Shown here piece after piece: positions 1 through 64,000 of a stretch of DNA of 64,000 bases (position 1 is its first letter; each line of letters begins with the position of its first letter). The DNA lies in assembly GCF_040958095.1 (NCBI RefSeq), contig NC_091237.1:11190723-11254722 (forward strand). The letters are read 5' to 3'. The position numbers and the translations under genes are program-made. The notes beneath the pieces are model-generated. The model was not told the DNA's origin. It worked only from the letters and a program-made list of their open reading frames with translations, and made no database searches. The stretch comes from Procambarus clarkii (lineage: Eukaryota; Arthropoda; Malacostraca; Decapoda; Cambaridae).

Positions 1-19
1 CACTAGCTTTTGTCACCCG

Positions 20-180
20 TCCAACCACTTGGGGTGAACGGTAGAGTGACTGTCTCGCTTCATGCAGGTCGGCGTTCAATCCCCCGGCCGTCCAAGTGGT
101 TGGGCATCATTCTTCCCCCCCCCCCTTTCATTCTTTAATTTAGACAAATTAAAAATACAACCTTTAACTTAGTTTGAGTG
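20..180 (+). mobile_element. tRNA-derived SINE, family B
   Basis: Begins with a tRNA-like head (CCACTTGGGGTGAACGGTAG, then a B-box-like GGCGTTCAATCCCC) and has a stem-forming partner at GTCCAAGTGG. The same head recurs at 5618-5785 (minus), 15345-15535 and 47705-47885, so it is a dispersed family and not a tRNA gene. This copy ends in C-rich and A/T-rich sequence. Confidence 0.7.
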
Positions 181-223
181 GTGATATATTTTGGTAAAAC
201 ACTTTGTAGTAGTGGCATGATAC

Positions 224-292
224 GTGGCCCAGGATAGACCGAAATGTCGTCGTTTCCTGACTTTCTGATGTGTGGTTTGGTCACACATTTTA
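224..292. repeat. Degenerate half of palindromic repeat family F
   Basis: GACCGAAATGTCGTCG followed by a GTGTGGTTTGGTCA-like end is a diverged half copy of the foldback element seen intact at 48112-48276 and 7736-7905. A short tandem of GATTAGCCATGTG-like sequence follows at 300-357. Confidence 0.5.
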
Positions 293-404
293 GGTTTGTG
301 ATTAGCCATGTGATTTAGGCTTTTGATTAGCCATGTGGTTTAGGTTTGTGATTAAGCATCACAACGCCAGTAATGGCTGCCAGGTGAGGCGCCTGCCACA
401 CCTA

Positions 405-660
405 TAAACGGCATCGTCTATAGACCCTTAGTGGACGGGAGACATCTCCCGTCCACGAGGCTCACCATAGTCCGTGCTTCTTGCCCCGCTCCTGTGCCAG
501 GTAAGTTACGGGCTCACCATAGCCGTGCTACTTGGAACTTGTTCCGAGTAGCTTAATCTATAACATAGACCCTTAGTACACATCACCACCAAAGGTCACA
601 TTCACACCAAAACACTACCACTTACGGGCTATTCGTGCCCGTGCCTCCTCTTGCTGGCCT
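405..660 (+). repeat. Dispersed repeat G (CACCATAGCCCGTGCTACTT)
   Basis: Contains two near-copies of GGCTCACCATAGTCCGTGCT followed by GGAACTTGTTCCGAGTAGC, itself an inverted repeat. The same block occurs at 15222-15340, 15915-16000 (minus) and 25205-25285. Probably a short interspersed element; no coding potential. Confidence 0.55.
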
Positions 661-765
661 TAATAATAATACATTATAATAAATTACAATATTACGTAAT
701 AATAATTACAATAAGGTTATCTGTGTGTGTGTGTCTGATCCACTGCCCGCTCCTGGACCCCACAG

Positions 766-1027
766 GTGCAACTGCTCTACAACGACGACTCCCTCGGCCA
801 CGAGGTCAAGTTCGTGCTCAAGCGGCTGGAGATCCTGTACACGGACCCGCCCGGCCTCCGTCGACCCAACGACATCGACACCTTCCTCACCAACTTCTGC
901 ACGTGGCAGCGGCAGGAGAACCCGCCGGAGGACACCCACGCCCTCCACTGGGACCACGCCCTCATCCTGACGGGCCTTGACGTCTACACACTCACCTCCA
1001 GCGGCAAGCTCAACTCTCAGGTCGTGG
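766..1027 (+). CDS. ADAMTS exon 1 of visible set: metalloprotease domain, N-terminal part
   Basis: Acceptor CCCCACAG precedes 766 and donor GTAAGT begins at 1028. Encodes residues 1-87 of the visible protein plus one base. The opening QLLYNDDSLGHEV is the ADAMTS catalytic-domain strand and helix usually found before the active site. FCTWQRQ and WDHALILTGLDVY are the classic segments that precede the zinc helix. It opens at codon phase 0 with GTG (Val) after the acceptor, not an initiator, so the gene must continue upstream of the window. The overhanging G joins GT of the exon at 4589 to make Gly, giving a continuous VVGLAPVAGMC typical of the family. Confidence 0.93.
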
Positions 1028-1073
1028 GTAAGTCCCTTGGGGCTAGGGGAAGGGAAGGAGTAGCGTGTGTGTG

Positions 1074-3110
1074 TACTCACCTATTTTACTCCCCTATTTG
1101 TGCTTGCAGGATAGAGCTCTAGCTCTTGGACCCCGTTTTTCTAGCCGTTGGTTGTCTAATGCAATGACTCTTGACCTATTTCCCTTTCATTCCTGCTGTT
1201 AAAGTTATGAATGGAGTTAGCCTCTACAACCTGCTCCTTTAGGTCATTCCATTCACTCACTAACCTTATGCTAAAATAAAATCTTTCTAACATCTCTATG
1301 ACACATGTGAGTCTCAAGCTTCCATCCGTGCCCCCTTGTTCTGTTGTTATTCATTGTAAACATTTCCCCTGTTTACACCGTGTCAACCCCTGTAAGTATT
1401 TTATACATCTGTATCATGTCCTCTCTCCCTCCTCCTTTCTAACGTCGTCAGGTTTAGTTCCTTCAGTCTGTCTTCGTGCCTCATCCCTCGCAGCTCTGGG
1501 ACGAGTCTCGTTGCAAACTTCTGCACCTTTTCAGAGCTTCCTTATGTGTTTTTTTTTTTAAGATGGGGCTCCAGGATGGGGCGGCATACTCTAAGACTGG
1601 CCTCACATAGGTGGTATACAGTGATCTAAAAGCCTTCTTATTCAAGTTTCTGAAGGATGTTCTGACTTTTGCCAGGGTAGAGTATGCGGCTGACGTTATT
1701 CTATTTATATGAGCCGCTGGAGTTAGGTTTGGTGTTATGTCCACTCCCAGGTCTCTTTCTCTAGTCGTTATAGGGAGGTAGTTTTCCTTCATCGTATATT
1801 GGACTTTGTCTCCTGGCTCCTATCCCCATTTCCATCACCTTACACTTGCTAGTGTTGAACTCTAGCAGCCATTTCTCAGACCTGCTCTGCAACCTGTTCA
1901 AGTCGTTCTGGAGAATCTTGCAATCCTCATCTGTCTCATTAGTTTTGCATCATCTGCAAACATTGACATAAAAGACTCAACTCCTGCAGTCAAGTCATTT
2001 ACATAACTGAGGAATAGTATGGGACCCATACTATTAGCCATACTACCATACCATATAGACCCATAGGAGCCGGTCGGCCGAGCGGACAGCACACTGGACT
2101 TGTGATCCTGTGGTCCTGGGTTCGATCCCAGGCGCCGGCGAGAAACAATGGGCAGAGTTTCTTTCATCCTATGCCCCTGTTACCTAGCAGTAAATAGGTA
2201 CCTGGGTGTTAGCTAGCTGTCACGGGCTGCTTCCTGGGGGTGGAGGCCTGGTCGAGGACCCGGCCGCGGGGACACTAAAAAAAAGCCCCGAAATCATCTC
2301 AAGATATAACCTCAAGATAACCTGACCCAGCACCGATCCTTGAGGCACCCCGCTTGTTACTCTACGCCAGTCCCACTCCTCGCCCCTCACCGTCACTCTC
2401 TGACACCTGTCTGTTAGGTAATTCCTTACCCAAGACAGTGCGTCTCCGTCTACTCCCGCCTGCCTCTCAAGTTTGTATAGTAGCCTTCTGGGTAGTACTG
2501 TATCAAAGGCTTTTTGACAGTCCAGAATTATGCAATCTGCCCATCCTTCTCTGTCTTGCCTTGTTTTCGTTACCTTATCATAAAACTAAGAGGTTTGTCA
2601 GACATGATTTCCCTTCTCTAAAGCCATGTTGTTGTTTACTTACAAATCCAATTCTTTCTTGGGGTGCAACTAGTCTTAACCTTATAATTCTTTTAAGTAC
2701 TTTACTGGGGCTGCTTGTGAGCGACACTGGTCTGTTGTTAAGTGGCTCTTCCCTATATCCTTTCTTGTAGATTGGCACCACATTTGCCTTATTTCAGCAG
2801 CTGGACATTTTCCCCTGTGTAAGTGACTCGTTAAATATTAGTGCTAGAGGTATGCTGAGGACCTGTGCTGCTTCTTTTAACAGCCATGGTGATAGTCTTT
2901 CCCAGTAGCTGTAGTTACATCCAGTGATGCTAGTTGTATTCTTGCTTCCTCTGCGGTTACCTCTATATTTAGTAATTTCTCATCCTCGTCTAGCTCCGGG
3001 AGCTGTTCAGGCTCAGCAGTGAACACTCCAAGGAAGCTGGCATTGAGCTCCTAACAAAGTTATTTATAATTTTCTGTATACTGGCCTCCCCCATTTTCGT
3101 AACCTGATCA
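1074..3110 (-). mobile_element. Degenerate LINE (family alpha) with nested SINE
   Basis: Minus-strand reverse-transcriptase remnants of a Jockey/CR1-type non-LTR element. Read 5' to 3' on the minus strand: an upstream RT block at 2781-2578 (QHGFREGKSCLTNLL), a catalytic-motif block near 2050-1920 (GPILFLSYVNDL and MFADDAKLM) and a C-terminal block at 1790-1560 (RDLGVDITPNL, YTTYVRPVLEYAAPSWSP). Frames shift repeatedly, so it is dead. The 3' end lies only 47 bp beyond the first visible ADAMTS exon donor. A SINE interrupts it at 2066-2322. Confidence 0.85.
2066..2322 (+). mobile_element. tRNA-derived SINE, family A
   Basis: tRNA-like head GGTCGGCCGAGCGGACAGCA (A box) and GGTTCGATCCCAGGCGCC (B box), then a body with GAGAAACAATGGGCAGAGTT and a tail ending CATCTCAAGATA. 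The commonest SINE here (also 16022, 22518, 25470, 28036 and 50071, plus two diverged copies). Inserted within the LINE at 1074-3110. Confidence 0.85.
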
Positions 3111-3147
3111 CTTGGTTATTCACTGTCATTGTCCTTCACACCTATTC

Positions 3148-3232
<85 letters not shown>
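3148..3232. repeat. (GT)n microsatellite at a LINE 3' end
   Basis: About 42 GT units that run directly into the 3' terminus of the minus-strand LINE fragment at 3233 (GTACTCACCTAGTTGTGCTT). Confidence 0.95.
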
Positions 3233-3235
<3 letters not shown>

Positions 3236-3905
3236 CACCTAGTTGTGCTTGCGGGGGATGGGCTTTGGCTCTTTGGTCCGGCCTCTCAACTGTCAATCAA
3301 CTGGTGTACAGGTTCCTGAGCCTACTGGGCTCTATCATATCTACATTTGAAACTGTGTATGGAGTCAGCCTCCACCACATCACTACTTAATGCATTCCAT
3401 TTGTTAACTACTCTGACACTGAAGAAATTCTTTCTAACGTCTCTGTGGCTCATTTGGGTACTAAGTTTCCACCTGTGTCCCCTTGTTCGTGTCCCACCCG
3501 TGCTGAAGAGTTTTCTTTATCCACTCTGTCAATTCCCCTAAGAATTTTGTAGGTGGTTATCATGTCTCCTCTAACTCTTCTGTTTTCCAGGGTTGTGAGG
3601 TTCAGTTCTCTTAACCTTTCCTCGTAGCTCATACCTCTCAGTTCCGGGACGAGTCTGGTGGCATACCTCTGAATCTTCTCTGACTTTGTCTTGTGTTTAA
3701 CTAGGTATGGACTCCAGGCTGGAGCTGCATATTCCAGGAGTGGTCTGACATAAGTGGTATACAGGGTCCTGAACGATTCCTTACACAAGTTTCTAAAGGC
3801 AGTTCTTATATTAGCCACTCTAGCATATGCCGCTGATGATATCCTTTTAATGTGGGTATCGAGGGGACAGGTTCGGTGTGATATCAACCCCCAGATCTTT
3901 CTATT
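3233..3905 (-). mobile_element. 5'-truncated LINE alpha fragment (3' end of ORF2)
   Basis: Minus-strand translation from about 3887 gives HIKRISSAAYARVANIRTAF, YTTYVRPLLEYAAPAWSP and the family-typical LRGMSYEERLRELNL, then the 3' UTR (CTATCATATCTACA, GGGACCAAAGAGCC-like) and a (GT)n tail. Same family as the fragments at 13589-14460, 50618-52788 and 58752-59335. Confidence 0.88.
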
Positions 3906-4012
3906 TGAGAGAAAGGTTAGGTTAGACTGGCTGGCCTGGCCTCTGTGTGTGCGTGTGTGTACTTATCTATTTGTGCCTGCAGGACCGAGCATTGACTCTT
4001 GGATCCCGCCAA

Positions 4013-4013
4013 A

Positions 4014-4068
<55 letters not shown>
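4013..4068. repeat. (GT)n microsatellite flanking a tRNA gene
   Basis: About 27 GT units. A shorter (GT)n run at 4165-4190 lies on the other side of the tRNA gene. A LINE-tail-like segment (GTACTTATCTATTTGTGCCT) precedes it at 3958. Confidence 0.9.
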
Positions 4069-4084
4069 CCTGAAAATATACTTG

Positions 4085-4157
4085 CGACCTTGCCAGGATT
4101 CGAACCTGGAATCTTCTGATCCGTAGTCAGACGCGTTATCCGTTGCGCCACAAGGCC
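4085..4157 (-). tRNA. tRNA-Arg (anticodon ACG)
   Basis: The minus strand folds as a 73-nt tRNA. Acceptor GGCCTTG pairs with CAAGGTC (one G-U at pair 2) with discriminator G. D arm is GGCGCAACGGATAACGC; the anticodon stem GTCTGA/TCAGAA brackets the loop CTACGGA, so the anticodon is ACG. T arm is CCAGGTTCGAATCCTGG. A TTTT run for Pol III termination follows the 3' end (complement of 4075-4078). No intron and no SINE body follow it, unlike the tRNA-like SINE heads elsewhere. It sits in an intron of the ADAMTS gene, antisense, between two (GT)n tracts. A recent pseudogene cannot be excluded. Confidence 0.87.
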
Positions 4158-4588
4158 ATTAAATTGTGTGTGTGTGTGTGTGTGTGTGAGGGTACTAACC
4201 TATCAGTGACTACCGGAGTGAGGTGTTGGTCTCCACGCCCCGCCTACTACCAGCCTTGTTTATATCTGTTGCAATTTATAATTCCCTTGACACTCCAGTT
4301 CTGTGTCGTATTCGCTGTTGTAGTTGTAGACACGAGCATTATTTCTGAACTGTCCTTTCGACTCGTTTTCCTTTACATTTCCAACAATGTTCTCTTGCCT
4401 GTTTTCCCTGTTTATGAAGGCTGGCCTGGTCCATCTTGTGCTGTCTCTTCAGCATCTTATGTGTATATGTGATTCACAACACCAGTAACCTCCTATTATA
4501 TAATTGTCAACATAATGCTAAATCCACCTTGCTTACATGTTTATGGTTCCCGTGGTTCCTTCTCTCTGGTGTTGTGTGAATCGTGGAG

Positions 4589-4694
4589 GTCTGGCGCCGG
4601 TGGCCGGCATGTGCACCCGCTCCAGCTCCTGCACCGTCAACGAGGGCCGCCACTTCGAGTCCGTCTACGTCATGGCTCACGAGATTGGCCACAA
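4589..4694 (+). CDS. ADAMTS exon 2: zinc-binding active site
   Basis: Acceptor ends at 4588 (GTGGAG) and donor GTGAGT starts at 4695. Encodes visible residues 88-122 plus two bases. NEGRHFESVYVMAHEIGH carries the first two zinc histidines and the catalytic Glu (H118, E119, H122). The two overhanging A's join C of the next exon to make Asn, so the joined motif reads HEIGHNLGMRHD (118-129), matching HExxHxxGxxHD with the third His at 128. The acceptor pyrimidine tract is weak, but phase and motif continuity on both sides fix the boundaries. Confidence 0.94.
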
Positions 4695-4732
4695 GTGAGT
4701 AGGACTCGTCAGGCAGTGGGAACACCGGTTGG

Positions 4733-5250
4733 GTGTCTGACTGGAAGCTTAGGAGAGGGTGGTGGGCGTGGGTGTATGGCTGGAACCTTAGGAGAGGGTA
4801 GTGGGCGTGGGTGTATGGCTGGAACCTTAGGAGAGGGTAGTGGGCGTGGGTGTATGGCTGGTAGCTTAGGAGAGGGTGGTGGGCGTGGGTGTATGGCTGG
4901 AACCTTAGGAGAGGGTAGTGGGCGTGGGTGTATGGCTGGAACCTTAGGAGAGGGTAGTGGGCGTGGGTGTATGGCTGGAACCTTAGGAGAGGGTAGTGGG
5001 CGTGGGTGTATGGCTGGAACCTTAGGAGAGGGTAGTGGGCGTGGGTGTATGGCTGGAACCTTAGGAGAGGGTAGTGGGCGTGGGTGTATGGCTGGAACCT
5101 TAGGAGAGGGTGGTGGGCGTGGGTGTATGGCTGGAACCTTAGGAGAGGGTGGTGGGCGTGGGTGTATGGCTGGAACCTTAGGAGAGGGTAGTGGGCGTGG
5201 GTGTATGGCTGGAACCTTAGGAGAGGGTGGTGGGCGTGGGTGTCTGGAAG
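4733..5250 (+). repeat. 39-bp minisatellite in intron 2
   Basis: About 13 copies of a 39-bp G-rich unit (core GGAACCTTAGGAGAGGGTAG) starting roughly 40 bp after the exon 2 donor. Copies differ mainly at AACC/AGCT and TAG/TGG positions. Long ORFs here on both strands are artefacts of a unit length divisible by three. Confidence 0.95.
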
Positions 5251-5617
5251 GTTAGGAGAGCTTGAGAGGGTGGTGGTAAGCGACCGAGAGTTTCTGGCTA
5301 GACTGCTTGGAATAATTGGAGCTTGGAAGTGGACCGGGTAAGATAGAGGGAGGGACGAAGATGCTGGTGGATAGAAGAAAGGAGAGGGAGAGAATAGGGG
5401 GAAGGGAGAAAGAGAGAGGGCGTGGAGGCACCTCACTCTCTAGTACCGGAAGTGTTCGATTCATTCCCAGTGTGTACATATTTTTGCTTGTCCCATTCCG
5501 GAAGGCAGTTAGTGTAATGGACCTCTTATGACTTTATGATGTCAGTTTGTTGTGGGACTGAAGCGGAAGAGTTGTTTTACTAGTCCACAGAAAACGAAGG
5601 TAGGGTTAAGTAATTAT

Positions 5618-5785
5618 CAGGATAAAGCACTAAACCATTACGACTAGCACTTGCAAGGACAAGAATTTAGGAGAGTGACGGAGGAAAGAAATAGTTCCCA
5701 ACTACTTGGACGGTCGGGAATTGAACCCTGACCTGCAAGAAGTGAGACCGTCCCTCTACCGTTCAGCCCAAGTGGCTGGGCATAC
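5618..5785 (-). mobile_element. tRNA-derived SINE, family B
   Basis: Minus-strand copy with the head CCACTTGGGCTGAACGGTAG, GGGTTCAATTCCCGACCGTC B-box region and tail AATGGTTTAGTGCTTTATCC. A short ATT-rich stretch follows. Confidence 0.7.
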
Positions 5786-5837
5786 AGAAAACGTATATCA
5801 ATAATAATTATTATAATGATAACAGTAATAGTAGGAG

Positions 5838-6948
5838 TTGCAGGCATCCATCAGTCTCAGGAGACTAGGGAGTTGCACTCTGGTGTCGGCCTAATAACTA
5901 GCCGTTGCACTCTGGTGTCGGCCTAATAACTGGCCGTTGCACTCTGGTGTCGGCCTAATAACTGGCCGTTGCACTCTGGTGTCGGCCTAATAACTGGCCG
6001 TTGCACTCTGGTGTCGGCCTAATAACTGGCCGTTGCACTCTGGTGTCGGCCTAATAACTAGCCGTTGCACTCTGGTGTCGGCCTAATAACTAGCCGTTGC
6101 ACTCTGGTGTCGGCCTAATAACTGGCCGTTGCACTCTGGTGTCGGCCTAATAACTGGCCGTTGCACTCTGGTGTCGGCCTAATAACTGGCCGTTGCACTC
6201 TGGTGTCGGCCTAATAACTAGCCGTTGCACTCTGGTGTCGGCCTAATAACTAGCCGTTGCACTCTGGTGTCGGCCTAATAACTGGCCGTTGCACTCTGGT
6301 GTCGGCCTAATAACTAGCCGTTGCACTCTGGTGTCGGCCTAATAACTAGCCGTTGCACTCTGGTGTCGGCCTAATAACTGGCCGTTGCACTCTGGTGTCG
6401 GCCTAATAACTAGCCGTTGCACTCTGGTGTCGGCCTAATAACTAGCCGTTGCACTCTGGTGTCGGCCTAATAACTGGCCGTTGCACTCTGGTGTCGGCCT
6501 AATAACTAGCCGTTGCACTCTGGTGTCGGCCTAATAACTAGCCGTTGCACTCTGGTGTCGGCCTAATAACTGGCCGTTGCACTCTGGTGTCGGCCTAATA
6601 ACTGGCCGTTGCACTCTGGTGTCGGCCTAATAACTGGCCGTTGCACTCTGGTGTCGGCCTAATAACTGGCCGTTGCACTCTGGTGTCGGCCTAATAACTG
6701 GCCGTTGCACTCTGGTGTCGGCCTAATAACTGGCCGTTGCACTCTGGTGTCGGCCTAATAACTGGCCGTTGCACTCTGGTGTCGGCCTAATAACTGGCCG
6801 TTGCACTCTGGTGTCGGCCTAATAACTGGCCGTTGCACTCTGGTGTCGGCCTAATAACTGGCCGTTGCACTCTGGTGTCGGCCTAATAACTGGCCGTTGC
6901 ACTCTGGTGTCGGCCTAATAACTGGCCGTTGCACTCTGGTGTCGGTTT
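5838..6948 (+). repeat. 32-bp minisatellite (about 34 copies)
   Basis: Unit GTTGCACTCTGGTGTCGGCC plus TAATAACTGGCC (32 bp). Copies are near-identical apart from an ACTGG/ACTAG variant. The array starts in a segment CATCCATCAGTCTCAGGAGA that also occurs, unexpanded, at 30940-30990, so the array grew from a pre-existing dispersed repeat. Confidence 0.95.
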
Positions 6949-7007
6949 GGTAATAACACCAAATATAAACAAAGACTTATAACAAGACTTTCCCCCGTGA
7001 CCGCCAG

Positions 7008-7142
7008 CCTGGGGATGCGCCACGACGGGCTACAGGCCGGCAACAACTGCGACCCCGGCAGGTACCTCATGTCCCCCACGCTGGGGTCAGGCAAGATCAC
7101 CTGGTCCCCTTGCTCCAGGAGGTACCTCGACCACTTCCTCAG
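7008..7142 (+). CDS. ADAMTS exon 3: third zinc His and Met-turn
   Basis: Acceptor GACCGCCAG ends at 7007; donor GTGAGT at 7143. Encodes N123 (shared) to residue 167 plus two bases. LGMRHDG supplies the third zinc histidine (128), and RYLMSPTLGSGKITWSPCS is the Met-turn region (M144) of ADAMTS enzymes. SRRYLDHFLR closes the catalytic domain. The donor and the last 17 exon bases are the founding unit of the tandem array that follows. Reading past the donor meets TGA immediately (AGG TGA). Confidence 0.95.
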
Positions 7143-7580
7143 GTGAGTCCCTCAGCTCCTCGATCACTTTCTTAGGTGAGTCCCTCAGCTCCTCGACCAC
7201 TTTCTCAGGTGAGTCCCTCAGCTCCTCGACCACTTTCTCAGGTGAGTCCCTCAGCTCCTCGACCACTTCCTCAGGTGAGTCCCTCAGCTCCTCGACCACT
7301 TTCTCAGGTGAGTCCCTCAGCTCCTCGACCACTTTCTCAGGTGAGTCCCTCAGCTCCTCGACCACTTTCTCAGGTGAGTCCCTCAGCTCCTCGACCACTT
7401 TCTCAGGTGAGTCCCTCAGCTCCTCGACCACTTCCTCAGGTGAGTCCCTCAGCTCCTCGACCACTTCCTCAGGTGAGTCCCTCAGCTCCTCGACCACTTC
7501 CTCAGGTGAGTCCCTCAGCTCCTCGACCACTTCCTCAGGTGAGTCCCTCAGCTCCTCGACCACTTCCTCAGGTGAGTCAC
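7126..7580 (+). repeat. 33-bp tandem array duplicating the exon 3 splice donor
   Basis: The last 17 bases of exon 3 plus the donor and 10-16 intron bases are repeated as a 33-bp unit. GTGAGT begins at 7143, 7176, 7209 and then every 33 bp to 7572: 14 copies of CAG|GTGAGT (the second is TAG|). Units differ mostly by TTTCTCAG versus TTCCTCAG. Confidence 0.96.
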
Positions 7581-7587
7581 TAGGCCA

Positions 7588-8062
7588 GGATTCAAGAACC
7601 ATTTACGTATCTATTTACGAACCTGCGTTTCTTTCCTCAGTCGTTGACGGCTTCGTTTGCGATCGTAAACTGGATCGTACTCCAGTTTACGATCTCCGGA
7701 GTACCAGGAGGTTGCAGACGAGGAGTCACAATAACGTGGCTGAAGTATGTTGACCAGACCACACACTAGAAGGTGAAGGGACGACGACGTTTCGGTCCGT
7801 CCTGGACCATTCTCAAGTCGATTGTGTCCAGTTCAGGAGAATGGTCCAGGACGGACCGAAACGTCGTCGTCCCTTCACCTGCTAGTGTGTGGTCTGGTCA
7901 ATACCAGGAGGTTGTTTATAACAACAATAACATTTGACCGGGGAAGTTCCTGTGCTCGTAAACTGTTTAATATATGTAAACAAAGCCGCTGATGATGGAG
8001 AAATGATGTACAGGTTTGTAAAGGACTTGCGTGTCTGCTTGGTGAATCCGGTCCCTGGCGCC
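7588..8062. mobile_element. MITE family E copy split by another repeat
   Basis: Left part (about 7588-7720) with TTCAAGAACCATTTACGTA and TTTCCTCAGTCGTTGACGGC, and right part (7905-8062) with CCAGGAGGTTGTTTATAACA and GTTTAATATATGTAAACAAA, are the two arms of the palindromic MITE seen intact at 17418-17688. They are separated by family F sequence at 7736-7905. Confidence 0.7.
7736..7905. mobile_element. Foldback element family F
   Basis: Inverted arms TGACCAGACCACACACTAGA ... GTGTGTGGTCTGGTCA and GGACGACGACGTTTCGGTCC with its complement, short loop near 7820. A near-perfect palindrome of about 165 bp; no ORF. Lies inside the MITE E copy. Confidence 0.8.
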
Positions 8063-8134
8063 TGCTCCAGCATTTACGGATAAAAGTCATTTCGTACATA
8101 AGACGGAATTATTTTTGGTGTAAAAGACTATCCA

Positions 8135-8630
8135 GCATTTCCTTATCTAACCTGACCTATCCTTATCGAACTTTAACTTACCTAGCCTAACCTTATTTCA
8201 CCCTAGCTAACCTAGCCTAACCTTATTTAACCCTAGCTAACCTGACCTAATCTTATGTGACCTAGCCATATCTAACCTGATCTGACCTTACCTAACCTGA
8301 CCAAACCTTTTCTAACCTAACCTTATCCAACCTAACCATTTCTAACCTGACCTAACGCTGTCTAACCTGAACTAACCCTATCTAACCTGACCTAGCCTTA
8401 TCCAACCATATCTAACCTGACCTAATCTAACCAAAACATATCTAATCAGATATAACCTTATCTAATCTAACCATGTGCAACCTAGCTATACCTAACCATA
8501 TCTAAACTGGCCTAACCATATCTAATCTGACATGGCCTAACCTGACCTCACCATATGTAAGCTGACCTGACATAATCTAATGGCCTAACCTAACCTAGCC
8601 AAATCTAACCCAACCTTACCTAACGGCTTT
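8135..8630. repeat. Degenerate CCTAA-type array
   Basis: About 500 bp of imperfect 5- to 10-bp units such as CTAACCTGACC and CTAACCTTAT. It resembles decayed (CCTAA)n, the complement of the arthropod telomere repeat TTAGG, but no perfect run persists, so a telomeric origin is only an inference. Confidence 0.7.
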
Positions 8631-8684
8631 ATATGCACGGATAACAATTTGAAAAATGAGCTGTGTGTGTGGGGAACGCCCGCG

Positions 8685-8726
8685 CACAGGCGTGCCAACG
8701 GAATGTACTCCGTTGGCACGCCTGTG
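8685..8726. repeat. Perfect 18-bp inverted repeat
   Basis: CACAGGCGTGCCAACGGA (8685-8702), 6-base loop ATGTAC, then its exact complement to 8726. Surrounding sequence 8730-9460 shows no gene; it includes a stretch (9140-9225) similar to 20128-20215. Confidence 0.85.
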
Positions 8727-9462
8727 TGTTTACCATTGTGACGTCATTAGCAAAGTTGGCAAGCATGTTTCTCTCTCTCCTCGTAACGACACTGTCAATA
8801 CTGTATTGAAAGGTAAAAAAGAATCCTATTCATACACCAGTGTCATGCAATTTGCTGAAATAGCCTAATGTGCCTCAGTTTTGCTGACAATGGTGGTGTC
8901 ATTAGTACAGTTACGGCGCCGAGGTTGGTACACCTGTTTGTTAGCGCATTTGACTCGTCAGTCAATCCGTTCTCCTAATAGAACGTTGGTCCGGGGCGCA
9001 TCCGATCCCACGATCGTCGTCGCCCCTAAATCAACACAACAACGTTGTATTTTGACGTATATTCTACATAAGGCCAAAAATTGTCGTACTAGAAAATGAT
9101 AGCGGCTGACGAAACTGACATAATCTCCCATTTTCTGTTTTGGGTTCTCTGGTAGGTTAGGATTAGGATAAGGGTAATTTACTACAACAGTTTCTTGATG
9201 TTAGGAAACCTTTGGAGGACGGGTTGCATCAGAAATATTTATAGAAGTTTGTCTTCGCTTTTGATTTAATTAGGCTGTTGACATGGCTGTCTGTTATGCA
9301 GAAACGGGGTCAGCAGTCGTCAGTTCCTGTTCCCACCTGTGTACATAAAAACAGAAAGGTAACAATGAAACAGAAGAGATATTTAATGAAGTCTCTTTGA
9401 ATTATTGTTAAGGTTCCCCTAAGATTATTTCCGCGTAAATGCAACACATGCTGCCAGCACAC

Positions 9463-10785
9463 ACCTGTGAGGTCAGTGTCACTGTTAGCAGAGGTGCGTG
9501 GTGACCTCTGTGAGGTTAGTGTCACTGTTAGAAGAGGTGCGTGGTGACCTCTGTGAGGTTAGTGTCACTGTTAGCAGAGGTGCGTGGTGACCTCTGTGAG
9601 GTTAGTGTCACTGTTAGCAGAGGAGCGTGGTGACCTCTGTGAGGTTAGTGTCACTGTTAGAAGAGGTGCGTGGTGACCTCTGTGAGGTTAGTGTCACTGT
9701 TAGCAGAGGTGCGTTGGTGACCTCTGTGAGGTCAGTGTCACTGTTAGCAGAGGTGCGTGGTGACCTCTGTGAGGTTAGTGTCACTGTTAGCAGAGGTGCG
9801 TTGGTGACCTGTGAGGTTAGTGTCACTGTTAGCAGAGGTGCGTGGTGACCTCTGTGAGGTCAGTGTCACTGTTAGCAGAGGTGCGTGGTGACCTCTGTGA
9901 GGTTAGTGTCACTGTTAGCAGAGGTGCGTGGTGACCTCTGTGAGGTCAGTGTCACTGTTAGCAGAGGTGCGTGGTGACCTCTGTGAGGTTAGTGTCACTG
10001 TTAGCAGAGGTGCGTTGGTGACCTCTGTGAGGTTAGTGTCACTGTTAGCAGAGGTGCGTGGTGACCTCTGTGAGGTTAGTGTCACTGTTAGCAGAGGTGC
10101 GTTGGTGACCTCTGTGAGGTTAGTGTCACTGTTAGCAGAGGTGCGTGGTGACCTCTGTGAGGTTAGTGTCACTGTTAGCAGAGGTGCGTGGTGACCTCTG
10201 TGAGGTTAGTGTCACTGTTAGCAGAGGTGCGTGGTGACCTCTGTGAGGTTAGTGTCACTGTTAGCAGAGGTGCGTGGTGACCTCTGTGAGGTCAGTGTCA
10301 CTGTTAGCAGAGGTGCGTGGTGACCTCTGTGAGGTTAGTGTCACTGTTAGCAGAGGTGCGTGGTGACCTCTGTGAGGTCAGTGTCACTGTTAGCAGAGGT
10401 GCGTGGTGACCTCTGTGAGGTTAGTGTCACTGTTAGCAGAGGTGCGTGGTGACCTCTGTGAGGTCAGTGTCACTGTTAGCAGAGGTGCGTGGTGACCTCT
10501 GTGAGGTCAGTGTCACTGTTAGCAGAGGTGCGTTGGTGACCTCTGTGAGGTTAGTGTCACTGTTAGCAGAGGTGCGTTGGTGACCTCTGTGAGGTTAGTG
10601 TCACTGTTAGCAGAGGTGCGTTGGTGACCTCTGTGAGGTTAGTGTCACTGTTAGCAGAGGTGCGTTGGTGACCTCTGTGACGTTAGTGTCACTGTTAGCA
10701 GAGGTGCGTTGGTGACCTCTGTGAGGTTAGTGTCACTGTTAGCAGAGGTGCATTGGTGACCTCTGTGACGTTAGTGTCACTGTTG
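9463..10785 (+). repeat. 43/44-bp minisatellite (about 30 copies) in intron 3
   Basis: Unit GAGGTTAGTGTCACTGTTAG + CAGAGGTGCGTGGTGACCTC + TGT, with an extra T in some copies (GCGTTGG). Each unit contains the dyad TGACCTC-TGT-GAGGTCA or its GAGGTTA variant. Confidence 0.95.
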
Positions 10786-10831
10786 TTACAAGTGTTTGGT
10801 GGCCCTGGTGACTCCTGTGCGTGTGAGCGAC

Positions 10832-11202
10832 CCGTTCTCGCACTTTCTTATAGTCAATATTGACTTATTAAATACGTGCATATGTGACATACTAAACATA
10901 CTAGTTTACCTTGAAAAGCTTCATAGAAAACACCGATCTTACCTAACCTTTTTAGTATGTTAATTAAGATAAGCATCTTATTGCTTCGTAATTACAATTA
11001 TTACTTAACCTATACCTATAATAGGTTAAGTAATAATTGTAATTACGAAGCAATAAGATGCTTATCTTAACATACTAAGAAGGTTAGGTAAGGTCGGTGT
11101 TTTCTATGAAGCTTTTCAAGGTAAACTAGTATGTTAAGTATGTCACATATGCACGTATTTAATAAGTCAATATTGACTATACGAAAGTGCGAGAACGGGT
11201 TG
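10832..11202. mobile_element. 371-bp near-perfect palindrome (MITE/foldback element)
   Basis: Two arms of about 180 bp are near-exact complements. CCCGTTCTCGCACTTTC at 10831 matches GAAAGTGCGAGAACGGG ending at 11199, and CTTAACCTAT (11004-11013) matches ATAGGTTAAG (11021-11030) around a 7-base centre. Differences are a few single-base changes. Flanked by GTGTGAGCGAC at 10821-10831 and 11203-11213, a possible target-site duplication. No ORF. Confidence 0.92.
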
Positions 11203-11311
11203 GTGTGAGCGACGTTGCCAGAATGTTAAGTAACACAATCTTCACACTAACGCAAGTCATTGGTCCTTCTTGTGCGTGCATAACTCTCACTCAAGCGTTG
11301 TAATTCTGCAG

Positions 11312-11418
11312 GTCACAGCAGTCGTCGTGTCTGCGGGACGTGTCTGCTCCCGAGGGTCACCAGATGGACCACGAGGCTAGCTCCCCACCCGGCCAGCGCT
11401 TCTCAGCAGACCAACAGT
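11312..11418 (+). CDS. ADAMTS exon 4: start of disintegrin-like domain
   Basis: Acceptor TAATTCTGCAG ends at 11311; donor GTGAGT at 11419. Encodes residues 168 (shared Arg) to 203 plus one base. Contains SQQSSCLRD and PPGQRFSADQQC, the family pattern PGxxYdAdxQC that opens the disintegrin-like domain. Its last Cys is completed by the next exon (T + GC), giving ADQQCMLKHG. Confidence 0.92.
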
Positions 11419-11499
11419 GTGAGTGCTTCCTTACTCCCGCCCTCAGTGTATGGCCATTCCATCCAGCGGACGAGCCCAAAGATATATTCATAAATGTTA

Positions 11500-12180
11500 A
11501 CATGTTATTCATTCAAAATTGGAATGTTCTGAAATATAAATTAATATTGTTATATATTAGCATATTTAGGCATTGGTTAGGTTAGGTGTTTAGGTTCTGT
11601 TGGCGATTATTTGTATTCAACCCGTTCTCTCACTAGGCTGGTTAAAGCAGCGGCCGTTCTCCCCAGACACATTCATTAATTTTACCATACTGTGTATTAC
11701 AAATCAGTTTGTTCTGATATATAAATTAATATTCTTATACATAAAAATTGTATGTATAAAAATATGTATGTATGTAAAATTGTATGTTTTACAATATACA
11801 TAATATTGTAAAACACCTAACCTAACCTACGCCAAACTATTGTATAGTTTGGTGTAGGTTAGGTTAGGTTAGGTTAGGTTAGGTTAGGTTAGGTTAGGTT
11901 AGGTGTTTAGGTTCTGTTGGTAATTATTTGTATTTATAAGTTCGTGGGTGAAGCATTTATAGAATTGTGGTTCGAGCAGAGGACGTCAGCGAAGCACTTG
12001 TTCCGGAAGTGTTCGAACGTCAGCAGTTGTGAGTCGTGTGTAAACCGTTTTTCATTCATAAACAGCGGGTTTGGTGGGTGCATGGAATCACTTTTGGGTC
12101 TTTGTTTGGAGGACGGGCTGGCGTCTGTGGGGTCGACCGCTGGATGTAATGGACTTGAGTTGACGACAGGTTGATTTATG
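11500..12180 (+). repeat. Dispersed repeat H with interstitial (TTAGG)n
   Basis: Two related blocks contain GTGTTTAGGTTCTGTTGGCG-type sequence; the second (11870-12075) matches the complement of 61812-62090 over about 200 bp. Between them is an AT-rich segment, a hairpin (CACCTAACCTAACCTACGCC ... GGTGTAGGTTAGG) and about 11 perfect TTAGG units at 11848-11904. Confidence 0.75.
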
Positions 12181-12578
12181 CATGAAAAACTGAGGACAGT
12201 GTTTAAATAGTACATTTAACACTTCTACTCAGCTCTTCACTTGTCAAAATTAATATTAAAAGCGAAATTTATCTCTAAAAGGACAAATAGATAGAGAACG
12301 AAATCAAAATAGATAGATTTAAAGATAGAGATAAAGAAAGAATGGAAATTGTGAGAGATGAAGATAGATCAAGAAATGTGTAGTTAGCGAGAGATTGAGA
12401 GAAAGGGAATGAGAGATTTCATGAAAGATAAAGACAGATATACTTAGAGAATGATCATAATAAAAAAATCAAAGTTCTTTAACCTCAGTTGTCACTGTTG
12501 TTGTTGTTGTTTCCGCTGGCAGTGATTAGGGGGGGGGGGGCTGAAGGTCATCACCAGACGCACGCACAGGTTAATACA
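12181..12578. other. Intronic, no gene recognised
   Basis: A/G-rich degenerate GATAGA-type low-complexity sequence (12250-12450), a GTT trinucleotide run near 12500 and a G10 homopolymer near 12530. No coding signal seen. Confidence 0.6.
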
Positions 12579-12617
<39 letters not shown>

Positions 12618-13490
12618 TACCTAAGTAATTACCTAAGTGTAGTTACAGGATGAGAGCTACGCTCGTGGTGTCCCGTCTTCCCAGCACTCTTTGTCATATA
12701 ACGCTTTGAAACTACTGACGGTCTTGGCCTCCACCACCTTCTCACCTAACTTGTTCCAACCGTCTACCACTCTATTTGCGAAGGTGAATTTTCTTATATT
12801 TCTTCGGCATCTGTGTTTAGCTAGTTTAAATCTATGACCTCTTGTTCTTGAAGTGCCAGGTCTCAGGAAGTCTTCCCTGTCGATTTTATCAATTCTTGTT
12901 ACTATTTTGTACGTAGTGATCATATCACCTCTTTTTCTTCTGTCTTCTAGTTTTGGCATATTTAATGCTTCTAACCTCTCCTCGTAGCTCTTGCCCTTTA
13001 GTTCTGGGTGCCACTTAGTAGCATGTCTTTGCACCTTTTCCAGTTTGTTGATGATATGGGCACCACATAGGTTTGTTCCTAAGATATGGGCACCACACAA
13101 CAGCTGCATATTCTAGCTTTGGCCTAACAAAAGTCATGAACAATTTCTTTAGTATATCGCCATCCATGTATTTAAAAGCAATTCTGAAGTTAGAAAGCAT
13201 AGCATAGGCTCCTTGCACAATATTCTTTATGTGGTCCTCAGGTGATAGTTTTCTATCTAGAACCACTCCTAGATCTCTTTCTTTATCAGAATTCTTTAAA
13301 GATTTCTCACATAATATATAGAATGTGTGGGGGTCTATGTTCTCCTATTCCACATTCCATAACATGACATTTATTAACATTAAATTCCATTTGCCAAGTG
13401 GTGCTCCATATACTTATTTTGTCCAGGTCTTCTTGAAGGGCATGACAATCATCTAAATTTCTTATCCTTCCTATTATCTTAGCATCATCA
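12579..13490 (-). mobile_element. LINE fragment (family beta), 3' part with (GT)n tail
   Basis: Minus-strand translation from about 13266 gives LSPEDHIKNIVQGAYAMLSN, KLEYAAVVWCPYLRNK, then WHPELKGKSYEERLEALNM, RRKRGDMITTYKIVTRIDKI and a C-terminal FANRVVDGWNKLGEKVVEA, the usual end of CR1/Jockey-type ORF2. An internal duplication of GATATGGGCACCACA (about 13050 and 13085) breaks the frame. The 3' end abuts (GT)n at 12579-12614. Confidence 0.85.
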
Positions 13491-13493
13491 GCA

Positions 13494-13504
13494 AACGTGT
13501 GTGT

Positions 13505-13588
<84 letters not shown>
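13494..13588. repeat. (GT)n microsatellite at a LINE 3' end
   Basis: About 46 GT units running into the 3' terminus of the LINE alpha fragment at 13589. Confidence 0.95.
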
Positions 13589-13590
<2 letters not shown>

Positions 13591-14460
13591 TCGCCTGCTT
13601 GTGCTTACCTAGTTGTACGGGGGTTGAGCTTCGGCTCTTTGGTCCCGCCTCTCAACTGCCAGTCAACCGGTGTACAGGTTCCTGAGCCTACTGGGCTCTA
13701 TCATATCTACACTTGAAACTGTGTATGGAGTCAGCCTCCACCACATCACTGCCTAATGCATTCCATTTATTAATTACTCTGACACTAAACAAATTCTTTC
13801 TAATGTCTCTGTGACTCATTTGGGCACTCAATTTCCACCTGTGTCCCATTGTGCGTGTGCCCCTTGTGTTAAACTGTCAGTATCTACCCTTTCAATTTCT
13901 TTGAGAATCTTGTATGCGGTGATCATGTACCCCCCAACTCTTCTGTCTTCCAGCGACGTGAGGTTTAATTCCCGTAGTCTCTCCTCGTAGCTCATACCTC
14001 TCAATTCGGGTACTAGTCTGTTGGCAAACCTCTGAACCTTCTCCAGTTTAATCTTATACTTGAGGAGATACCGATTCCATGCTGGCGCTGCATATTACAG
14101 GATTGGTCTGACATATGTGGTATACATGGTTCTGAATGTTTCCTTACACAAGTTTCTAAAGGCCGTTCTTATGTTGGCCGACTTGGCATATGCTGCTGGT
14201 CATATCCTCTTGATGTTGGTTTTAGGGGACAGGTCTGGCGTGATATCAACCCCAGGTCTTTCTCTCTCTCTCTCTCTCTCTCTGACTCTTGAAGTATTTC
14301 ATCTCCAAGATAATACCTTGTATCTGGCCTCCTGCTCCCTACACCTATCTTCATTACATTACATCTGCTTGGGTTAAACTCTAACAGCCATTTGTTGGAC
14401 CATTCCTTCAGTTGGTCCAGGTCTTCCTGAAGCCTCAAGCTGTCCTCCTGTCTTAATCCT
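13589..14460 (-). mobile_element. LINE alpha fragment, 3' half of ORF2
   Basis: Minus-strand: EDLDQLKEWSNKWLLEFNPS, NVMKIGVGSRRPDTRYYLGD, then decayed C-terminal block and 3' UTR ending in GTTGAGCTTCGGCTCTTTGG (plus-strand sense) and (GT)n. A short (TC)n run at 14263-14284 sits in the coding part. Confidence 0.85.
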
Positions 14461-14504
14461 TCTCTTGTTAGTGTTTATATTCCGCCCGTCCTCTTGTGTA
14501 CTGC

Positions 14505-14935
14505 TGTCCCTGCCTCCCCTCTCCCTCCCTGCCTCCCCTCTCCCTCCCTGCCTCCCCTCTCCCTCCCTGCCTCCCCTCTCTCTCCCTGCCTCCCCTCTCC
14601 CTCCCTTCCTCCCCTCTCCCTCCCTGCCTCCCCTCTCCCTCCCTGCCTCCCATCTCCCTCCCTGCCTCCCCTCTCCCTCCCTGCCTCCCCTCTCCCTCCC
14701 TGCCTCCCCTCTCCCTCCCTGCCTCCCCTCTCCCTCCCTGCCTCCCCTCTCCCTCCCTGCCTCCCCTCTCCCTCCCTGCCTCCCCTCTCCCTCCCTGCCT
14801 CCCCTCTCCCTCCCTGCCTCCCCTCTCCCTCCCTGCCTCCCCTCTCCCTCCCTGCCTCCCCTCTCCCTCCCTGCCTCCCATCTGCCTCCCTGCCTCCCCT
14901 CTCCCTCCCTGCCTCCCCTCTCTCTCCCTGCCTCA
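14505..14935. repeat. 19-bp pyrimidine-rich minisatellite (about 22 copies)
   Basis: Unit GCCTCCCCTCTCCCTCCCT repeated up to 30 bp before exon 5, where it may lengthen the pyrimidine tract upstream of the acceptor. Overlapping ORFs on both strands in all frames are artefacts of this array. Confidence 0.95.
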
Positions 14936-14966
14936 CAAGAGAAGACTGACTGGGTACCTCCTACAG

Positions 14967-15109
14967 GCATGCTGAAGCACGGAGCGGGGAGTCACCACGC
15001 CGACTCCCAGCCTCTGGAGGAGATCTGTCAGGACCTGCACTGTCGCCGCGACCACTACACCTGGACGTCCCACCCAGCCCTCGAGGGCACCTCCTGTGGC
15101 AACCATAAG
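14967..15109 (+). CDS. ADAMTS exon 5: disintegrin-like domain, Cys-rich centre
   Basis: Acceptor CCTCCTACAG ends at 14966; donor GTAAGT at 15110. Encodes C204 (shared) to residue 251. EICQDLHCRRDHYTW and HPALEGTSCGNHK match the disintegrin-like pattern in which GTxCGxxKWC follows. The exon ends at phase 0 and the next begins with TGG TGC (WC), completing CGNHKWCKRGRC. Confidence 0.94.
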
Positions 15110-15221
15110 GTAAGTCCCCCTTGTCTCACTCACGGCTCGCATCGCCCTGCCTCCCTCATTATTCCTCCTCCTTACCCTGCCTACCTCACCATGCTTAAAA
15201 CATGGCCTTCCTCACCTACGG

Positions 15222-15540
15222 TCCACGGCTAACCATAGCCCGTGCTTCTTGCCCTGCTCCTGTGCCAGGTAAGTTACGGGCTCACCATAGCCCGTGCTAC
15301 TCGGAACTTGTTCAGAGTAGCTGAATCTATAACAACAACAACACCTACGGTCCAACTACTTGGGCTGGACGGTAGATCGACGGTCTTGCTTCATGCAGGT
15401 TGGCGTTCAATCCCCGACCGTTCAAGTGGTTGGGCACCATTCCTTTCCCCCGTCCCATCCCAAATCCTTATCCTAACCTCTTCCCAGTGCTATATAGTCG
15501 TAATGACTTGGTGCTTTCATCTGATAATTGCCTTCCTGAC
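15222..15540 (+). repeat. Repeat G followed by a family B SINE
   Basis: 15222-15340 repeats GGCTCACCATAGCCCGTGCT with GAACTTGTTCAGAGTAGC and an (AAC)n end. 15345-15535 is a SINE B copy with head CTACTTGGGCTGGACGGTAG, GCGTTCAATCCCCGACCG and tail region GTGCTATATAGTCGTAATGA. Confidence 0.7.
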
Positions 15541-15693
15541 CTACGTACAAGAGAGCATCATGAACGAACACGGTACAAATGTATTACAAATCCCTTGTTA
15601 CGACTCCTTAGTTCCCTATGCGTCTGTTTTAACCTTCTATGCTTATTACAATTTTATATATATATTTTCATTCGAATTCTTGCCCTGACTCAG

Positions 15694-15905
15694 TGGTGCA
15701 AGCGAGGACGGTGTCAGGAGAACTCCGAGGCTCCAGCCCTCTCGCCGTCAGCCTCCCTCGTGTCGTCGGCGTCCCAGGGAGCGTCCGGGAGCGTGGGAGG
15801 GAAGTGGGGGGCGTGGTCCGAGTGTCGCTCCGCCTGTCTCTACGGCGTCGACGGCGTCCTCTCCTCTGGCAGCTCGGGCCTCGCCTTGTCTGAGAGGCGG
15901 TGTGG
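15694..15905 (+). CDS. ADAMTS exon 6: end of disintegrin-like domain and first TSP1
   Basis: Acceptor TGACTCAG ends at 15693; donor GTAAG at 15906. Encodes residues 252-321 plus two bases. WCKRGRC closes the disintegrin-like region. A Ser/Ala-rich linker (SPSASLVSSASQGASGSV) leads to KWGAWSECRSACLYG, the start of a TSP1 repeat with a WxxW tryptophan pair. The usual CSxTCGGG is replaced by CRSACLYG with a Gly/Ser insertion before SERRCG, a variant TSP1. The exon codes in a GC-rich style unlike the flanking introns. Confidence 0.92.
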
Positions 15906-15909
15906 GTAA

Positions 15910-16000
15910 GTTGTTTTAGATTCAGCTACTCCGAACAAAACGTTCCAAGTAGCACGGGCTATGGTGAGCCCGTAGTGGGCTTACCTGGCACAGGAGCGGG
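15910..16000 (-). repeat. Dispersed repeat G, minus copy
   Basis: Complement of the AGTAGCTGAATC / GCTCACCATAGCCCGTGCTA block, starting just after the exon 6 donor. Confidence 0.55.
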
Positions 16001-16021
16001 GCTGTAACTGCCCTCTTGTGT

Positions 16022-16266
16022 GGGGTTATCTTGAGATGATTTCGGGTCTTTTTAGTGTCCCCGCGGCCCGGTCCTCGACCAGGCCTCCACCCCCCAGGAA
16101 GCAGCCCGTGACAGCTGACTAACACCCAGGTACCTATTTACTGCTAGGTAACAGGGGCATAGGGTGAAAGAAACTCTGCCCATTGTTTCTCGCCGGCGCC
16201 CGGGATCGAACCCGGGACCACAGGATCACAAGTCCAGCGTGCTGTCCGCTCGGCCGACCGGCTCCC
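16022..16266 (-). mobile_element. tRNA-derived SINE, family A
   Basis: Minus copy with head GGTCGGCCGAGCGGACAGCA, GGTTCGATCCCGGGCGCC and tail TTATCTTGAGATGATTTCGG (plus-strand view). A perfect 15-bp hairpin (TATTCCACACTACTG/CAGTAGTGTGGAATA) follows at about 16278-16311. Confidence 0.85.
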
Positions 16267-16351
16267 TACGTCCGGCATATTCCACACTACTGCTAACAGT
16301 AGTGTGGAATACTGGAATACACTAACGTCACTAACGGGGTAAGTGTGGCGC

Positions 16352-16443
<92 letters not shown>
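16352..16443. repeat. (TA)n microsatellite
   Basis: About 45 TA units. Confidence 0.97.
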
Positions 16444-16448
<5 letters not shown>

Positions 16449-16513
16449 CACGCAGAGTGCGAGGTGTGCTCTTGTGTGGGTAGCTGCAGCTAGTGGCTAC
16501 TCTTGTAAACAAC

Positions 16514-17250
16514 AATGGCGCGCATTATGACCCCACAACAAGCCCTGAACATGCTCTGTCTGCCGTTTGACGTCGAGATTGACAGACTAGTGGAGCACGG
16601 ATGTACAGTAGAGGAATATTCAGAGTGGTTGGAGAGTTGCAGGTTAACGAGGAGCTGGGACGACAGCGACGAAATGGGAAAATAATCACCAGGAAGACAC
16701 TGATTGAGGTGTCAAACAACTTGTGTGTTTACAGGGAGAATCCTTGACCAGAAACCCTTGAAGCAGGCCAGCAATACATCCCAATAAAAACGCGGAAGGA
16801 AAAAAGTTGTTTAGTATGCCAAAGTGCCCGATATGGATAGAACCTGCTACACGAATGCAAGAAAAAATTGAATATGCTTTCCAGGGACAACGGTTGGAGA
16901 CCGTGGACAGAACGAACAATATATTGTCAGCCAATGGGATCAAACCCATTGTTTGCCTCTCAGTAGGTGGACACGGTATGTGCCGAGGTAGGAGCGAGGA
17001 GTTGCTAGACAGATTATATATATATATATAGGATTAGTAGGCGAGTCAGAGGCTTAGGGCCCGCGCAGGAATATCCCTGCAAACAAAAAAAAATCAACAT
17101 AACACTCCTCAAGGTGGACTACAACCAAAAAAGATGAATTAAATGCACACAGAAAAATAAACACATTATTGCACTAACAGAAACATGGATGAATGCAGAA
17201 AACAGAGAACTATGTAGAGGAATATAAAATTACATAAGAATATATTTTAT
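16514..17250 (+). mobile_element. LINE 5' fragment: ORF1 remnant and start of endonuclease
   Basis: Translation from 16514 opens MARIMTPQQALNMLCLPFDV, followed after frame breaks by PIVCLSVGGHGMCRGR and, near 17160, HYCTNRNMDE-type sequence whose alternate frame reads IIALTETWMNAEN, the first motif of AP-type LINE endonucleases. The segment GCCCGCGCAGGAATATCCCT (17059-17078) recurs on the opposite strand near 46600-46620. Confidence 0.6.
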
Positions 17251-17417
17251 GATTAATTTCTAATCTCATATTTTACCGGGTAGAGCTGGTGCCAGAGTCC
17301 CCCCCATCTTCATGGGGACGGTTATGGGAGCTAAAAGTATTTTAGTGGTAGTGATAGGCATGCCACTCATTTTGGCCATCTATCATGCACAGTTGTGTGA
17401 GGCTAGCCCTAAGCGTC

Positions 17418-17688
17418 TGGGGCCAGATTCACGAAGCAGTTACGCAAGTACTTACGAACGTGTACATCTTTCCTCAATCTTTGACGGTTTTGGTTACATT
17501 TATTAAACAGTTTACAAGCATGAAAACTTCCCAATCAACTGTTGTTATTGTTATAAACAGCCTCCTGGTGCTTTGGAGCTCATTAACTGTTTAATAATTA
17601 TAAACACAGCCGCCAAAGATTGACAAAAGATGTACAGGTTCGTAAGTGCTTGCGTAACTGTTTCGTGAATCTGGCCCCTGACCTCTAA
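17418..17688. mobile_element. Palindromic MITE, family E
   Basis: Starts GGGGCCAGATTCACGAAGCA and ends with the near-complement TTTCGTGAATCTGGCCCC. The arms (TTTATTAAACAGTTTACAAG / AGTACTTACG and complements) pair along most of about 265 bp around a centre near 17550. Further copies at 20220, 27478, 29413 and, split, 7588. Confidence 0.85.
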
Positions 17689-17689
17689 C

Positions 17690-18722
17690 CTTGAACAGAC
17701 AAGCAAACAGACAAACATCTTTCTTTTATTCATATAGATTGAATATGACCAAAAAAAGATAAGTCAGTGATTCTAGCACGAATCTTCATAATTAATTACT
17801 TTGTAATTGTTCAATCTGGAATGAAATTTATACAAATTTACTTATATGTTAATTTTACAGATTTACTGGTCATGATACATTTTATCCAATCAAGCTGAGC
17901 CTCCTCAGAGACAGTATGTGATGTGATAGGGTGTTAACTAATCAAAATAACAGGTTAACTGGGTCCTCCTATCTCACTGGTAGCATGAGGTGGTGGTAGG
18001 AGCTATTTTATTGACTCAGGTGTTCTGGACGACATCCTAACAATTTATCCAAAATTTGCTTGTCCATTTTAAAGAATGAAGAATAATTGTTATTTATATT
18101 ACTTCTAAGCTGCATCACTTATGAACCCATCCCTGCCCTTGTGTGACAGTGCACAGTAGAAAGTTGTTTTCACATATCCATACATTAAAACATTGATTGT
18201 AACCGTGATATATATGTACTTCCGCCTACAGTTTAGACCTATTGTCTTGTGTATGACCCTCTGTCCTGCGTGACAGTGAATACCAACATTATCCTCACGT
18301 CAATTAGACTTAATCGAAATCCTCAGATTAGGCAAAATTGTAATTGATTTTGTCAATTAATAATAATAATAAACAAGTGGCATTTCCTTCTTTGTGAGTA
18401 CGAGACAAGGACGGACCTAGATGTGAGCTGTTGATCGTTGGCCGAGTGTGTTTGATGTGAAGGACTTCCGCTATGTCTAGTCTTATTGGCCAGTATTATT
18501 GCCGGTTACTTCGGCGTTGGTGGTCAGGATATCTCTAGGTCATCTTGTATGGTGACATGATGTTATCCTTAATGGACCCATGTTGTTTGAGCTTAGTTAG
18601 GCGCCTTGAAAAGGAAGTTATTGTCTGAACTAGTTATCTCTAGCTAATAAATACTGACAGCTGGTTCTCTTCTGATTTAAATACCCGGTCTTGCCGCCTC
18701 TCATTATTGCTCCGTCCCGCAG
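17690..18722. other. Intron 6 sequence without recognised gene
   Basis: Mostly AT-rich unique-looking sequence. A segment at 18303-18375 (AATCCTCAGATTAGGCAAAA) matches the complement of 21335-21400, so it is part of an unnamed dispersed repeat. No coding signal. Confidence 0.55.
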
Positions 18723-18889
18723 GTCGCGAGCCTGCAGAGGGGAGTATCGGTACCGCCTGTGCTCGGAGGTGGAGGAATGTGGCGCAGGACAGCGGAGGAC
18801 CCTGCAGGACTTCGCCGACGACACCTGCAGAGGGCGGGCCAGAAACTCTGCTTCCCTGACGGGGCTGGCGGCCAGGGTGCCTGTTGAAG
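18723..18889 (+). CDS. ADAMTS exon 7: end of TSP1 and start of Cys-rich module
   Basis: Acceptor CCGTCCCGCAG ends at 18722; donor GTATTA at 18890. Encodes G322 (shared) to residue 377 plus one base. CRGEYRYRLCSEVEEC ends the first TSP1 repeat. TLQDFADDTCRGRA and LTGLAARV open the following Cys-rich region; this pattern (FADxxC ... LTG) recurs in exon 11 as YASEVC ... LSG. Confidence 0.92.
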
Positions 18890-18954
18890 GTATTATACTA
18901 ACCCAACTAACCCCTGCACCTTCCAATGTTTACCACACCCTTCCCTATACACCC

Positions 18955-19058
18955 ACACCCTACTCTGCCCACCCACACCCTACTCTGCCCACCCACACCC
19001 TACTCTGCCCACCCACACCCTACTCTGCCCACCCACACCCTACTCTGCCCACCCACAC
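18955..19058 (+). repeat. 17-bp minisatellite in intron 7
   Basis: Six or so copies of CACCCTACTCTGCCCAC. The remaining intron to 19399 shows no other feature. Confidence 0.9.
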
Positions 19059-19399
19059 CCTGATACCCTCACTCATCTCAACACATTCCTTTTCAAAACA
19101 TTCACCCCTCCATTCTAGAGCACAAAAGCTCTCTCCTGAAGTTGGTTACCCAGCTTTCCTGATCCTTCTAGACATTCCCGGACCCGTTCTCGAAGTCCCA
19201 GTGCCTTCTCTCGACGAATTTTGTTTAGCTGTTATCTCTAAAACCAAGCAAATGTATAGTCTGCGAGTATTATTAGCAACCATATTTAGGTAACATTAGA
19301 TTTTAGTGTTAGTTTAGCTTGCTTATTCACATTAGTAAAGTGCCCCAGGAATCCACAGTGTGAGGTGGAGTGTGTTCTCACTACTGTCTTGCTCTTCAG

Positions 19400-19533
19400 G
19401 ACTGTCTCAGTGTGAGGTGGAGTGTGAGACGACGGACCGCGAGATGGAAGCCTCCGGCAAGAGCTTCCCGGACGGGACCGTCTGCCAGTCAGCTTCCTCC
19501 CTCCCCGCCTTCTGTGTCGCCGCCGTCTGTACT
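19400..19533 (+). CDS. ADAMTS exon 8: first Cys-rich module
   Basis: Acceptor GCTCTTCAG ends at 19399; donor GTAAGT at 19534. Encodes G378 (shared) to residue 422. CEVECETTDRE then FPDGTVC and FCVAAVCT follow the ADAMTS Cys-rich pattern (CxxxC ... DGTxC ... CVxxxC). Ends at phase 0 and continues as EFRCESN in exon 9. Confidence 0.92.
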
Positions 19534-19924
19534 GTAAGTCACGCCGAACTCACTCCTGTGTCTGAATGTTGGTCTCTCTCTCTCCTATCCTCTCTCTCTT
19601 TCTCCTCTGCTCTCTTTCTTTCTCCTCTGCTCTCTCTCTTTCTCCTCTTTGTTTTCTGTCGTGCCATTTCTATTTGAAGCGCCCCTACCTCTTTTTCCAG
19701 TCTCTTCCTCTTCTATTCCTTCTCTTAACACTTTTTCCACATAGCTGTGTTCTTCAAATTTGTGACAAAAGACCAAAAAAAGATTATTAAAGTTGAAATA
19801 ACAACTAAATTTATGTGTTAATTTAATCTACTGACGCTCGGTACATTTTTATTATTTGATGTCGCTATTGAGACCACAACCATAACCTCTTCCGCCACCT
19901 TACCCATTTATAGTTATAAATACA

Positions 19925-20130
19925 AGTTCTTACATTCTTGTACAGCCACCAGCACGCGTAGCGTTTCGGGCAGGTCCTTAATCCTAATTTTCACCGGAAT
20001 ACGACCTGCCAAATCGTTTAACAGCCTGGTAGCCATTCACTGCTGGGTAAAAAATGACTAGAATTAAGGATTGGGGCCCAGTCAATCTTCCCCGGCCAGG
20101 ATACGAACTCAGGCCAAAATGTTTTGAGTC
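19925..20130 (-). mobile_element. tRNA-derived SINE, family C
   Basis: Minus copy of the element whose plus form is at 20697-20955: shares ATTCTTGTACAGCCACCAGC, GCGTAGCGTTTCGGGCAGGT and CCCGGCCAGGATACGAACTC (B-box complement). Confidence 0.8.
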
Positions 20131-20219
20131 CTCTGGTAAGGTAAGGGGAGGGGACTTTAGTACGCCAGTTTCTTGACGATCAGTAACCTTAGGAGGACGG
20201 GCTGCTAAAGTAGGTCTCC

Positions 20220-20481
20220 TGGGGCTAGATTCACGAAGCAGTTACGTAAACACTTACGAACCTGTACATCTTTCCTCAATCTTTGGCGGCTTTGTTTACA
20301 ATTATTAAACAGTTAATGAGCTCGGAAGCACCAGGAGGCTGTTTATAACAATAACAACAGTTTATTGGCAAGTTTTCATACTTGTAAACTGTTTAATAAA
20401 TGTAACCAAAGCCATCAAAGATTGAGAAAAGATTTACACGTTCGTAAGTACTTGCGTAACTGCTTCGTGAATCTTGCCCCA
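20220..20481. mobile_element. Palindromic MITE, family E
   Basis: GGGGCTAGATTCACGAAGCA at the left, GCTTCGTGAATCTTGCCCCA at the right, arms complementary around about 20340; otherwise like the copy at 17418-17688. Confidence 0.85.
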
Positions 20482-20696
20482 CGTGAGAGGTCTCTCCGAG
20501 CTCTCCAAATTCCTCTTCTCACCCGGGGTCTAATATATTATTACTTGGGTTTCCAAATAGGTCGAACGCAGCTGGAATAGAGGCCAAGGAAAACGCAGCG
20601 TTTAAAACTGACAAAACATTTACTGAGAAAAGATGTACACTTGGCAAGAGTAACTTGTCTCATTTAACTTCAAAACAACTACTCCTCTCGACCTTC

Positions 20697-20955
20697 AATA
20701 AATCGCCTGGCGTTCCGCGAGCGCTATGTCATGGGTTCGTATCCTGGCCGGGGAGGATTTACTGGGCGCAAATCCTTAACTGTAGCCTCTGTTTAACTCA
20801 ACAGTAAAATGTGTACTTGGTTGTAACAACGATTCTTCGCGGCGGGGGTCGTATTCCAGGGACCTGCCCGAAACGCTACGCGTACTAGTGGCTGTACAAG
20901 AATGTAACAACTCTTGTATATATCTCAAAAAAAAAAAAAAAAAAAAAAAAAATCA
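20697..20955 (+). mobile_element. tRNA-derived SINE, family C, with poly(A) tail
   Basis: Contains CGCCTGGCGTTCCGCGAGCG, GGGTTCGTATCCTGGCCGGG (B box), then TACTAGTGGCTGTACAAGAA and a run of about 25 A at 20929-20953. The A box (TGGTGTAGTGGTAAGACACT, intact in the copy at 34190-34487) is missing, so it is 5'-truncated. The poly(A) tail suggests a relatively young insertion. Confidence 0.85.
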
Positions 20956-21424
20956 ATGCACTTTACTCGATGAATATAATGTTACTTTAACATTCAAATA
21001 TGACTCAGAACAAGAGGCTTCGTAATTACTCTATTTGAATCACAAAACATATAACAATAATAATCATTCAATTTGACAAGGCTTCTAGAACAATGCCAAC
21101 ATAATAGACTAATTCACTTGCATATATAATCCTGTTGCTTCCTGGCATGTAACATTATCTCATTACAAATCTTATCAATTCCCTTTGGAACTTGTAATCA
21201 ACAAAGGAAGTAAGGGAAGAGCAGATTACTTAACTAAGAACAGCCGCTGATGTTTACACAGTAGCCTGGCACTCCCTTGTGGCGCTCAGCTCACTGTAGT
21301 CTTCGCTGCCTCAATTATATTATTATTAACATCTTTAATGGCATAATTAATTACAATTTTGCCTAATCTGAGGATTTTGATGAAGTCTTATAAAGTGCCT
21401 CAATGACATTTTATTGTTGTCGCC

Positions 21425-22365
21425 AGAGTTGGCTAGTTTATTGTGCACCCCATACTCCTCCTGTGAGCGGTAGTTTATTGTGCACCCCATACTCCTGCTG
21501 TGAGCGGTAGTTTATTGTGCACCCCATACTCATCCTGTGAGCGGTAGTTTATTGTGCACCCCATACTCATCCTGTGAGCGGTAGTTTATTGTGCACCCCA
21601 TACTCATCCTGTGAGCGGTAGTTTATTGTGCACCCCATACTCATCCTGTGAGCGGTAGTTTATTGTGCACCCTATACTCATCCTGTGAGCGGTAGTTTAT
21701 TGTGCACCCTATACTCATCCTGTGAGCGATAGTTTATTGTGCACCCCATACTCCTCCTGTGAGAGGTAGTTTATTGTACACCCCATACTCATCCTGTGAG
21801 AGGTTGTTTATTGTGCACCCCATACTCATCCTGTGAGAGGTTGTTTATTGTGCACCCCATACTCATCCTGTGAGCGGTAGTTTATTGTGCACCCCATACT
21901 CCTGCTGTGAGCGGTAGTTTATTGTGCACCCCATACTCATCCTGTGAGAGGTTGTTTATTGTGCACCCCATACTCATCCTGTGAGCGGTAGTTTATTGTG
22001 CACCCCATACTCATCCTGTGAGCGGTAGTTTATTGTGCACCCCATACTCATCCTGTGAGAGGTAGTTTATTGTGCACCCCATACTCCTGCTGTGAGCGGT
22101 AGTTTATTGTGCACCCCATACTCATCCTGTGAGAGGTTGTTTATTGTGCACCCCATACTCATCCTGAGAGCGGTAGTTTATTGTGCACCCCATACTCATC
22201 CTGTGAGCGGTAGTTTATTGTGCACCCCATACTCCTCCTGTGAGCGGTAGTTTATTGTGCACCCCATACTCCTCCTGTGAGCGGTAGTTTATTGTGCACC
22301 CCATACTCCTCCTGTGAGCGGTAGTTTATTGTGCACCCCATACTCCTGCTGTGAGCGGTAGTGGA
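21425..22365 (+). repeat. 37-bp minisatellite (about 25 copies) in intron 8
   Basis: Unit GTAGTTTATTGTGCACCCCA + TACTCATCCTGTGAGCG. Variants at CTCATCC/CTCCTCC/CTCCTGC and GAGCGGTAG/GAGAGGTTG. Before it, 20960-21420 is AT-rich with no gene seen except a repeat shared with 18303-18375. Confidence 0.95.
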
Positions 22366-22517
22366 CAGGATGAGCATGGGGTGCTTCTTCACCCTATCCT
22401 TCACACCTTATAACATCAGCTAGTTACAGAGAATCTTCTATTTCAATAGCTATATATTTGGTTAATCATTATACATTAACAGTAGGTCTTTTCGCTGATA
22501 CATAATTGTTTGAACAA

Positions 22518-22768
22518 TGGAGCCGGTGGCTGTGCGGACAGAACACTGGACGCGTGATCCTGTGGTCCCGGGTTCGATCCCGGGCGCCGGCGAGAAACAA
22601 TGGGCAGAGTTTCGTTCACCCTGATGCACCTGTTACCTAGCAGTTAATAGGTACCTGGGAGTTAGTCTGCTGTCACGGGCTGCTTCCTGGGGGTGGAGGC
22701 CTGGTCGAGGACCGGGCCGCGGGAACACTAAGCCCCGAAATCATCTCAAGATAACCTCAAGATAAGAG
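22518..22768 (+). mobile_element. tRNA-derived SINE, family A
   Basis: Head GGAGCCGGTGGCTGTGCGGA (A box decayed) with GGTTCGATCCCGGGCGCCGG and tail CATCTCAAGATAACCTCAAG. Confidence 0.85.
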
Positions 22769-22854
22769 ATGGAGATATTACAGTGTCATAAGGGAGCTGC
22801 TGTTTGTTATTAGTCTTCACAATACACTACTTGCTTCTTAATCTCATATGTCGT

Positions 22855-23740
22855 TTATCTACTGGAAGAGAAATATGGATACAGTGCAAGGATTTCAGGT
22901 ATTTTATTCTTAGTAATAAAATGGTTTGCCATATCATACAACGTGAGTTTAGATTTATCTCTAAATGGCTCAATTTTACTACAATCCAAGATATAGTGTT
23001 CGAGTGTGTGTCCCTGTCTTTGTCCACACACTTTACACTTTACTTCATCTAGATCCCTATACAAGCCGAACTGCCAGAGATACTTGTAGCCAAGTCTTAT
23101 ACGATCTGTGACAACATCTGTTAGTCTACTGACTGTTACTTGCCCCATACACATGTTTTCTTTAACACATTTCATTGTGATGAACAATGGACCTGCTAGT
23201 TCCAGTTTGCACTGCTCTACTTTCTTCAAATTCATCCAAGAGTTCTCTTCTAATGACACTTTTAAGGGACCTATTTGATAACTCAAGATTCCGTTCAACA
23301 CTGTCTTTACTTACTGCAACCTTAGCAAGGGCGTCAACGTTATCATATTCCAGCAGGCCAACGTGAGTAGGAATCCACAACACACTCTTTCCGGTCGTCC
23401 TGGTTGTATTCCACAACACACTCTTTTCGGTCGTCCTGGTTGTATTCCACAACACACTCTTTTCGGTCGTCCTGGTTGTATTCCACAACACACTCTTTTC
23501 GGTCGTCCTGGTTGTATTCCACAACACACTCTTTCCGGTCGTTTCTGGTTGTATTCCACAACACACTCTTTTCGGTCGTCCTGGTTGTATTCCACAACAC
23601 ACTCTTTCCGGTCGTTTCTGGTTGTATTCCACAACACACTCTTTTCGGTCGTCCTGGTTGTATTCCACTGGCCACAGTGTGGCCTTGTAGATCAACTTGT
23701 AGGCTTACGACCTTCATCGACTCTTGAGCTTGTCGGGGCT
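22855..23740 (-). mobile_element. LINE ORF2 C-terminal fragment (RNase H and zinc-knuckle tail)
   Basis: Minus-strand translation contains LWIPTHVGLLEYDNVDALAK (end of an RNase H domain), then RIRLGYKYLWQFG, CKVCGQRQGHTLEHYILDC (Cys/His tail) and NHFITKNKIPEILALYPYF. Closest within the window to the RNase H fragment at 33300-34180. A 36-bp array (23382-23665) has expanded inside the coding region. Confidence 0.85.
23382..23665. repeat. 36-bp minisatellite inside LINE RNase H coding sequence
   Basis: About eight copies of ACAACACACTCTTTTCGGTC + GTCCTGGTTGTATTCC, with FTCCGG variants. The unit is 12 codons on the minus strand (ending KSVL before WIPTHVG), so the reading frame is kept through the array. 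Confidence 0.93.
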
Positions 23741-24377
23741 GCCTCCGGAACTCGGCGGTTAATCATTTGCGTTGATCTACCGTAGTCACAAAGGGTACTT
23801 GTACTCGCCTTATGTAGACCTCAGGCATACTGTCGGGCATAAACACCATTAGCCGATCCATTCACTGTCTAATCACATTTCAACCTTCACGAAAAGGTTC
23901 TTAGACGCTGTGTGTGTGGCCGGAGTACTGTTGCACTTCTCCTCACGCTGAACTCGCCAAATAAATCGCAAATCTGACAGATTTTCACAGTAACTCTGGC
24001 GTGCCACCAGTCCTTGGTCAGTGACTTCAGCTCCAATCCCTAAGCCCAAATCGGTGCCTGCTGATGATGTCATAAAAATGAACGTTGATTGGTTGAGCAC
24101 TTGGGCCACTATCCACTCACCCCTTTAGTTATGGAACCTTGAGGCGTGCGTCGCTGCATCAAGAGGGTACCCGGATGTCCCACCTATCGCCCAGCGCCAT
24201 CTTGTTTCCGCCTCCGACCCACTTCCAGCCTTTATAATTAAAATACACCCCAAAAACGTGCTAGTTGCACGTTACCTATTATCTGTAAGTAATGTTTAGT
24301 CCGTCTGTGATCTTCCTAGGTGGGGATAAATGGCGATTGACGCCCGAGAGGTCTGCTACTAGACAGCAATCTTAACA
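23741..24377. other. Intron 8 sequence without recognised gene
   Basis: Includes a short minus-strand ORF (23873-24109) with no recognisable domain. Probably old repeat sequence; nothing supported as a gene. Confidence 0.5.
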
Positions 24378-24510
24378 CAGGGCACACGCGTTAGGGACCA
24401 GGGCACACGTGTTAGGGACCAGGGCACACGTGTTAGGGACCAGGGCACACGTGTTAGGGACCAGGGCACACGTGTTAGGGACCAGGGCACACGTGTTAGG
24501 GACCAGGGCC
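24378..24510 (+). repeat. 21-bp minisatellite with CACGTG cores
   Basis: About six to seven copies of CAGGGCACACGTGTTAGGGAC about 90 bp upstream of exon 9. All but the first (CACGCG) contain the E-box hexamer CACGTG. Confidence 0.93.
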
Positions 24511-24595
24511 CACATGACAGGGACTAGCACCAAGGAACACAACCTCCCCCCCCACCACCACCCCCTGACAGATGTAACCAGCGTGTCTTCAACAG

Positions 24596-24795
24596 GAGTT
24601 CCGGTGCGAGTCTAATGCACTGTACGGAGCGGACCCCCTCACCTGCCGCCCTGACGTGGGGACCCCCGACCCTCACCGGCCCCTAGGGCCCAGTGACTAC
24701 CGGCCCTCGGCCACGGTCGCCCCTTCCTTCTCCAGACCTGACTTCACACCGCCCCACTGGGGGCCCTGGAGGCCGGCCTCCACCTGTCGCTTCAG
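24596..24795 (+). CDS. ADAMTS exon 9: end of first Cys-rich module and start of second TSP1-like repeat
   Basis: Acceptor GTCTTCAACAG ends at 24595; donor GTACGT at 24796. Encodes residues 423-488 plus two bases. EFRCESNALYGADPLTC ends the first Cys-rich module. A Pro-rich linker (RPDVGTPDPHRPLGPSDYRP) then leads to PPHWGPWRPASTCRF, a TSP1 start with WGPW. Ser 489 is completed by the next exon. Confidence 0.9.
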
Positions 24796-25076
24796 GTACG
24801 TTGCTGCTACCTCCAGATAAGTGCAGGTTGAGTACTATGGGGGACAGAGTGAAGGAACAGTGTCCAATCACTCGGGTTATCGGTGATCGAACGCCGACTC
24901 TGCAAGATGGCCCTGCCGTCGCTCTAAAAGTCCAGTCCAATTGCATGGTTTTGGACGTGATAGGAATAACTAGGTGTCTGGTAACATTGTTGTGATAATC
25001 TGAGTTACCAGATAGTATATTATTTTTGTAATTTGTATAGATGTGTATGATTATCTCTTTCTCCCGCTACCTCTAG

Positions 25077-25185
25077 CTGCCTGACGCCGCCGGCCAGAGG
25101 CATCCAGCTGGTGAGCCGGAAGTGCCAGGACCGGGGATGTACCGGGGTCAACAAGAACATCCAGATCTGCACCCCGGCCAGCCCG
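25077..25185 (+). CDS. ADAMTS exon 10: second TSP1-like repeat
   Basis: Acceptor GCTACCTCTAG ends at 25076; donor GTAGGT at 25186. Encodes S489 (shared) to residue 525. CLTPPARGIQLVSRKCQDRG with CTGVNKNIQICTP gives six Cys together with exon 9 in TSP1 spacing (C-C-C-C-C), though without the CSxTCG motif. Confidence 0.9.
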
Positions 25186-25204
25186 GTAGGTCATCACTCA
25201 CGCC

Positions 25205-25285
25205 TCTACGGGATCACCATAGCCCGTGCTACTTGAAACTTTTTGTTCCAGGTAGCGAATCTTAAACAACAACAACAACAACATG
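25205..25285 (+). repeat. Dispersed repeat G
   Basis: GGATCACCATAGCCCGTGCT, then GAAACTTTTTGTTCCAGGTAGC and (AAC)n. The 25290-25470 interval that follows is unannotated. Confidence 0.55.
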
Positions 25286-25469
25286 CCTCTACGGTACATT
25301 ACTAGTCGCTCTTTCTCATAATTTATCATCCCGATTCGTTATTTTTTAAATACAGTTTAATAAGTATATTGTATTTTTCTCTTGATCACTGTGCTAACCT
25401 ATTGGTGCGTGCCTATCAGTGTGGACGGGGTGAAGTGTGGTCTAGCACTTTATGCCCGCCTGCTGGCCT

Positions 25470-25725
25470 TATCTTGAGGTTATCTTGAGATGATTTCGGG
25501 GCTTTTTAATGTCCCCGCGGCCCGGTCCTCGACCAGGCCTCCACCCCCAGGAAGCAGCCCGTGACAGCTGACTAACACCCAGGTACCTATTTTACTGCTA
25601 GGTAACAGGGGCATAGGGTGAAAGAAACTCTGCCCATTGTTTCTCGCCGGCGCCTGGGATCGAACCCAGGACCACAGGATCACAAGTCCAGCGTGCTGGA
25701 CTTGTGATCCTGTGGTCCTGGTACC
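25470..25725 (-). mobile_element. SINE family A copy with an inverted head fragment
   Basis: Minus copy running from TTATCTTGAGATGATTTCGG to CAGGATCACAAGTCCAGCGT. At the tRNA-like head the sequence turns back (GCTGGACTTGTGATCCTGTG GTCCTGG), making a perfect hairpin of about 30 bp per arm centred near 25695. Downstream 25726-26294 has no gene seen. Confidence 0.85.
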
Positions 25726-26294
25726 TGAAGTAGAAGAGGTCAGCTGTGAGGACTGGTTAAGGGGTCAGGGTCAGAACATGGGGTAACAGGCCGGGAGAGG
25801 CGGGGAACGAGAGGTCACAAGAGGAGAGGGGAATAGACCGAGGGGGTCAAAGATACAAGTTGAAAATACGCGAGTCAGAGATATATATACGAAAGTAATT
25901 ACTCATATGAACTGGAAATTTGTGATGGAAGTCACCTTCATACAAAGATTTAAAAGTAGATCTGATTGTCCACCATAACTTCAAGAATGATATTTACATT
26001 GTCGGGTGGGGCCCAAGAGCTGAAGCTAACTACCCGTAGGCACAGACACACTCCCACACGCCGCAGAAGGAAGGCTGACAGGGTTCACACCATTGGACAA
26101 CTTTTACTTATTTTTGTTCGTGTTTACACTTGTGTCCCCAACAATAATTATGGACATGAATGTAAATCGATTAGTTGGTCGTGCTCTGTTAATAAAAAAG
26201 GGTAGACTTAAAAAAATGCTGTGAGAGTGAGAGGTGTTATCCTGCACACAATGACCACAACCACTGCTACTACTCTTGTCTCCTCCCCCCACAG

Positions 26295-26406
26295 GACTGC
26301 GAGGTCTTGAAGTCTACATTTGAGTACGCGAGCGAGGTGTGTGGTCGCTTCAAGTCCGAGGTGGACCAGCTCTCTGGAGTGGGTATGCAGCTGGCTAGTA
26401 CTAAAG
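26295..26406 (+). CDS. ADAMTS exon 11: linker of second Cys-rich module
   Basis: Acceptor CCCCCCACAG ends at 26294; donor GTTGGT at 26407 (a weaker donor; GTAACC at 26411 would break frame with exon 12). Encodes residues 526-562 plus one base. CEVLKSTFEYASEVC and LSGVGMQLAS parallel TLQDFADDTC ... LTG of exon 7. Starts about 700 bp of (CT)n just 18 bp after its end. Confidence 0.88.
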
Positions 26407-26421
26407 GTTGGTAACCCCCCT

Positions 26422-27121
<700 letters not shown>

Positions 27122-27477
27122 AGGCTCATTAATACTCTTGTTATACATCGTTGCCGCTTATCACTGTATCACAGTTGTACCTTCTATGGGCTGTCCTGCT
27201 ATAATGTAGGCCAACAGAGCGGAGGATGGGGCGAGAGCCTTCTGCTCTCCTCTCCACATCGCAACTATCCAAAGAGATCTTTATCGAAACACTTTTGTTT
27301 CATCGCCAGTAGGAAAGTGTTGAGTACCAATAGGTCCTTTGTTATGTTTTTCAAGTAGGAAAAAGCCATGCAGTCGAGCTGCAGAAAACTGGAGCCGAGC
27401 CTGGTCTCCGTTCTCTATCATCTGACAGCTCAGACCTATTTTGTACTTCACTCTCCACAGACGGTCCGGAGAAACCA

Positions 27478-27742
27478 TGGGGCCAGATTCACGAAGCAGT
27501 TACGCAAACACTTACGAACGTGTACATCGTTCCTCGGTCTTTGACGGCTTTGGTTACATTTGTTAAACAGTTTATAAGCATGAAAACTTCTCAATCAACT
27601 GTTGTTATTGTTATAAACAGCCTCCTGGTGCTTCGGAGCTCATTAACTGTTTAATAATTGTAAACAAAGCCGCCAAAGATTGAGAAAAGATGGACAGGTT
27701 CGTAAGTGCTTGCGTAACTGCTTCGTGAATCTGGCTCCTGGT
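27478..27742. mobile_element. Palindromic MITE, family E
   Basis: GGGGCCAGATTCACGAAGCA ... GCTTCGTGAATCTGGCTCCT, arms complementary around about 27610. Ends 57 bp before exon 12, so it abuts the acceptor region. Confidence 0.87.
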
Positions 27743-27799
27743 CTCTAATTTACTGCTACAAAAGAGTGGAAGTAAACCTGTACTCCTCTCTGTCCACAG

Positions 27800-27960
27800 A
27801 AGACCCAGACCGCTCCTGTACCGTAGCTTGTCAAGACGCCGGTCTCGACTACCGGTTTTACCGTGTTAACGGCAGGGAGGGATGGTTCCCCTTCGGCACC
27901 GACTGCTCCAAGGGCCGCCACAGCCATACCCCCTCCTACTGCCTCAATGGCAAGTGTCTG
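27800..27960 (+). CDS. ADAMTS exon 12: second Cys-rich module
   Basis: Acceptor TCTGTCCACAG ends at 27799; donor GTGAGT at 27961. Encodes E563 (shared) to residue 616. SCTVACQDAGLDYRFYRV, GWFPFGTDCSKG and YCLNGKCL match the first module's CEVECETTD, FPDGTVC and FCVAAVC in order and spacing, supporting an internal duplication. The fit to the family consensus (C-x-x-x-C ... GTxC ... CxxGxC) is better than in the first copy. Confidence 0.94.
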
Positions 27961-28035
27961 GTGAGTGAACGTTCCTGGGAGTACTTACATCTATAAGTGT
28001 CTGTGTGGAGTAAGATCTGCCTCTTTGGACTCCTC

Positions 28036-28288
28036 CTATCTTGAGGTTATCTTGAGATGATTTCGGGGCTTTTTAGTGTCCCCGCGGCCCGGTCCTCGAC
28101 CAGGCCTCCACCCCCAGGAAGCAGCCCGTGACAGCTGACTAACGCCCAGGTACCTATTTTACTGCTAGGTAACAGGGGCATAGGGTGAAAGAAACTCTGC
28201 CCATTGTTTCTCGCCGGCGCCCGGGATAGAACCCGGGACCACAGGATCACAAGTCCAGCGTGCTGTCCGCTCGGCCGACCGGCCTCCT
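28036..28288 (-). mobile_element. tRNA-derived SINE, family A
   Basis: Minus copy, TTATCTTGAGATGATTTCGG to TCCGCTCGGCCGACCGGCCT, with CGGGATAGAACCCGGGACCA at the B box. 28290-28705 is AT-rich with nothing recognised. Confidence 0.87.
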
Positions 28289-28704
28289 CCTGCATGTTGC
28301 TGATGTTAGTAATGCTCCTTAGATTCTAGTTCTCTATCATATTTGTTCTTGCAACTTGAATAGAAGTGCAACTTGCAGCTGTTATTGCACAAGTCACGTG
28401 TGGTAGACGAGAGAGAATGAACTTTTTGGGGATTAACTTAGAGAATGAGGTTGTATATATGTAGTGCTTAGAATGTCTAAAATAACTGTAAGAGTGATGT
28501 AAATGGGGAAGTGGTAGAAGATCCTGATAATGCTGTCATGGGTAGCAATGATGTCCCAGGAATTATTGACAGTAGATTAATGATTTGTAGATTATTAAAA
28601 TTTCAAGCAATGAAGTAGAGTAATTTTTTACTAATACATATTTTAAACATAAGGATAATACTGGATAGAAGGTAAATGATGAAATTGTACAAAAATTGAA
28701 TTAA

Positions 28705-28705
<1 letters not shown>

Positions 28706-28781
<76 letters not shown>
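28706..28781. repeat. (GT)n microsatellite
   Basis: About 37 GT units. No LINE 3' end is visible next to this one. Confidence 0.97.
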
Positions 28782-28783
<2 letters not shown>

Positions 28784-29197
28784 GAGAAGTATGCAATGAG
28801 ACGAATGTTTGTAGAAAGAAGTATGCAGTGACAAGAGTCACGTGTTTGTGGGAAGACATGCTGGTGCTACGCAAGATAATATGACGAGGGGGGGGGGGTG
28901 TGAAGGACTGATAGTACCGTACTCACATGGATCCAAGAGATCAAAATAATGCAAGTTATGAAGTTGTGTGAGAGATAACTGTAACAACAAAAATAGTGGT
29001 CTTCAGGAGTCTATGAACACAGTCTTCTATCCTCTTCTTATTCCTATTACCATCTCCTTCGGTGGTTATAATAGGAGCTGCCTCGTATGGGCCAATAGGC
29101 CTGCTGCAGTTCTCATTACTACTATCCCCTACACCTGACTTTCCTCCTCAGCTCTCTCTTGCCTATTTAATTCCTGTCCCTACCTGTCCTCATCACA

Positions 29198-29272
29198 ATC
29201 GACTTGAGAATGGTCCAGGACGGACCGAAACGTCGTCGTCTCTTCAATTTCTAGTGTGTGGTCTGGTCATCA
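29198..29272. repeat. Half copy of foldback family F
   Basis: ATCGACTTGAGAATGGTCCA, GGACGGACCGAAACGTCGTC and AGTGTGTGGTCTGGTCAT: one arm only. Confidence 0.8.
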
Positions 29273-29412
29273 TTATGAACACAGTCTTCTAACACATCAG
29301 TCATAGCGTCGCTTGTGATTGATGCATAGAGGAAATGTTTTTTTAAGAACGCCGAGTGTGTTTAGTACACAACCGACCGGAGAGATGAGAGGCGCTGTTT
29401 GATAGGATGACC

Positions 29413-29674
29413 AACTCCAGATTCACGAAGCACTTACGCAAGTACTTACGAACGTGTACATCTTTCCTCAATCTTTGATAGCTTTGGTTACATTTATTAA
29501 ACAGTTTACAAGCATGAAAACTTCCCAATCAACTGTTGTTTTTGTTCTAAACAGCCTCCTGGTGCTTCGGAGCTCATTAAATGTTTAATAATTGTAAACA
29601 AAGCCGCCAAAGATGGAGAAAAGATGTACATGTTCGTAAGTATTTGCGTAACTGCTTCATGAATCTGGCCCCAG
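29413..29674. mobile_element. Palindromic MITE, family E
   Basis: CCAGATTCACGAAGCACTTA ... CTGCTTCATGAATCTGGCCC, arms complementary around about 29545. Confidence 0.85.
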
Positions 29675-31984
29675 GTGGCAAGAACAGTTAATGACAAGAA
29701 AAAGTTGTTTTAATGGATCCAAAGTGAACAAGATACGCAAGAAGACAAGAGCATGATGGGAATATATCACAATATTAATTAAGGAGATAACAACAGAGCC
29801 AGATAGGGAGACAAATTTTAGAAAATTATTTAAGAAAGCCGGATGCCCTTTCGGGATGCAAGAGAGGCAGCGGAGAGACGGGTGAACGATTAAATGGTAA
29901 AGACATACACGGAAGAATGTTAAACGACGAAGAGGAGATAAGAAGTAGGCGGAGAGAAGACTTTAGGGTGTAATGAGTGGAAGTGATACAAGAGGTAGCT
30001 GTGTGACATGATTGACGGCGTGTGTGAGGAGGGCAAAATATATCTATGGTAGAGATGAACACGTCAGGGAAGAAGATGACGTGTGGGAACACTGCAGGTG
30101 TCCATGAGGTATATTCAAGCATTATTAAATGTAATAGAGACAAATCAATGGAGTTAATATGGAAAATTTGGCAGGCGGCGAGGACGGAAGAGCGGTGATG
30201 TCCGCGACCATTGGAAAAACTCCAGATTTTGCCACTTAAAAATTACGAGAATGTTTAGTGAGTGTAAGAGAGAGAGAGAAGTTTACTAAATGTAATGGGC
30301 AAAGTGTATGGCAGGATTGTGTCGTAATTGTGCAGAAATTGACTACTGATGAACAAGGTGGTTACCGTAGTAGAAGAGGGAGTGTGTAGAACAAATATTT
30401 ACATACAGCTTGTAAACACACGCCACAATGATCATAAGGGTTACCTGCCATCTTTAAACTTGGACAAAGATATGACTAAGTTAATAGATAAGGACTTTGG
30501 AGAATGATGAGCATGTATGGGGCTGGTCGAGAGCTGCTAAATTAGCAGTGAATGCGTGAGCTATCAAATGAACAAATCCACAAGGGCCGTGACGAGGATT
30601 CAAACTTGCGTCCGGGAGCATCCCAGACACTGCCTTAATCGACTGAGCTACGACAGCTATCGTAGCTATCGACAGCTATGTGCGTGAGCTATCATTGTAC
30701 ATCAGGACTGAGTAGTATCTCCCTGGCTGAGGTCACAAGAGGGGGTCACGAGGGAAGGTCATGACGGGAGGTCAAGGTAAGAACGTTAACAAATAAAAAA
30801 TAGTGTAAACATAGTTATATATAAGCTGTTGATACGGTTTTCGACTCACCTTGAGCTAGGCTAGGCCTTTTATTCCCTATGGGTAGTGTCCCTGAGGTGT
30901 ACTGCTAGGAATATACTAGGTTAGTAGTGGGTATCCATCAGTCTCAGAAGACTGTGGACTTACGCTCTGGTTGTCGGTCTGGAGTGGCCTCTCCAGGGCG
31001 CAAAAGCCAGGGTAGGGAGATACGGGGGAGCTAAGTTAGGTTAGCCTGGTGTTAAAGGCCTAGGGGAGATCCCCAACGGAATACAGGAACACCAACATTG
31101 TGTATTATTATTACAAATATATTTACTGAAGGAAAGATAGAAACAAGATAAATGATCTTGTATCAGTGGGCTTCCACACTTCACTCTGGGGACTTAAGTT
31201 AGTGTGTTGTGACACTGAAATAGTGAACCTATGGACCATAATCCATATAAGACATTCGTGAAATAAAATCATTGTATCCCCTTCAGATCACGGGGATTTC
31301 TTTCATTATTTCTCGTGAAATAAATTAAGACACGTCATCATATCAGGACACAATGTAACTGAATTTCCACAGAAAATGGTGGTATCACCATGCACAAAAT
31401 AATGAGGTACGTAAACTGGACTCTTTCTATATTTAGTATTCAATGTTGCTGAAAATGACTGTTACCCTGCATTTATAAGGTATGTAATTAATAGCTGAGC
31501 TGTAATATCTGGGCTGTGAGAAAAGCTCCATCGCCAGGTATTCCCAGTCACAGGTTCCGCCATCTTGGTCCTGTCTGGCCGTCAACACCCGCTGACGCTC
31601 GCCCCAAAATGTCAAATGTTTAACTAGTTTTGAAACCTCTCTGAATATTTACTTTAATAATACTCTTTTTGTAGAAAATATAATAGTAAATTTTTCATTT
31701 AACAAACTTTTTTTATGTATATCCTACAGGTTACAAATACGCGATAAATATATTGAGGTACTACTTGGCTGGGCGGAGGAACAATGGCGACCTTCGGTCT
31801 GCCAGCACTCTGTTGATCCCCAGTACATAAAAATAAAGCATAAACATTTACATATTCCTAACATAGGCCTGATACGAGTAACTTTATTATGTCAAATTGT
31901 ATGTAGTTAGTACAGTTTTTCCCTCTTCCAAGATTTTGTCCCCATTTCTGAGGTCATTCACTCCTCTCTCTTCACCTCCGGCAG
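29675..31984. other. Intron 12 remainder: no gene recognised
   Basis: Largely AT-rich sequence without a coding signal. A tRNA-derived SINE fragment lies at 30560-30665 (listed separately). 30940-31020 holds the dispersed segment ATCCATCAGTCTCAGAAGAC shared with the start of the 32-bp minisatellite at 5838. Short ORFs here show no domain. Confidence 0.5.
30560..30665 (-). mobile_element. tRNA-derived SINE fragment, family D
   Basis: The minus strand reads GTAGCTCAGTCGATTAAGGC (A box), AGTTTGAATCCTCGTCACGG (B box), then CCTTGTGGATTTGTTCATTT. The acceptor ends do not pair, so this is a SINE head and not a tRNA gene. Confidence 0.7.
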
Positions 31985-32267
31985 GACTTCTCGAGCGAGG
32001 GGACGCCTCTGAGGAACACCATCTACGCAGAATACGAGAAGTCTCGCTCGCTTGACTTGGAGCCCATTATCGAGAGGGACTTTCCCAGAGAGTCACGCCC
32101 CATGTCCTCCCGCGGGTGGCACTCCTGGGGGCGTCGCCGAAGGCACGCGACGCCTTCGTCGTCCTCCTGGCGACGACGAAGGGACGTAAGTCCTTCCTCC
32201 CACCCGATCTCGAGCACCATCAGCGACCAGCTCCTCCTCACCCTCGTCGACCAGATCAACCACACTT
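31985..32267 (+). CDS. ADAMTS exon 13: polybasic linker
   Basis: Acceptor CTCCGGCAG ends at 31984; donor GTGAGT at 32268. Encodes residues 617-710 plus one base. Contains two Arg clusters (WGRRRRHA and WRRRRDV) that resemble proprotein-convertase sites, and no Cys. Phase matches exon 14 (T + TG = Leu). An internal GAC|GTAAGT at 32185/32186 is also a strong donor but would shift frame against exon 14, so I chose 32267. The linker's sequence has no recognised domain. Confidence 0.85.
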
Positions 32268-32765
32268 GTGAGTGTCAAGTGTTTTACAGAGTTTATACTG
32301 AGCTCGGAGGACTTCCGAGTAGCCCCCAGTACATATATATTTGTTTAATCAATGATAAGTAAATCGGGCATCAGTGCCCGGTACCCTTTGGAGGGTCAGA
32401 CTGATGACGCAACACAATTTCATGCTCTAACATGACATTGATGAGTATATCAAGTTATTATTATTATTATTATCTACCACAGACGTGGCCACACATTAAC
32501 AATGCTAACCAGCATATATACATTTTCTTCTGTCCTCCATGGACAGGGTGAGAGATTTGTTAAACATATAGTATAGGGATTTATTAAACAATCAGCCACA
32601 AAAGGTGATTACAATGTTTATAAAATGCTAATATAACCTACATACAGAAATACATAAATACACAAATTTACGTCTGACCTACATAAACAGTGTCTTTTTA
32701 CATAATGTCATTAATGTGCGTTTACAAAGGTAAAATACATTTCTAACCAGCTTCCACATATAGAG
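32268..32765. other. Start of intron 13, no gene recognised
   Basis: AT-rich, with a short (TAT)n near 32456-32473. Nothing coding seen. Confidence 0.5.
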
Positions 32766-32897
32766 TTTACACACACACACACACACACACACACATATGT
32801 GTGTGTGTGTGTTGATTGATGTTGGATGGATGTTGATTGACGGTTGAGAGGCGGGACCAAAGAGCCAGAGCTCAACCCCCGCAAACACAACTAGGTG

Positions 32898-32964
<67 letters not shown>

Positions 32965-32965
32965 T
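32766..32965 (+). mobile_element. LINE alpha 3' tail between (AC)n runs
   Basis: A (AC)n/(GT)n dyad at 32768-32814, then GATTGACGGTTGAGAGGCGG, GACCAAAGAGCCAGAGCTCA and ACAACTAGGTGAGTAC running into about 33 AC units. This is the plus-orientation 3' end of the LINE alpha family. Confidence 0.85.
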
Positions 32966-33299
32966 TATGTCTCTCCTACTATGACGGGTAAAGTAGCTGC
33001 TATATGAACTATTGTGTTATTAAGCACCCTAATCACTGAAGGTGATTAGGGTTCTTTTACAAACTCAGGTTATATAGTTACATCACAAACACTGTATAAC
33101 ATAACTGATTCATTACATAGTCAATCTTGGGTACAAGTCCAATATATCATCAAGTGTTCCAGCATTCATGTAGTATTTACAGAGTTCAGCATACCTCAGC
33201 CCAGGAACGAGAAAGTCAGTATTCTGGCCACTATAACATCACATTGCCGGGTTCTTGTTCTATTAGTCCCATATGTGAATGTCTCCTCACGATATCTAT

Positions 33300-34700
33300 C
33301 ATGATATTTAATGCTACAACTTTCAGGTCTTTGTGAATTTGTTAGGTCTGTGAGATCTTCATTAGATATTTAAGTATTCTCTTTGTCACTGCTAATGAAA
33401 CACCCATATCAATTTCTACTACTGGTTTTCTGCAGGCTGTCTTTGCAAGCATATCAACAGTGTCATGCCTGGAGATGCCAACATGTGATGGTATCCATAA
33501 GAATTTCATTTCAAATCTGTTTTCTTTAGCAGCTAAAACATTCATTCGAATATCACTATTTTCTGGGTGTCACTATTATGAGCGTTCAATGCCAGGAGTG
33601 CACTCTGCGAGTCACAGTATATAAGTCCACTACCTTTGTCTTTTAAAAATTCAGTGGCAAGGTATTTGCCTGCAAGTTCGGTTTGAGTTGTACTTGCCCA
33701 GTCATTGACGCGCTTCATTGCTGTATGTACGAGAGAAGGTTGTTCAAATATGTTACATGCACATCCGGTACATCGTCCACCTTCTTCTACAGAGCCGTCG
33801 GTATAGCACTGATACACATTGTTACCCATACTCTGAGTACTTTCAGTGTTGCTTTTCAGTGTTAACTGTTTTAATAATGTAGAGTGCACACTATCTTTCT
33901 TGGGCGCATTTACAAAATCAACTGATAGATCCCAGTTATACCATGGAGCAATTGGTTGATTAATCATTAATTGAGTTGAGTACATATTTAATATTTTGAT
34001 GGAGTTGGCTACCTTGTAGAACCAAAATACATAATCAGATTTCGTTCTTCTTCTATAGACCTCAGGTGAGTTTAGCATATTAGAAATTTGAGCTTGAAAC
34101 TTCATGTGTTGCCGAGATCTACGTAATGCCTATACGCCGAAAACTGCGCTAATAGAAAAAATTCTCACTTATGGTAGACAATTTTAACTTTTTTTTTTTT
34201 TTTTTTGAGATATATACAAGAGTTGTTACATTCTTGTACAGCCACTAGTACGCGTAGCGTTTCGGGCAAGTCCTTAATCCTATGGTCCCTGGAATACGAT
34301 CCCCTGCCGCGAAGAATCGTTTTTTCATCCAAGTACACATTTTACTGTTGCGTTAAACAGAGGCTACAGTTAAGGAATTGCGCCCAGTAAATCCTCCCCG
34401 GCCAGGATACGAACCCATGACAGCGCTCGCGGAACGCCAGGCGAGTGTCTTACCACTACACCACGGAGACAGAGTTCTCCTCACGGAGGAGAACTCTGTT
34501 CTCATATTCACTATTCTCGTGGACTTTGGAGCCCCAAGGATGAGACGCATAGCTTCATTTTGCAAGGTTTCAAGTGATTTTTAGCTCTTTGTATACAGTG
34601 TGAGATGTAGAGCATTGTAGTCAATCACAGAGCGTATATATGATACATAAAACAGTCTAGCAAGTCTCACGTTAATTCCATGATTAGGCTGCTCATCGCT
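33300..34700 (-). mobile_element. LINE ORF2 fragment with RNase H, interrupted by a SINE
   Basis: Minus strand: LQNEAMRLILGAPKSTRI-like sequence at about 34565-34490, then (after the SINE at 34190-34487) QISNMLNSPEVYRRRTKSDY, an RNase H core with CYTDGSVEEGGR, TELAGKYLATEFL and YCDSQSALLAL, and finally LWIPSHVGISRHDTVDMLAK. The Asp/Glu/Asp/Asp set of an RNase H fold is visible, but the frame breaks near 33540. Confidence 0.85.
34190..34487 (-). mobile_element. tRNA-derived SINE, family C, full length
   Basis: The minus strand begins GTCTCCGTGGTGTAGTGGTA (A box) and GGGTTCGTATCCTGGCCGGG (B box), and ends TATATCTCAAAAAA. It sits inside the LINE fragment. A perfect hairpin AGAGTTCTCCTCACGGAGGAGAACTCT overlaps its 5' end (about 34470-34496). 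Confidence 0.85.
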
Positions 34701-34983
34701 CTTACGGTCAGTATTACCTACGGCAGTATGGTGATCATTATCATCACCACCACCAACTCATCATCACCAACTCATCACCGTCACTCACCTCATGCTACGT
34801 AAGTCTTAACCTGGACACTGCCCGAGTGAAAGCCACTTTCTTGCGGCCTTTCTCCCACCTCTGCAAGAACCACTTTCCCTGCCTGGAGTGAAGGTCGTCC
34901 AGGCTACGGCCCCTCCCTGGAAGACAGTACTGGAATCCTTCTTCAAGGACTTTCACTGTTCCTCGGCAGGTGGCCTGCTGGGG
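34701..34983. other. GC-rich island in intron 13
   Basis: A CAT/ATC-rich patch is followed by about 180 bp of GC-rich, exon-like sequence with no repeat match in this window. A possible alternative terminal exon here is discussed under findings; it is not supported strongly enough to call. Confidence 0.4.
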
Positions 34984-35262
34984 GCGTCTGAGAGAGGGAG
35001 TGAGAGACAGAGGGGGGAGTGAAAGAGAGAGAGAGAGGGGGGAGTGAGAGAGAGAGAGAGAGGGGGAGTGAGAGAGAGAGAGAGGGGGGAGTGAGAGATA
35101 GAGGGGGGGAGTGAGAGATAGAGGGGGGGGAGTGAGAGATAGAGGGGGGGAGTAAGAGATAGAGGGGGGAGTGAGAGATAGAGGGAGGGAGTGAGAGATA
35201 GTGGGGGGAGTGAGAGATAGAGGGGGGGGGTGAGAGATAGAGGGGGGAGTGAGATAAAGTGC
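34984..35262. repeat. GA-rich minisatellite
   Basis: Variable units of GAGTGAGAGATAGAGGGGGG, about 15-24 bp long. ORFs here are low-complexity artefacts. Confidence 0.93.
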
Positions 35263-35639
35263 ATAAAGAAGGATAGGGAATGATACATGGGGACGGAGAG
35301 TTGGGAAGGGGAATGGGAGTAATGAGACGGAGGATATGTAGGGAGTGGAACTGAGAGCGAAAGAGAAATGTGGCTGCCCATTATGTGACTGTGAACCCCA
35401 GTTACATCAGGCGCTGTCCCGATTCCATGTCAGGACTGACTGACAGGTGCACAGGTACAGACCGTACCTGTCAGTCAGGCACGGTCAGTACTCGGCACGT
35501 GGCCTCGTGGGAGATACGTGACCTTACGGGGGAAGACATACCATCGTGGGAGACACATGACTGTGCGGAAGTACTATGGCTTTTAGGGCCCGCAGTAGAG
35601 GCAAAGATTGAATTGAAATGCGTCAGACTGCGAGAATGT

Positions 35640-36112
35640 GCTTACTGTTTGATTACTAGTTGATGACTGGTTGATCACGAGTTGATTGCTGGTTTAGTAC
35701 TAGTTAAATACCTCTTGATTACTGGTTGAGTCATATTTAATTACTGCTAGTGATTGCTATTTGTTTACTCGTTGATTGCTAATTGATTAATGGTAGATTA
35801 CTATTTGATTGTTGGTAGATTACTAGTTGATTGTTGGTAGATTACTAGTTGATTGTTGGTAGATTACTAATTGATTATTAGTTATTGCGAATTCAATACT
35901 GAATGATTGCCAGTTCATTACTGTTTTACTGATCGTTAATTACTAGTTCATTACTGGATGATTAGTGGTTGATTACTATGTAATTACAGGTGGATTACTG
36001 TGTGGTTGCTAGTAGATTACTAGTTAATTACTAGTTAATTACTAGTTATGTGTTGATTACTAGTAAATTAGTTGGTTATTAGTTGATTAAGGACTCATTA
36101 CTGAATTATTAC
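35640..36112. repeat. Degenerate TTGATTACTAG repeat
   Basis: About 470 bp of imperfect 10- to 20-bp units such as GATTACTAGTTGATTGTTGG. Similar material lies at 47255-47720. Confidence 0.85.
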
Positions 36113-39100
36113 TCAAATAAAATCAAATAAAATCAAATGTTTATTCAGGTAAAAGTACATACATACAAGATGAGTTACAAACATAATGTTGGATTTCAGG
36201 ATGGAGCTAGAAACCAGCAGTTATACAAGTTGGTCAACAAACAGTATTGTTTGTAAATAACAAGACATGGGTTGACATTTAGGGGTAAGGTAGGTTACAG
36301 GGAGTTTATTAGGTAGTACTTAGTTTTTCTCTTGAACTGGTTGAGAGAGGTACAGCTTTTGAAGTGATTAGGAAGGTCATTCCACATTCTGGGTCCTTTA
36401 ATTTACAGAGCATTTCTAGTTTGATTAAGGCGCACTCTTGGAATATCAAATAGGTATTTGTTTCTGGAGTGGTGCTCATGGGTTCTCTTACAACATTCTA
36501 CGAAGCATTTAAGGTCAGGATTTGCATTATAATTAAGAGTTTTAAATGTATATCGAGTACATTTGAGAGTATATGCAGTGACTTGATATCTAACATATTC
36601 AAAGATTTAAGTGTGCCGAGTGCTGTCTGGGGCCAGAGTTTGATGTTGTTCTAATAGCAGATTTGTGTTCAATAATTAGAGGACATATATGATTTTGGGT
36701 AGTAGAACCACAAGCACAAATACCATAGTTGAGATAAAGATAGATGAGAGAGTAATAAAGCGTTACCAGGGCAGGGCAAAGTACATAATATCTGATCTTA
36801 GAAAGAATGCCAACAGTTTTAGAAACTTTTTTTATAATTTGAATGTGGCCTGGAAGTTCAGCTTGTTATCGATGAGAACACCAAGGAATTTATCATCTAC
36901 TTTGTTACTAATTTGGATATTGTTTATTCTTAGATTAATTTGATCTGAGGATTTATTACCAAACAAAATATAGAAGGTTTTGTCAATGTTAAGAGTGAGT
37001 TTGTTAGCAGTTAGCCAAAGATGGACTTTATTTAGTTCAGTGTTCACTGTATCATTCAGAGTAAGAGGGTCAGGACTGGATAAAATGAAAGTTGTGTCAT
37101 CAGCAAATAAAATTGAGTTGAGAGGCATTTGGAAGGTCATGAGAAAGGTCATTTGGAAGGTAGATGAGAAAGAGGAGTGGGTCAAGTATGCTACCCTGTG
37201 GAACACCAATGTTGATGAGTACGGTGGGAGAAATGGAATCATTCACAGAAACATACTGGAGCCTGTCAGTAAGGTAAGACTGAAGGTATTGGAGGGAGTG
37301 ACCTCTGACTCCATAATGCTGTAATTTAAGAAGAAGGTTTTGGTGGTTGACAGTCTCAAAATCCTTATGTAGGTCAACAAATAACTCAAAACAGGGAACT
37401 TATTTTTATCAAGAGCTGCATGTATCAATTTAATCATACTATTCAGTGCATCGTTATGCCTTTTTAGGTCTGAAGCCATATTGGCAACAGTTAAGTATAT
37501 TGGGTTTAGCTAGAAAAGAGTAAAGCTGCTTGTAGTTTAGCTTTTCAGATATTTTTGACAAGTTTAGCAGAATTTATATAGGTATGAAATTTTTGACATC
37601 AGTGAGATCACATTTATGGACTGGGGTTACTCTCGTTTTTTTTTTTTAGAATATCCAGAAAGGTTTAGAGTTCAAGTGATTTGTTGTAGAGCAATGCAAC
37701 GGCTGGAGCTAGAAATCTGGAGGCTTTTTTGTAAATTAGAGTTGGTATCTCAGCAAGGGCACTTGACTTTGTTTTAAGAAAAAGGATTATCTCATTAGCA
37801 TCAGTGAAATTAGCTGGAGTTAGGTACAGTACAGAGAGACTGGATAGTCTCCTGTAAGTTAGTCCTTAACATTAATTAGGGAGGATGGAATATAATTTAC
37901 TAGGGGTGTCCCAATGGATGAGAAGAAACTATTGAATTTAATAGCAGTGTCAGAAGCTGAAAGCACACCATCGTCATTGGACAGGAGTATTGGTCTTTTA
38001 TTCAAAATCTTTTTTTGCTCCTAATATTTGGAAAATAGTTCTCCATGTTTTCTTAATGTTGCCCTTAATTTGGTCAAATTTATTTTCATTGTATTTTATT
38101 TTGGCTCTTTAAATTATTTTAGACAGCATTAATGGGTATCTAATTGAAAATTCTTTGGAGATGACCCTTAACCTATACTTATTCTTATGGTCATGTTTTG
38201 TATTAATAGATTTAAGTATACCCTTAGTAAACCATGGATTGTTTAACCTTTTAGTTGTGACTTGTTTCGTTAGCATTGGACAGTGGGTGTTATAGAGGCT
38301 CAGAGTTTTCTGAAGAATTGTTTCCACTGCTAGGTTGATGTTCACTATGTTACCTAATTCAGTCTCCCAGTTGATATTAGCAGCAGCAGCAATAAAGTTG
38401 CTTATACAAGTTTCATTGTGCAGCCTAAAGCTTATCTTCATTGAATCTAGAGGTGGTATATTAATGTTGGTTAGAAGAAATGTCGAGTTGTGGTCTGTGG
38501 TTACCCCAACTGGTTAGGCCCAGCAATGTGGTTAGGCAACAGCAGGGTGCTGTGTCGGGGGCGACGCCACAGCAGTGCTGTGTCGGTGGCAGCCCCACAG
38601 CAGTGTTTTGTGTCGGTGGCAGCCCCACAGCAGAGTGCTGTGTCGGTGGCAGCCCCACAGCAGTGTTTTGTGTCGGTGGCAGCCCCACAGCAGAGTGCGG
38701 TGGAGGTGGTCCTATCAATGATTATCCCTGAAGTCGAGAGGTTATGTTAGTCCAGATGTGGGAGTAGAGGCAGTCGTATCAGTGATTCTAGTAGGTCTAG
38801 TGATTAAGGGTATGAGGAAGCAGGAATTCATACAGTTGAGTAAACTAGCAGCTTGAGAGTTATCAGGCTTTCAGAGGTCAATATTAAAATCTCCCGAAAT
38901 TATTAGTTGGTTTTTGTTAAGTCTGCTAGTATTAGATTTCTAAGATTAGAGTTGAATTCAGACACATCAGTGTTTGGAATTCTGTAGACTGCTCCCACAG
39001 TCAGGACAGCCTCGCCACCCTTGACTCTGAGACGGACAAAGATATACTCCCCCACAGGAGTCTCTAGTTCTAATTACTTTTAGGCATGTTAGTTCTAGGT

Positions 39101-40043
39101 GGTAGTAAAGAGCAGCACCGCCACCTCTCTGTATTGGTCGACAGTTGTGAATTGCTGAGAAATTTAGTATGTTAAAGAGTTGTGTAGTATCCTCTTTTGA
39201 CCACGTTTCAGTAAGTATAACAAAAGAGAATTTGTTGTCAACAGTTTAAATCAAGGCACTAATATCATCAAAGTGTTTACTTAGAGATCTTACATTCAAG
39301 TTAATTACAGAGACATTGTGATTATGTGTTAATACATTGTTTACATCTTGTGCTGTATAATACCTGCAATTTTGATCATTAAAGTGATGATTGTCATATA
39401 TGCTAGATAAGAGGTTTAGTTCTGGGTCTATACTAGGTTGCATAAGAAGGTTGTTTGATGGTAAAAAAAGCAAAGGTATAATTTATGATGCAATGTAAAG
39501 AGTAAACAAATAACAAAAAATAAGTTCCTAAGAATAATGAAAATTTGGAGCAATTACATAAAAGTTCTAGATATAAAAATGCCTATTGCATGAAATGCAA
39601 ATAAAATAGGAACAAGTGAAAATGAAAAAAAGTAATTTGACAAGTAAAACAAATAGATGACAAGTAAAAAAGTATTCAATAAAGAATGACTTATGTTTGG
39701 AACACAAAACTTAGTAAAATTACTAAAATTACACTAGAAAAAATGAGGTAGATTACTTTGAGGTACAATCAGGTACACTGAAAGTAATAGTTTACACTAG
39801 AGGACACAAGCAAAGCCAGGTACAATGGAGTAAGGGAGAGTGGAGAGGCTAGGCAACCTAGGTAACAATGAACCACAGCTTACCTAGCCTGCACTTGGTA
39901 ATAAGGGGGTTAAGATGAGCCACAACTGATAGTTAGTCAGGTCAGACAAACCACACTGGGTGAGGTTAATTTATTGAGGTTATCCTCATTTGAAATTCTA
40001 AACATTTTACCAGTAGGTGTTTTCCTCACTTTTATCATGCCAT
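36113..40043 (-). mobile_element. Old LINE (CR1/L2-like), 3' part; host of the nested LINE
   Basis: Minus strand, 5' to 3': a conserved ORF1-like segment near 40035-39960 (VKDGMIKVRKTPTGKMFRIS), an endonuclease start at about 39310 (VSVINLNVRSLSKHFDDI), an inter-domain part near 38441 (WFTKGILKSINTKHDHKNKY), RT pieces at 37479-37243 and an FADDT-containing RT block at 37113-36832 (LNSILFADDTTFILS, GVLIDNKLNFQ). The 3' end carries ATTTGATTTTATTTGATTTT-type repeats at 36113. Many stops and frame breaks. It continues at 46362-46600 beyond a 6.3-kb insertion. Confidence 0.85.
38525..38705. repeat. 28/29-bp minisatellite inside the old LINE
   Basis: Five or so copies of CAGTGCTGTGTCGGTGGCAG + CCCCACAG, with CAGTGTTTTG variants. 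Confidence 0.92.
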
Positions 40044-40058
40044 CTTTAACAACTTAGC
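40044..40058. repeat. Target-site duplication, left copy
   Basis: CTTTAACAACTTAGC, identical to 46347-46361. Marks the 5' end of the full-length LINE insertion. Confidence 0.95.
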
Positions 40059-40593
40059 CCCCCTCCCCGCTCAGCTCGTTGTTGCCGTGAGGGGGGCTTA
40101 GTGGGCGGCTGCCGGAGTGTGATGCTCCTTGGGACAGTCCTCTGTCCTTTTCTAGCCTTGTGCTCCTGCTGCCGTCCTCTCCAATTCTGCTGGGCACCTT
40201 TTCCTTTTCCTTCTGTTTCGTTTTTCTCCCCCCTCTTCTCCTATCTGCTTGCCGTTTCTTGCTGACCTTTTGCTTGTTCTGGTTCTTCCCTTGGACTTCT
40301 TCTATTTTGACGCCCGGGTGCTTGAGGAGGCATACTCTTGCACCCGTACAACTGTAGTACCCGACGTCGAGAGCAAGGGAGAACCTTTCATTGTCAATCC
40401 CCCTTTCGTCACTGAACCCGATCTCGACGGACTGTCGGTTTCTTAAGGTGGCGTTTGTGGGGCGTATACTCACGACGCACCCCTAGGAGGCCCCGGCAAG
40501 ATCGGCGATAGCTTCTTGTTGGGTGTCCTGCCTCTAATTGTGGCTCCCTGGTGGGTGTGGGGGCACATTCGTGAATGAATCTTCCTTTTCGTA

Positions 40594-42417
40594 ATGATGA
40601 TGACCCCTGTTTCGGCTGTTTCTGCTTTACCTTCTCAGGCTCGTGGGGTGGGCGACCACACCCCCGAGTCGGTCCGTGTTGGAAGACCGGGCTCTATAGC
40701 CTCCGCTGCATTGGGCCCTGACCTTGCTCCTCCTCTGGCCTCTCTGACTCCTTCCCCTGGCTCCCCTCCCTCCTCTGTGGTTGGGTCGAGCCCCAAGCCC
40801 CCAGTGGTGACTACCTCGTCCCCTGGCGCGGCTCCATCTCTAGTTGTAACTACTGCGCCTTTTAACCTCTCTCTCTCTGGGGGTTCTCACCGCCGTCCTC
40901 GTCACGGCCACCCTCGCTCGATTCTTTCCAGTTCTGCTACCTATCAAGCCTTGTTTGGTCTCGCTTCGTGGGCCAAATATTTTGATCTCCTCCCTCTTGA
41001 TTCTGCGCCTCCTGACGATTTCTCCCTCCATCGACATCTCATTGATTTCGTGGATGCCTCCATTACTTTCAACCCCACTCGTCTCGGTACACGTGTCGTT
41101 GCTGCTCCTTTTCAGGATGCTGCTTCCCGCTTGGCTGCCTTATCCTGCCTTGGCGAGACCCCTGTTCGGGTCTCGAAGAACGCTCAGTTGAATGCCAGTG
41201 TTCGCACTATTCTGCTCCCGCCCCATGTTGCGACCGGTGTTCGGGACCTGCGCGACTGCCACGACGATATTCGACATATCCTTGCTGCCCAGGGAAATTC
41301 TATTCTCCTGGTGGACACGTTTACTAGTCCCCCTCGTGGTAGTCGCCGTCAACCCCTCCGGGTTGTGAAGATTACCTTTGATGGTAGGACCCTTCCACCC
41401 TCTGTCATTCTTGCTGGTGCCAAGTGCTCTGTCCAGGAGTACATTCCTTCTCCTCGGCTCTGTAACAAGTGCTGGAGGTTTGGGCATGGTGCCCTCCGCT
41501 GCTCCGGGACTGTCTCTCTCTGTCCTTTGTGTGGTGGTGAAGGTCACTCTAAGTCGGAGTGAACTTCTCCCCAGGCTCGTTGCCTCAACTGCGGTGAGGC
41601 CCATCCTACTTTCTCCCGTGCGTGTGTCCATTACAAGCTTGAGGCAGCCGTCCTCAACTTGAAGCACCGGGAGTGTTTATCTTTTCCTGAGGCGAAACGC
41701 CAGGTTCGCCGGCTCCCGCCTTATGCTAATATCTCTTATGCTCGTGTGTTGCGCTCTTCCTCTCCTCGTCCTTCCCACCTTCCTCAGACTCACAACCGTT
41801 TCCGAGCCTTGGACCCTGATACGCCCACTGCCCCCTCCTCTGTTCCTTTGGGTTCTCTCCCGAAGGATCCACCTCTTGGTCCTCTGTCTGGGGTTCCCCT
41901 TCTTTCTACCCGGTCTGTCGTGTCTCCTGTGTCTTCCTCGTCTCCCTCCGTTCCTCCTTCCCATCCTTCCCCTCCGTCTTTTGACGCTCCCCGCCGCCTG
42001 TCGATGTGGGCTGATGTCCATGACTCTCCAAACGGCCGTCATGTGTGCTCTCGTTCAGCTTCTCCTGTTGAGACGCTAGAATCCGTTGCCCAGTACGTAG
42101 TTGCTGGGACACCTGTCTCTTTAAGTCAGAAGCGTAAGCCTGGCTCCTCTCCTTCCTCCTCCCCGGCGGGTAAGAAGGTTTCGCTTTCTTCCTCGGCCCC
42201 TACTTCTGCCTCTCTCGCTCCTTCCCCTCCCATTTCGGTGGTTGCGCCCCCTGTTCCTGCTATGGAGGTTTCTTTAGCCCCCACTTCCCTCTCGGTTGCT
42301 GCCCTTGCTGAGGTGCGCTCCCCTCTTTCTACCCCCCTCTTCCTGCTGCTGTCCTTGACTGCTCCTCTCCGTTGTCTCCTCTTCCTCCTCCTCTGGACCC
42401 CGCCCGCCCACCTCTGA
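40594..42417 (+). pseudogene. LINE ORF1 (gag-like, CCHC zinc knuckles), one nonsense codon
   Basis: Starts MMMTPVSAVSALPSQ; Pro/Ser-rich N-terminus (about residues 1-110); a nucleic-acid-binding middle (PPDDFSLHRHLIDFVDA to TFDGRTLPPSVI, residues about 140-280); then knuckles CNKCWRFGHGALRC, CPLCGGEGHSKSE followed by a TGA stop at 41560-41562, and CLNCGEAHPTFSRAC downstream in the same frame. The frame stays open for another 284 codons to TGA at 42415. The stop falls exactly where the last knuckle Cys is expected, so TGC/TGT to TGA is the likely lesion. ORF1 proteins coat LINE RNA. Confidence 0.85.
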
Positions 42418-42532
42418 TCTGTTCTCCCGTTTCCTTCCCTCCATCTTTGCTCAGTTTACCCATGCCCCCTAACCCTGACTTTGCTGACCCTGATCCCGAC
42501 CCTGATATTCTTTAACGTGCTCTGTTGCTCTT

Positions 42533-45500
42533 TTGCCTTTGTTTCTTCCTTGTTCTCTGTTTTTGTCCTTTCTCTTCTCGTCGTTGTCCATTCTTCAATG
42601 GAACGTTCGAGGTTATTACGCCAATTTCCTCGAACTCCAACTTCTGATTTCGCGGTTTTCGCCCCTTTGTGTCTGTCTCCAGGAGCCGATGCTTGGTGCT
42701 CGTCCTGGTCGTTTTCGTGGCTATTCCTTTCTCTCCCCCCCCCCCCCCAGCCGTTGCTGGGGCTTCTAATTCTTCTGCTATCTTGATTCGTGCTGATGTT
42801 CCCTTTGTTCCTTTACTTTTTCCTTCGCCTCTCCATTGTTCTGCTGCTCGTATCTTTGTGGGGAAATGGTACACAGTTTGTTCGATTTATCTCCCCCCGA
42901 GTGTCCCGCTTTCTCTTCCTGATTTGAAACACCTCCTAGACTCCTTGCCGGAGCCTGTGCTCCTGCTGGGTGACTTCAATTGTCGTCATTCTCTTTGGGG
43001 TGACGTTCTGACGAATACCCGGGGTCGCCTTCTTGAGCCGTTTCTCCTCTCTTCTTCCCTGTCTCTTCTGAATTCTGGTGAGCCCACTCATTTGGATTCT
43101 CGGACTCGCACCCTTTCTTGTCTTGATCTTTCTCTCTGCTCTTCTTCTCTTTACTTAAATTTCACGTGGCAGGTTCTTGATGACCTCCATGGAAGTGATC
43201 ATTTCCCTATCCTTGTTTCCTTTTTCTCTTTTCGCCCTTCCCTCTCTTTCCCTAGGTGGCAGTTTGCTAAGGCGGACTGGACCCTATTTACCCTCAGTGC
43301 TGCTCTCTCTGACCTCTCCCTTCTGCCTCTCTCTCGCGCTCTCCTCCTTTTTCACGACACTGTCTTCAACACTGCCCTCCGCTCTATCCCTCGCTCTTCC
43401 TCTCGGAGTCCACGGAAGTGCGTTCCCTGGTGGAATGCGGACTGTGCTCGGGCTGTCCGCTCTAAGCGTGAAGCCTGGAAGAGGCACCGCCGTAGGCAGA
43501 CGACCGATTCTTTTCTTTTCTTTCGGAAAGCGAGTGCGGTGGTCCGTAGGGCAATCCGTACGGCTAAACGTGAATGTTGGGCATCTTATGTCTCAACAAT
43601 TACGTCCGAAACTCCTCTGGCCCAGATCTGGAAGCGTATCCGCAAGATAGCGGGTAAGTTCGTTCCCGATGTTTCACTGGTCCTTCACCTCCATGATACT
43701 CTTGTGGCGGACCCGTTGCAGGTCGCTTCCGTACTGGGTTCCCACATTTCTTCTGTTAGCTCTGGTCTTCATCGTCCCCAATCTTTCCTTCTTCGTAAAC
43801 CTGTTCTTGAGTCTCGTCCTTTAGATTTCTGCACTCGTTTTCAGCTTCCCTATAATGATCCCTTCTCTCTCTCTGAACTTCGTTCTGCCCTGGCCCTCTG
43901 CGGTTCTACGGCGGCGGGCTCCGATGGTATTCATTATGAGATGCTTCGCCATCTCCCTCCGTGCACGTCTCAGTATTTACTGAGTCTGTATAATCGGATC
44001 TGGGAGTCGTCGTCAATCCCTGAGGACTGGCTCGATGCCGTTGTCCTCCCTGTTCGCAAACCGGGGTCTCTGGGTACTTCCCCTAAGGACTTTCGCCCTA
44101 TTGCTCTCACAAGTTGTGTCTGCAAACTCTTTGAACGTATGGTTAACGTTCGTCTGATGTGGTTCCTGGAACACCATCACCTCCTCTCCCCTTCTCAATT
44201 TGGTTTCCGCAAGTGCCGCAGCACGACAGATGTCCTGGTGAACTTGGAGGTCTGTATTTGTACTGCTTTTGCTGCAAAGACCTCCGTTGTTGCCGTCCTT
44301 TTTGACCTGGAAAAGGCTTACGACACCACTTGGCGATATCATATTCTATCTCAACTTCATTCTTTTGGCCTTCGTGGTCATCTCCCTCTCTTTCTCCGCA
44401 GCTTCCTCTCTCGTCGTTCTTTTCGGGTGCGCCTTGGTACCGCTCTCTCTGCCTCTTTTCAGCAATACGAAGGTGTGCCCCAGGGTAGTGTTCTGAGCAC
44501 TACTCTTTTTCTGGTTGCCCTCAATGGTCTTCTTTCCTCTCTTCCTTCTGGTGTCTTCGCCGCTCTCTATGTCGATGATCTTGCCCTTTGCTGTCAGGGT
44601 GATGATTCACCTCTCCTTCAGCGCCTGCTTCAACTTGCAATTGATGCCGTGTCGTCTTGGGCCACCGATCATGGCTTCAAGTTCTCTACTTCTAAGACTT
44701 GTGCCATGACTTTTACGCGGAAACGGGTCGTTCTTCGTCCCTCTTTGTCACTTTATGGTCATCCCCTTGAATACAAAGATTCCGCGAAGCTTTTGGGGTT
44801 ATTCCTTGGCACTCGTTTGTCTTGGTCTCCCCATATCTCTTACCTCCGTGTTGAGTGCTCTAAGGCCTTACCCTCCTTCGGGTCTTGTCCCATACTTCTT
44901 GGGGGGCAGATAGGTGCACTCTCCTTGCTTTACATTCCTCTCTCGTCCTGTCTAAGCTCGATTATGGTTGCCCTGCTTACTCGTCTGCTTCTCCTCCTAC
45001 TCTTCGCCGTCTTGATACTTTGCACCATACTGGGTTGCGCCTCAGTTCTGGTGCCTTTCGTTCGACTCCCGTCCTTAGCTTGTATGTTGACACCGGCTTC
45101 CTGTCTCTCCAGGACCGCCGTGATCGCTACTGTCTTCGCTATCTTGCGCGGTCCTTACAACATCCTTCCTCTCGCCTCTGTCGTGCTTTAACTTTTACCC
45201 CTCCTGCGGTTCCTGTTCCTCTTCACCACCTCCCTCTTTCTGTCCGGTTATCTCGCCTCCAGGATTCTCTTTCCGTTCGTATTTCTAATGTTTCTCCTTG
45301 TGTTGTTCCTTCTTTGCCCCCATGGAGAGTCCCTCTTCCGCGGTTTTGTACTTCCTTGACCCGTATCACTAAAGCTTTTACCCCTCCTACGGTTCTAAAA
45401 CGCCTTTTCCTTGAGCACTTTTCTTCTCACTCCCGCTCCGTTTCTGTCTTCACCGATCGGTCTAAGTCTGCGGACGGTGTTGGCTACTCTGTTGTTTTTC

Positions 45501-46265
45501 CTGATCGCACTTATATGTGTCGCTTACCTCCGGAGACTAGCATCTTTACAGCGGAACTTTATGCTATTCTCTATGCTCTTCATCTCCTGCTTTCTCGTTG
45601 TCAGTCTTCCTTTGTAGTTGTTGTTGACTCTCATAGTGCCCTCATGGCTCTCGGGTCCTTTAATCCGGTTCATCCAGTAGTTGTCGAGATCCGGCATTGG
45701 CTGTTTCTTGTTCACAGTAAATTTAAGTCGGTTGAGTTTTGTTGGGTTCCCAGCCATTTTGGTGTGTCTTTAAATGAGCGTGTGGATGCTGCCGCCAAGG
45801 AAGCTGTCCACTCTTGTCCCATCTCTCGTAAAGGTATTCCGTATTCCAACTTTTACCCGGTTATCCATTCCTCCGTCCTTTCCCGTTGGCAGGCTTCTTG
45901 GTCGTCTGTTACTGGTAACAAACTACGTACTCTTAAATGTTGTTTCCTCGTGGCCGTCCTCCTACCACCGTAACCGGTGATGGGAAACAGCTCTGGCGAG
46001 ATTGTGTATTGGCCATACTCGCTTAACCCATGGTCACTTGATGGAGCGCCGCCCTGCTCCTTATTGTCTTAGTTGCATTGTCCCTCTTATGGTCGTGCAT
46101 GTCCTTCTTGAATGTCCTGACTTCCAGGACGAGCGTGTGTCTTACTTTCCGACCGCCCCTCGCAGTCACTTGTCCCTCAATAGAATTCTTGGTGACTCTG
46201 ATACTTTTGATATCGTTCGCCTTATGCGTTTTTGTTGTCGTATTGGCATCTTTGATGATATTTAG
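42533..46265 (+). pseudogene. LINE ORF2 (endonuclease, reverse transcriptase, RNase H), frameshifted
   Basis: Endonuclease start SILQWNVRGYYANFLELQLL and CLQEPMLG is in one frame up to a C-run (about 42737-42749); the rest (LLGDFNCRHSLWGD, GSDHFPILVSF) is in another. RT motifs follow: FRPIALTSCVCKLFERM, FGFRKCRSTTDVL, LFDLEKAYDTTW, GVPQGSVLSTTLF and the catalytic LYVDDLALC (about 44567-44593). A shift near 44870 moves to the frame with LSKLDYGCPAYSSA and RNase H (VFTDRSKSADGVGY, IFTAELYAILYALH, VDSHSALMALGS, WVPSHFGVSLNERVDAAAKE). Near 45945 a 2-bp deletion relative to the copy at 60752 and a CGG-TGA stop precede the tail HTRLTHGHLMERRPAPYCLSC. Confidence 0.9.
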
Positions 46266-46346
46266 CGCCCTTTGATTATTCTGCGCATTTGATGGTGCTA
46301 CATAGCCTTCCCGGTTTGGTGCCTTCTTTTGATAATTACTTACTTA

Positions 46347-46361
46347 CTTTAACAACTTAGC
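46347..46361. repeat. Target-site duplication, right copy
   Basis: CTTTAACAACTTAGC, identical to 40044-40058. Confidence 0.95.
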
Positions 46362-46600
46362 ACTGATGGATCATACCCTGGTTTTGTTTCCAGATTTGTC
46401 GCAGACGGTAGAGGAGATCCTGCCTTTTCCTGGTCAGGAACTCCTTGATGTAAATCCCCTTTTTAGAGGGTACTGCTGCCTGGACAATATCAGATTTTAG
46501 GGACTGGGTAGCTTGTTTGAGGCGAATTTTTCTTTGGTTTAGTACTGCTGGAGTCTTTTTTGCCTACTTTGAAGGTAGCAATTATGTTTTTTTTTTCCAG
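46362..46600 (-). mobile_element. Old LINE, 5' part beyond the nested insertion
   Basis: Minus strand reads VLNQRKIRLKQATQSLKSDI, GIYIKEFLTRKRQDLLYRLR and ends at the target site, continuing across it into the ORF1-like segment at 40035. Flanked by GGGATATTCCTGCGCGGGCC, which is shared with 17059-17078. Confidence 0.75.
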
Positions 46601-46632
46601 GGATATTCCTGCGCGGGCCCTAAGCCTCTGGC

Positions 46633-46895
46633 TGGCCCGCGGTTATCTTGAGAGGATTTCGGGGCTTAGCGTCCCCGGGGCCCGGTCCTCGACCAGGCCT
46701 TCTTTTTGTTACACACCCCCAGGAAGCAGCCCGTAGCAGCTGTCTAACTCCCAGGTACCTATTCTCTGCTATATGAACAGGGAGCATCAGGGTAAAAGAA
46801 ACTCTGCCCATTTCTTTCCGCCTCCACCGGGGATCGAACCCGGAACCTCAGGACTACGAATCCCCAGCGCTGTCTACTCAGCTGTCAGGCCCCTT
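46633..46895 (-). mobile_element. SINE family A, diverged subfamily
   Basis: Minus copy with GACAGCTGAGTAGACAGCGC head and GGTTCGATCCCCGGTGGAGG B-box region. The body includes an inserted TTCTTTTTGTTACACA. Shares its subfamily with 48722-48857. Confidence 0.75.
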
Positions 46896-46909
46896 ATCAT
46901 GACAGGGCT

Positions 46910-47240
46910 TATCTCATCGAAACTTTTAAAACACTGTACCGAATAAGTTGGAGGAGATTAAAAAGGTCAAATATAACACTCGCACACACAAGGGGGCAAC
47001 ACTATAAGGTCAACAAGCCACAATGTAGCACAGAAAACAAGAGAGGGGCGCTTTGTCACCCATAGGGTTATAAACCCATGGAACCGCCTACCCGCCGGAG
47101 CCGTAAATGTCATTTCATTGCTGTAATTCAAAATTCAGTTGGAGAAATTCGTCACAAAAATGGATGAGGGGTGGGTAGGATAGGATCTTTGACAAGCCGG
47201 CGGCTTTTTGTCCCCGTCGAGGCCACTTGACATATGGTGG
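46910..47240 (+). mobile_element. LINE ORF2 C-terminal remnant
   Basis: Plus strand reads GRFVTHRVINPWNRLPAGAV and FKIQLEKFVTKM, the usual tail pattern (FxxRVxxxWNxLP ... FKxxLDKF) of CR1/Jockey ORF2; stops are present. Confidence 0.65.
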
Positions 47241-47254
47241 CTCTCGGGTAAATT

Positions 47255-47720
47255 TAGGAAAATTTCTAGTTGATTAATGTAAATTTCTAGTTGATTAATG
47301 TAAATTTCTAGTTGATTAATGTAAATTTCTAGTTGATTAATGTAAATTTCTAGTTGATTAATGTAAATTTCTAGTTGATTACTGGCTGTTTAGTATTTGA
47401 TTATTAGTTGATTACTGGTTAATTACTACTTGATTGCTAGTTGATTGCTGGCTAATCACTAGTTGCTTAGTCGTTGAGTACCAGTAGATTACCGGTTGAT
47501 TAATGTGAGGTGCTGTTGGCTGCAGGTTGACTGCTAATTGAATACTGGTTCACTATTGGTTGATTAATATTGATTAATAGTTGATTACTGATTGATTACT
47601 AGTTGACTACTAATTTATTTCTAGCTAATTACTTGTTGACAACTAGTTAATTACTGATTATTAGTTAATAACTAATTGACCACTGGTCGACTTCTAGATG
47701 ATTACTAGTTGAGCAGGACG
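47255..47720. repeat. 21-bp repeat and degenerate GATTACTAG repeat
   Basis: Six copies of TAAATTTCTAGTTGATTAATG followed by imperfect GATTACTGGTTGATTACTAG units, like those at 35640-36112. Confidence 0.9.
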
Positions 47721-47890
47721 GCAGAGCAACGGTCTATCTTCATGCAGGTCGGCGTTCAATCCCCGACAGTTCAAGTGGTTGGGCACCATTCGTTACTTCT
47801 GCGAAGAGTCGTCCTAAATCCTTATCCTCATCCCTTTCAGTATTATATAGACATAATGACTTGGCTCTTTTTCCATGATAATTAGCTTCT
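47705..47890 (+). mobile_element. tRNA-derived SINE, family B (5'-truncated)
   Basis: GGACGGCAGAGCAACGGTCT, GCGTTCAATCCCCGACAGTT and TATTATATAGACATAATGAC match the other B copies. Its start replaces part of a GATTACTAG unit. Confidence 0.7.
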
Positions 47891-48111
47891 AGATAATTAC
47901 CGGTTGATAACTCGTTGATTACTGTTTGGTTATTAGTGGATAACTACTTAATTACTAGACGATTGTTTCGCGTTAAATAACCCGATACTAAAACATTGTT
48001 CAGAGCTGTCAAGCTTAACATTGTGCTTGAAAAATATTGTTTTCAACATCTATTGAAAGTTTCCTTTTGTTAATGTTTTATAAGTATATTTGAGGGATCA
48101 CATACGAGTAT

Positions 48112-48276
48112 GTTGACCAGACCACACACTAGAAGGTAAAAGGACGACGACGTTTCGGTCCGTCCTGGACCATTCTCAAGTCGACCATTCACAATCGACT
48201 TGAGAATGGTCCAGGACGGACCGAAACGTCGTCGTCCCTTCACCTTCTAGTGTGTGGTCTGGTCAACATACTTCAG
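48112..48276. mobile_element. Foldback element family F, intact
   Basis: Near-perfect palindrome: ATGTTGACCAGACCACACAC ... GTGTGTGGTCTGGTCAACAT, with GTTTCGGTCCGTCCTGGACC and its complement around a loop at about 48185-48193. Confidence 0.9.
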
Positions 48277-48340
48277 CCCCGTTATTGTGACTCGTCGCCT
48301 GCATATAAGAGTATTATTGCAAGTTGCTTCCCATTTTTGG

Positions 48341-48373
48341 TTAGGTTAGGTTAGGTTAGGTTAGGTTAGGTTA
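48341..48373. repeat. Interstitial (TTAGG)n
   Basis: Six perfect TTAGG units. Confidence 0.9.
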
Positions 48374-48447
48374 TTGTGGACACTGACATCAGTTGCATGT
48401 CCTTGGAGTCTCAAGTTTGATCATAGACTTGATATGTGAGAACACAC

Positions 48448-48585
48448 TTGACCCATTGTGTCCCTTCTTGTCCCCATTGTGTCCCTTCTTGACCCATTGT
48501 GTCCCTTCTTGACCCATTGTGTCCCTTCTTGTCCCCATTGTGTCCCTTCTTGTCCCCATTGTGTCCCTTCTTGACCCATTGTGGA
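48448..48585. repeat. 20/21-bp minisatellite
   Basis: Six or seven copies of CATTGTGTCCCTTCTTGACC with a TTGTCCC variant. Confidence 0.9.
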
Positions 48586-48597
48586 CACTTTCACCGT

Positions 48598-48675
48598 GGG
48601 TGTATTCACCTAGTTGTGTTTGCGAGGGCTGAGCTCGGCTCTTTCGGCCCGCCTCTCAACTGTCAATCAACCAAG
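48598..48675 (-). mobile_element. LINE alpha 3' tail fragment
   Basis: Minus strand GGTTGATTGACAGTTGAGAG, GGGCCGAAAGAGCCGAGCTC and CAACTAGGTGAATACAC: only the last 75 bp of the LINE. Confidence 0.8.
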
Positions 48676-48721
48676 TGTTACTAACTGCTAACTAATTTTT
48701 TCCACTGCACACACACACAAA

Positions 48722-48856
48722 AAAAACCATGAAGCAGCCTGCAACAGCTGTCTAACTCTCAGAAACTCTGCTTATTTTGTCTCTGCCATCACCGGGGATC
48801 GAACCCAGACCCTGGGATTACGAGTACAGAGCGCTGTCCACTCAGCTATCAGGCCC

Positions 48857-48857
<1 letters not shown>
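48722..48857 (-). mobile_element. SINE family A, diverged and 3'-truncated
   Basis: Minus copy of the subfamily at 46633: TGATAGCTGAGTGGACAGCG head and GGGTTCGATCCCCGGTGATG. Confidence 0.75.

Positions 48858-48938
<81 letters not shown>
48858..48938. repeat. (GT)n microsatellite
   Basis: About 40 GT units, 90 bp upstream of exon 14. Confidence 0.97.
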
Positions 48939-48940
<2 letters not shown>

Positions 48941-49028
48941 ACCCCTGTGTGACCCTAACTGTGACCCCAAGTGTCACCCCTGTATGACGTGAGTTTGGCC
49001 CCGAAAGTTACATACTTCTCTCCCGCAG

Positions 49029-49316
49029 TGTCGACAAGGTTGAGAGGCGGAGAGCAGGCGCACACTCGCTCCTCGATAGATTTCAAGAACCCGTTGTTTG
49101 TGGACGAAGTTCCTTCTGCTTCTGACGGTGTTGGTGGTGCTGTGAGGAAGCACCTCACCGTCACGCTCAAGGCAAACTCCTTCACACTGACCCCTCTCAA
49201 CCCACCCTCCTCCAACACCAGCGACGCCGCCTCCTTCGACCAGGAGGTGGTGGTGGGCGCCCGCGAGTACCGGTGGCTGGTCTCCGTGTCTCCCTGCTCG
49301 GTCACCTGTGGCACCG
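49029..49316 (+). CDS. ADAMTS exon 14: linker and start of C-terminal TSP1-like repeat
   Basis: Acceptor CTCTCCCGCAG ends at 49028; donor GTAAGT at 49317. Encodes L711 (shared) to residue 806 plus one base. A Cys-free region (STRLRGGEQAHTRSSIDFKN, LTVTLKANSFTLTPLNP) is followed by REYRWLVSVSPCSVTCGTG, a TSP1 start with CSVTCG fitting the O-fucosylation pattern C-x-x-S/T-C-G. The preceding intron is 16.8 kb; phases match, but an additional in-frame exon inside it cannot be excluded. Confidence 0.9.
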
Positions 49317-49416
49317 GTAAGTTATACCGGGGTTCGTAAGATGGGATGTTGATGTAACTGACTGTCTGTGCGATCACAGCTGCTTCTCTCTCAACCACCT
49401 CTTTCTTGGGAGCATT

Positions 49417-50610
49417 TCATGCGACCATTTGGCACTGACTGAAAGTGAACTCCCTTAAAGTGACACACTCGTCTGTGTGTGTCCAGATTCCACCTGTTTT
49501 CTCGTTGTTTTTCTCTGCAACAATCAGTCTTTCTCCACTTTGTTCATGATTCTTTCCTGTGGATCTGTTTGCCTGTTTAGCTGCCAGTTTTAGTCTCATG
49601 GGAAAATCTCTGGATCTTCCCATTTTTATATTTGTGTTTCGTGAGGCGTAGTTCAGTGGCTCCTGTCTTCCTCCTTTCCTGTATATATTTACCACATTTA
49701 CTACTTTCCAAATGTGAGGAAGTTCCCTCATTTCTATTGAGAAGTTGAAGACTATAGCAAGGGGCACACACAGTGCTGTAGCTGCCTCTTTTAGGATCCC
49801 TGGTGACATCTTGTCAGGATCTGTGGCTTTCATCACATCCAGCTCCTCTAATTGTTTGTTTACTTCCTCTGGTGTTACTTCCACTTCAGTCTTCCTTCTG
49901 GTAGCACCTGTACCATGAGAAGTTGTAGATCTACAGACAGTTCTGGTTCAACCTTTAAATCTTCCTGGAAGCTTTTATTGAGCTCTTCGAACACTTCCTT
50001 CTCCTTCGTTGTGTAGCCTCCTCCTCTTTTGCCTGATTATGTGGTTCATTTGCTGATATCATCATCCTAGGGAAGCCGGTGGCTGAGCGGGCAGAACACT
50101 GGACGCGTGATCCTGTGGTCCCGGGTTCGATCCCGGGCGCCGGCGTTAAACAATGGGTAGTTTCTTTCACCCTGATGCTCCTGTTACCTAGCATTAAATA
50201 GGTACTTGGGAGTTAGTCAGCTGTCACGGGCTGGTTTTTGGGGGTGGAGGCCTGATCGAGGACCGGGCCGCGGGAACACTAAAAAAAAAGCCCAGAAATC
50301 ATCTCAAGATAACCTCAAGATGTAGTTTAGGCTGATCCTTGGCCTTGGCTGCTATATCATTCTCATGCTGTTTCTTTGCTCCTTTGTAAATCTTTGTGTA
50401 TTCATTCTTTTCTCTTGTATATATGTTCTCCACTGTTCTGTGTTCCCTGTATTTTTTCCAAGCTCTTCTACTTCTCCTTTTTTGCCTCTAAACAGTCTAT
50501 TGAACCATGGGTAAAATTTTCTATTGGCTCCCTTATCCCTTAGGAACGGCATAAACCATTGAGCTTCCTTGTACTGCCTTGTGTTGTTTTCTCTCTTAAT
50601 TTCATATCCC
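49417..50610 (-). mobile_element. LINE alpha-like fragment (RT N-terminal part) with nested SINE
   Basis: Minus strand: FYPWFNRLFRGKKGEV-like inter-domain sequence at about 50520, then after the SINE at 50071-50322 EVTPEEVNKQLEELDVMKAT, PDKMSPGILKEAATAL and WKVVNVVNIYRKGGRQEPLN. Decayed. Confidence 0.8.
50071..50322 (+). mobile_element. tRNA-derived SINE, family A
   Basis: Head GGAAGCCGGTGGCTGAGCGG, B box GGTTCGATCCCGGGCGCCGG, tail CATCTCAAGATAACCTCAAG; inserted in the LINE above. Confidence 0.87.
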
Positions 50611-50617
50611 ATAGTAT

Positions 50618-52886
<2,269 letters not shown>

Positions 52887-52936
52887 GCGCGCGTGCACGC
52901 TACACACTGACACTCACATGTACTGCTACCTTCCAG

Positions 52937-53244
52937 GCCTGGAGGAGGTGGTGGTATCGTGTATGGAGGTGAGGAGAGACGTCGGAGCCAGCAGGCTGGT
53001 GGAGGCCCTGGAGGCGTCCCTGTGCTCCCCAGCGGCCCCTCCTGCGCTGCCAGGATTTAGGAGCTGCGGTGGAGGAGGGGCGTGTCCGGCCTCGTCCCCC
53101 CACACACCACTAGACCAAACCACAGTCATTGGTCGTTGGCTACTCGGACTCCTGAACGACATCAGAGCGAGTAGCAGTAGACGTAGTAATAGTAGCAGTA
53201 GTCGTAGTAGTAATAGTACTAGTAATCTAAATACTAGGAGCTGA
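52937..53244 (+). CDS. ADAMTS terminal exon: end of TSP1-like repeat and C-terminus
   Basis: Acceptor ACCTTCCAG ends at 52936; TGA at 53242-53244. Encodes G807 (shared) to residue 908. EEVVVSCMEVRRDVG, LEASLCSPAAPP and FRSCGGGGACPAS supply the remaining Cys of the TSP1 begun in exon 14. The tail is Ser/Asn/Arg-rich (SSSRRSNSSSSRSSNSTSN), partly from an AGT/AAT trinucleotide tract. I see no PLAC or GON domain. No AATAAA is obvious before the minisatellite at 53510; AATATA at 53367 is the nearest variant. Confidence 0.92.
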
Positions 53245-53509
53245 TTCTACCTTGTTATATACCCCTAAACGTACACAGATTGTTGTTGTTGTTGTGTTGT
53301 GAGTGGATCACAACCCAGCCTCCTGTACTAATAGTACTTTTTGCGACTATGTGGTTGTTCATACCAATATATAGAAACAGAGCCCCAGTGAACCACTTTT
53401 TGTACGTTTTTATAGAGAAAATAGTTAAAACCCAAACCTAAATATTCCTAGGCCAAGCATAGCATATACATGCACGATATTAGATTTAAGATAGTGGGTA
53501 TTAGGCCTG

Positions 53510-55587
53510 GATGTGACAGGTGTTAGGGCTCCTGTGTGTGACAGGTGTTAGGGCTCCTGGGTGTGACAGGTGTTAGGGCTCCTGGGTGTGACAGGTGTTA
53601 GGGCTCCTGGGTGTGACAGGTGTTGGGGCTCCTGGGTGTGACAGGTGTTGGGGCTCCTGGGTGTGACAGGTGTTAGGGCTCCTGGGTGTGACAGGTGTTA
53701 GAGCTCCTGAGTGTGACAGGTGTTGGGGCTCCTGGGTGTGACAGGTGTTTGGGCTCCTGGGTGTGACAGGTGTTAGGGCTCCTGGGTGTGACAGGTGTTG
53801 GGGCTCCTGGGTGTGACAGGTGTTGGGGCTCCTGGGTGTGACAGGTGTTAGGGCTCCTGAGTGTGACAGGTGTTAGAGCTCCTGAGTGTGACAGGTGTTA
53901 GAGCTCCTGAGTGTGACAGGTGTTGGGGCTCCTGGGTGTGACAGGTGTTAGGGCTCCTGGGTGTGACAGGTGTTGGAGCTCCTGGGTGTGACAGGTGTTG
54001 GGGCTCCTGGGTGTGACAGGTGTTAGAGCTCCTGAGTGTGACAGGTGTTGGGGCTCCTGGGTGTGACAGGTGTTGGGGCTCCTGGGTGTGACAGGTGTTG
54101 GGGCTCCTGGGTGTGACAGGTGTTGGGGCTCCTGGGTGTGACAGGTGTTGGGGCTCCTGGGTGTGACAGGTGTTAGGGCTCCTGGGTGTGACAGGTGTTG
54201 GGGCTCCTGGGTGTGACAGGTGTTGGGGCTCCTGGGTGTGACAGGTGTTAGAGCTCCTGGGTGTGACAGGTGTTGGGGCTCCTGGGTGTGACAGGTGTTG
54301 GGGCTCCTGGGTGTGACAGGTGTTGGGGCTCCTGGGTGTGACAGGTGTTAAGAGCTGGGTGTGACAGGTGTTGGAGCTCCAGGGTGTGACAGGTGTTGGA
54401 GCTCCAGGGTGTGACAGGTGTTGGAGCTCCAGGGTGTGACAGGTGTTGGGGCTCCTGGGTGTGACAGGTGTTGGAGCTCCAGGGTGTGACAGGTGTTGGG
54501 GCTCCTGGGTGTGACAGGTGTTGGAGCTCCAGGGTGTGACAGGTGTTGGAGCTCCAGGGCGTGACAGGTGTTGGAGCTCCAGGGTGTGACAGGTGTTGGA
54601 ACTCCAGGGTGTGACAGGTGTTAGGGCTCCTGGGTGTGACAGGTGTTTGGGCTCCTGGGTGTGACAGGTGTTAGGGCTCCTGGGTGTGACAGGTGTTAGG
54701 GCTCCTGGGTGTGACAGGTGTTGGGGCTCCTGGGTGTGACAGGTGTTGGGGCTCCTGGGTGTGACAGGTGTTGGGGCTCCTGGGTGTGACAGGTGTTAGG
54801 GCTCCTGGGTGTGACAGGTGTTGGGGCTCCTGGGTGTGACAGGTGTTGGGGCTCCTGGGTGTGACAGGTGTTAGAGCTCCTGGGTGTGACAGGTGTTGGG
54901 GCTCCTGGGTGTGACAGGTGTTGGGGCTCCTGGGTGTGACAGGTGTTGGGGCTCCTGGGTGTGACAGGTGTTAAGAGCTGGGTGTGACAGGTGTTGGAGC
55001 TCCAGGGTGTGACAGGTGTTGGAGCTCCAGGGTGTGACAGGTGTTGGAGCTCCAGGGTGTGACAGGTGTTGGGGCTCCTGGGTGTGACAGGTGTTGGAGC
55101 TCCAGGGTGTGACAGGTGTTGGGGCTCCTGGGTGTGACAGGTGTTGGAGCTCCAGGGTGTGACAGGTGTTGGAGCTCCAGGGCGTGACAGGTGTTGGAGC
55201 TCCAGGGTGTGACAGGTGTTGGAACTCCAGGGTGTGACAGGTGTTAGGGCTCCTGGGTGTGACAGGTGTTTGGGCTCCTGGGTGTGACAGGTGTTAGGGC
55301 TCCTGGGTGTGACAGGTGTTAGGGCTCCTGGGTGTGACAGGTGTTAAGAGCTGGGTGTGACAGGTGTTAAGAGCTGGGTGTGACAGGTGTTGGGGCTCCT
55401 GGGTGTGACAGGTGTTAGGGCTCCAGGGTGTGACAGGTGTTAGGGCTCCAGGGTGTGACAGGTGTTAGGGCTCCAGGGTGTGACAGGTGTTAGGGCTCCA
55501 GGGTGTGACAGGTGTTAGGGCTCCAGGGTGTGACAGGTGTTAGGGCTCCTGGGTGTGACAGGTGTTAGGGCTCCAGGGTGTGACAGA
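53510..55587 (+). repeat. 25-bp minisatellite (about 83 copies) downstream of ADAMTS
   Basis: Unit GGGTGTGACAGGTGTTAGGG + CTCCT. Variants (GGGCTCCTG, GAGCTCCAG, short AAGAGCTG units) fall in the same order in two successive blocks offset by 623 bp (for example TTAAGAG at 54348 and 54971, TTAGAGCTCC at 54248 and 54871), so there is higher-order structure. Confidence 0.96.
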
Positions 55588-56739
55588 GCACCCCGGTGCT
55601 CTACTGATTTAAGAAGCGCCAAACCAATCTTAAGATTAATCAGTGCAGCTAGACAAGTAGCTGTAATTGTAGACATTTTTTATACAATTTAGAAACTTTA
55701 TTATGTATATCTTAAAAAATAATTTTGTTAATACATTTTGTCATTTGCATTGTTTGTAGTTTTTGTCAATTTCATATCTTTTATTTAATGCGTTTTCGTA
55801 TCCTTATATTTTATATATATATATATAATAGAACATTCAGTAACAATAGAAATTTGCTGTACATAGAAACTTGAGTATTAAACAACTAGTACTAATATGT
55901 AATTATTTGACATAGAAGTTTACGCACTGAAACGTCATAGGGAAACTATTAATATTGTCAAAGCATTATTTATTCCATACTGCAACAGTTCTACAATGTT
56001 AATTGTGCAATAATCCTTCAAGACTGATCAGACTTGAATAATAATATTGGTTTAATTGAAGTCACCCAAGAAGAAACCCTTTAAGAGAAAATGTTACTTG
56101 CAAAGAAAACGAAAAATTATAACGTACCTTTTCTTAAGTTTCCTTGGGCAAGCTATTTTATTTTTTACTGTTACAGAGTTAAAGGCGATATGATTATTGC
56201 TTATACCACTTATTGACTTTGGAAAAATACATTTATTTAGAATCTTCAAGAACAAAAATATATGTTTTTCTCGCAGCTCGTAGAGAGGGTGCCAGGATCT
56301 ATATAAACATGAACAAGGTATTATTTAATTTTAATGTTGTTTATAAAGTACAAAATATTTTTTTTGTTAATACACACAAGTACATACCAAAACCATTATA
56401 ACAAATGTTAACATTAATGACGAAAGTGAAGCACACGTCGCCACCAGGGCGGTTCCAGAAGCACTTTATAACAACGGCGCCTGTAGGCCGCCAAGCGCTG
56501 CCTGACGCACGAACAGTCAACAAGAAACAGGGAAATGCGGCCCGGCCTTAATACACGAAGACTAATGATAGCCAAGGTAAGTCATTCATGGCCCTCAGGA
56601 CCTGCAAGGTCTCCAGCAGAACCAAGAAGACGACTCGATGCAAATAAAAGTTTTCATCTGATCAACGGAAGCCGCATTGAATTCTAGGCCTACGATATTC
56701 TAGTTCCCGCTGGGAGAGAGGCATCAACACCTATTATTG

Positions 56740-56740
<1 letters not shown>
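55588..56740. other. Intergenic, no gene recognised
   Basis: AT-rich to about 56400, then a GC-richer patch at 56440-56680 with an open start ATGCGGCCCGG at 56535 and a good donor (CCAAG|GTAAGT) at about 56576. No domain or downstream exon supports a gene. Confidence 0.4.
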
Positions 56741-56782
<42 letters not shown>

Positions 56783-56876
56783 GATTGACAGTTGAGAGGC
56801 AGGACCAAAGAGCCAAAGCTCAACCCCCGCAAGCACAAATAGGTGAGTACAAATAGGTGAGTACACACACACACAC
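56741..56876 (+). mobile_element. LINE alpha 3' tail between (AC)n runs
   Basis: (AC)19, then GTTGATTGACAGTTGAGAGG, CCAAAGAGCCAAAGCTCAAC, a duplicated AAATAGGTGAGTAC and (AC)n. It lies in the presumed 3' UTR of the minus-strand gene. Confidence 0.88.
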
Positions 56877-56912
56877 GGAAGTCCCTCTCTGGAGGCGTCA
56901 GCAAGCAACGCC

Positions 56913-57081
56913 TCATGGCGCCAAAGGCAGTTTTTCTCCATCGGGGCTGGGTTCGAAGTCGAAGTACCCAAAGACGGGGAAGTCGTTGAAGTAGGAGTCG
57001 AGGTCGTAGCCGTCACTTGGGAAGAAGTTGGTGCCGGTTGGTTCCTCTGGTTCTACGTCCACCTTGTCCACCAGGTTGATC
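56913..57081 (-). CDS. Repeat-rich secreted-type protein, terminal exon
   Basis: On the minus strand the acceptor CGCCTCCTACAG precedes 57081; the stop TGA is at 56915-56913. Encodes INLVDKVDVEPEEPTGTNFF ... DGYDLDSYFNDFPVFGYFD and ends GEKLPLAP: an acidic, aromatic-rich tail of 55 residues. Frame joins the exon at 57714 exactly (GG + G = Gly). The open frame, clean acceptor and phase match make it a real exon; product not recognised. Confidence 0.75.
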
Positions 57082-57231
57082 CTGTAGGAGGCGGTGAAGG
57101 GTTACCACAAGCTACACCTTATTTATGGCCACCAAAATAAATAGCACCACATAGGAAATTTATCTCCAGTAGACGTAAAGCTGAACTATACACACGTTGA
57201 ACTATATAACATTAACTATACACTCGTTGAA

Positions 57232-57295
<64 letters not shown>

Positions 57296-57529
57296 ATATA
57301 CAACATTAATTATACACACATAAATGTGATCTATACATAAGACTGACCTATACATAAAGTTAAATTATGCATAAAGTTAAACTATACATAAAGTTGAACT
57401 ACAGTTAAAGATGGACTATAGGTCAAATTTAACTATAATGCTGATATATACATAATGTTGAAATGTTTGTAACGTCTATTTATATGGGAAGTTGAGGTAT
57501 GTGTGATATTACCCACATTTACCCCAGTT
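57082..57529. other. Intron of the minus-strand gene
   Basis: AT-rich, with (TA)n at 57236-57288 and short imperfect repeats of CATAAAGTTAAACTATA. Nothing coding seen. Confidence 0.6.
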
Positions 57530-57692
57530 ACTGAGGTAACTGGGTAACTGTGACTGAGGTAACTGGGTATCTGTGACTGAGGTAGCTGGATAATTGTGAC
57601 TGAGGTAACTGGATAACTGTGACTGAGGTAACTGGATAACTGTGACTGAGGTAACTGGGTAACTGTGACTGAGGTAACTGGGTAACTGTGAG
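57530..57692. repeat. 23-bp minisatellite
   Basis: Seven copies of GAGGTAACTGGGTAACTGTGACT with GGATAACT variants, ending 20 bp from the donor of the minus-strand exon. Confidence 0.93.
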
Positions 57693-57713
57693 TAACTTTA
57701 GAGCACTTCGTAC

Positions 57714-58612
57714 CCTTGCTTAGGGAAGAACGCGGACGCCGCTAGATGTGGGTCCCGGAACTGTCCCAGCTCGTGTAGGTCAGAGAGTGGCGCCTGTGAT
57801 GGTATTCTGGAAGCTGCTGCGTGGGCGGCAAGGTGGTTTAACTGGGCGCCCGGGTTCTTGAAGTTGGCGGCAGGGTTGTTAAAGTTGGCGCCCGGATTTT
57901 TGAAGTTGGCGGCAGGGTTCTTGAAGTTAGCGGCCGGGTTCTTGAAGTTGGCGGCCGGATTTTTGAAGTTGGCGGCAGGGCCGTTGAAATGGGCGGGAGG
58001 GCCGTTGAAATGGGCGGCAGGGCCGTTGAAATGGGCGGCAGGGCCGTTGAAATGGGCGGGAGGGCCGTTGAAATGGGCGGCAGGACCGTTGAAATGGGCG
58101 GCAGGGCCGTTGAAGTGGCCGGCAGGACCGTTGAAACGGATGGCAGGACCGTTGAAGTTAGCGGCAGGGCCATTGAAGTGAGGAGATGGCTTTGAATTTG
58201 GGGAAAAGTGTAGACCTGGCCGGCCTTGAAGAGGAAACGGTGAGGTTTTGGGTTTGCCGTGAGGACTGAAAGGAGGGAAAGGCTTGTTGGGGTGAAGGAA
58301 CTGCTTGTTGTGGGCATTGGGCGGGAGGAAGGGCTTGTTGGGTGGGAAAGGCTTACTAAGGGGAGTAAAGGATGTTATCTTAGGATTTGCTTGGGTGAAG
58401 TGAGGGGGACTGGGGTTGCTGGGGGCGGGAATGATGGAATTGGAGTTGGTGGAGTGGATAGTGAGGGCGTGAGCTGGGTGGGCGGGAAGGTTGGGATTGG
58501 GGCGGAGACGGTGGTGGAAGGCCGCCAGGGGGTCCTGGGTGAGGAGGTCGGTGGAGAGGGAGAGGTGTGGAGGGGGCAGGTGGACCCCTTCCACCAACAC
58601 CAACACCGTTAC
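57714..58612 (-). CDS. Repeat-rich secreted-type protein, main exon
   Basis: Minus-strand exon from acceptor CCCTGTGACACAG (complement of 58613 on) to donor GTACGA at 57713. Encodes 299 residues plus two bases. It opens VTVLVLVEGVHLPPP, which looks like the rest of a signal peptide whose Met lies in an undetected upstream exon. Then a Pro-rich part (FPPNKPFLPPNAHNKQF) and about 16 seven-residue repeats: HFNGPAA type (about 58178-57970) followed by NFKNPAA type (to 57845). Ends LGQFRDPHLAASAFFPKQG. No Cys, no known domain. It could be a cuticle or matrix structural protein; that is inference. The intact frame over about 900 bp with degenerate codon use among repeats argues for a gene. Confidence 0.72.
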
Positions 58613-58751
58613 CTGTGTCACAGGGAAAAACAGAGATAACCTTATTAATTATCTTTCTACAGGTGAGCTATTAATTAAGCCTAAATTACCACCCGTAGAT
58701 CAAAATATTTGGTTCACACATATACTCTTAGAATACACACACACATACACA

Positions 58752-59335
58752 CACACACAGTTCAATCCAAGTAAATGTATGGTAATGAAACTAGGCGCAG
58801 GAAATAGGAGGCGCAGGAAATAGGAGGCACAGGAAATAGGAGGCGCAGGAAATAGGAGGCGCAGGAAATAGGAGGCGCAGGAAATAGGAGGCACAGGAAA
58901 TAGGAGGCGCAGGAAATAGGAGGCACAGGAAATAGGAGGCGCAGGAAATAGGAGGCAAGACACTAGATACCGAATGGGAGATTCGGTATGTTTTTTTTTT
59001 TCAGTTTTTTCTTTGTTTCCTTCACGAAACAGAAAGATCTAGGAGTTGATATAATGCCAAATCTGTCTCCTGAAGCTCACATCAAAAGAATAACGTCTGC
59101 GGCATATGCAAGGCTGGTTAACATCAGAACAGCCTTCAGAAACCTGTGTAAGGAATCATTCAGAACCTTGTATACCACGTATGTAAAACCAATCCTGGAG
59201 TATGCGGCCCCAGCATGGAGCCCGTACTTTGTCAAGCACAAGACGAAGCTGGAAAAAGTTCAGAGGTATGCCACTAGATTATTCTCAGAACTAAGAGGCA
59301 TGAGTTACGAGGAAAGGCTGAGTGAACTGCTGTCG
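58752..59335 (+). mobile_element. LINE alpha fragment with an internal 16-bp minisatellite
   Basis: Plus strand: (AC)n, then FNPSKCMVMKLGAGNRR (RT thumb region), about ten copies of GGAAATAGGAGGCGCA at 58798-58955, then DTRYRMGD-like sequence, and from 59030 KDLGVDIMPNLSPEAHIKRI, RTLYTTYVKPILEYAAPAWS and LRGMSYEERLSELL. Confidence 0.88.
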
Positions 59336-59411
59336 GAAAACCCGACACCATTTACTAACGTTTAAAACAATAGGCAGATAACGTTGGTGCTGTTTGTAGG
59401 AAAAAATTTAC

Positions 59412-59720
59412 TCATAGAAAATGAGGCCCAGTGGAATTTCCCTGGAAGAAAACGGAGATTATCATTGCCATGTCGCTATTAAAGTCACCAGTTATATTAT
59501 TGGAAATCATTCTTAATACAGCAATTTTGGGAATGTAAACATCATAAAAACATTTCCCTTGAACCATCTTAATTATCTGAGTAAATGTGGGCCCTCTATC
59601 CACTTCTTGACAACATCTGGACAAGATGAGGGATGCGGTCAGTGGGAGGAGGGCCAGTAGTAGTCGCCATTTTAATTCAACAACAAGTCTCGCTGGGGCA
59701 AATCTAGCTCCTATAATCAC
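59412..59720 (-). other. Unassigned minus-strand ORF, possibly signal-peptide-bearing
   Basis: A 102-codon ORF contains a hydrophobic stretch KWRLLLALLPLTASLILSRC near its N-terminus, followed by a polar part with two NxT/NxS sites (NNIT, GNST). I recognise no family, and there is no splice or promoter evidence. It may be chance or part of an unknown repeat. The rest of 59340-60737 is AT-rich with nothing recognised. Confidence 0.2.
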
Positions 59721-60737
59721 CCTTGGACCAGTGTTACGGGACTAATAGCGTCCTGTCATCAACACCAACTTCGTCAACAATCAAGGGAAGTGGCCTAATT
59801 CCGAAACCTTTTATCTTTCATTCCTGATCAGTGAAATGTTAAGGCAAACCGATTAGGATATGAATCGAGATACAAAACGAGGTAATTATTATTTGGATCG
59901 CATCTAATAAATTATAACAATATTTTCTCCTGATATAGCTGTCATATAATGTCAATAATTACTATTATTGTGTGCCCTTTGACAGGTGTAATTGAAGGGG
60001 AAGAAGAAGCAGAATTACATTTACCTCAGTAACATATGGTTACAGTAGCCTCACCCACGAGGATTATTAGGCGTGGTCATCCATGTTCGTAACTGGTGGA
60101 CCAGACCCACAACACTACAGATAAGGCTTCCCCGTGTATTAACTAATATATGTTGTCTAATACTGTAGTGAATGTCTACTAACCAACAACTTATATTGAA
60201 AGACTATATGTAAACCATAATCCTCCAGAATGTGAGGAAAATGACTCGTGGGATTTATATTTATTTAGTTTATATTAATTTATATTGCAATTTATATTTT
60301 ACGTTGTTACATATTTCGATAGCAAACTGTATGATGTTTATGTATATATATATCAAGTGAATTCTATAGCTTTACTGCTGGTTCAGAGCAATTAAGTATA
60401 TGTAGAACAGACTGTTAATATGCAATATATGAAGCAAATGAAATAATATTGTATAAATGCAAAGATTGATCGACTGGGCAAGTGCAACACAAACTAAGCT
60501 ATTGAGCATTTATCTTCCCTATAAGTTCCTTCAACTACATACCGGTGGAGGGATTTGTTGTGGCTAAAATACATACTTTATATAATCCATCACAATTAAT
60601 GTCCGAAGAAATCTGTATTTAATGGAATGTGATTTTGTCAATGAAAAAAAAAAAGGTTTTGAACAAAATTTGTGCCGATTCCATTTCATGTTTGCGTTTA
60701 CGGAATCATGTTGTATGTTCAGAGTTTGAAAGCTTAT

Positions 60738-60751
60738 CTTTGTAAATCGAT
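60738..60751. repeat. Target-site duplication, left copy
   Basis: CTTTGTAAATCGAT, identical to 61683-61696. Confidence 0.92.
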
Positions 60752-61682
60752 CTCCTTGAACACTTTTCTTCTCACTCCCGCTCCGTTTCTGTCTTCACCG
60801 ATGGGTCTAAGTCTGCGGACGGTGTTGGCTACTCTGTTGTTTTTCCTGATATGTGTGTCGCTTACCTCCGGAGACTAGCATCTTCACGGCGGAGATTTAT
60901 GCTATTCTCTATGCTCTTCATCTCCTGCTTTCTCGTTGTCAGTCTTCCTTTGTAGTTGTTGTTGACTCTCGTAGTTCCCTCATGGCTCTCGGGTCCTTTA
61001 ATCCGGTTCATCCAGTAGTTGTCGAGATCTAGCATTGGCTGTTTCTTGTTCATAGTAAATTTAAGTCGGTTGAGTTTTGTTGGGTACCCAGCCATATTGG
61101 TGTGTCTTTAAATGTACGTGCGGATGCTGCCACCTAGGAAGCTGTCCGCTCTTGTTCCAGCTCTCGTAAAGGTATTCCATATTCCGACTTTTACCCGGTT
61201 ATCCATTCCTCCATCCTTACCCGTTGGCAGGCTTCTTGATCGTCTGTTATTGGTAACAAACTATGTACTCTTAAATGTTGTGTTTCCTCGTGGCCATCGT
61301 CCTACCACCGTAACCGGCAATGGGAAACGGCTCTGGCGAGGTTGCGTATTGGCCATACTCGCTTAACTCATGGTCACTTGATGGAGCGCCACCCAGCTCC
61401 TTATTGTCCTAGTTGCATTGTCCCTCTTACGGTCGTGCATATCCTTCTTGAATGTCCTGACTTCCAGGACGAGCGTGTCTTTTGCTTTCCGACCGCCCCT
61501 CGCGGCCACCTGTCCCTCAATAGAATTCTTGGCGACTCGGATACTTTTGATATTGTTCGCCTTATGTGTTTTTGTTCTCGTATTGACATCCTTGGTGATA
61601 TTTAGCGCCCTCTGCTTATTCCGCACATTTGATGGTATTACATAGCCTTCCCGGTTTGGTGCCTTATTTTGATAATTACTTA
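60752..61682 (+). mobile_element. 5'-truncated sibling of the full-length LINE
   Basis: About 930 bp collinear with 45405-46346: starts within RNase H (FTDGSKSADGVGY frame), continues through VDSRSSLMALGS and the tail HTRLTHGHLMERHPAPYCPSC, and ends TTGATAATTACTTA as the full element does. Contains its own frame breaks. Flanked by a 14-bp duplication, showing insertion by target-primed reverse transcription. Confidence 0.93.
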
Positions 61683-61696
61683 CTTTGTAAATCGAT
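61683..61696. repeat. Target-site duplication, right copy
   Basis: CTTTGTAAATCGAT, identical to 60738-60751. Confidence 0.92.
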
Positions 61697-61799
61697 TAGG
61701 CAATGAGGCCAATAATGAAAAATATACAGACTGAGAATTTGGACTCTCTAATGCGCAAGTCCGTCCTCATAAACAAAGGGCAAAATCAATTTTATGCAC

Positions 61800-62090
61800 C
61801 CGTCAAGCTCCGTTAATGAATGAAAAACGGTTTACACACGACTTACAACTGATGTCGTTCAAACACTTCTGGAACAAGAGCTTCACTGACGAATTTTTTT
61901 CGAATCACAACGCTGTAAATGCTTCACTCACGCATTTCAAATACAAATAATCGCCAACAGAACCTAAACACCTGACCTAACCAGTGCCTAAATTTGCACA
62001 ATACGCTAATATATAATTATATTAATTTATATTTAAGAAAATTCCTGTTTGAATGAACATGAGGTTAAATTTGATGAATGCGTCTTTGGG
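61800..62090 (-). repeat. Dispersed repeat H, minus copy
   Basis: AATGAATGAAAAACGGTTTA, CAAACACTTCTGGAACAAGA and AATAATCGCCAACAGAACCT match the complement of 11870-12075. 62091-62455 has nothing recognised. Confidence 0.7.
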
Positions 62091-62479
62091 GTCGGACACT
62101 GGATGGATTGGAATTTGTCGAATGTGCACATTTTGATTATTAAAACATACAAATTAAAATGATTACATTTGACTAATAAGAATTAAGAAATGCCCAAAGG
62201 CCTGAAAACTACAGTAGTAAAAGCTATTGTAAGGTTAGCACAACAACCGGACCAGACAATGTGATTTAGTTAAGCGGGCATTCGCCTTGGCTATAGACAC
62301 ATCTGGCAAGTTAGTGAGGCTGACCCACTATCAGAACATTTAGCTTGTAAACTTACGTTAAGACATTCACTTGAATAATATGTTATTGATTGTCGTACTG
62401 TAAAAGATTTTAGACCTTTAGCATACTGTACAATCAACAACGTAACTACTTCATCGAATGGAGTTGCGCCCTAGCCTCG

Positions 62480-64000
62480 GTGGGGTGCAGAAGTGTTGCC
62501 TGAACTCTCTGGCAGTTGGTGGTTGTTTGCCAGTTTGGCCGGTTGGGGGCGTGTGTGTGTCTGCCCACCTGTGCTGACATGGAGTTCACGATGGGGGTCC
62601 CTCTTTTCCCCTGTAGTGCAGGCTCAGTCTGTGGGCCTCGAATTTTCTGTACGGGCTGGGTACCCGGAGTGTGATTTGCTTTCTGTCCCTGTGATGAACA
62701 TTTATGGAGTCGAGTTAGTAACAGCACATTTGTGATTGTGAAGTTTACGGAGGAGTTGGCGTATCGAGAATTTCTCCGTCGATACGAGGGGTGGACCTTA
62801 CTCCTGCCGGATGGTGTGGGCACTGTGACCCTCTCTGATCGGAGTGGTGCCCTCACTTACGTCAGTGTACATGGGGCGCCCTTGGAGTTCCTAAAGGGTT
62901 TGCTACAGCGGTACTTCGGCTGTTTTGGTGTCGTAGTTAGTATGCGGTTGCACATGATATCTTCCAATCTGCTCAAGGGTGTGAGGACTAACATTAGCAC
63001 CCTGGCATGCGGCTCCGGGCAGACATTCCGTCCTCTGTGCGACTTATGGGATACAACGTTCGGGTGTTTTACGCCCGCCAGCCTCGAACGTGTTATCCTT
63101 GTGGCCTCTTGGGCCATCTGGCTGCTGACTGTTCTGCGCCTGCCATTGCACCCGTGAACCTCTTCAGTAAGGAGGATTTTCCACCTCTTCCTGTGGAGGA
63201 GGCTTCGGTGGATGTGGACGTCTCTTCAGCCGTGCATGTGCCCCCTGTATCAACTGTTGCGCCGCATGTTGCGCCCCCTGTTGTTGTCACCTCTCCTCCG
63301 GAGGTTGTCATCGCCTGGTGATCGTCCTGCTCCAGCTGGTGTCCCTGGGGTTCTTCCGACTGCCTTCTGCTCAAATCCCCCGTCTTCCAGTTCTTCTTCT
63401 GCTGCGTCTGTTAGGTTCTGCGTCTGACCCTGTCCCTGCACCCTCGCCGTCTGTTCCGGCTGTGCTGGGTGCTGGGGTGGATCCGGCACTTCCTCCTGTG
63501 CCTGGCCTGGTGTGGTTGAGGATGCTGCCGTTCTACGACGTGCGTCGGTTCGCCCGGCTTGTGTTGCGCGTGTCTCTGAGTCAGCCTTCGGGTCTGATGA
63601 TGTGCGGCCAGAGCCTAAGCGTTCCCGGCGTTCTTCTTCTGCATGGGCTGACGTTCGCGACTTCGACGGTTGTGGATCTTCCGGCGACGGCGGGGTGGCT
63701 CTGGTTGCGTTGCATACTACGGTGGTGGCGGAGGTGCATTTGCCTGCGGGTGCCGGTGTTTCGGCCTCCTCTTCTGGTATGGTGTCTGCGGTTCCTGCTT
63801 CGGGTGCATCGCCTGCATCGGATGGTTCCGGTTCTTCGTGGGGGGGGGGGTTCCCCCTGCTGAGGTTCGTGGTGAGCGAGGTGGCCTGGTGGTGGAGTTG
63901 AAAAAGGCTGCTCACTGTGGGGGTTCTGTAACCCCTTCCTCGTTCCCCGTTTCATCGACGGCGGTCTCGACGCCTCTTCCATCTCCGGCCATCTCTTCAG
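62480..64000 (+). mobile_element. LINE ORF1 (CCHC knuckle), runs off the window
   Basis: Plus strand: IVKFTEELAYREFLRRYEGW, VTLSDRSGALTYVSVHGAPL and LLQRYFGCFGVVVSMRL, then after a frame change near 63000 DIPSSVRLMGYNVRVFYARQ and the knuckle CYPCGLLGHLAADC (63087-63134 approx.), then NLFSKEDFPPLPVEEASVD. The C-terminal Pro/Val/Ser-rich part continues to the window edge in changing frames (EPKRSRRSSSAWADVRDFD near 63620). A different family from the element at 40059; ORF2 would lie beyond the window. Confidence 0.8.

What the first reader, a model, noticed from the sequence alone, without database searches (positions are those of the whole stretch)
7126..7580. A splice donor tandemly duplicated 14 times at exon 3 of the ADAMTS gene
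The 33-bp unit contains the last 17 exon bases, the exon-intron border and the start of the intron, so GTGAGT in good donor context occurs at 7143 and every 33 bp to 7572. Each unit also has a pyrimidine-rich stretch ending in CTCAG, so it could act as an acceptor too. Using any downstream donor keeps the TGA that follows AGG at 7144-7146, so mis-selection would end the protein straight after the catalytic domain. The array could act as a splice-site decoy or a switch to a short catalytic-only form. Arrays seeded across an exon border are unusual.
Basis: partly seen in the sequence, partly recalled or inferred. Interest (0 to 1): 0.75.

Follow-up and report, generated by a model that had tools for sequence, protein, structure and literature searches.

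The report
Crayfish splice donor copied fourteen times
In a crayfish protease gene the DNA at the end of one exon, including the signal that marks where the following intron starts, has been copied 14 times in a row, and the same kind of stutter appears at exon ends of some other genes of that genome, which makes it a natural test of how cells pick one splice signal among identical copies.

Summary
A 33-bp minisatellite (7125-7578) starts inside a coding exon (7008-7142) of an intact ADAMTS adt-1-like gene and repeats its donor 14 times. The contig is Procambarus: an NCBI 'isoform X2', placed on a contig of identical length, equals the window's other exons at 863 of 863 residues. Thirteen of 14 units carry CAG|GTGAGT (copy 2 TAG) behind a pyrimidine tract, so they resemble donor and acceptor, but lack a consensus branch point. 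Of 574 enumerated splice paths, 28 are stop-free, giving two products: normal inclusion, or in-frame skipping of the exon. The NCBI isoform is the skipped one; no catalytic-only protein was listed. The array is not alone: of 15 other similar loci in the genome, 8 (5 of 12 with paralogues grouped) have the first donor at the end of a likely coding exon. That sample is biased towards donor motifs. Best reading: donor-border minisatellites arise repeatedly here and are tolerated because donor 1 alone gives normal mRNA; whether they cause exon skipping needs RNA.

The parts
7125..7578 (+). 33-bp minisatellite, 14 copies, first copy straddling the exon 3 / intron 3 border
   Evidence: Tandem Repeats Finder; copy-by-copy listing
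7143..7148 (+). Donor 1 (CAG|GTGAGT), the donor that gives a protein colinear with homologues
   Evidence: tied third of 2112 GT sites
7176..7577 (+). Donors 2-14, every 33 bp, all GTGAGT; 12 of 13 preceded by CAG, copy 2 by TAG
7144..7146 (+). TGA kept in frame if a donor after the first is used
   Evidence: translations, enumeration
7008..7142 (+). Coding exon (E3 of the window model; 135 nt, starts and ends in phase 2) with LGMRHD and ...YLDHFL; in-frame cassette
   Evidence: homology and colinearity
4589..4694 (+). Exon E2, encodes ...VMAHEIGH, ends phase 2
11312..11418 (+). Exon E4 (SQQSSCLRDV...), by position the start of the disintegrin-like part
   Evidence: no Pfam match of its own
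766..53244 (+). Adt-1-like ADAMTS gene, 15 exons in the window, one open frame ending in a stop at 53244; residues 1-337 of P0125 must lie upstream of the window
5872..6945 (+). Unrelated 32-bp minisatellite (33.6 copies) ending 62 nt before exon E3, so E3 has arrays on both sides

Best explanation
A minisatellite grew by tandem duplication out of the 3' border of one exon of a crayfish adt-1-like ADAMTS gene. Because the unit spans the border, it copies the donor and, since the exon end happens to be pyrimidine-rich and to end in CAG, an acceptor-like site as well (an AG|GT dual-type site). Shown: anatomy, gene, frame consequences, similar arrays at other exon ends of the same genome. Inferred: the array is mostly a mutational product that persists because use of donor 1 removes all of it with the intron, and later zero-length steps (in and out at the same copy) leave no trace; other uses of the array keep a stop and should be degraded. 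Inferred and less sure: the array lowers correct use of exon E3, so some transcripts skip it, giving the annotated in-frame isoform without half of the zinc site.
For: Fourteen donors at identical steps whose first copy is conserved coding sequence. The gene is intact: 15 exons join to one frame. Enumeration of 574 paths gives two stop-free products, E3 without insert (14 paths, all leaving E3 at donor 1) and E3 skipped (14 zero-length paths). NCBI isoform X2 (P0125) equals the window model minus E3 at 863 of 863 residues, and its contig length, 22321902, is that of the window's own contig, so the exon was very probably present in that sequence. Seven other decapod and krill proteins aligned (P0121-P0124, P0126-P0128) contain the exon; P0091 ends before it. 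Recurrence: at 8 of 15 other loci (5 of 12 after grouping paralogues) the first donor of the array is at a likely coding exon end, with homology support for a class B GPCR and a Cys-loop channel and weak support for a Sidestep-like Ig exon.
Against: No RNA was available, so use of any array site is unseen. 546 of 574 enumerated paths carry a stop, so tolerance needs a real preference for donor 1; yet I recall (Hodson et al. 2012 and older work, not held) that of two equally strong donors the one nearer the intron is often preferred, which would be harmful here. The skipped isoform is one NCBI model; isoform X1 was not seen, and a cockroach model (P0076) skips the same exon, so skipping may be an ordinary or mis-annotated event. 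The other loci were found with a query that itself holds the donor motif; 7 of 15 show no convincing coding exon, and two of the five groups that do (C11, C58) have no outside homology. Copy-number variation, which neutrality predicts, was not testable.
Confidence: 0.55

Rival explanations
1. Dual-specific ratchet: array copies act as acceptor and donor in turn. From exon E2 the spliceosome jumps to an array AG, regenerates a donor there, and then splices to E4, so E3 is bypassed and a full-length but catalytically dead ADAMTS is made. The array is a cause of the annotated isoform and may set its level by copy number. (Overlaps with the skipping part of the best explanation.)
For: As acceptors copies 3-14 score 10.2-10.6 and copy 1 9.1, above the true E3 acceptor (7.4); copy 2 scores 6.5. 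As donors they are among the best of the gene. None of the 307 AGGT sites outside the array in 700-53300 equals the array consensus on both counts. Zero-length use gives exactly the annotated product. In Drosophila a ratchet point needs a downstream donor to define a short cryptic exon (passages of PMC8605326); here one lies 33 nt downstream.
Against: No full yUnAy branch-point match lies 14-55 nt upstream in the seven array copies printed (10 of 12 true acceptors have one), though a random site would have one only about half the time (own estimate). Simple one-step skipping gives the same mRNA. The acceptor models rest on 12 or 15 sites. P0076 shows the skip in a cockroach whose DNA was not seen.
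Confidence: 0.2
2. Splice-site decoy or switch: later donors are used on purpose to end the protein after the catalytic domain.
For: All donors are strong: U1 pairing energy -12.3 kcal/mol for 13 of 14 and -10.8 for copy 2; only 1 of 2098 other GT sites in 766-28200 is as good as the consensus. The TGA is kept for later donors.
Against: No near-identical truncated protein among the 120 listed of 148 in the first search, whose length range (299-952 aa) would hold one of about 505 aa. The stop lies far upstream of the last exon, so decay is expected (general knowledge). The annotated alternative product is the skipped one.
Confidence: 0.05
3. Pure neutral minisatellite: only donor 1 is ever used, exon skipping in the NCBI model is an annotation slip, and the array has no effect on transcripts.
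For: The window is full of minisatellites, and random placement of 18 arrays would give 2.66 exon overlaps on average, so one overlap is not surprising. An automated cockroach model skips the same exon. In a C. elegans test of a doubled donor doublet, the upstream copy was used more (passage of PMC8865678).
Against: The NCBI model lies on a contig of the same length as the window's, which contains the exon, and all of its other 14 window exons are exact. Why 13 strong later donors would never be used is not explained.
Confidence: 0.3

Closest known systems
Tandem arrays of dual-specific splice sites, human UBC and VCX3A (Duan et al. 2024, PMC10809524; abstract, passages, results section on dual sites and discussion seen)
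   Same: Every repeat unit holds an AG|GT that can be read as donor or acceptor, so splicing can remove whole units; the authors argue such repeats are less harmful because they can be spliced out.
   Different: There the repeat is protein-coding and the intron itself is a multiple of the unit. Here the array lies at the border of a long ordinary intron (7143-11311, 4169 nt, not a multiple of 33) and retained units carry a stop.
Intron gain by tandem duplication of an AGGT segment, including 24-bp multi-copy repeats in two fission yeast genes and a potato RdRp case whose duplication crosses an intron-exon border (passages of PMC4974935)
   Same: Tandem copies of a short segment with AGGT, in the potato case across an existing border.
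   Different: No new intron is shown here; the copies multiply an existing donor.
Human internal tandem repeats at exon-intron boundaries in segmental duplications (passages of PMC2812944)
   Same: Minisatellites of about 30 bp, some at exon-intron boundaries, that change gene structure.
   Different: There on average 4 copies and primate paralogues; here 14 copies, and about 120 at another locus of the genome.
Drosophila ratchet points of recursive splicing (passages of PMC8605326)
   Same: Juxtaposed acceptor and donor (pyrimidine tract, CAG|GTGAGT), each with a donor a few tens of nt downstream.
   Different: Ratchet points are mostly lone sites in long introns; here 14 in tandem, 33 nt apart, at an intron's start and without a consensus branch point.
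Adt-1-like ADAMTS of arthropods (ADAMTS16/18-like names in databases)
   Same: The host gene is an ordinary member: HEIGHNLGMRHD zinc motif, colinear protein.
   Different: The multiplied donor. The relatives' DNA was not seen, so whether theirs is multiplied is unknown.

Membership tests
Minisatellite | Head-to-tail units of roughly 10-100 bp, nearly identical | tested here: met
   33 bp, 13.8 copies, 98% matches
Minisatellite | Copy number varies between individuals | not testable with these tools
   Only one assembly; the array matched itself alone at 100% in the genome
Dual-specific splice-site repeat (UBC type) | AG|GT core in each unit with donor and acceptor resemblance | tested here: met
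   Donor and acceptor scores
Dual-specific splice-site repeat (UBC type) | Intron length is a multiple of the unit and embedded in the repeat | tested here: not met
   Intron 7143-11311 is 4169 nt and runs far beyond the array (exon borders)
Dual-specific splice-site repeat (UBC type) | Same site used as donor and as acceptor in RNA | not testable with these tools
   No RNA reads
Recursive-splicing ratchet point | Acceptor and donor juxtaposed as pyrimidines, CAG|GTRAGT | tested here: met
   13 of 14 copies; copy 2 has TAG
Recursive-splicing ratchet point | Branch point upstream | tested here: inconclusive
   No full yUnAy 14-55 nt upstream in the seven copies printed; degenerate branch points exist
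Recursive-splicing ratchet point | Splicing intermediates or lariats at the site | not testable with these tools
   No RNA reads
Intron gain by AGGT tandem duplication | A new intron absent from relatives | not testable with these tools
   Relatives were seen as proteins only, which do not show intron positions
ADAMTS (adt-1-like) | Reprolysin zinc motif HExGHxxGxxHD | tested here: met
   HEIGHNLGMRHD across E2/E3; Reprolysin_3 just above its cut-off for E2 alone (23 against 22.4 bits)
ADAMTS (adt-1-like) | Thrombospondin type 1 and Adt-1-like domains | tested here: inconclusive
   Single exons match below the curated cut-offs (TSP_1 E 0.0039, Adt-1 E 0.001); the whole protein aligns with decapod adt-1-like proteins

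The most novel reading that the evidence does not exclude
Crayfish genomes carry a class of minisatellites born from their own exon ends. Each copy is a donor-plus-acceptor site, so the arrays work as splice ratchets: zero-length steps through them leave no trace or skip the exon in front, and all other uses put a stop into the message. In adt-1 the 14-copy array drives in-frame skipping of the zinc-site exon, turning an active protease gene into a mixed source of active and dead protein, tuned by copy number.
Probability: 0.18. Interest if true: 0.9.

Novelty: new variant of a known kind. Interest (0 to 1): 0.7.

Why it matters
How the spliceosome chooses among identical strong donors, and how much repeat expansion at a splice border a gene can bear, are usually studied with artificial constructs of a few sites (general knowledge). 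Here nature supplies 14 donors at one exon, 13 of them identical over nine bases, and comparable arrays at exon ends of other genes in one genome. Existing crayfish RNA-seq could answer directly which copy is used and whether exons are skipped. It would also test the proposal that AG|GT-containing repeats are tolerated in genes because splicing can remove them.

Tried and rejected
Overlap of an array with an exon border as evidence of selection: rejected, because random placement of 18 arrays over 53 kb gives 2.66 overlaps on average and at least one in 94% of trials. The idea that any path leaving the exon at donor 1 is silent: rejected on recount, because leaving at donor 1, entering a later copy and leaving at a still later donor keeps a stop; 28 of 574 enumerated paths are stop-free. 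Special RNA structure: folding of 7100-7600 is ordinary (z -0.72). Each unit can form a hairpin that covers its donor (-6.7 kcal/mol), and the predicted open probability is 0.0009 or less at all 14 donors against 0.0001-0.0456 at 11 other donors of the gene; a handicap shared by all copies is possible, but it does not tell them apart. Assembly gap as the reason for the exon-less NCBI model: set aside, because that model's contig has the same length as the window's contig. Dual-type exon end as a requirement for array birth: not established. Query-selected cases score 7.4-12.4 as acceptors against 3.0 or less for 12 of 14 exon ends of this gene, but the one case found in passing (L010, minus strand, 2417) scores only 1.7. 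A donor motif in a minisatellite does not always mean an exon end: in 40 kb (8 of 40 randomly drawn positions, 5 kb each) 1 of 11 minisatellites has the motif and shows no coding exon upstream. An unbiased genome-wide count of donor arrays and a copy search for exon E3 did not complete because the tool was busy.

Full report
What is there. The window holds an intact adt-1-like ADAMTS gene on the + strand. Fifteen exons between 766 and 53244 join to one open frame with a single stop at its end. The exon at 7008-7142 (E3 here; 135 nt, starting and ending in phase 2) carries LGMRHD, which completes the zinc motif begun in E2 (HEIGHN), and ends ...YLDHFL, AG|. At 7125-7578 a 33-bp unit is repeated 13.8 times at 98% identity. 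Copy 1 is 18 bases of exon and 15 of intron. GTGAGT stands at 7143 and at 13 further places, each exactly 33 bp on. The changes between copies are C-to-T only, apart from the diverged tail of copy 14.

Gene and species. Joined exons E1-E4 (203 aa) hit arthropod adt-1/adt-2-like proteins, the best at about 72% identity over the whole stretch. Of the 120 proteins listed there (of 148 found), 92 cover the E3/E4 junction in a local alignment, none with an insertion within a few residues of it. In all 200 proteins fetched over the three searches, 174 contain E3 with both flanks, 2 skip it and 24 could not be judged. Of the 174, two (P0065, P0100) show inserted residues at the junction; P0065 looks like a model error and P0100 was not inspected. 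A second search with a longer query found decapod proteins, among them P0125, 'adt-1-like isoform X2 [Procambar...' (name cut off in the listing). From residue 338 on, P0125 equals the window model without E3 at 863 of 863 residues. Its listed contig length, 22321902, is the length of the window's own contig C88. So the window is Procambarus, most likely P. clarkii (inference; the genome held is 4.03 Gb), and the NCBI model very probably comes from this same sequence, which contains E3 and the array.

The skipped exon. P0125 joins E2 directly to E4 (...AHEIGHK|SQQSSCLRDV...), in frame, losing the third zinc-binding histidine and what I recall as the Met-turn. Seven other decapod and krill proteins aligned (Cherax, Panulirus, Homarus, Portunus, Petrolisthes, Meganyctiphanes, Penaeus) contain the exon; an eighth, from Halocaridina, ends before it. 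Against a special role of the array: P0076, an automated cockroach protein, skips the same exon exactly, while P0005 of the same genus has it. A third search with a 1245-aa construct containing E3 showed no second protein named Procambarus among 120 listed of 205, but a clustered member could hide one, so isoform X1 remains unseen. That NCBI isoform models usually rest on RNA-seq is recalled, not checked.

Strength of the sites. With a donor model from 11 other donors of the gene, 13 of 14 array donors tie for third of 2112 GT sites in 766-28200 and copy 2 ranks 18th. U1 pairing is -12.3 kcal/mol for 13 copies and -10.8 for copy 2, and 1 of 2098 other GT sites is as good as the consensus. With an acceptor model from 12 acceptors, copies 3-14 rank 4th to 12th of 1545 AG sites, copy 1 ranks 24th, copy 2 81st, and the true E3 acceptor 50th. 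None of the 307 AGGT sites outside the array in 700-53300 equals the array consensus on both counts. The models are small and E3's own acceptor was in the training set. A full yUnAy branch-point match 14-55 nt upstream exists for 10 of 12 true acceptors and for none of the seven array copies printed.

What the anatomy predicts. I enumerated 574 paths: enter at E3 or at any array AG, leave at any array donor, and, for entries at E3, optionally remove one inner piece. 28 have no stop and give two products: E3 with no insert (14 paths, all leaving E3 at donor 1 and, if they touch a later copy, leaving it at its own donor) and E3 skipped (14 zero-length paths). The other 546 carry the TGA. So the normal message needs donor 1, and the only other readable product is the skipped one, which is what the annotated isoform is. 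One-step skipping gives the same mRNA, so the model does not prove that the array is involved.

Which donor should win is open. In a C. elegans test with a doubled donor doublet the upstream copy was used more (passage of PMC8865678). I recall the opposite preference, for the donor nearer the intron, from work on duplicated strong donors in mammalian extracts; the paper I looked for is not held.

Not one of a kind. A search of the whole genome with the array found itself at 100% and 40 further matches at 15 other loci, all of which I fetched. At 8 of 15 (5 of 12 after grouping paralogues) the first donor of the array is the end of a likely coding exon in the sense direction: C11 (three paralogues, transmembrane exon, 29-bp unit), C83 (class B GPCR, 30-bp unit, 51 copies), C45 (two paralogues, Cys-loop channel, 41- and 30-bp units), C31 (Sidestep-like Ig exon, 32-bp unit, about 123 copies) and C58 (30-bp unit, about 52 copies). 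Homology support is good for C45 (Pfam E 1.3e-12, PDB glycine receptor E 6.6e-22) and C83 (PDB CRF receptor 2 E 5e-7; Pfam just under its cut-off), weak for C31 (Pfam V-set 8e-4, below its cut-off; PDB Sidestep 0.006), and absent for C11 and C58, where coding is inferred from the open frame only (the C11 paralogues are 98-100% identical over 50 residues, too close to prove constraint). The other 7 loci show no convincing coding exon (C81 doubtful). In the C45 genes the acceptor border of the same exon is also multiplied, in 31-bp units. A further small donor array ends a neighbouring open frame in one C11 gene, found in passing; that frame has no Pfam or PDB match. The sample is biased, because the query contains the donor motif. 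In 40 kb of randomly drawn stretches 1 of 11 minisatellites has the motif, not at a coding exon; in the window 1 of 22 has it, the one at E3.

Position of arrays. In the gene, 6 of 17 other minisatellites lie within 75 nt of an exon where 0.75 are expected if arrays avoid exons (none of 5000 trials reached 6). Random placement without that rule would give 2.66 exon overlaps, so the single overlap itself is not above chance.

Relation to what is known. The nearest published case I saw is the dual-specific splice-site array of UBC and VCX3A (PMC10809524), then AGGT tandem-duplication intron gain with multi-copy yeast cases (PMC4974935) and tandem repeats at human exon-intron boundaries (PMC2812944). 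What differs is a multi-copy array grown from an ordinary donor border, with similar arrays at unrelated genes of one genome. The rows listed by my searches of the open library (3 to 20 rows each, titles and abstract starts) showed no description of this in crayfish or ADAMTS; most subscription papers are not held. I call it a new variant of a known kind.

Judgement. Border-seeded minisatellite: near certain. Mostly mutational, with some exon skipping: my best reading, 0.55. Array-driven ratchet skipping: possible, 0.2 (this overlaps with the best reading). Catalytic-only switch: unlikely, 0.05.

Noticed in passing
window 766-28200: Minisatellites hug exons: arrays at 4730-5247, 5872-6945, 14507-14934 (pyrimidine-rich, 32 nt before an acceptor), 18950-19061, 19573-19648 and 24378-24524 lie 32-71 nt from an exon, and (TC)353 at 26422-27121 lies 15 nt after one; 6 of 17 minisatellites within 75 nt against 0.75 expected.
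   Followed up: partly
L014 2878-3007 and L019 3544-3753: In two paralogous Cys-loop channel genes the acceptor border of an exon is also multiplied (31-bp units spanning ...CCCCACACAG|GTAACTACAGCTG), so one exon is framed by border-derived arrays on both sides.
   Followed up: partly
L010 minus strand, about 2417-2560: Small donor-border array (27-bp, 5.8 copies) at the end of a second open frame of a C11 gene, about 1 kb from the exon with the larger array.
   Followed up: partly
L013 3506-4965: In the class B GPCR gene the 30-bp unit keeps phase 0 and the first copies have no stop, so use of the next few donors would insert VSPALLQSSQ repeats into the receptor.
   Followed up: no
P0076 (Periplaneta): An automated cockroach model skips exactly the same ADAMTS exon as the Procambarus isoform, which hints at a shared alternative exon or a shared annotation problem.
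   Followed up: partly
window 4084-4157, minus strand: tRNA-Arg(ACG) gene inside the intron before exon E2.
   Followed up: no
window introns, e.g. 12660-13344, 42648-45970, 50810-52786: Stop-to-stop frames that look like reverse-transcriptase fragments of retroelements in the introns (identification by eye).
   Followed up: no
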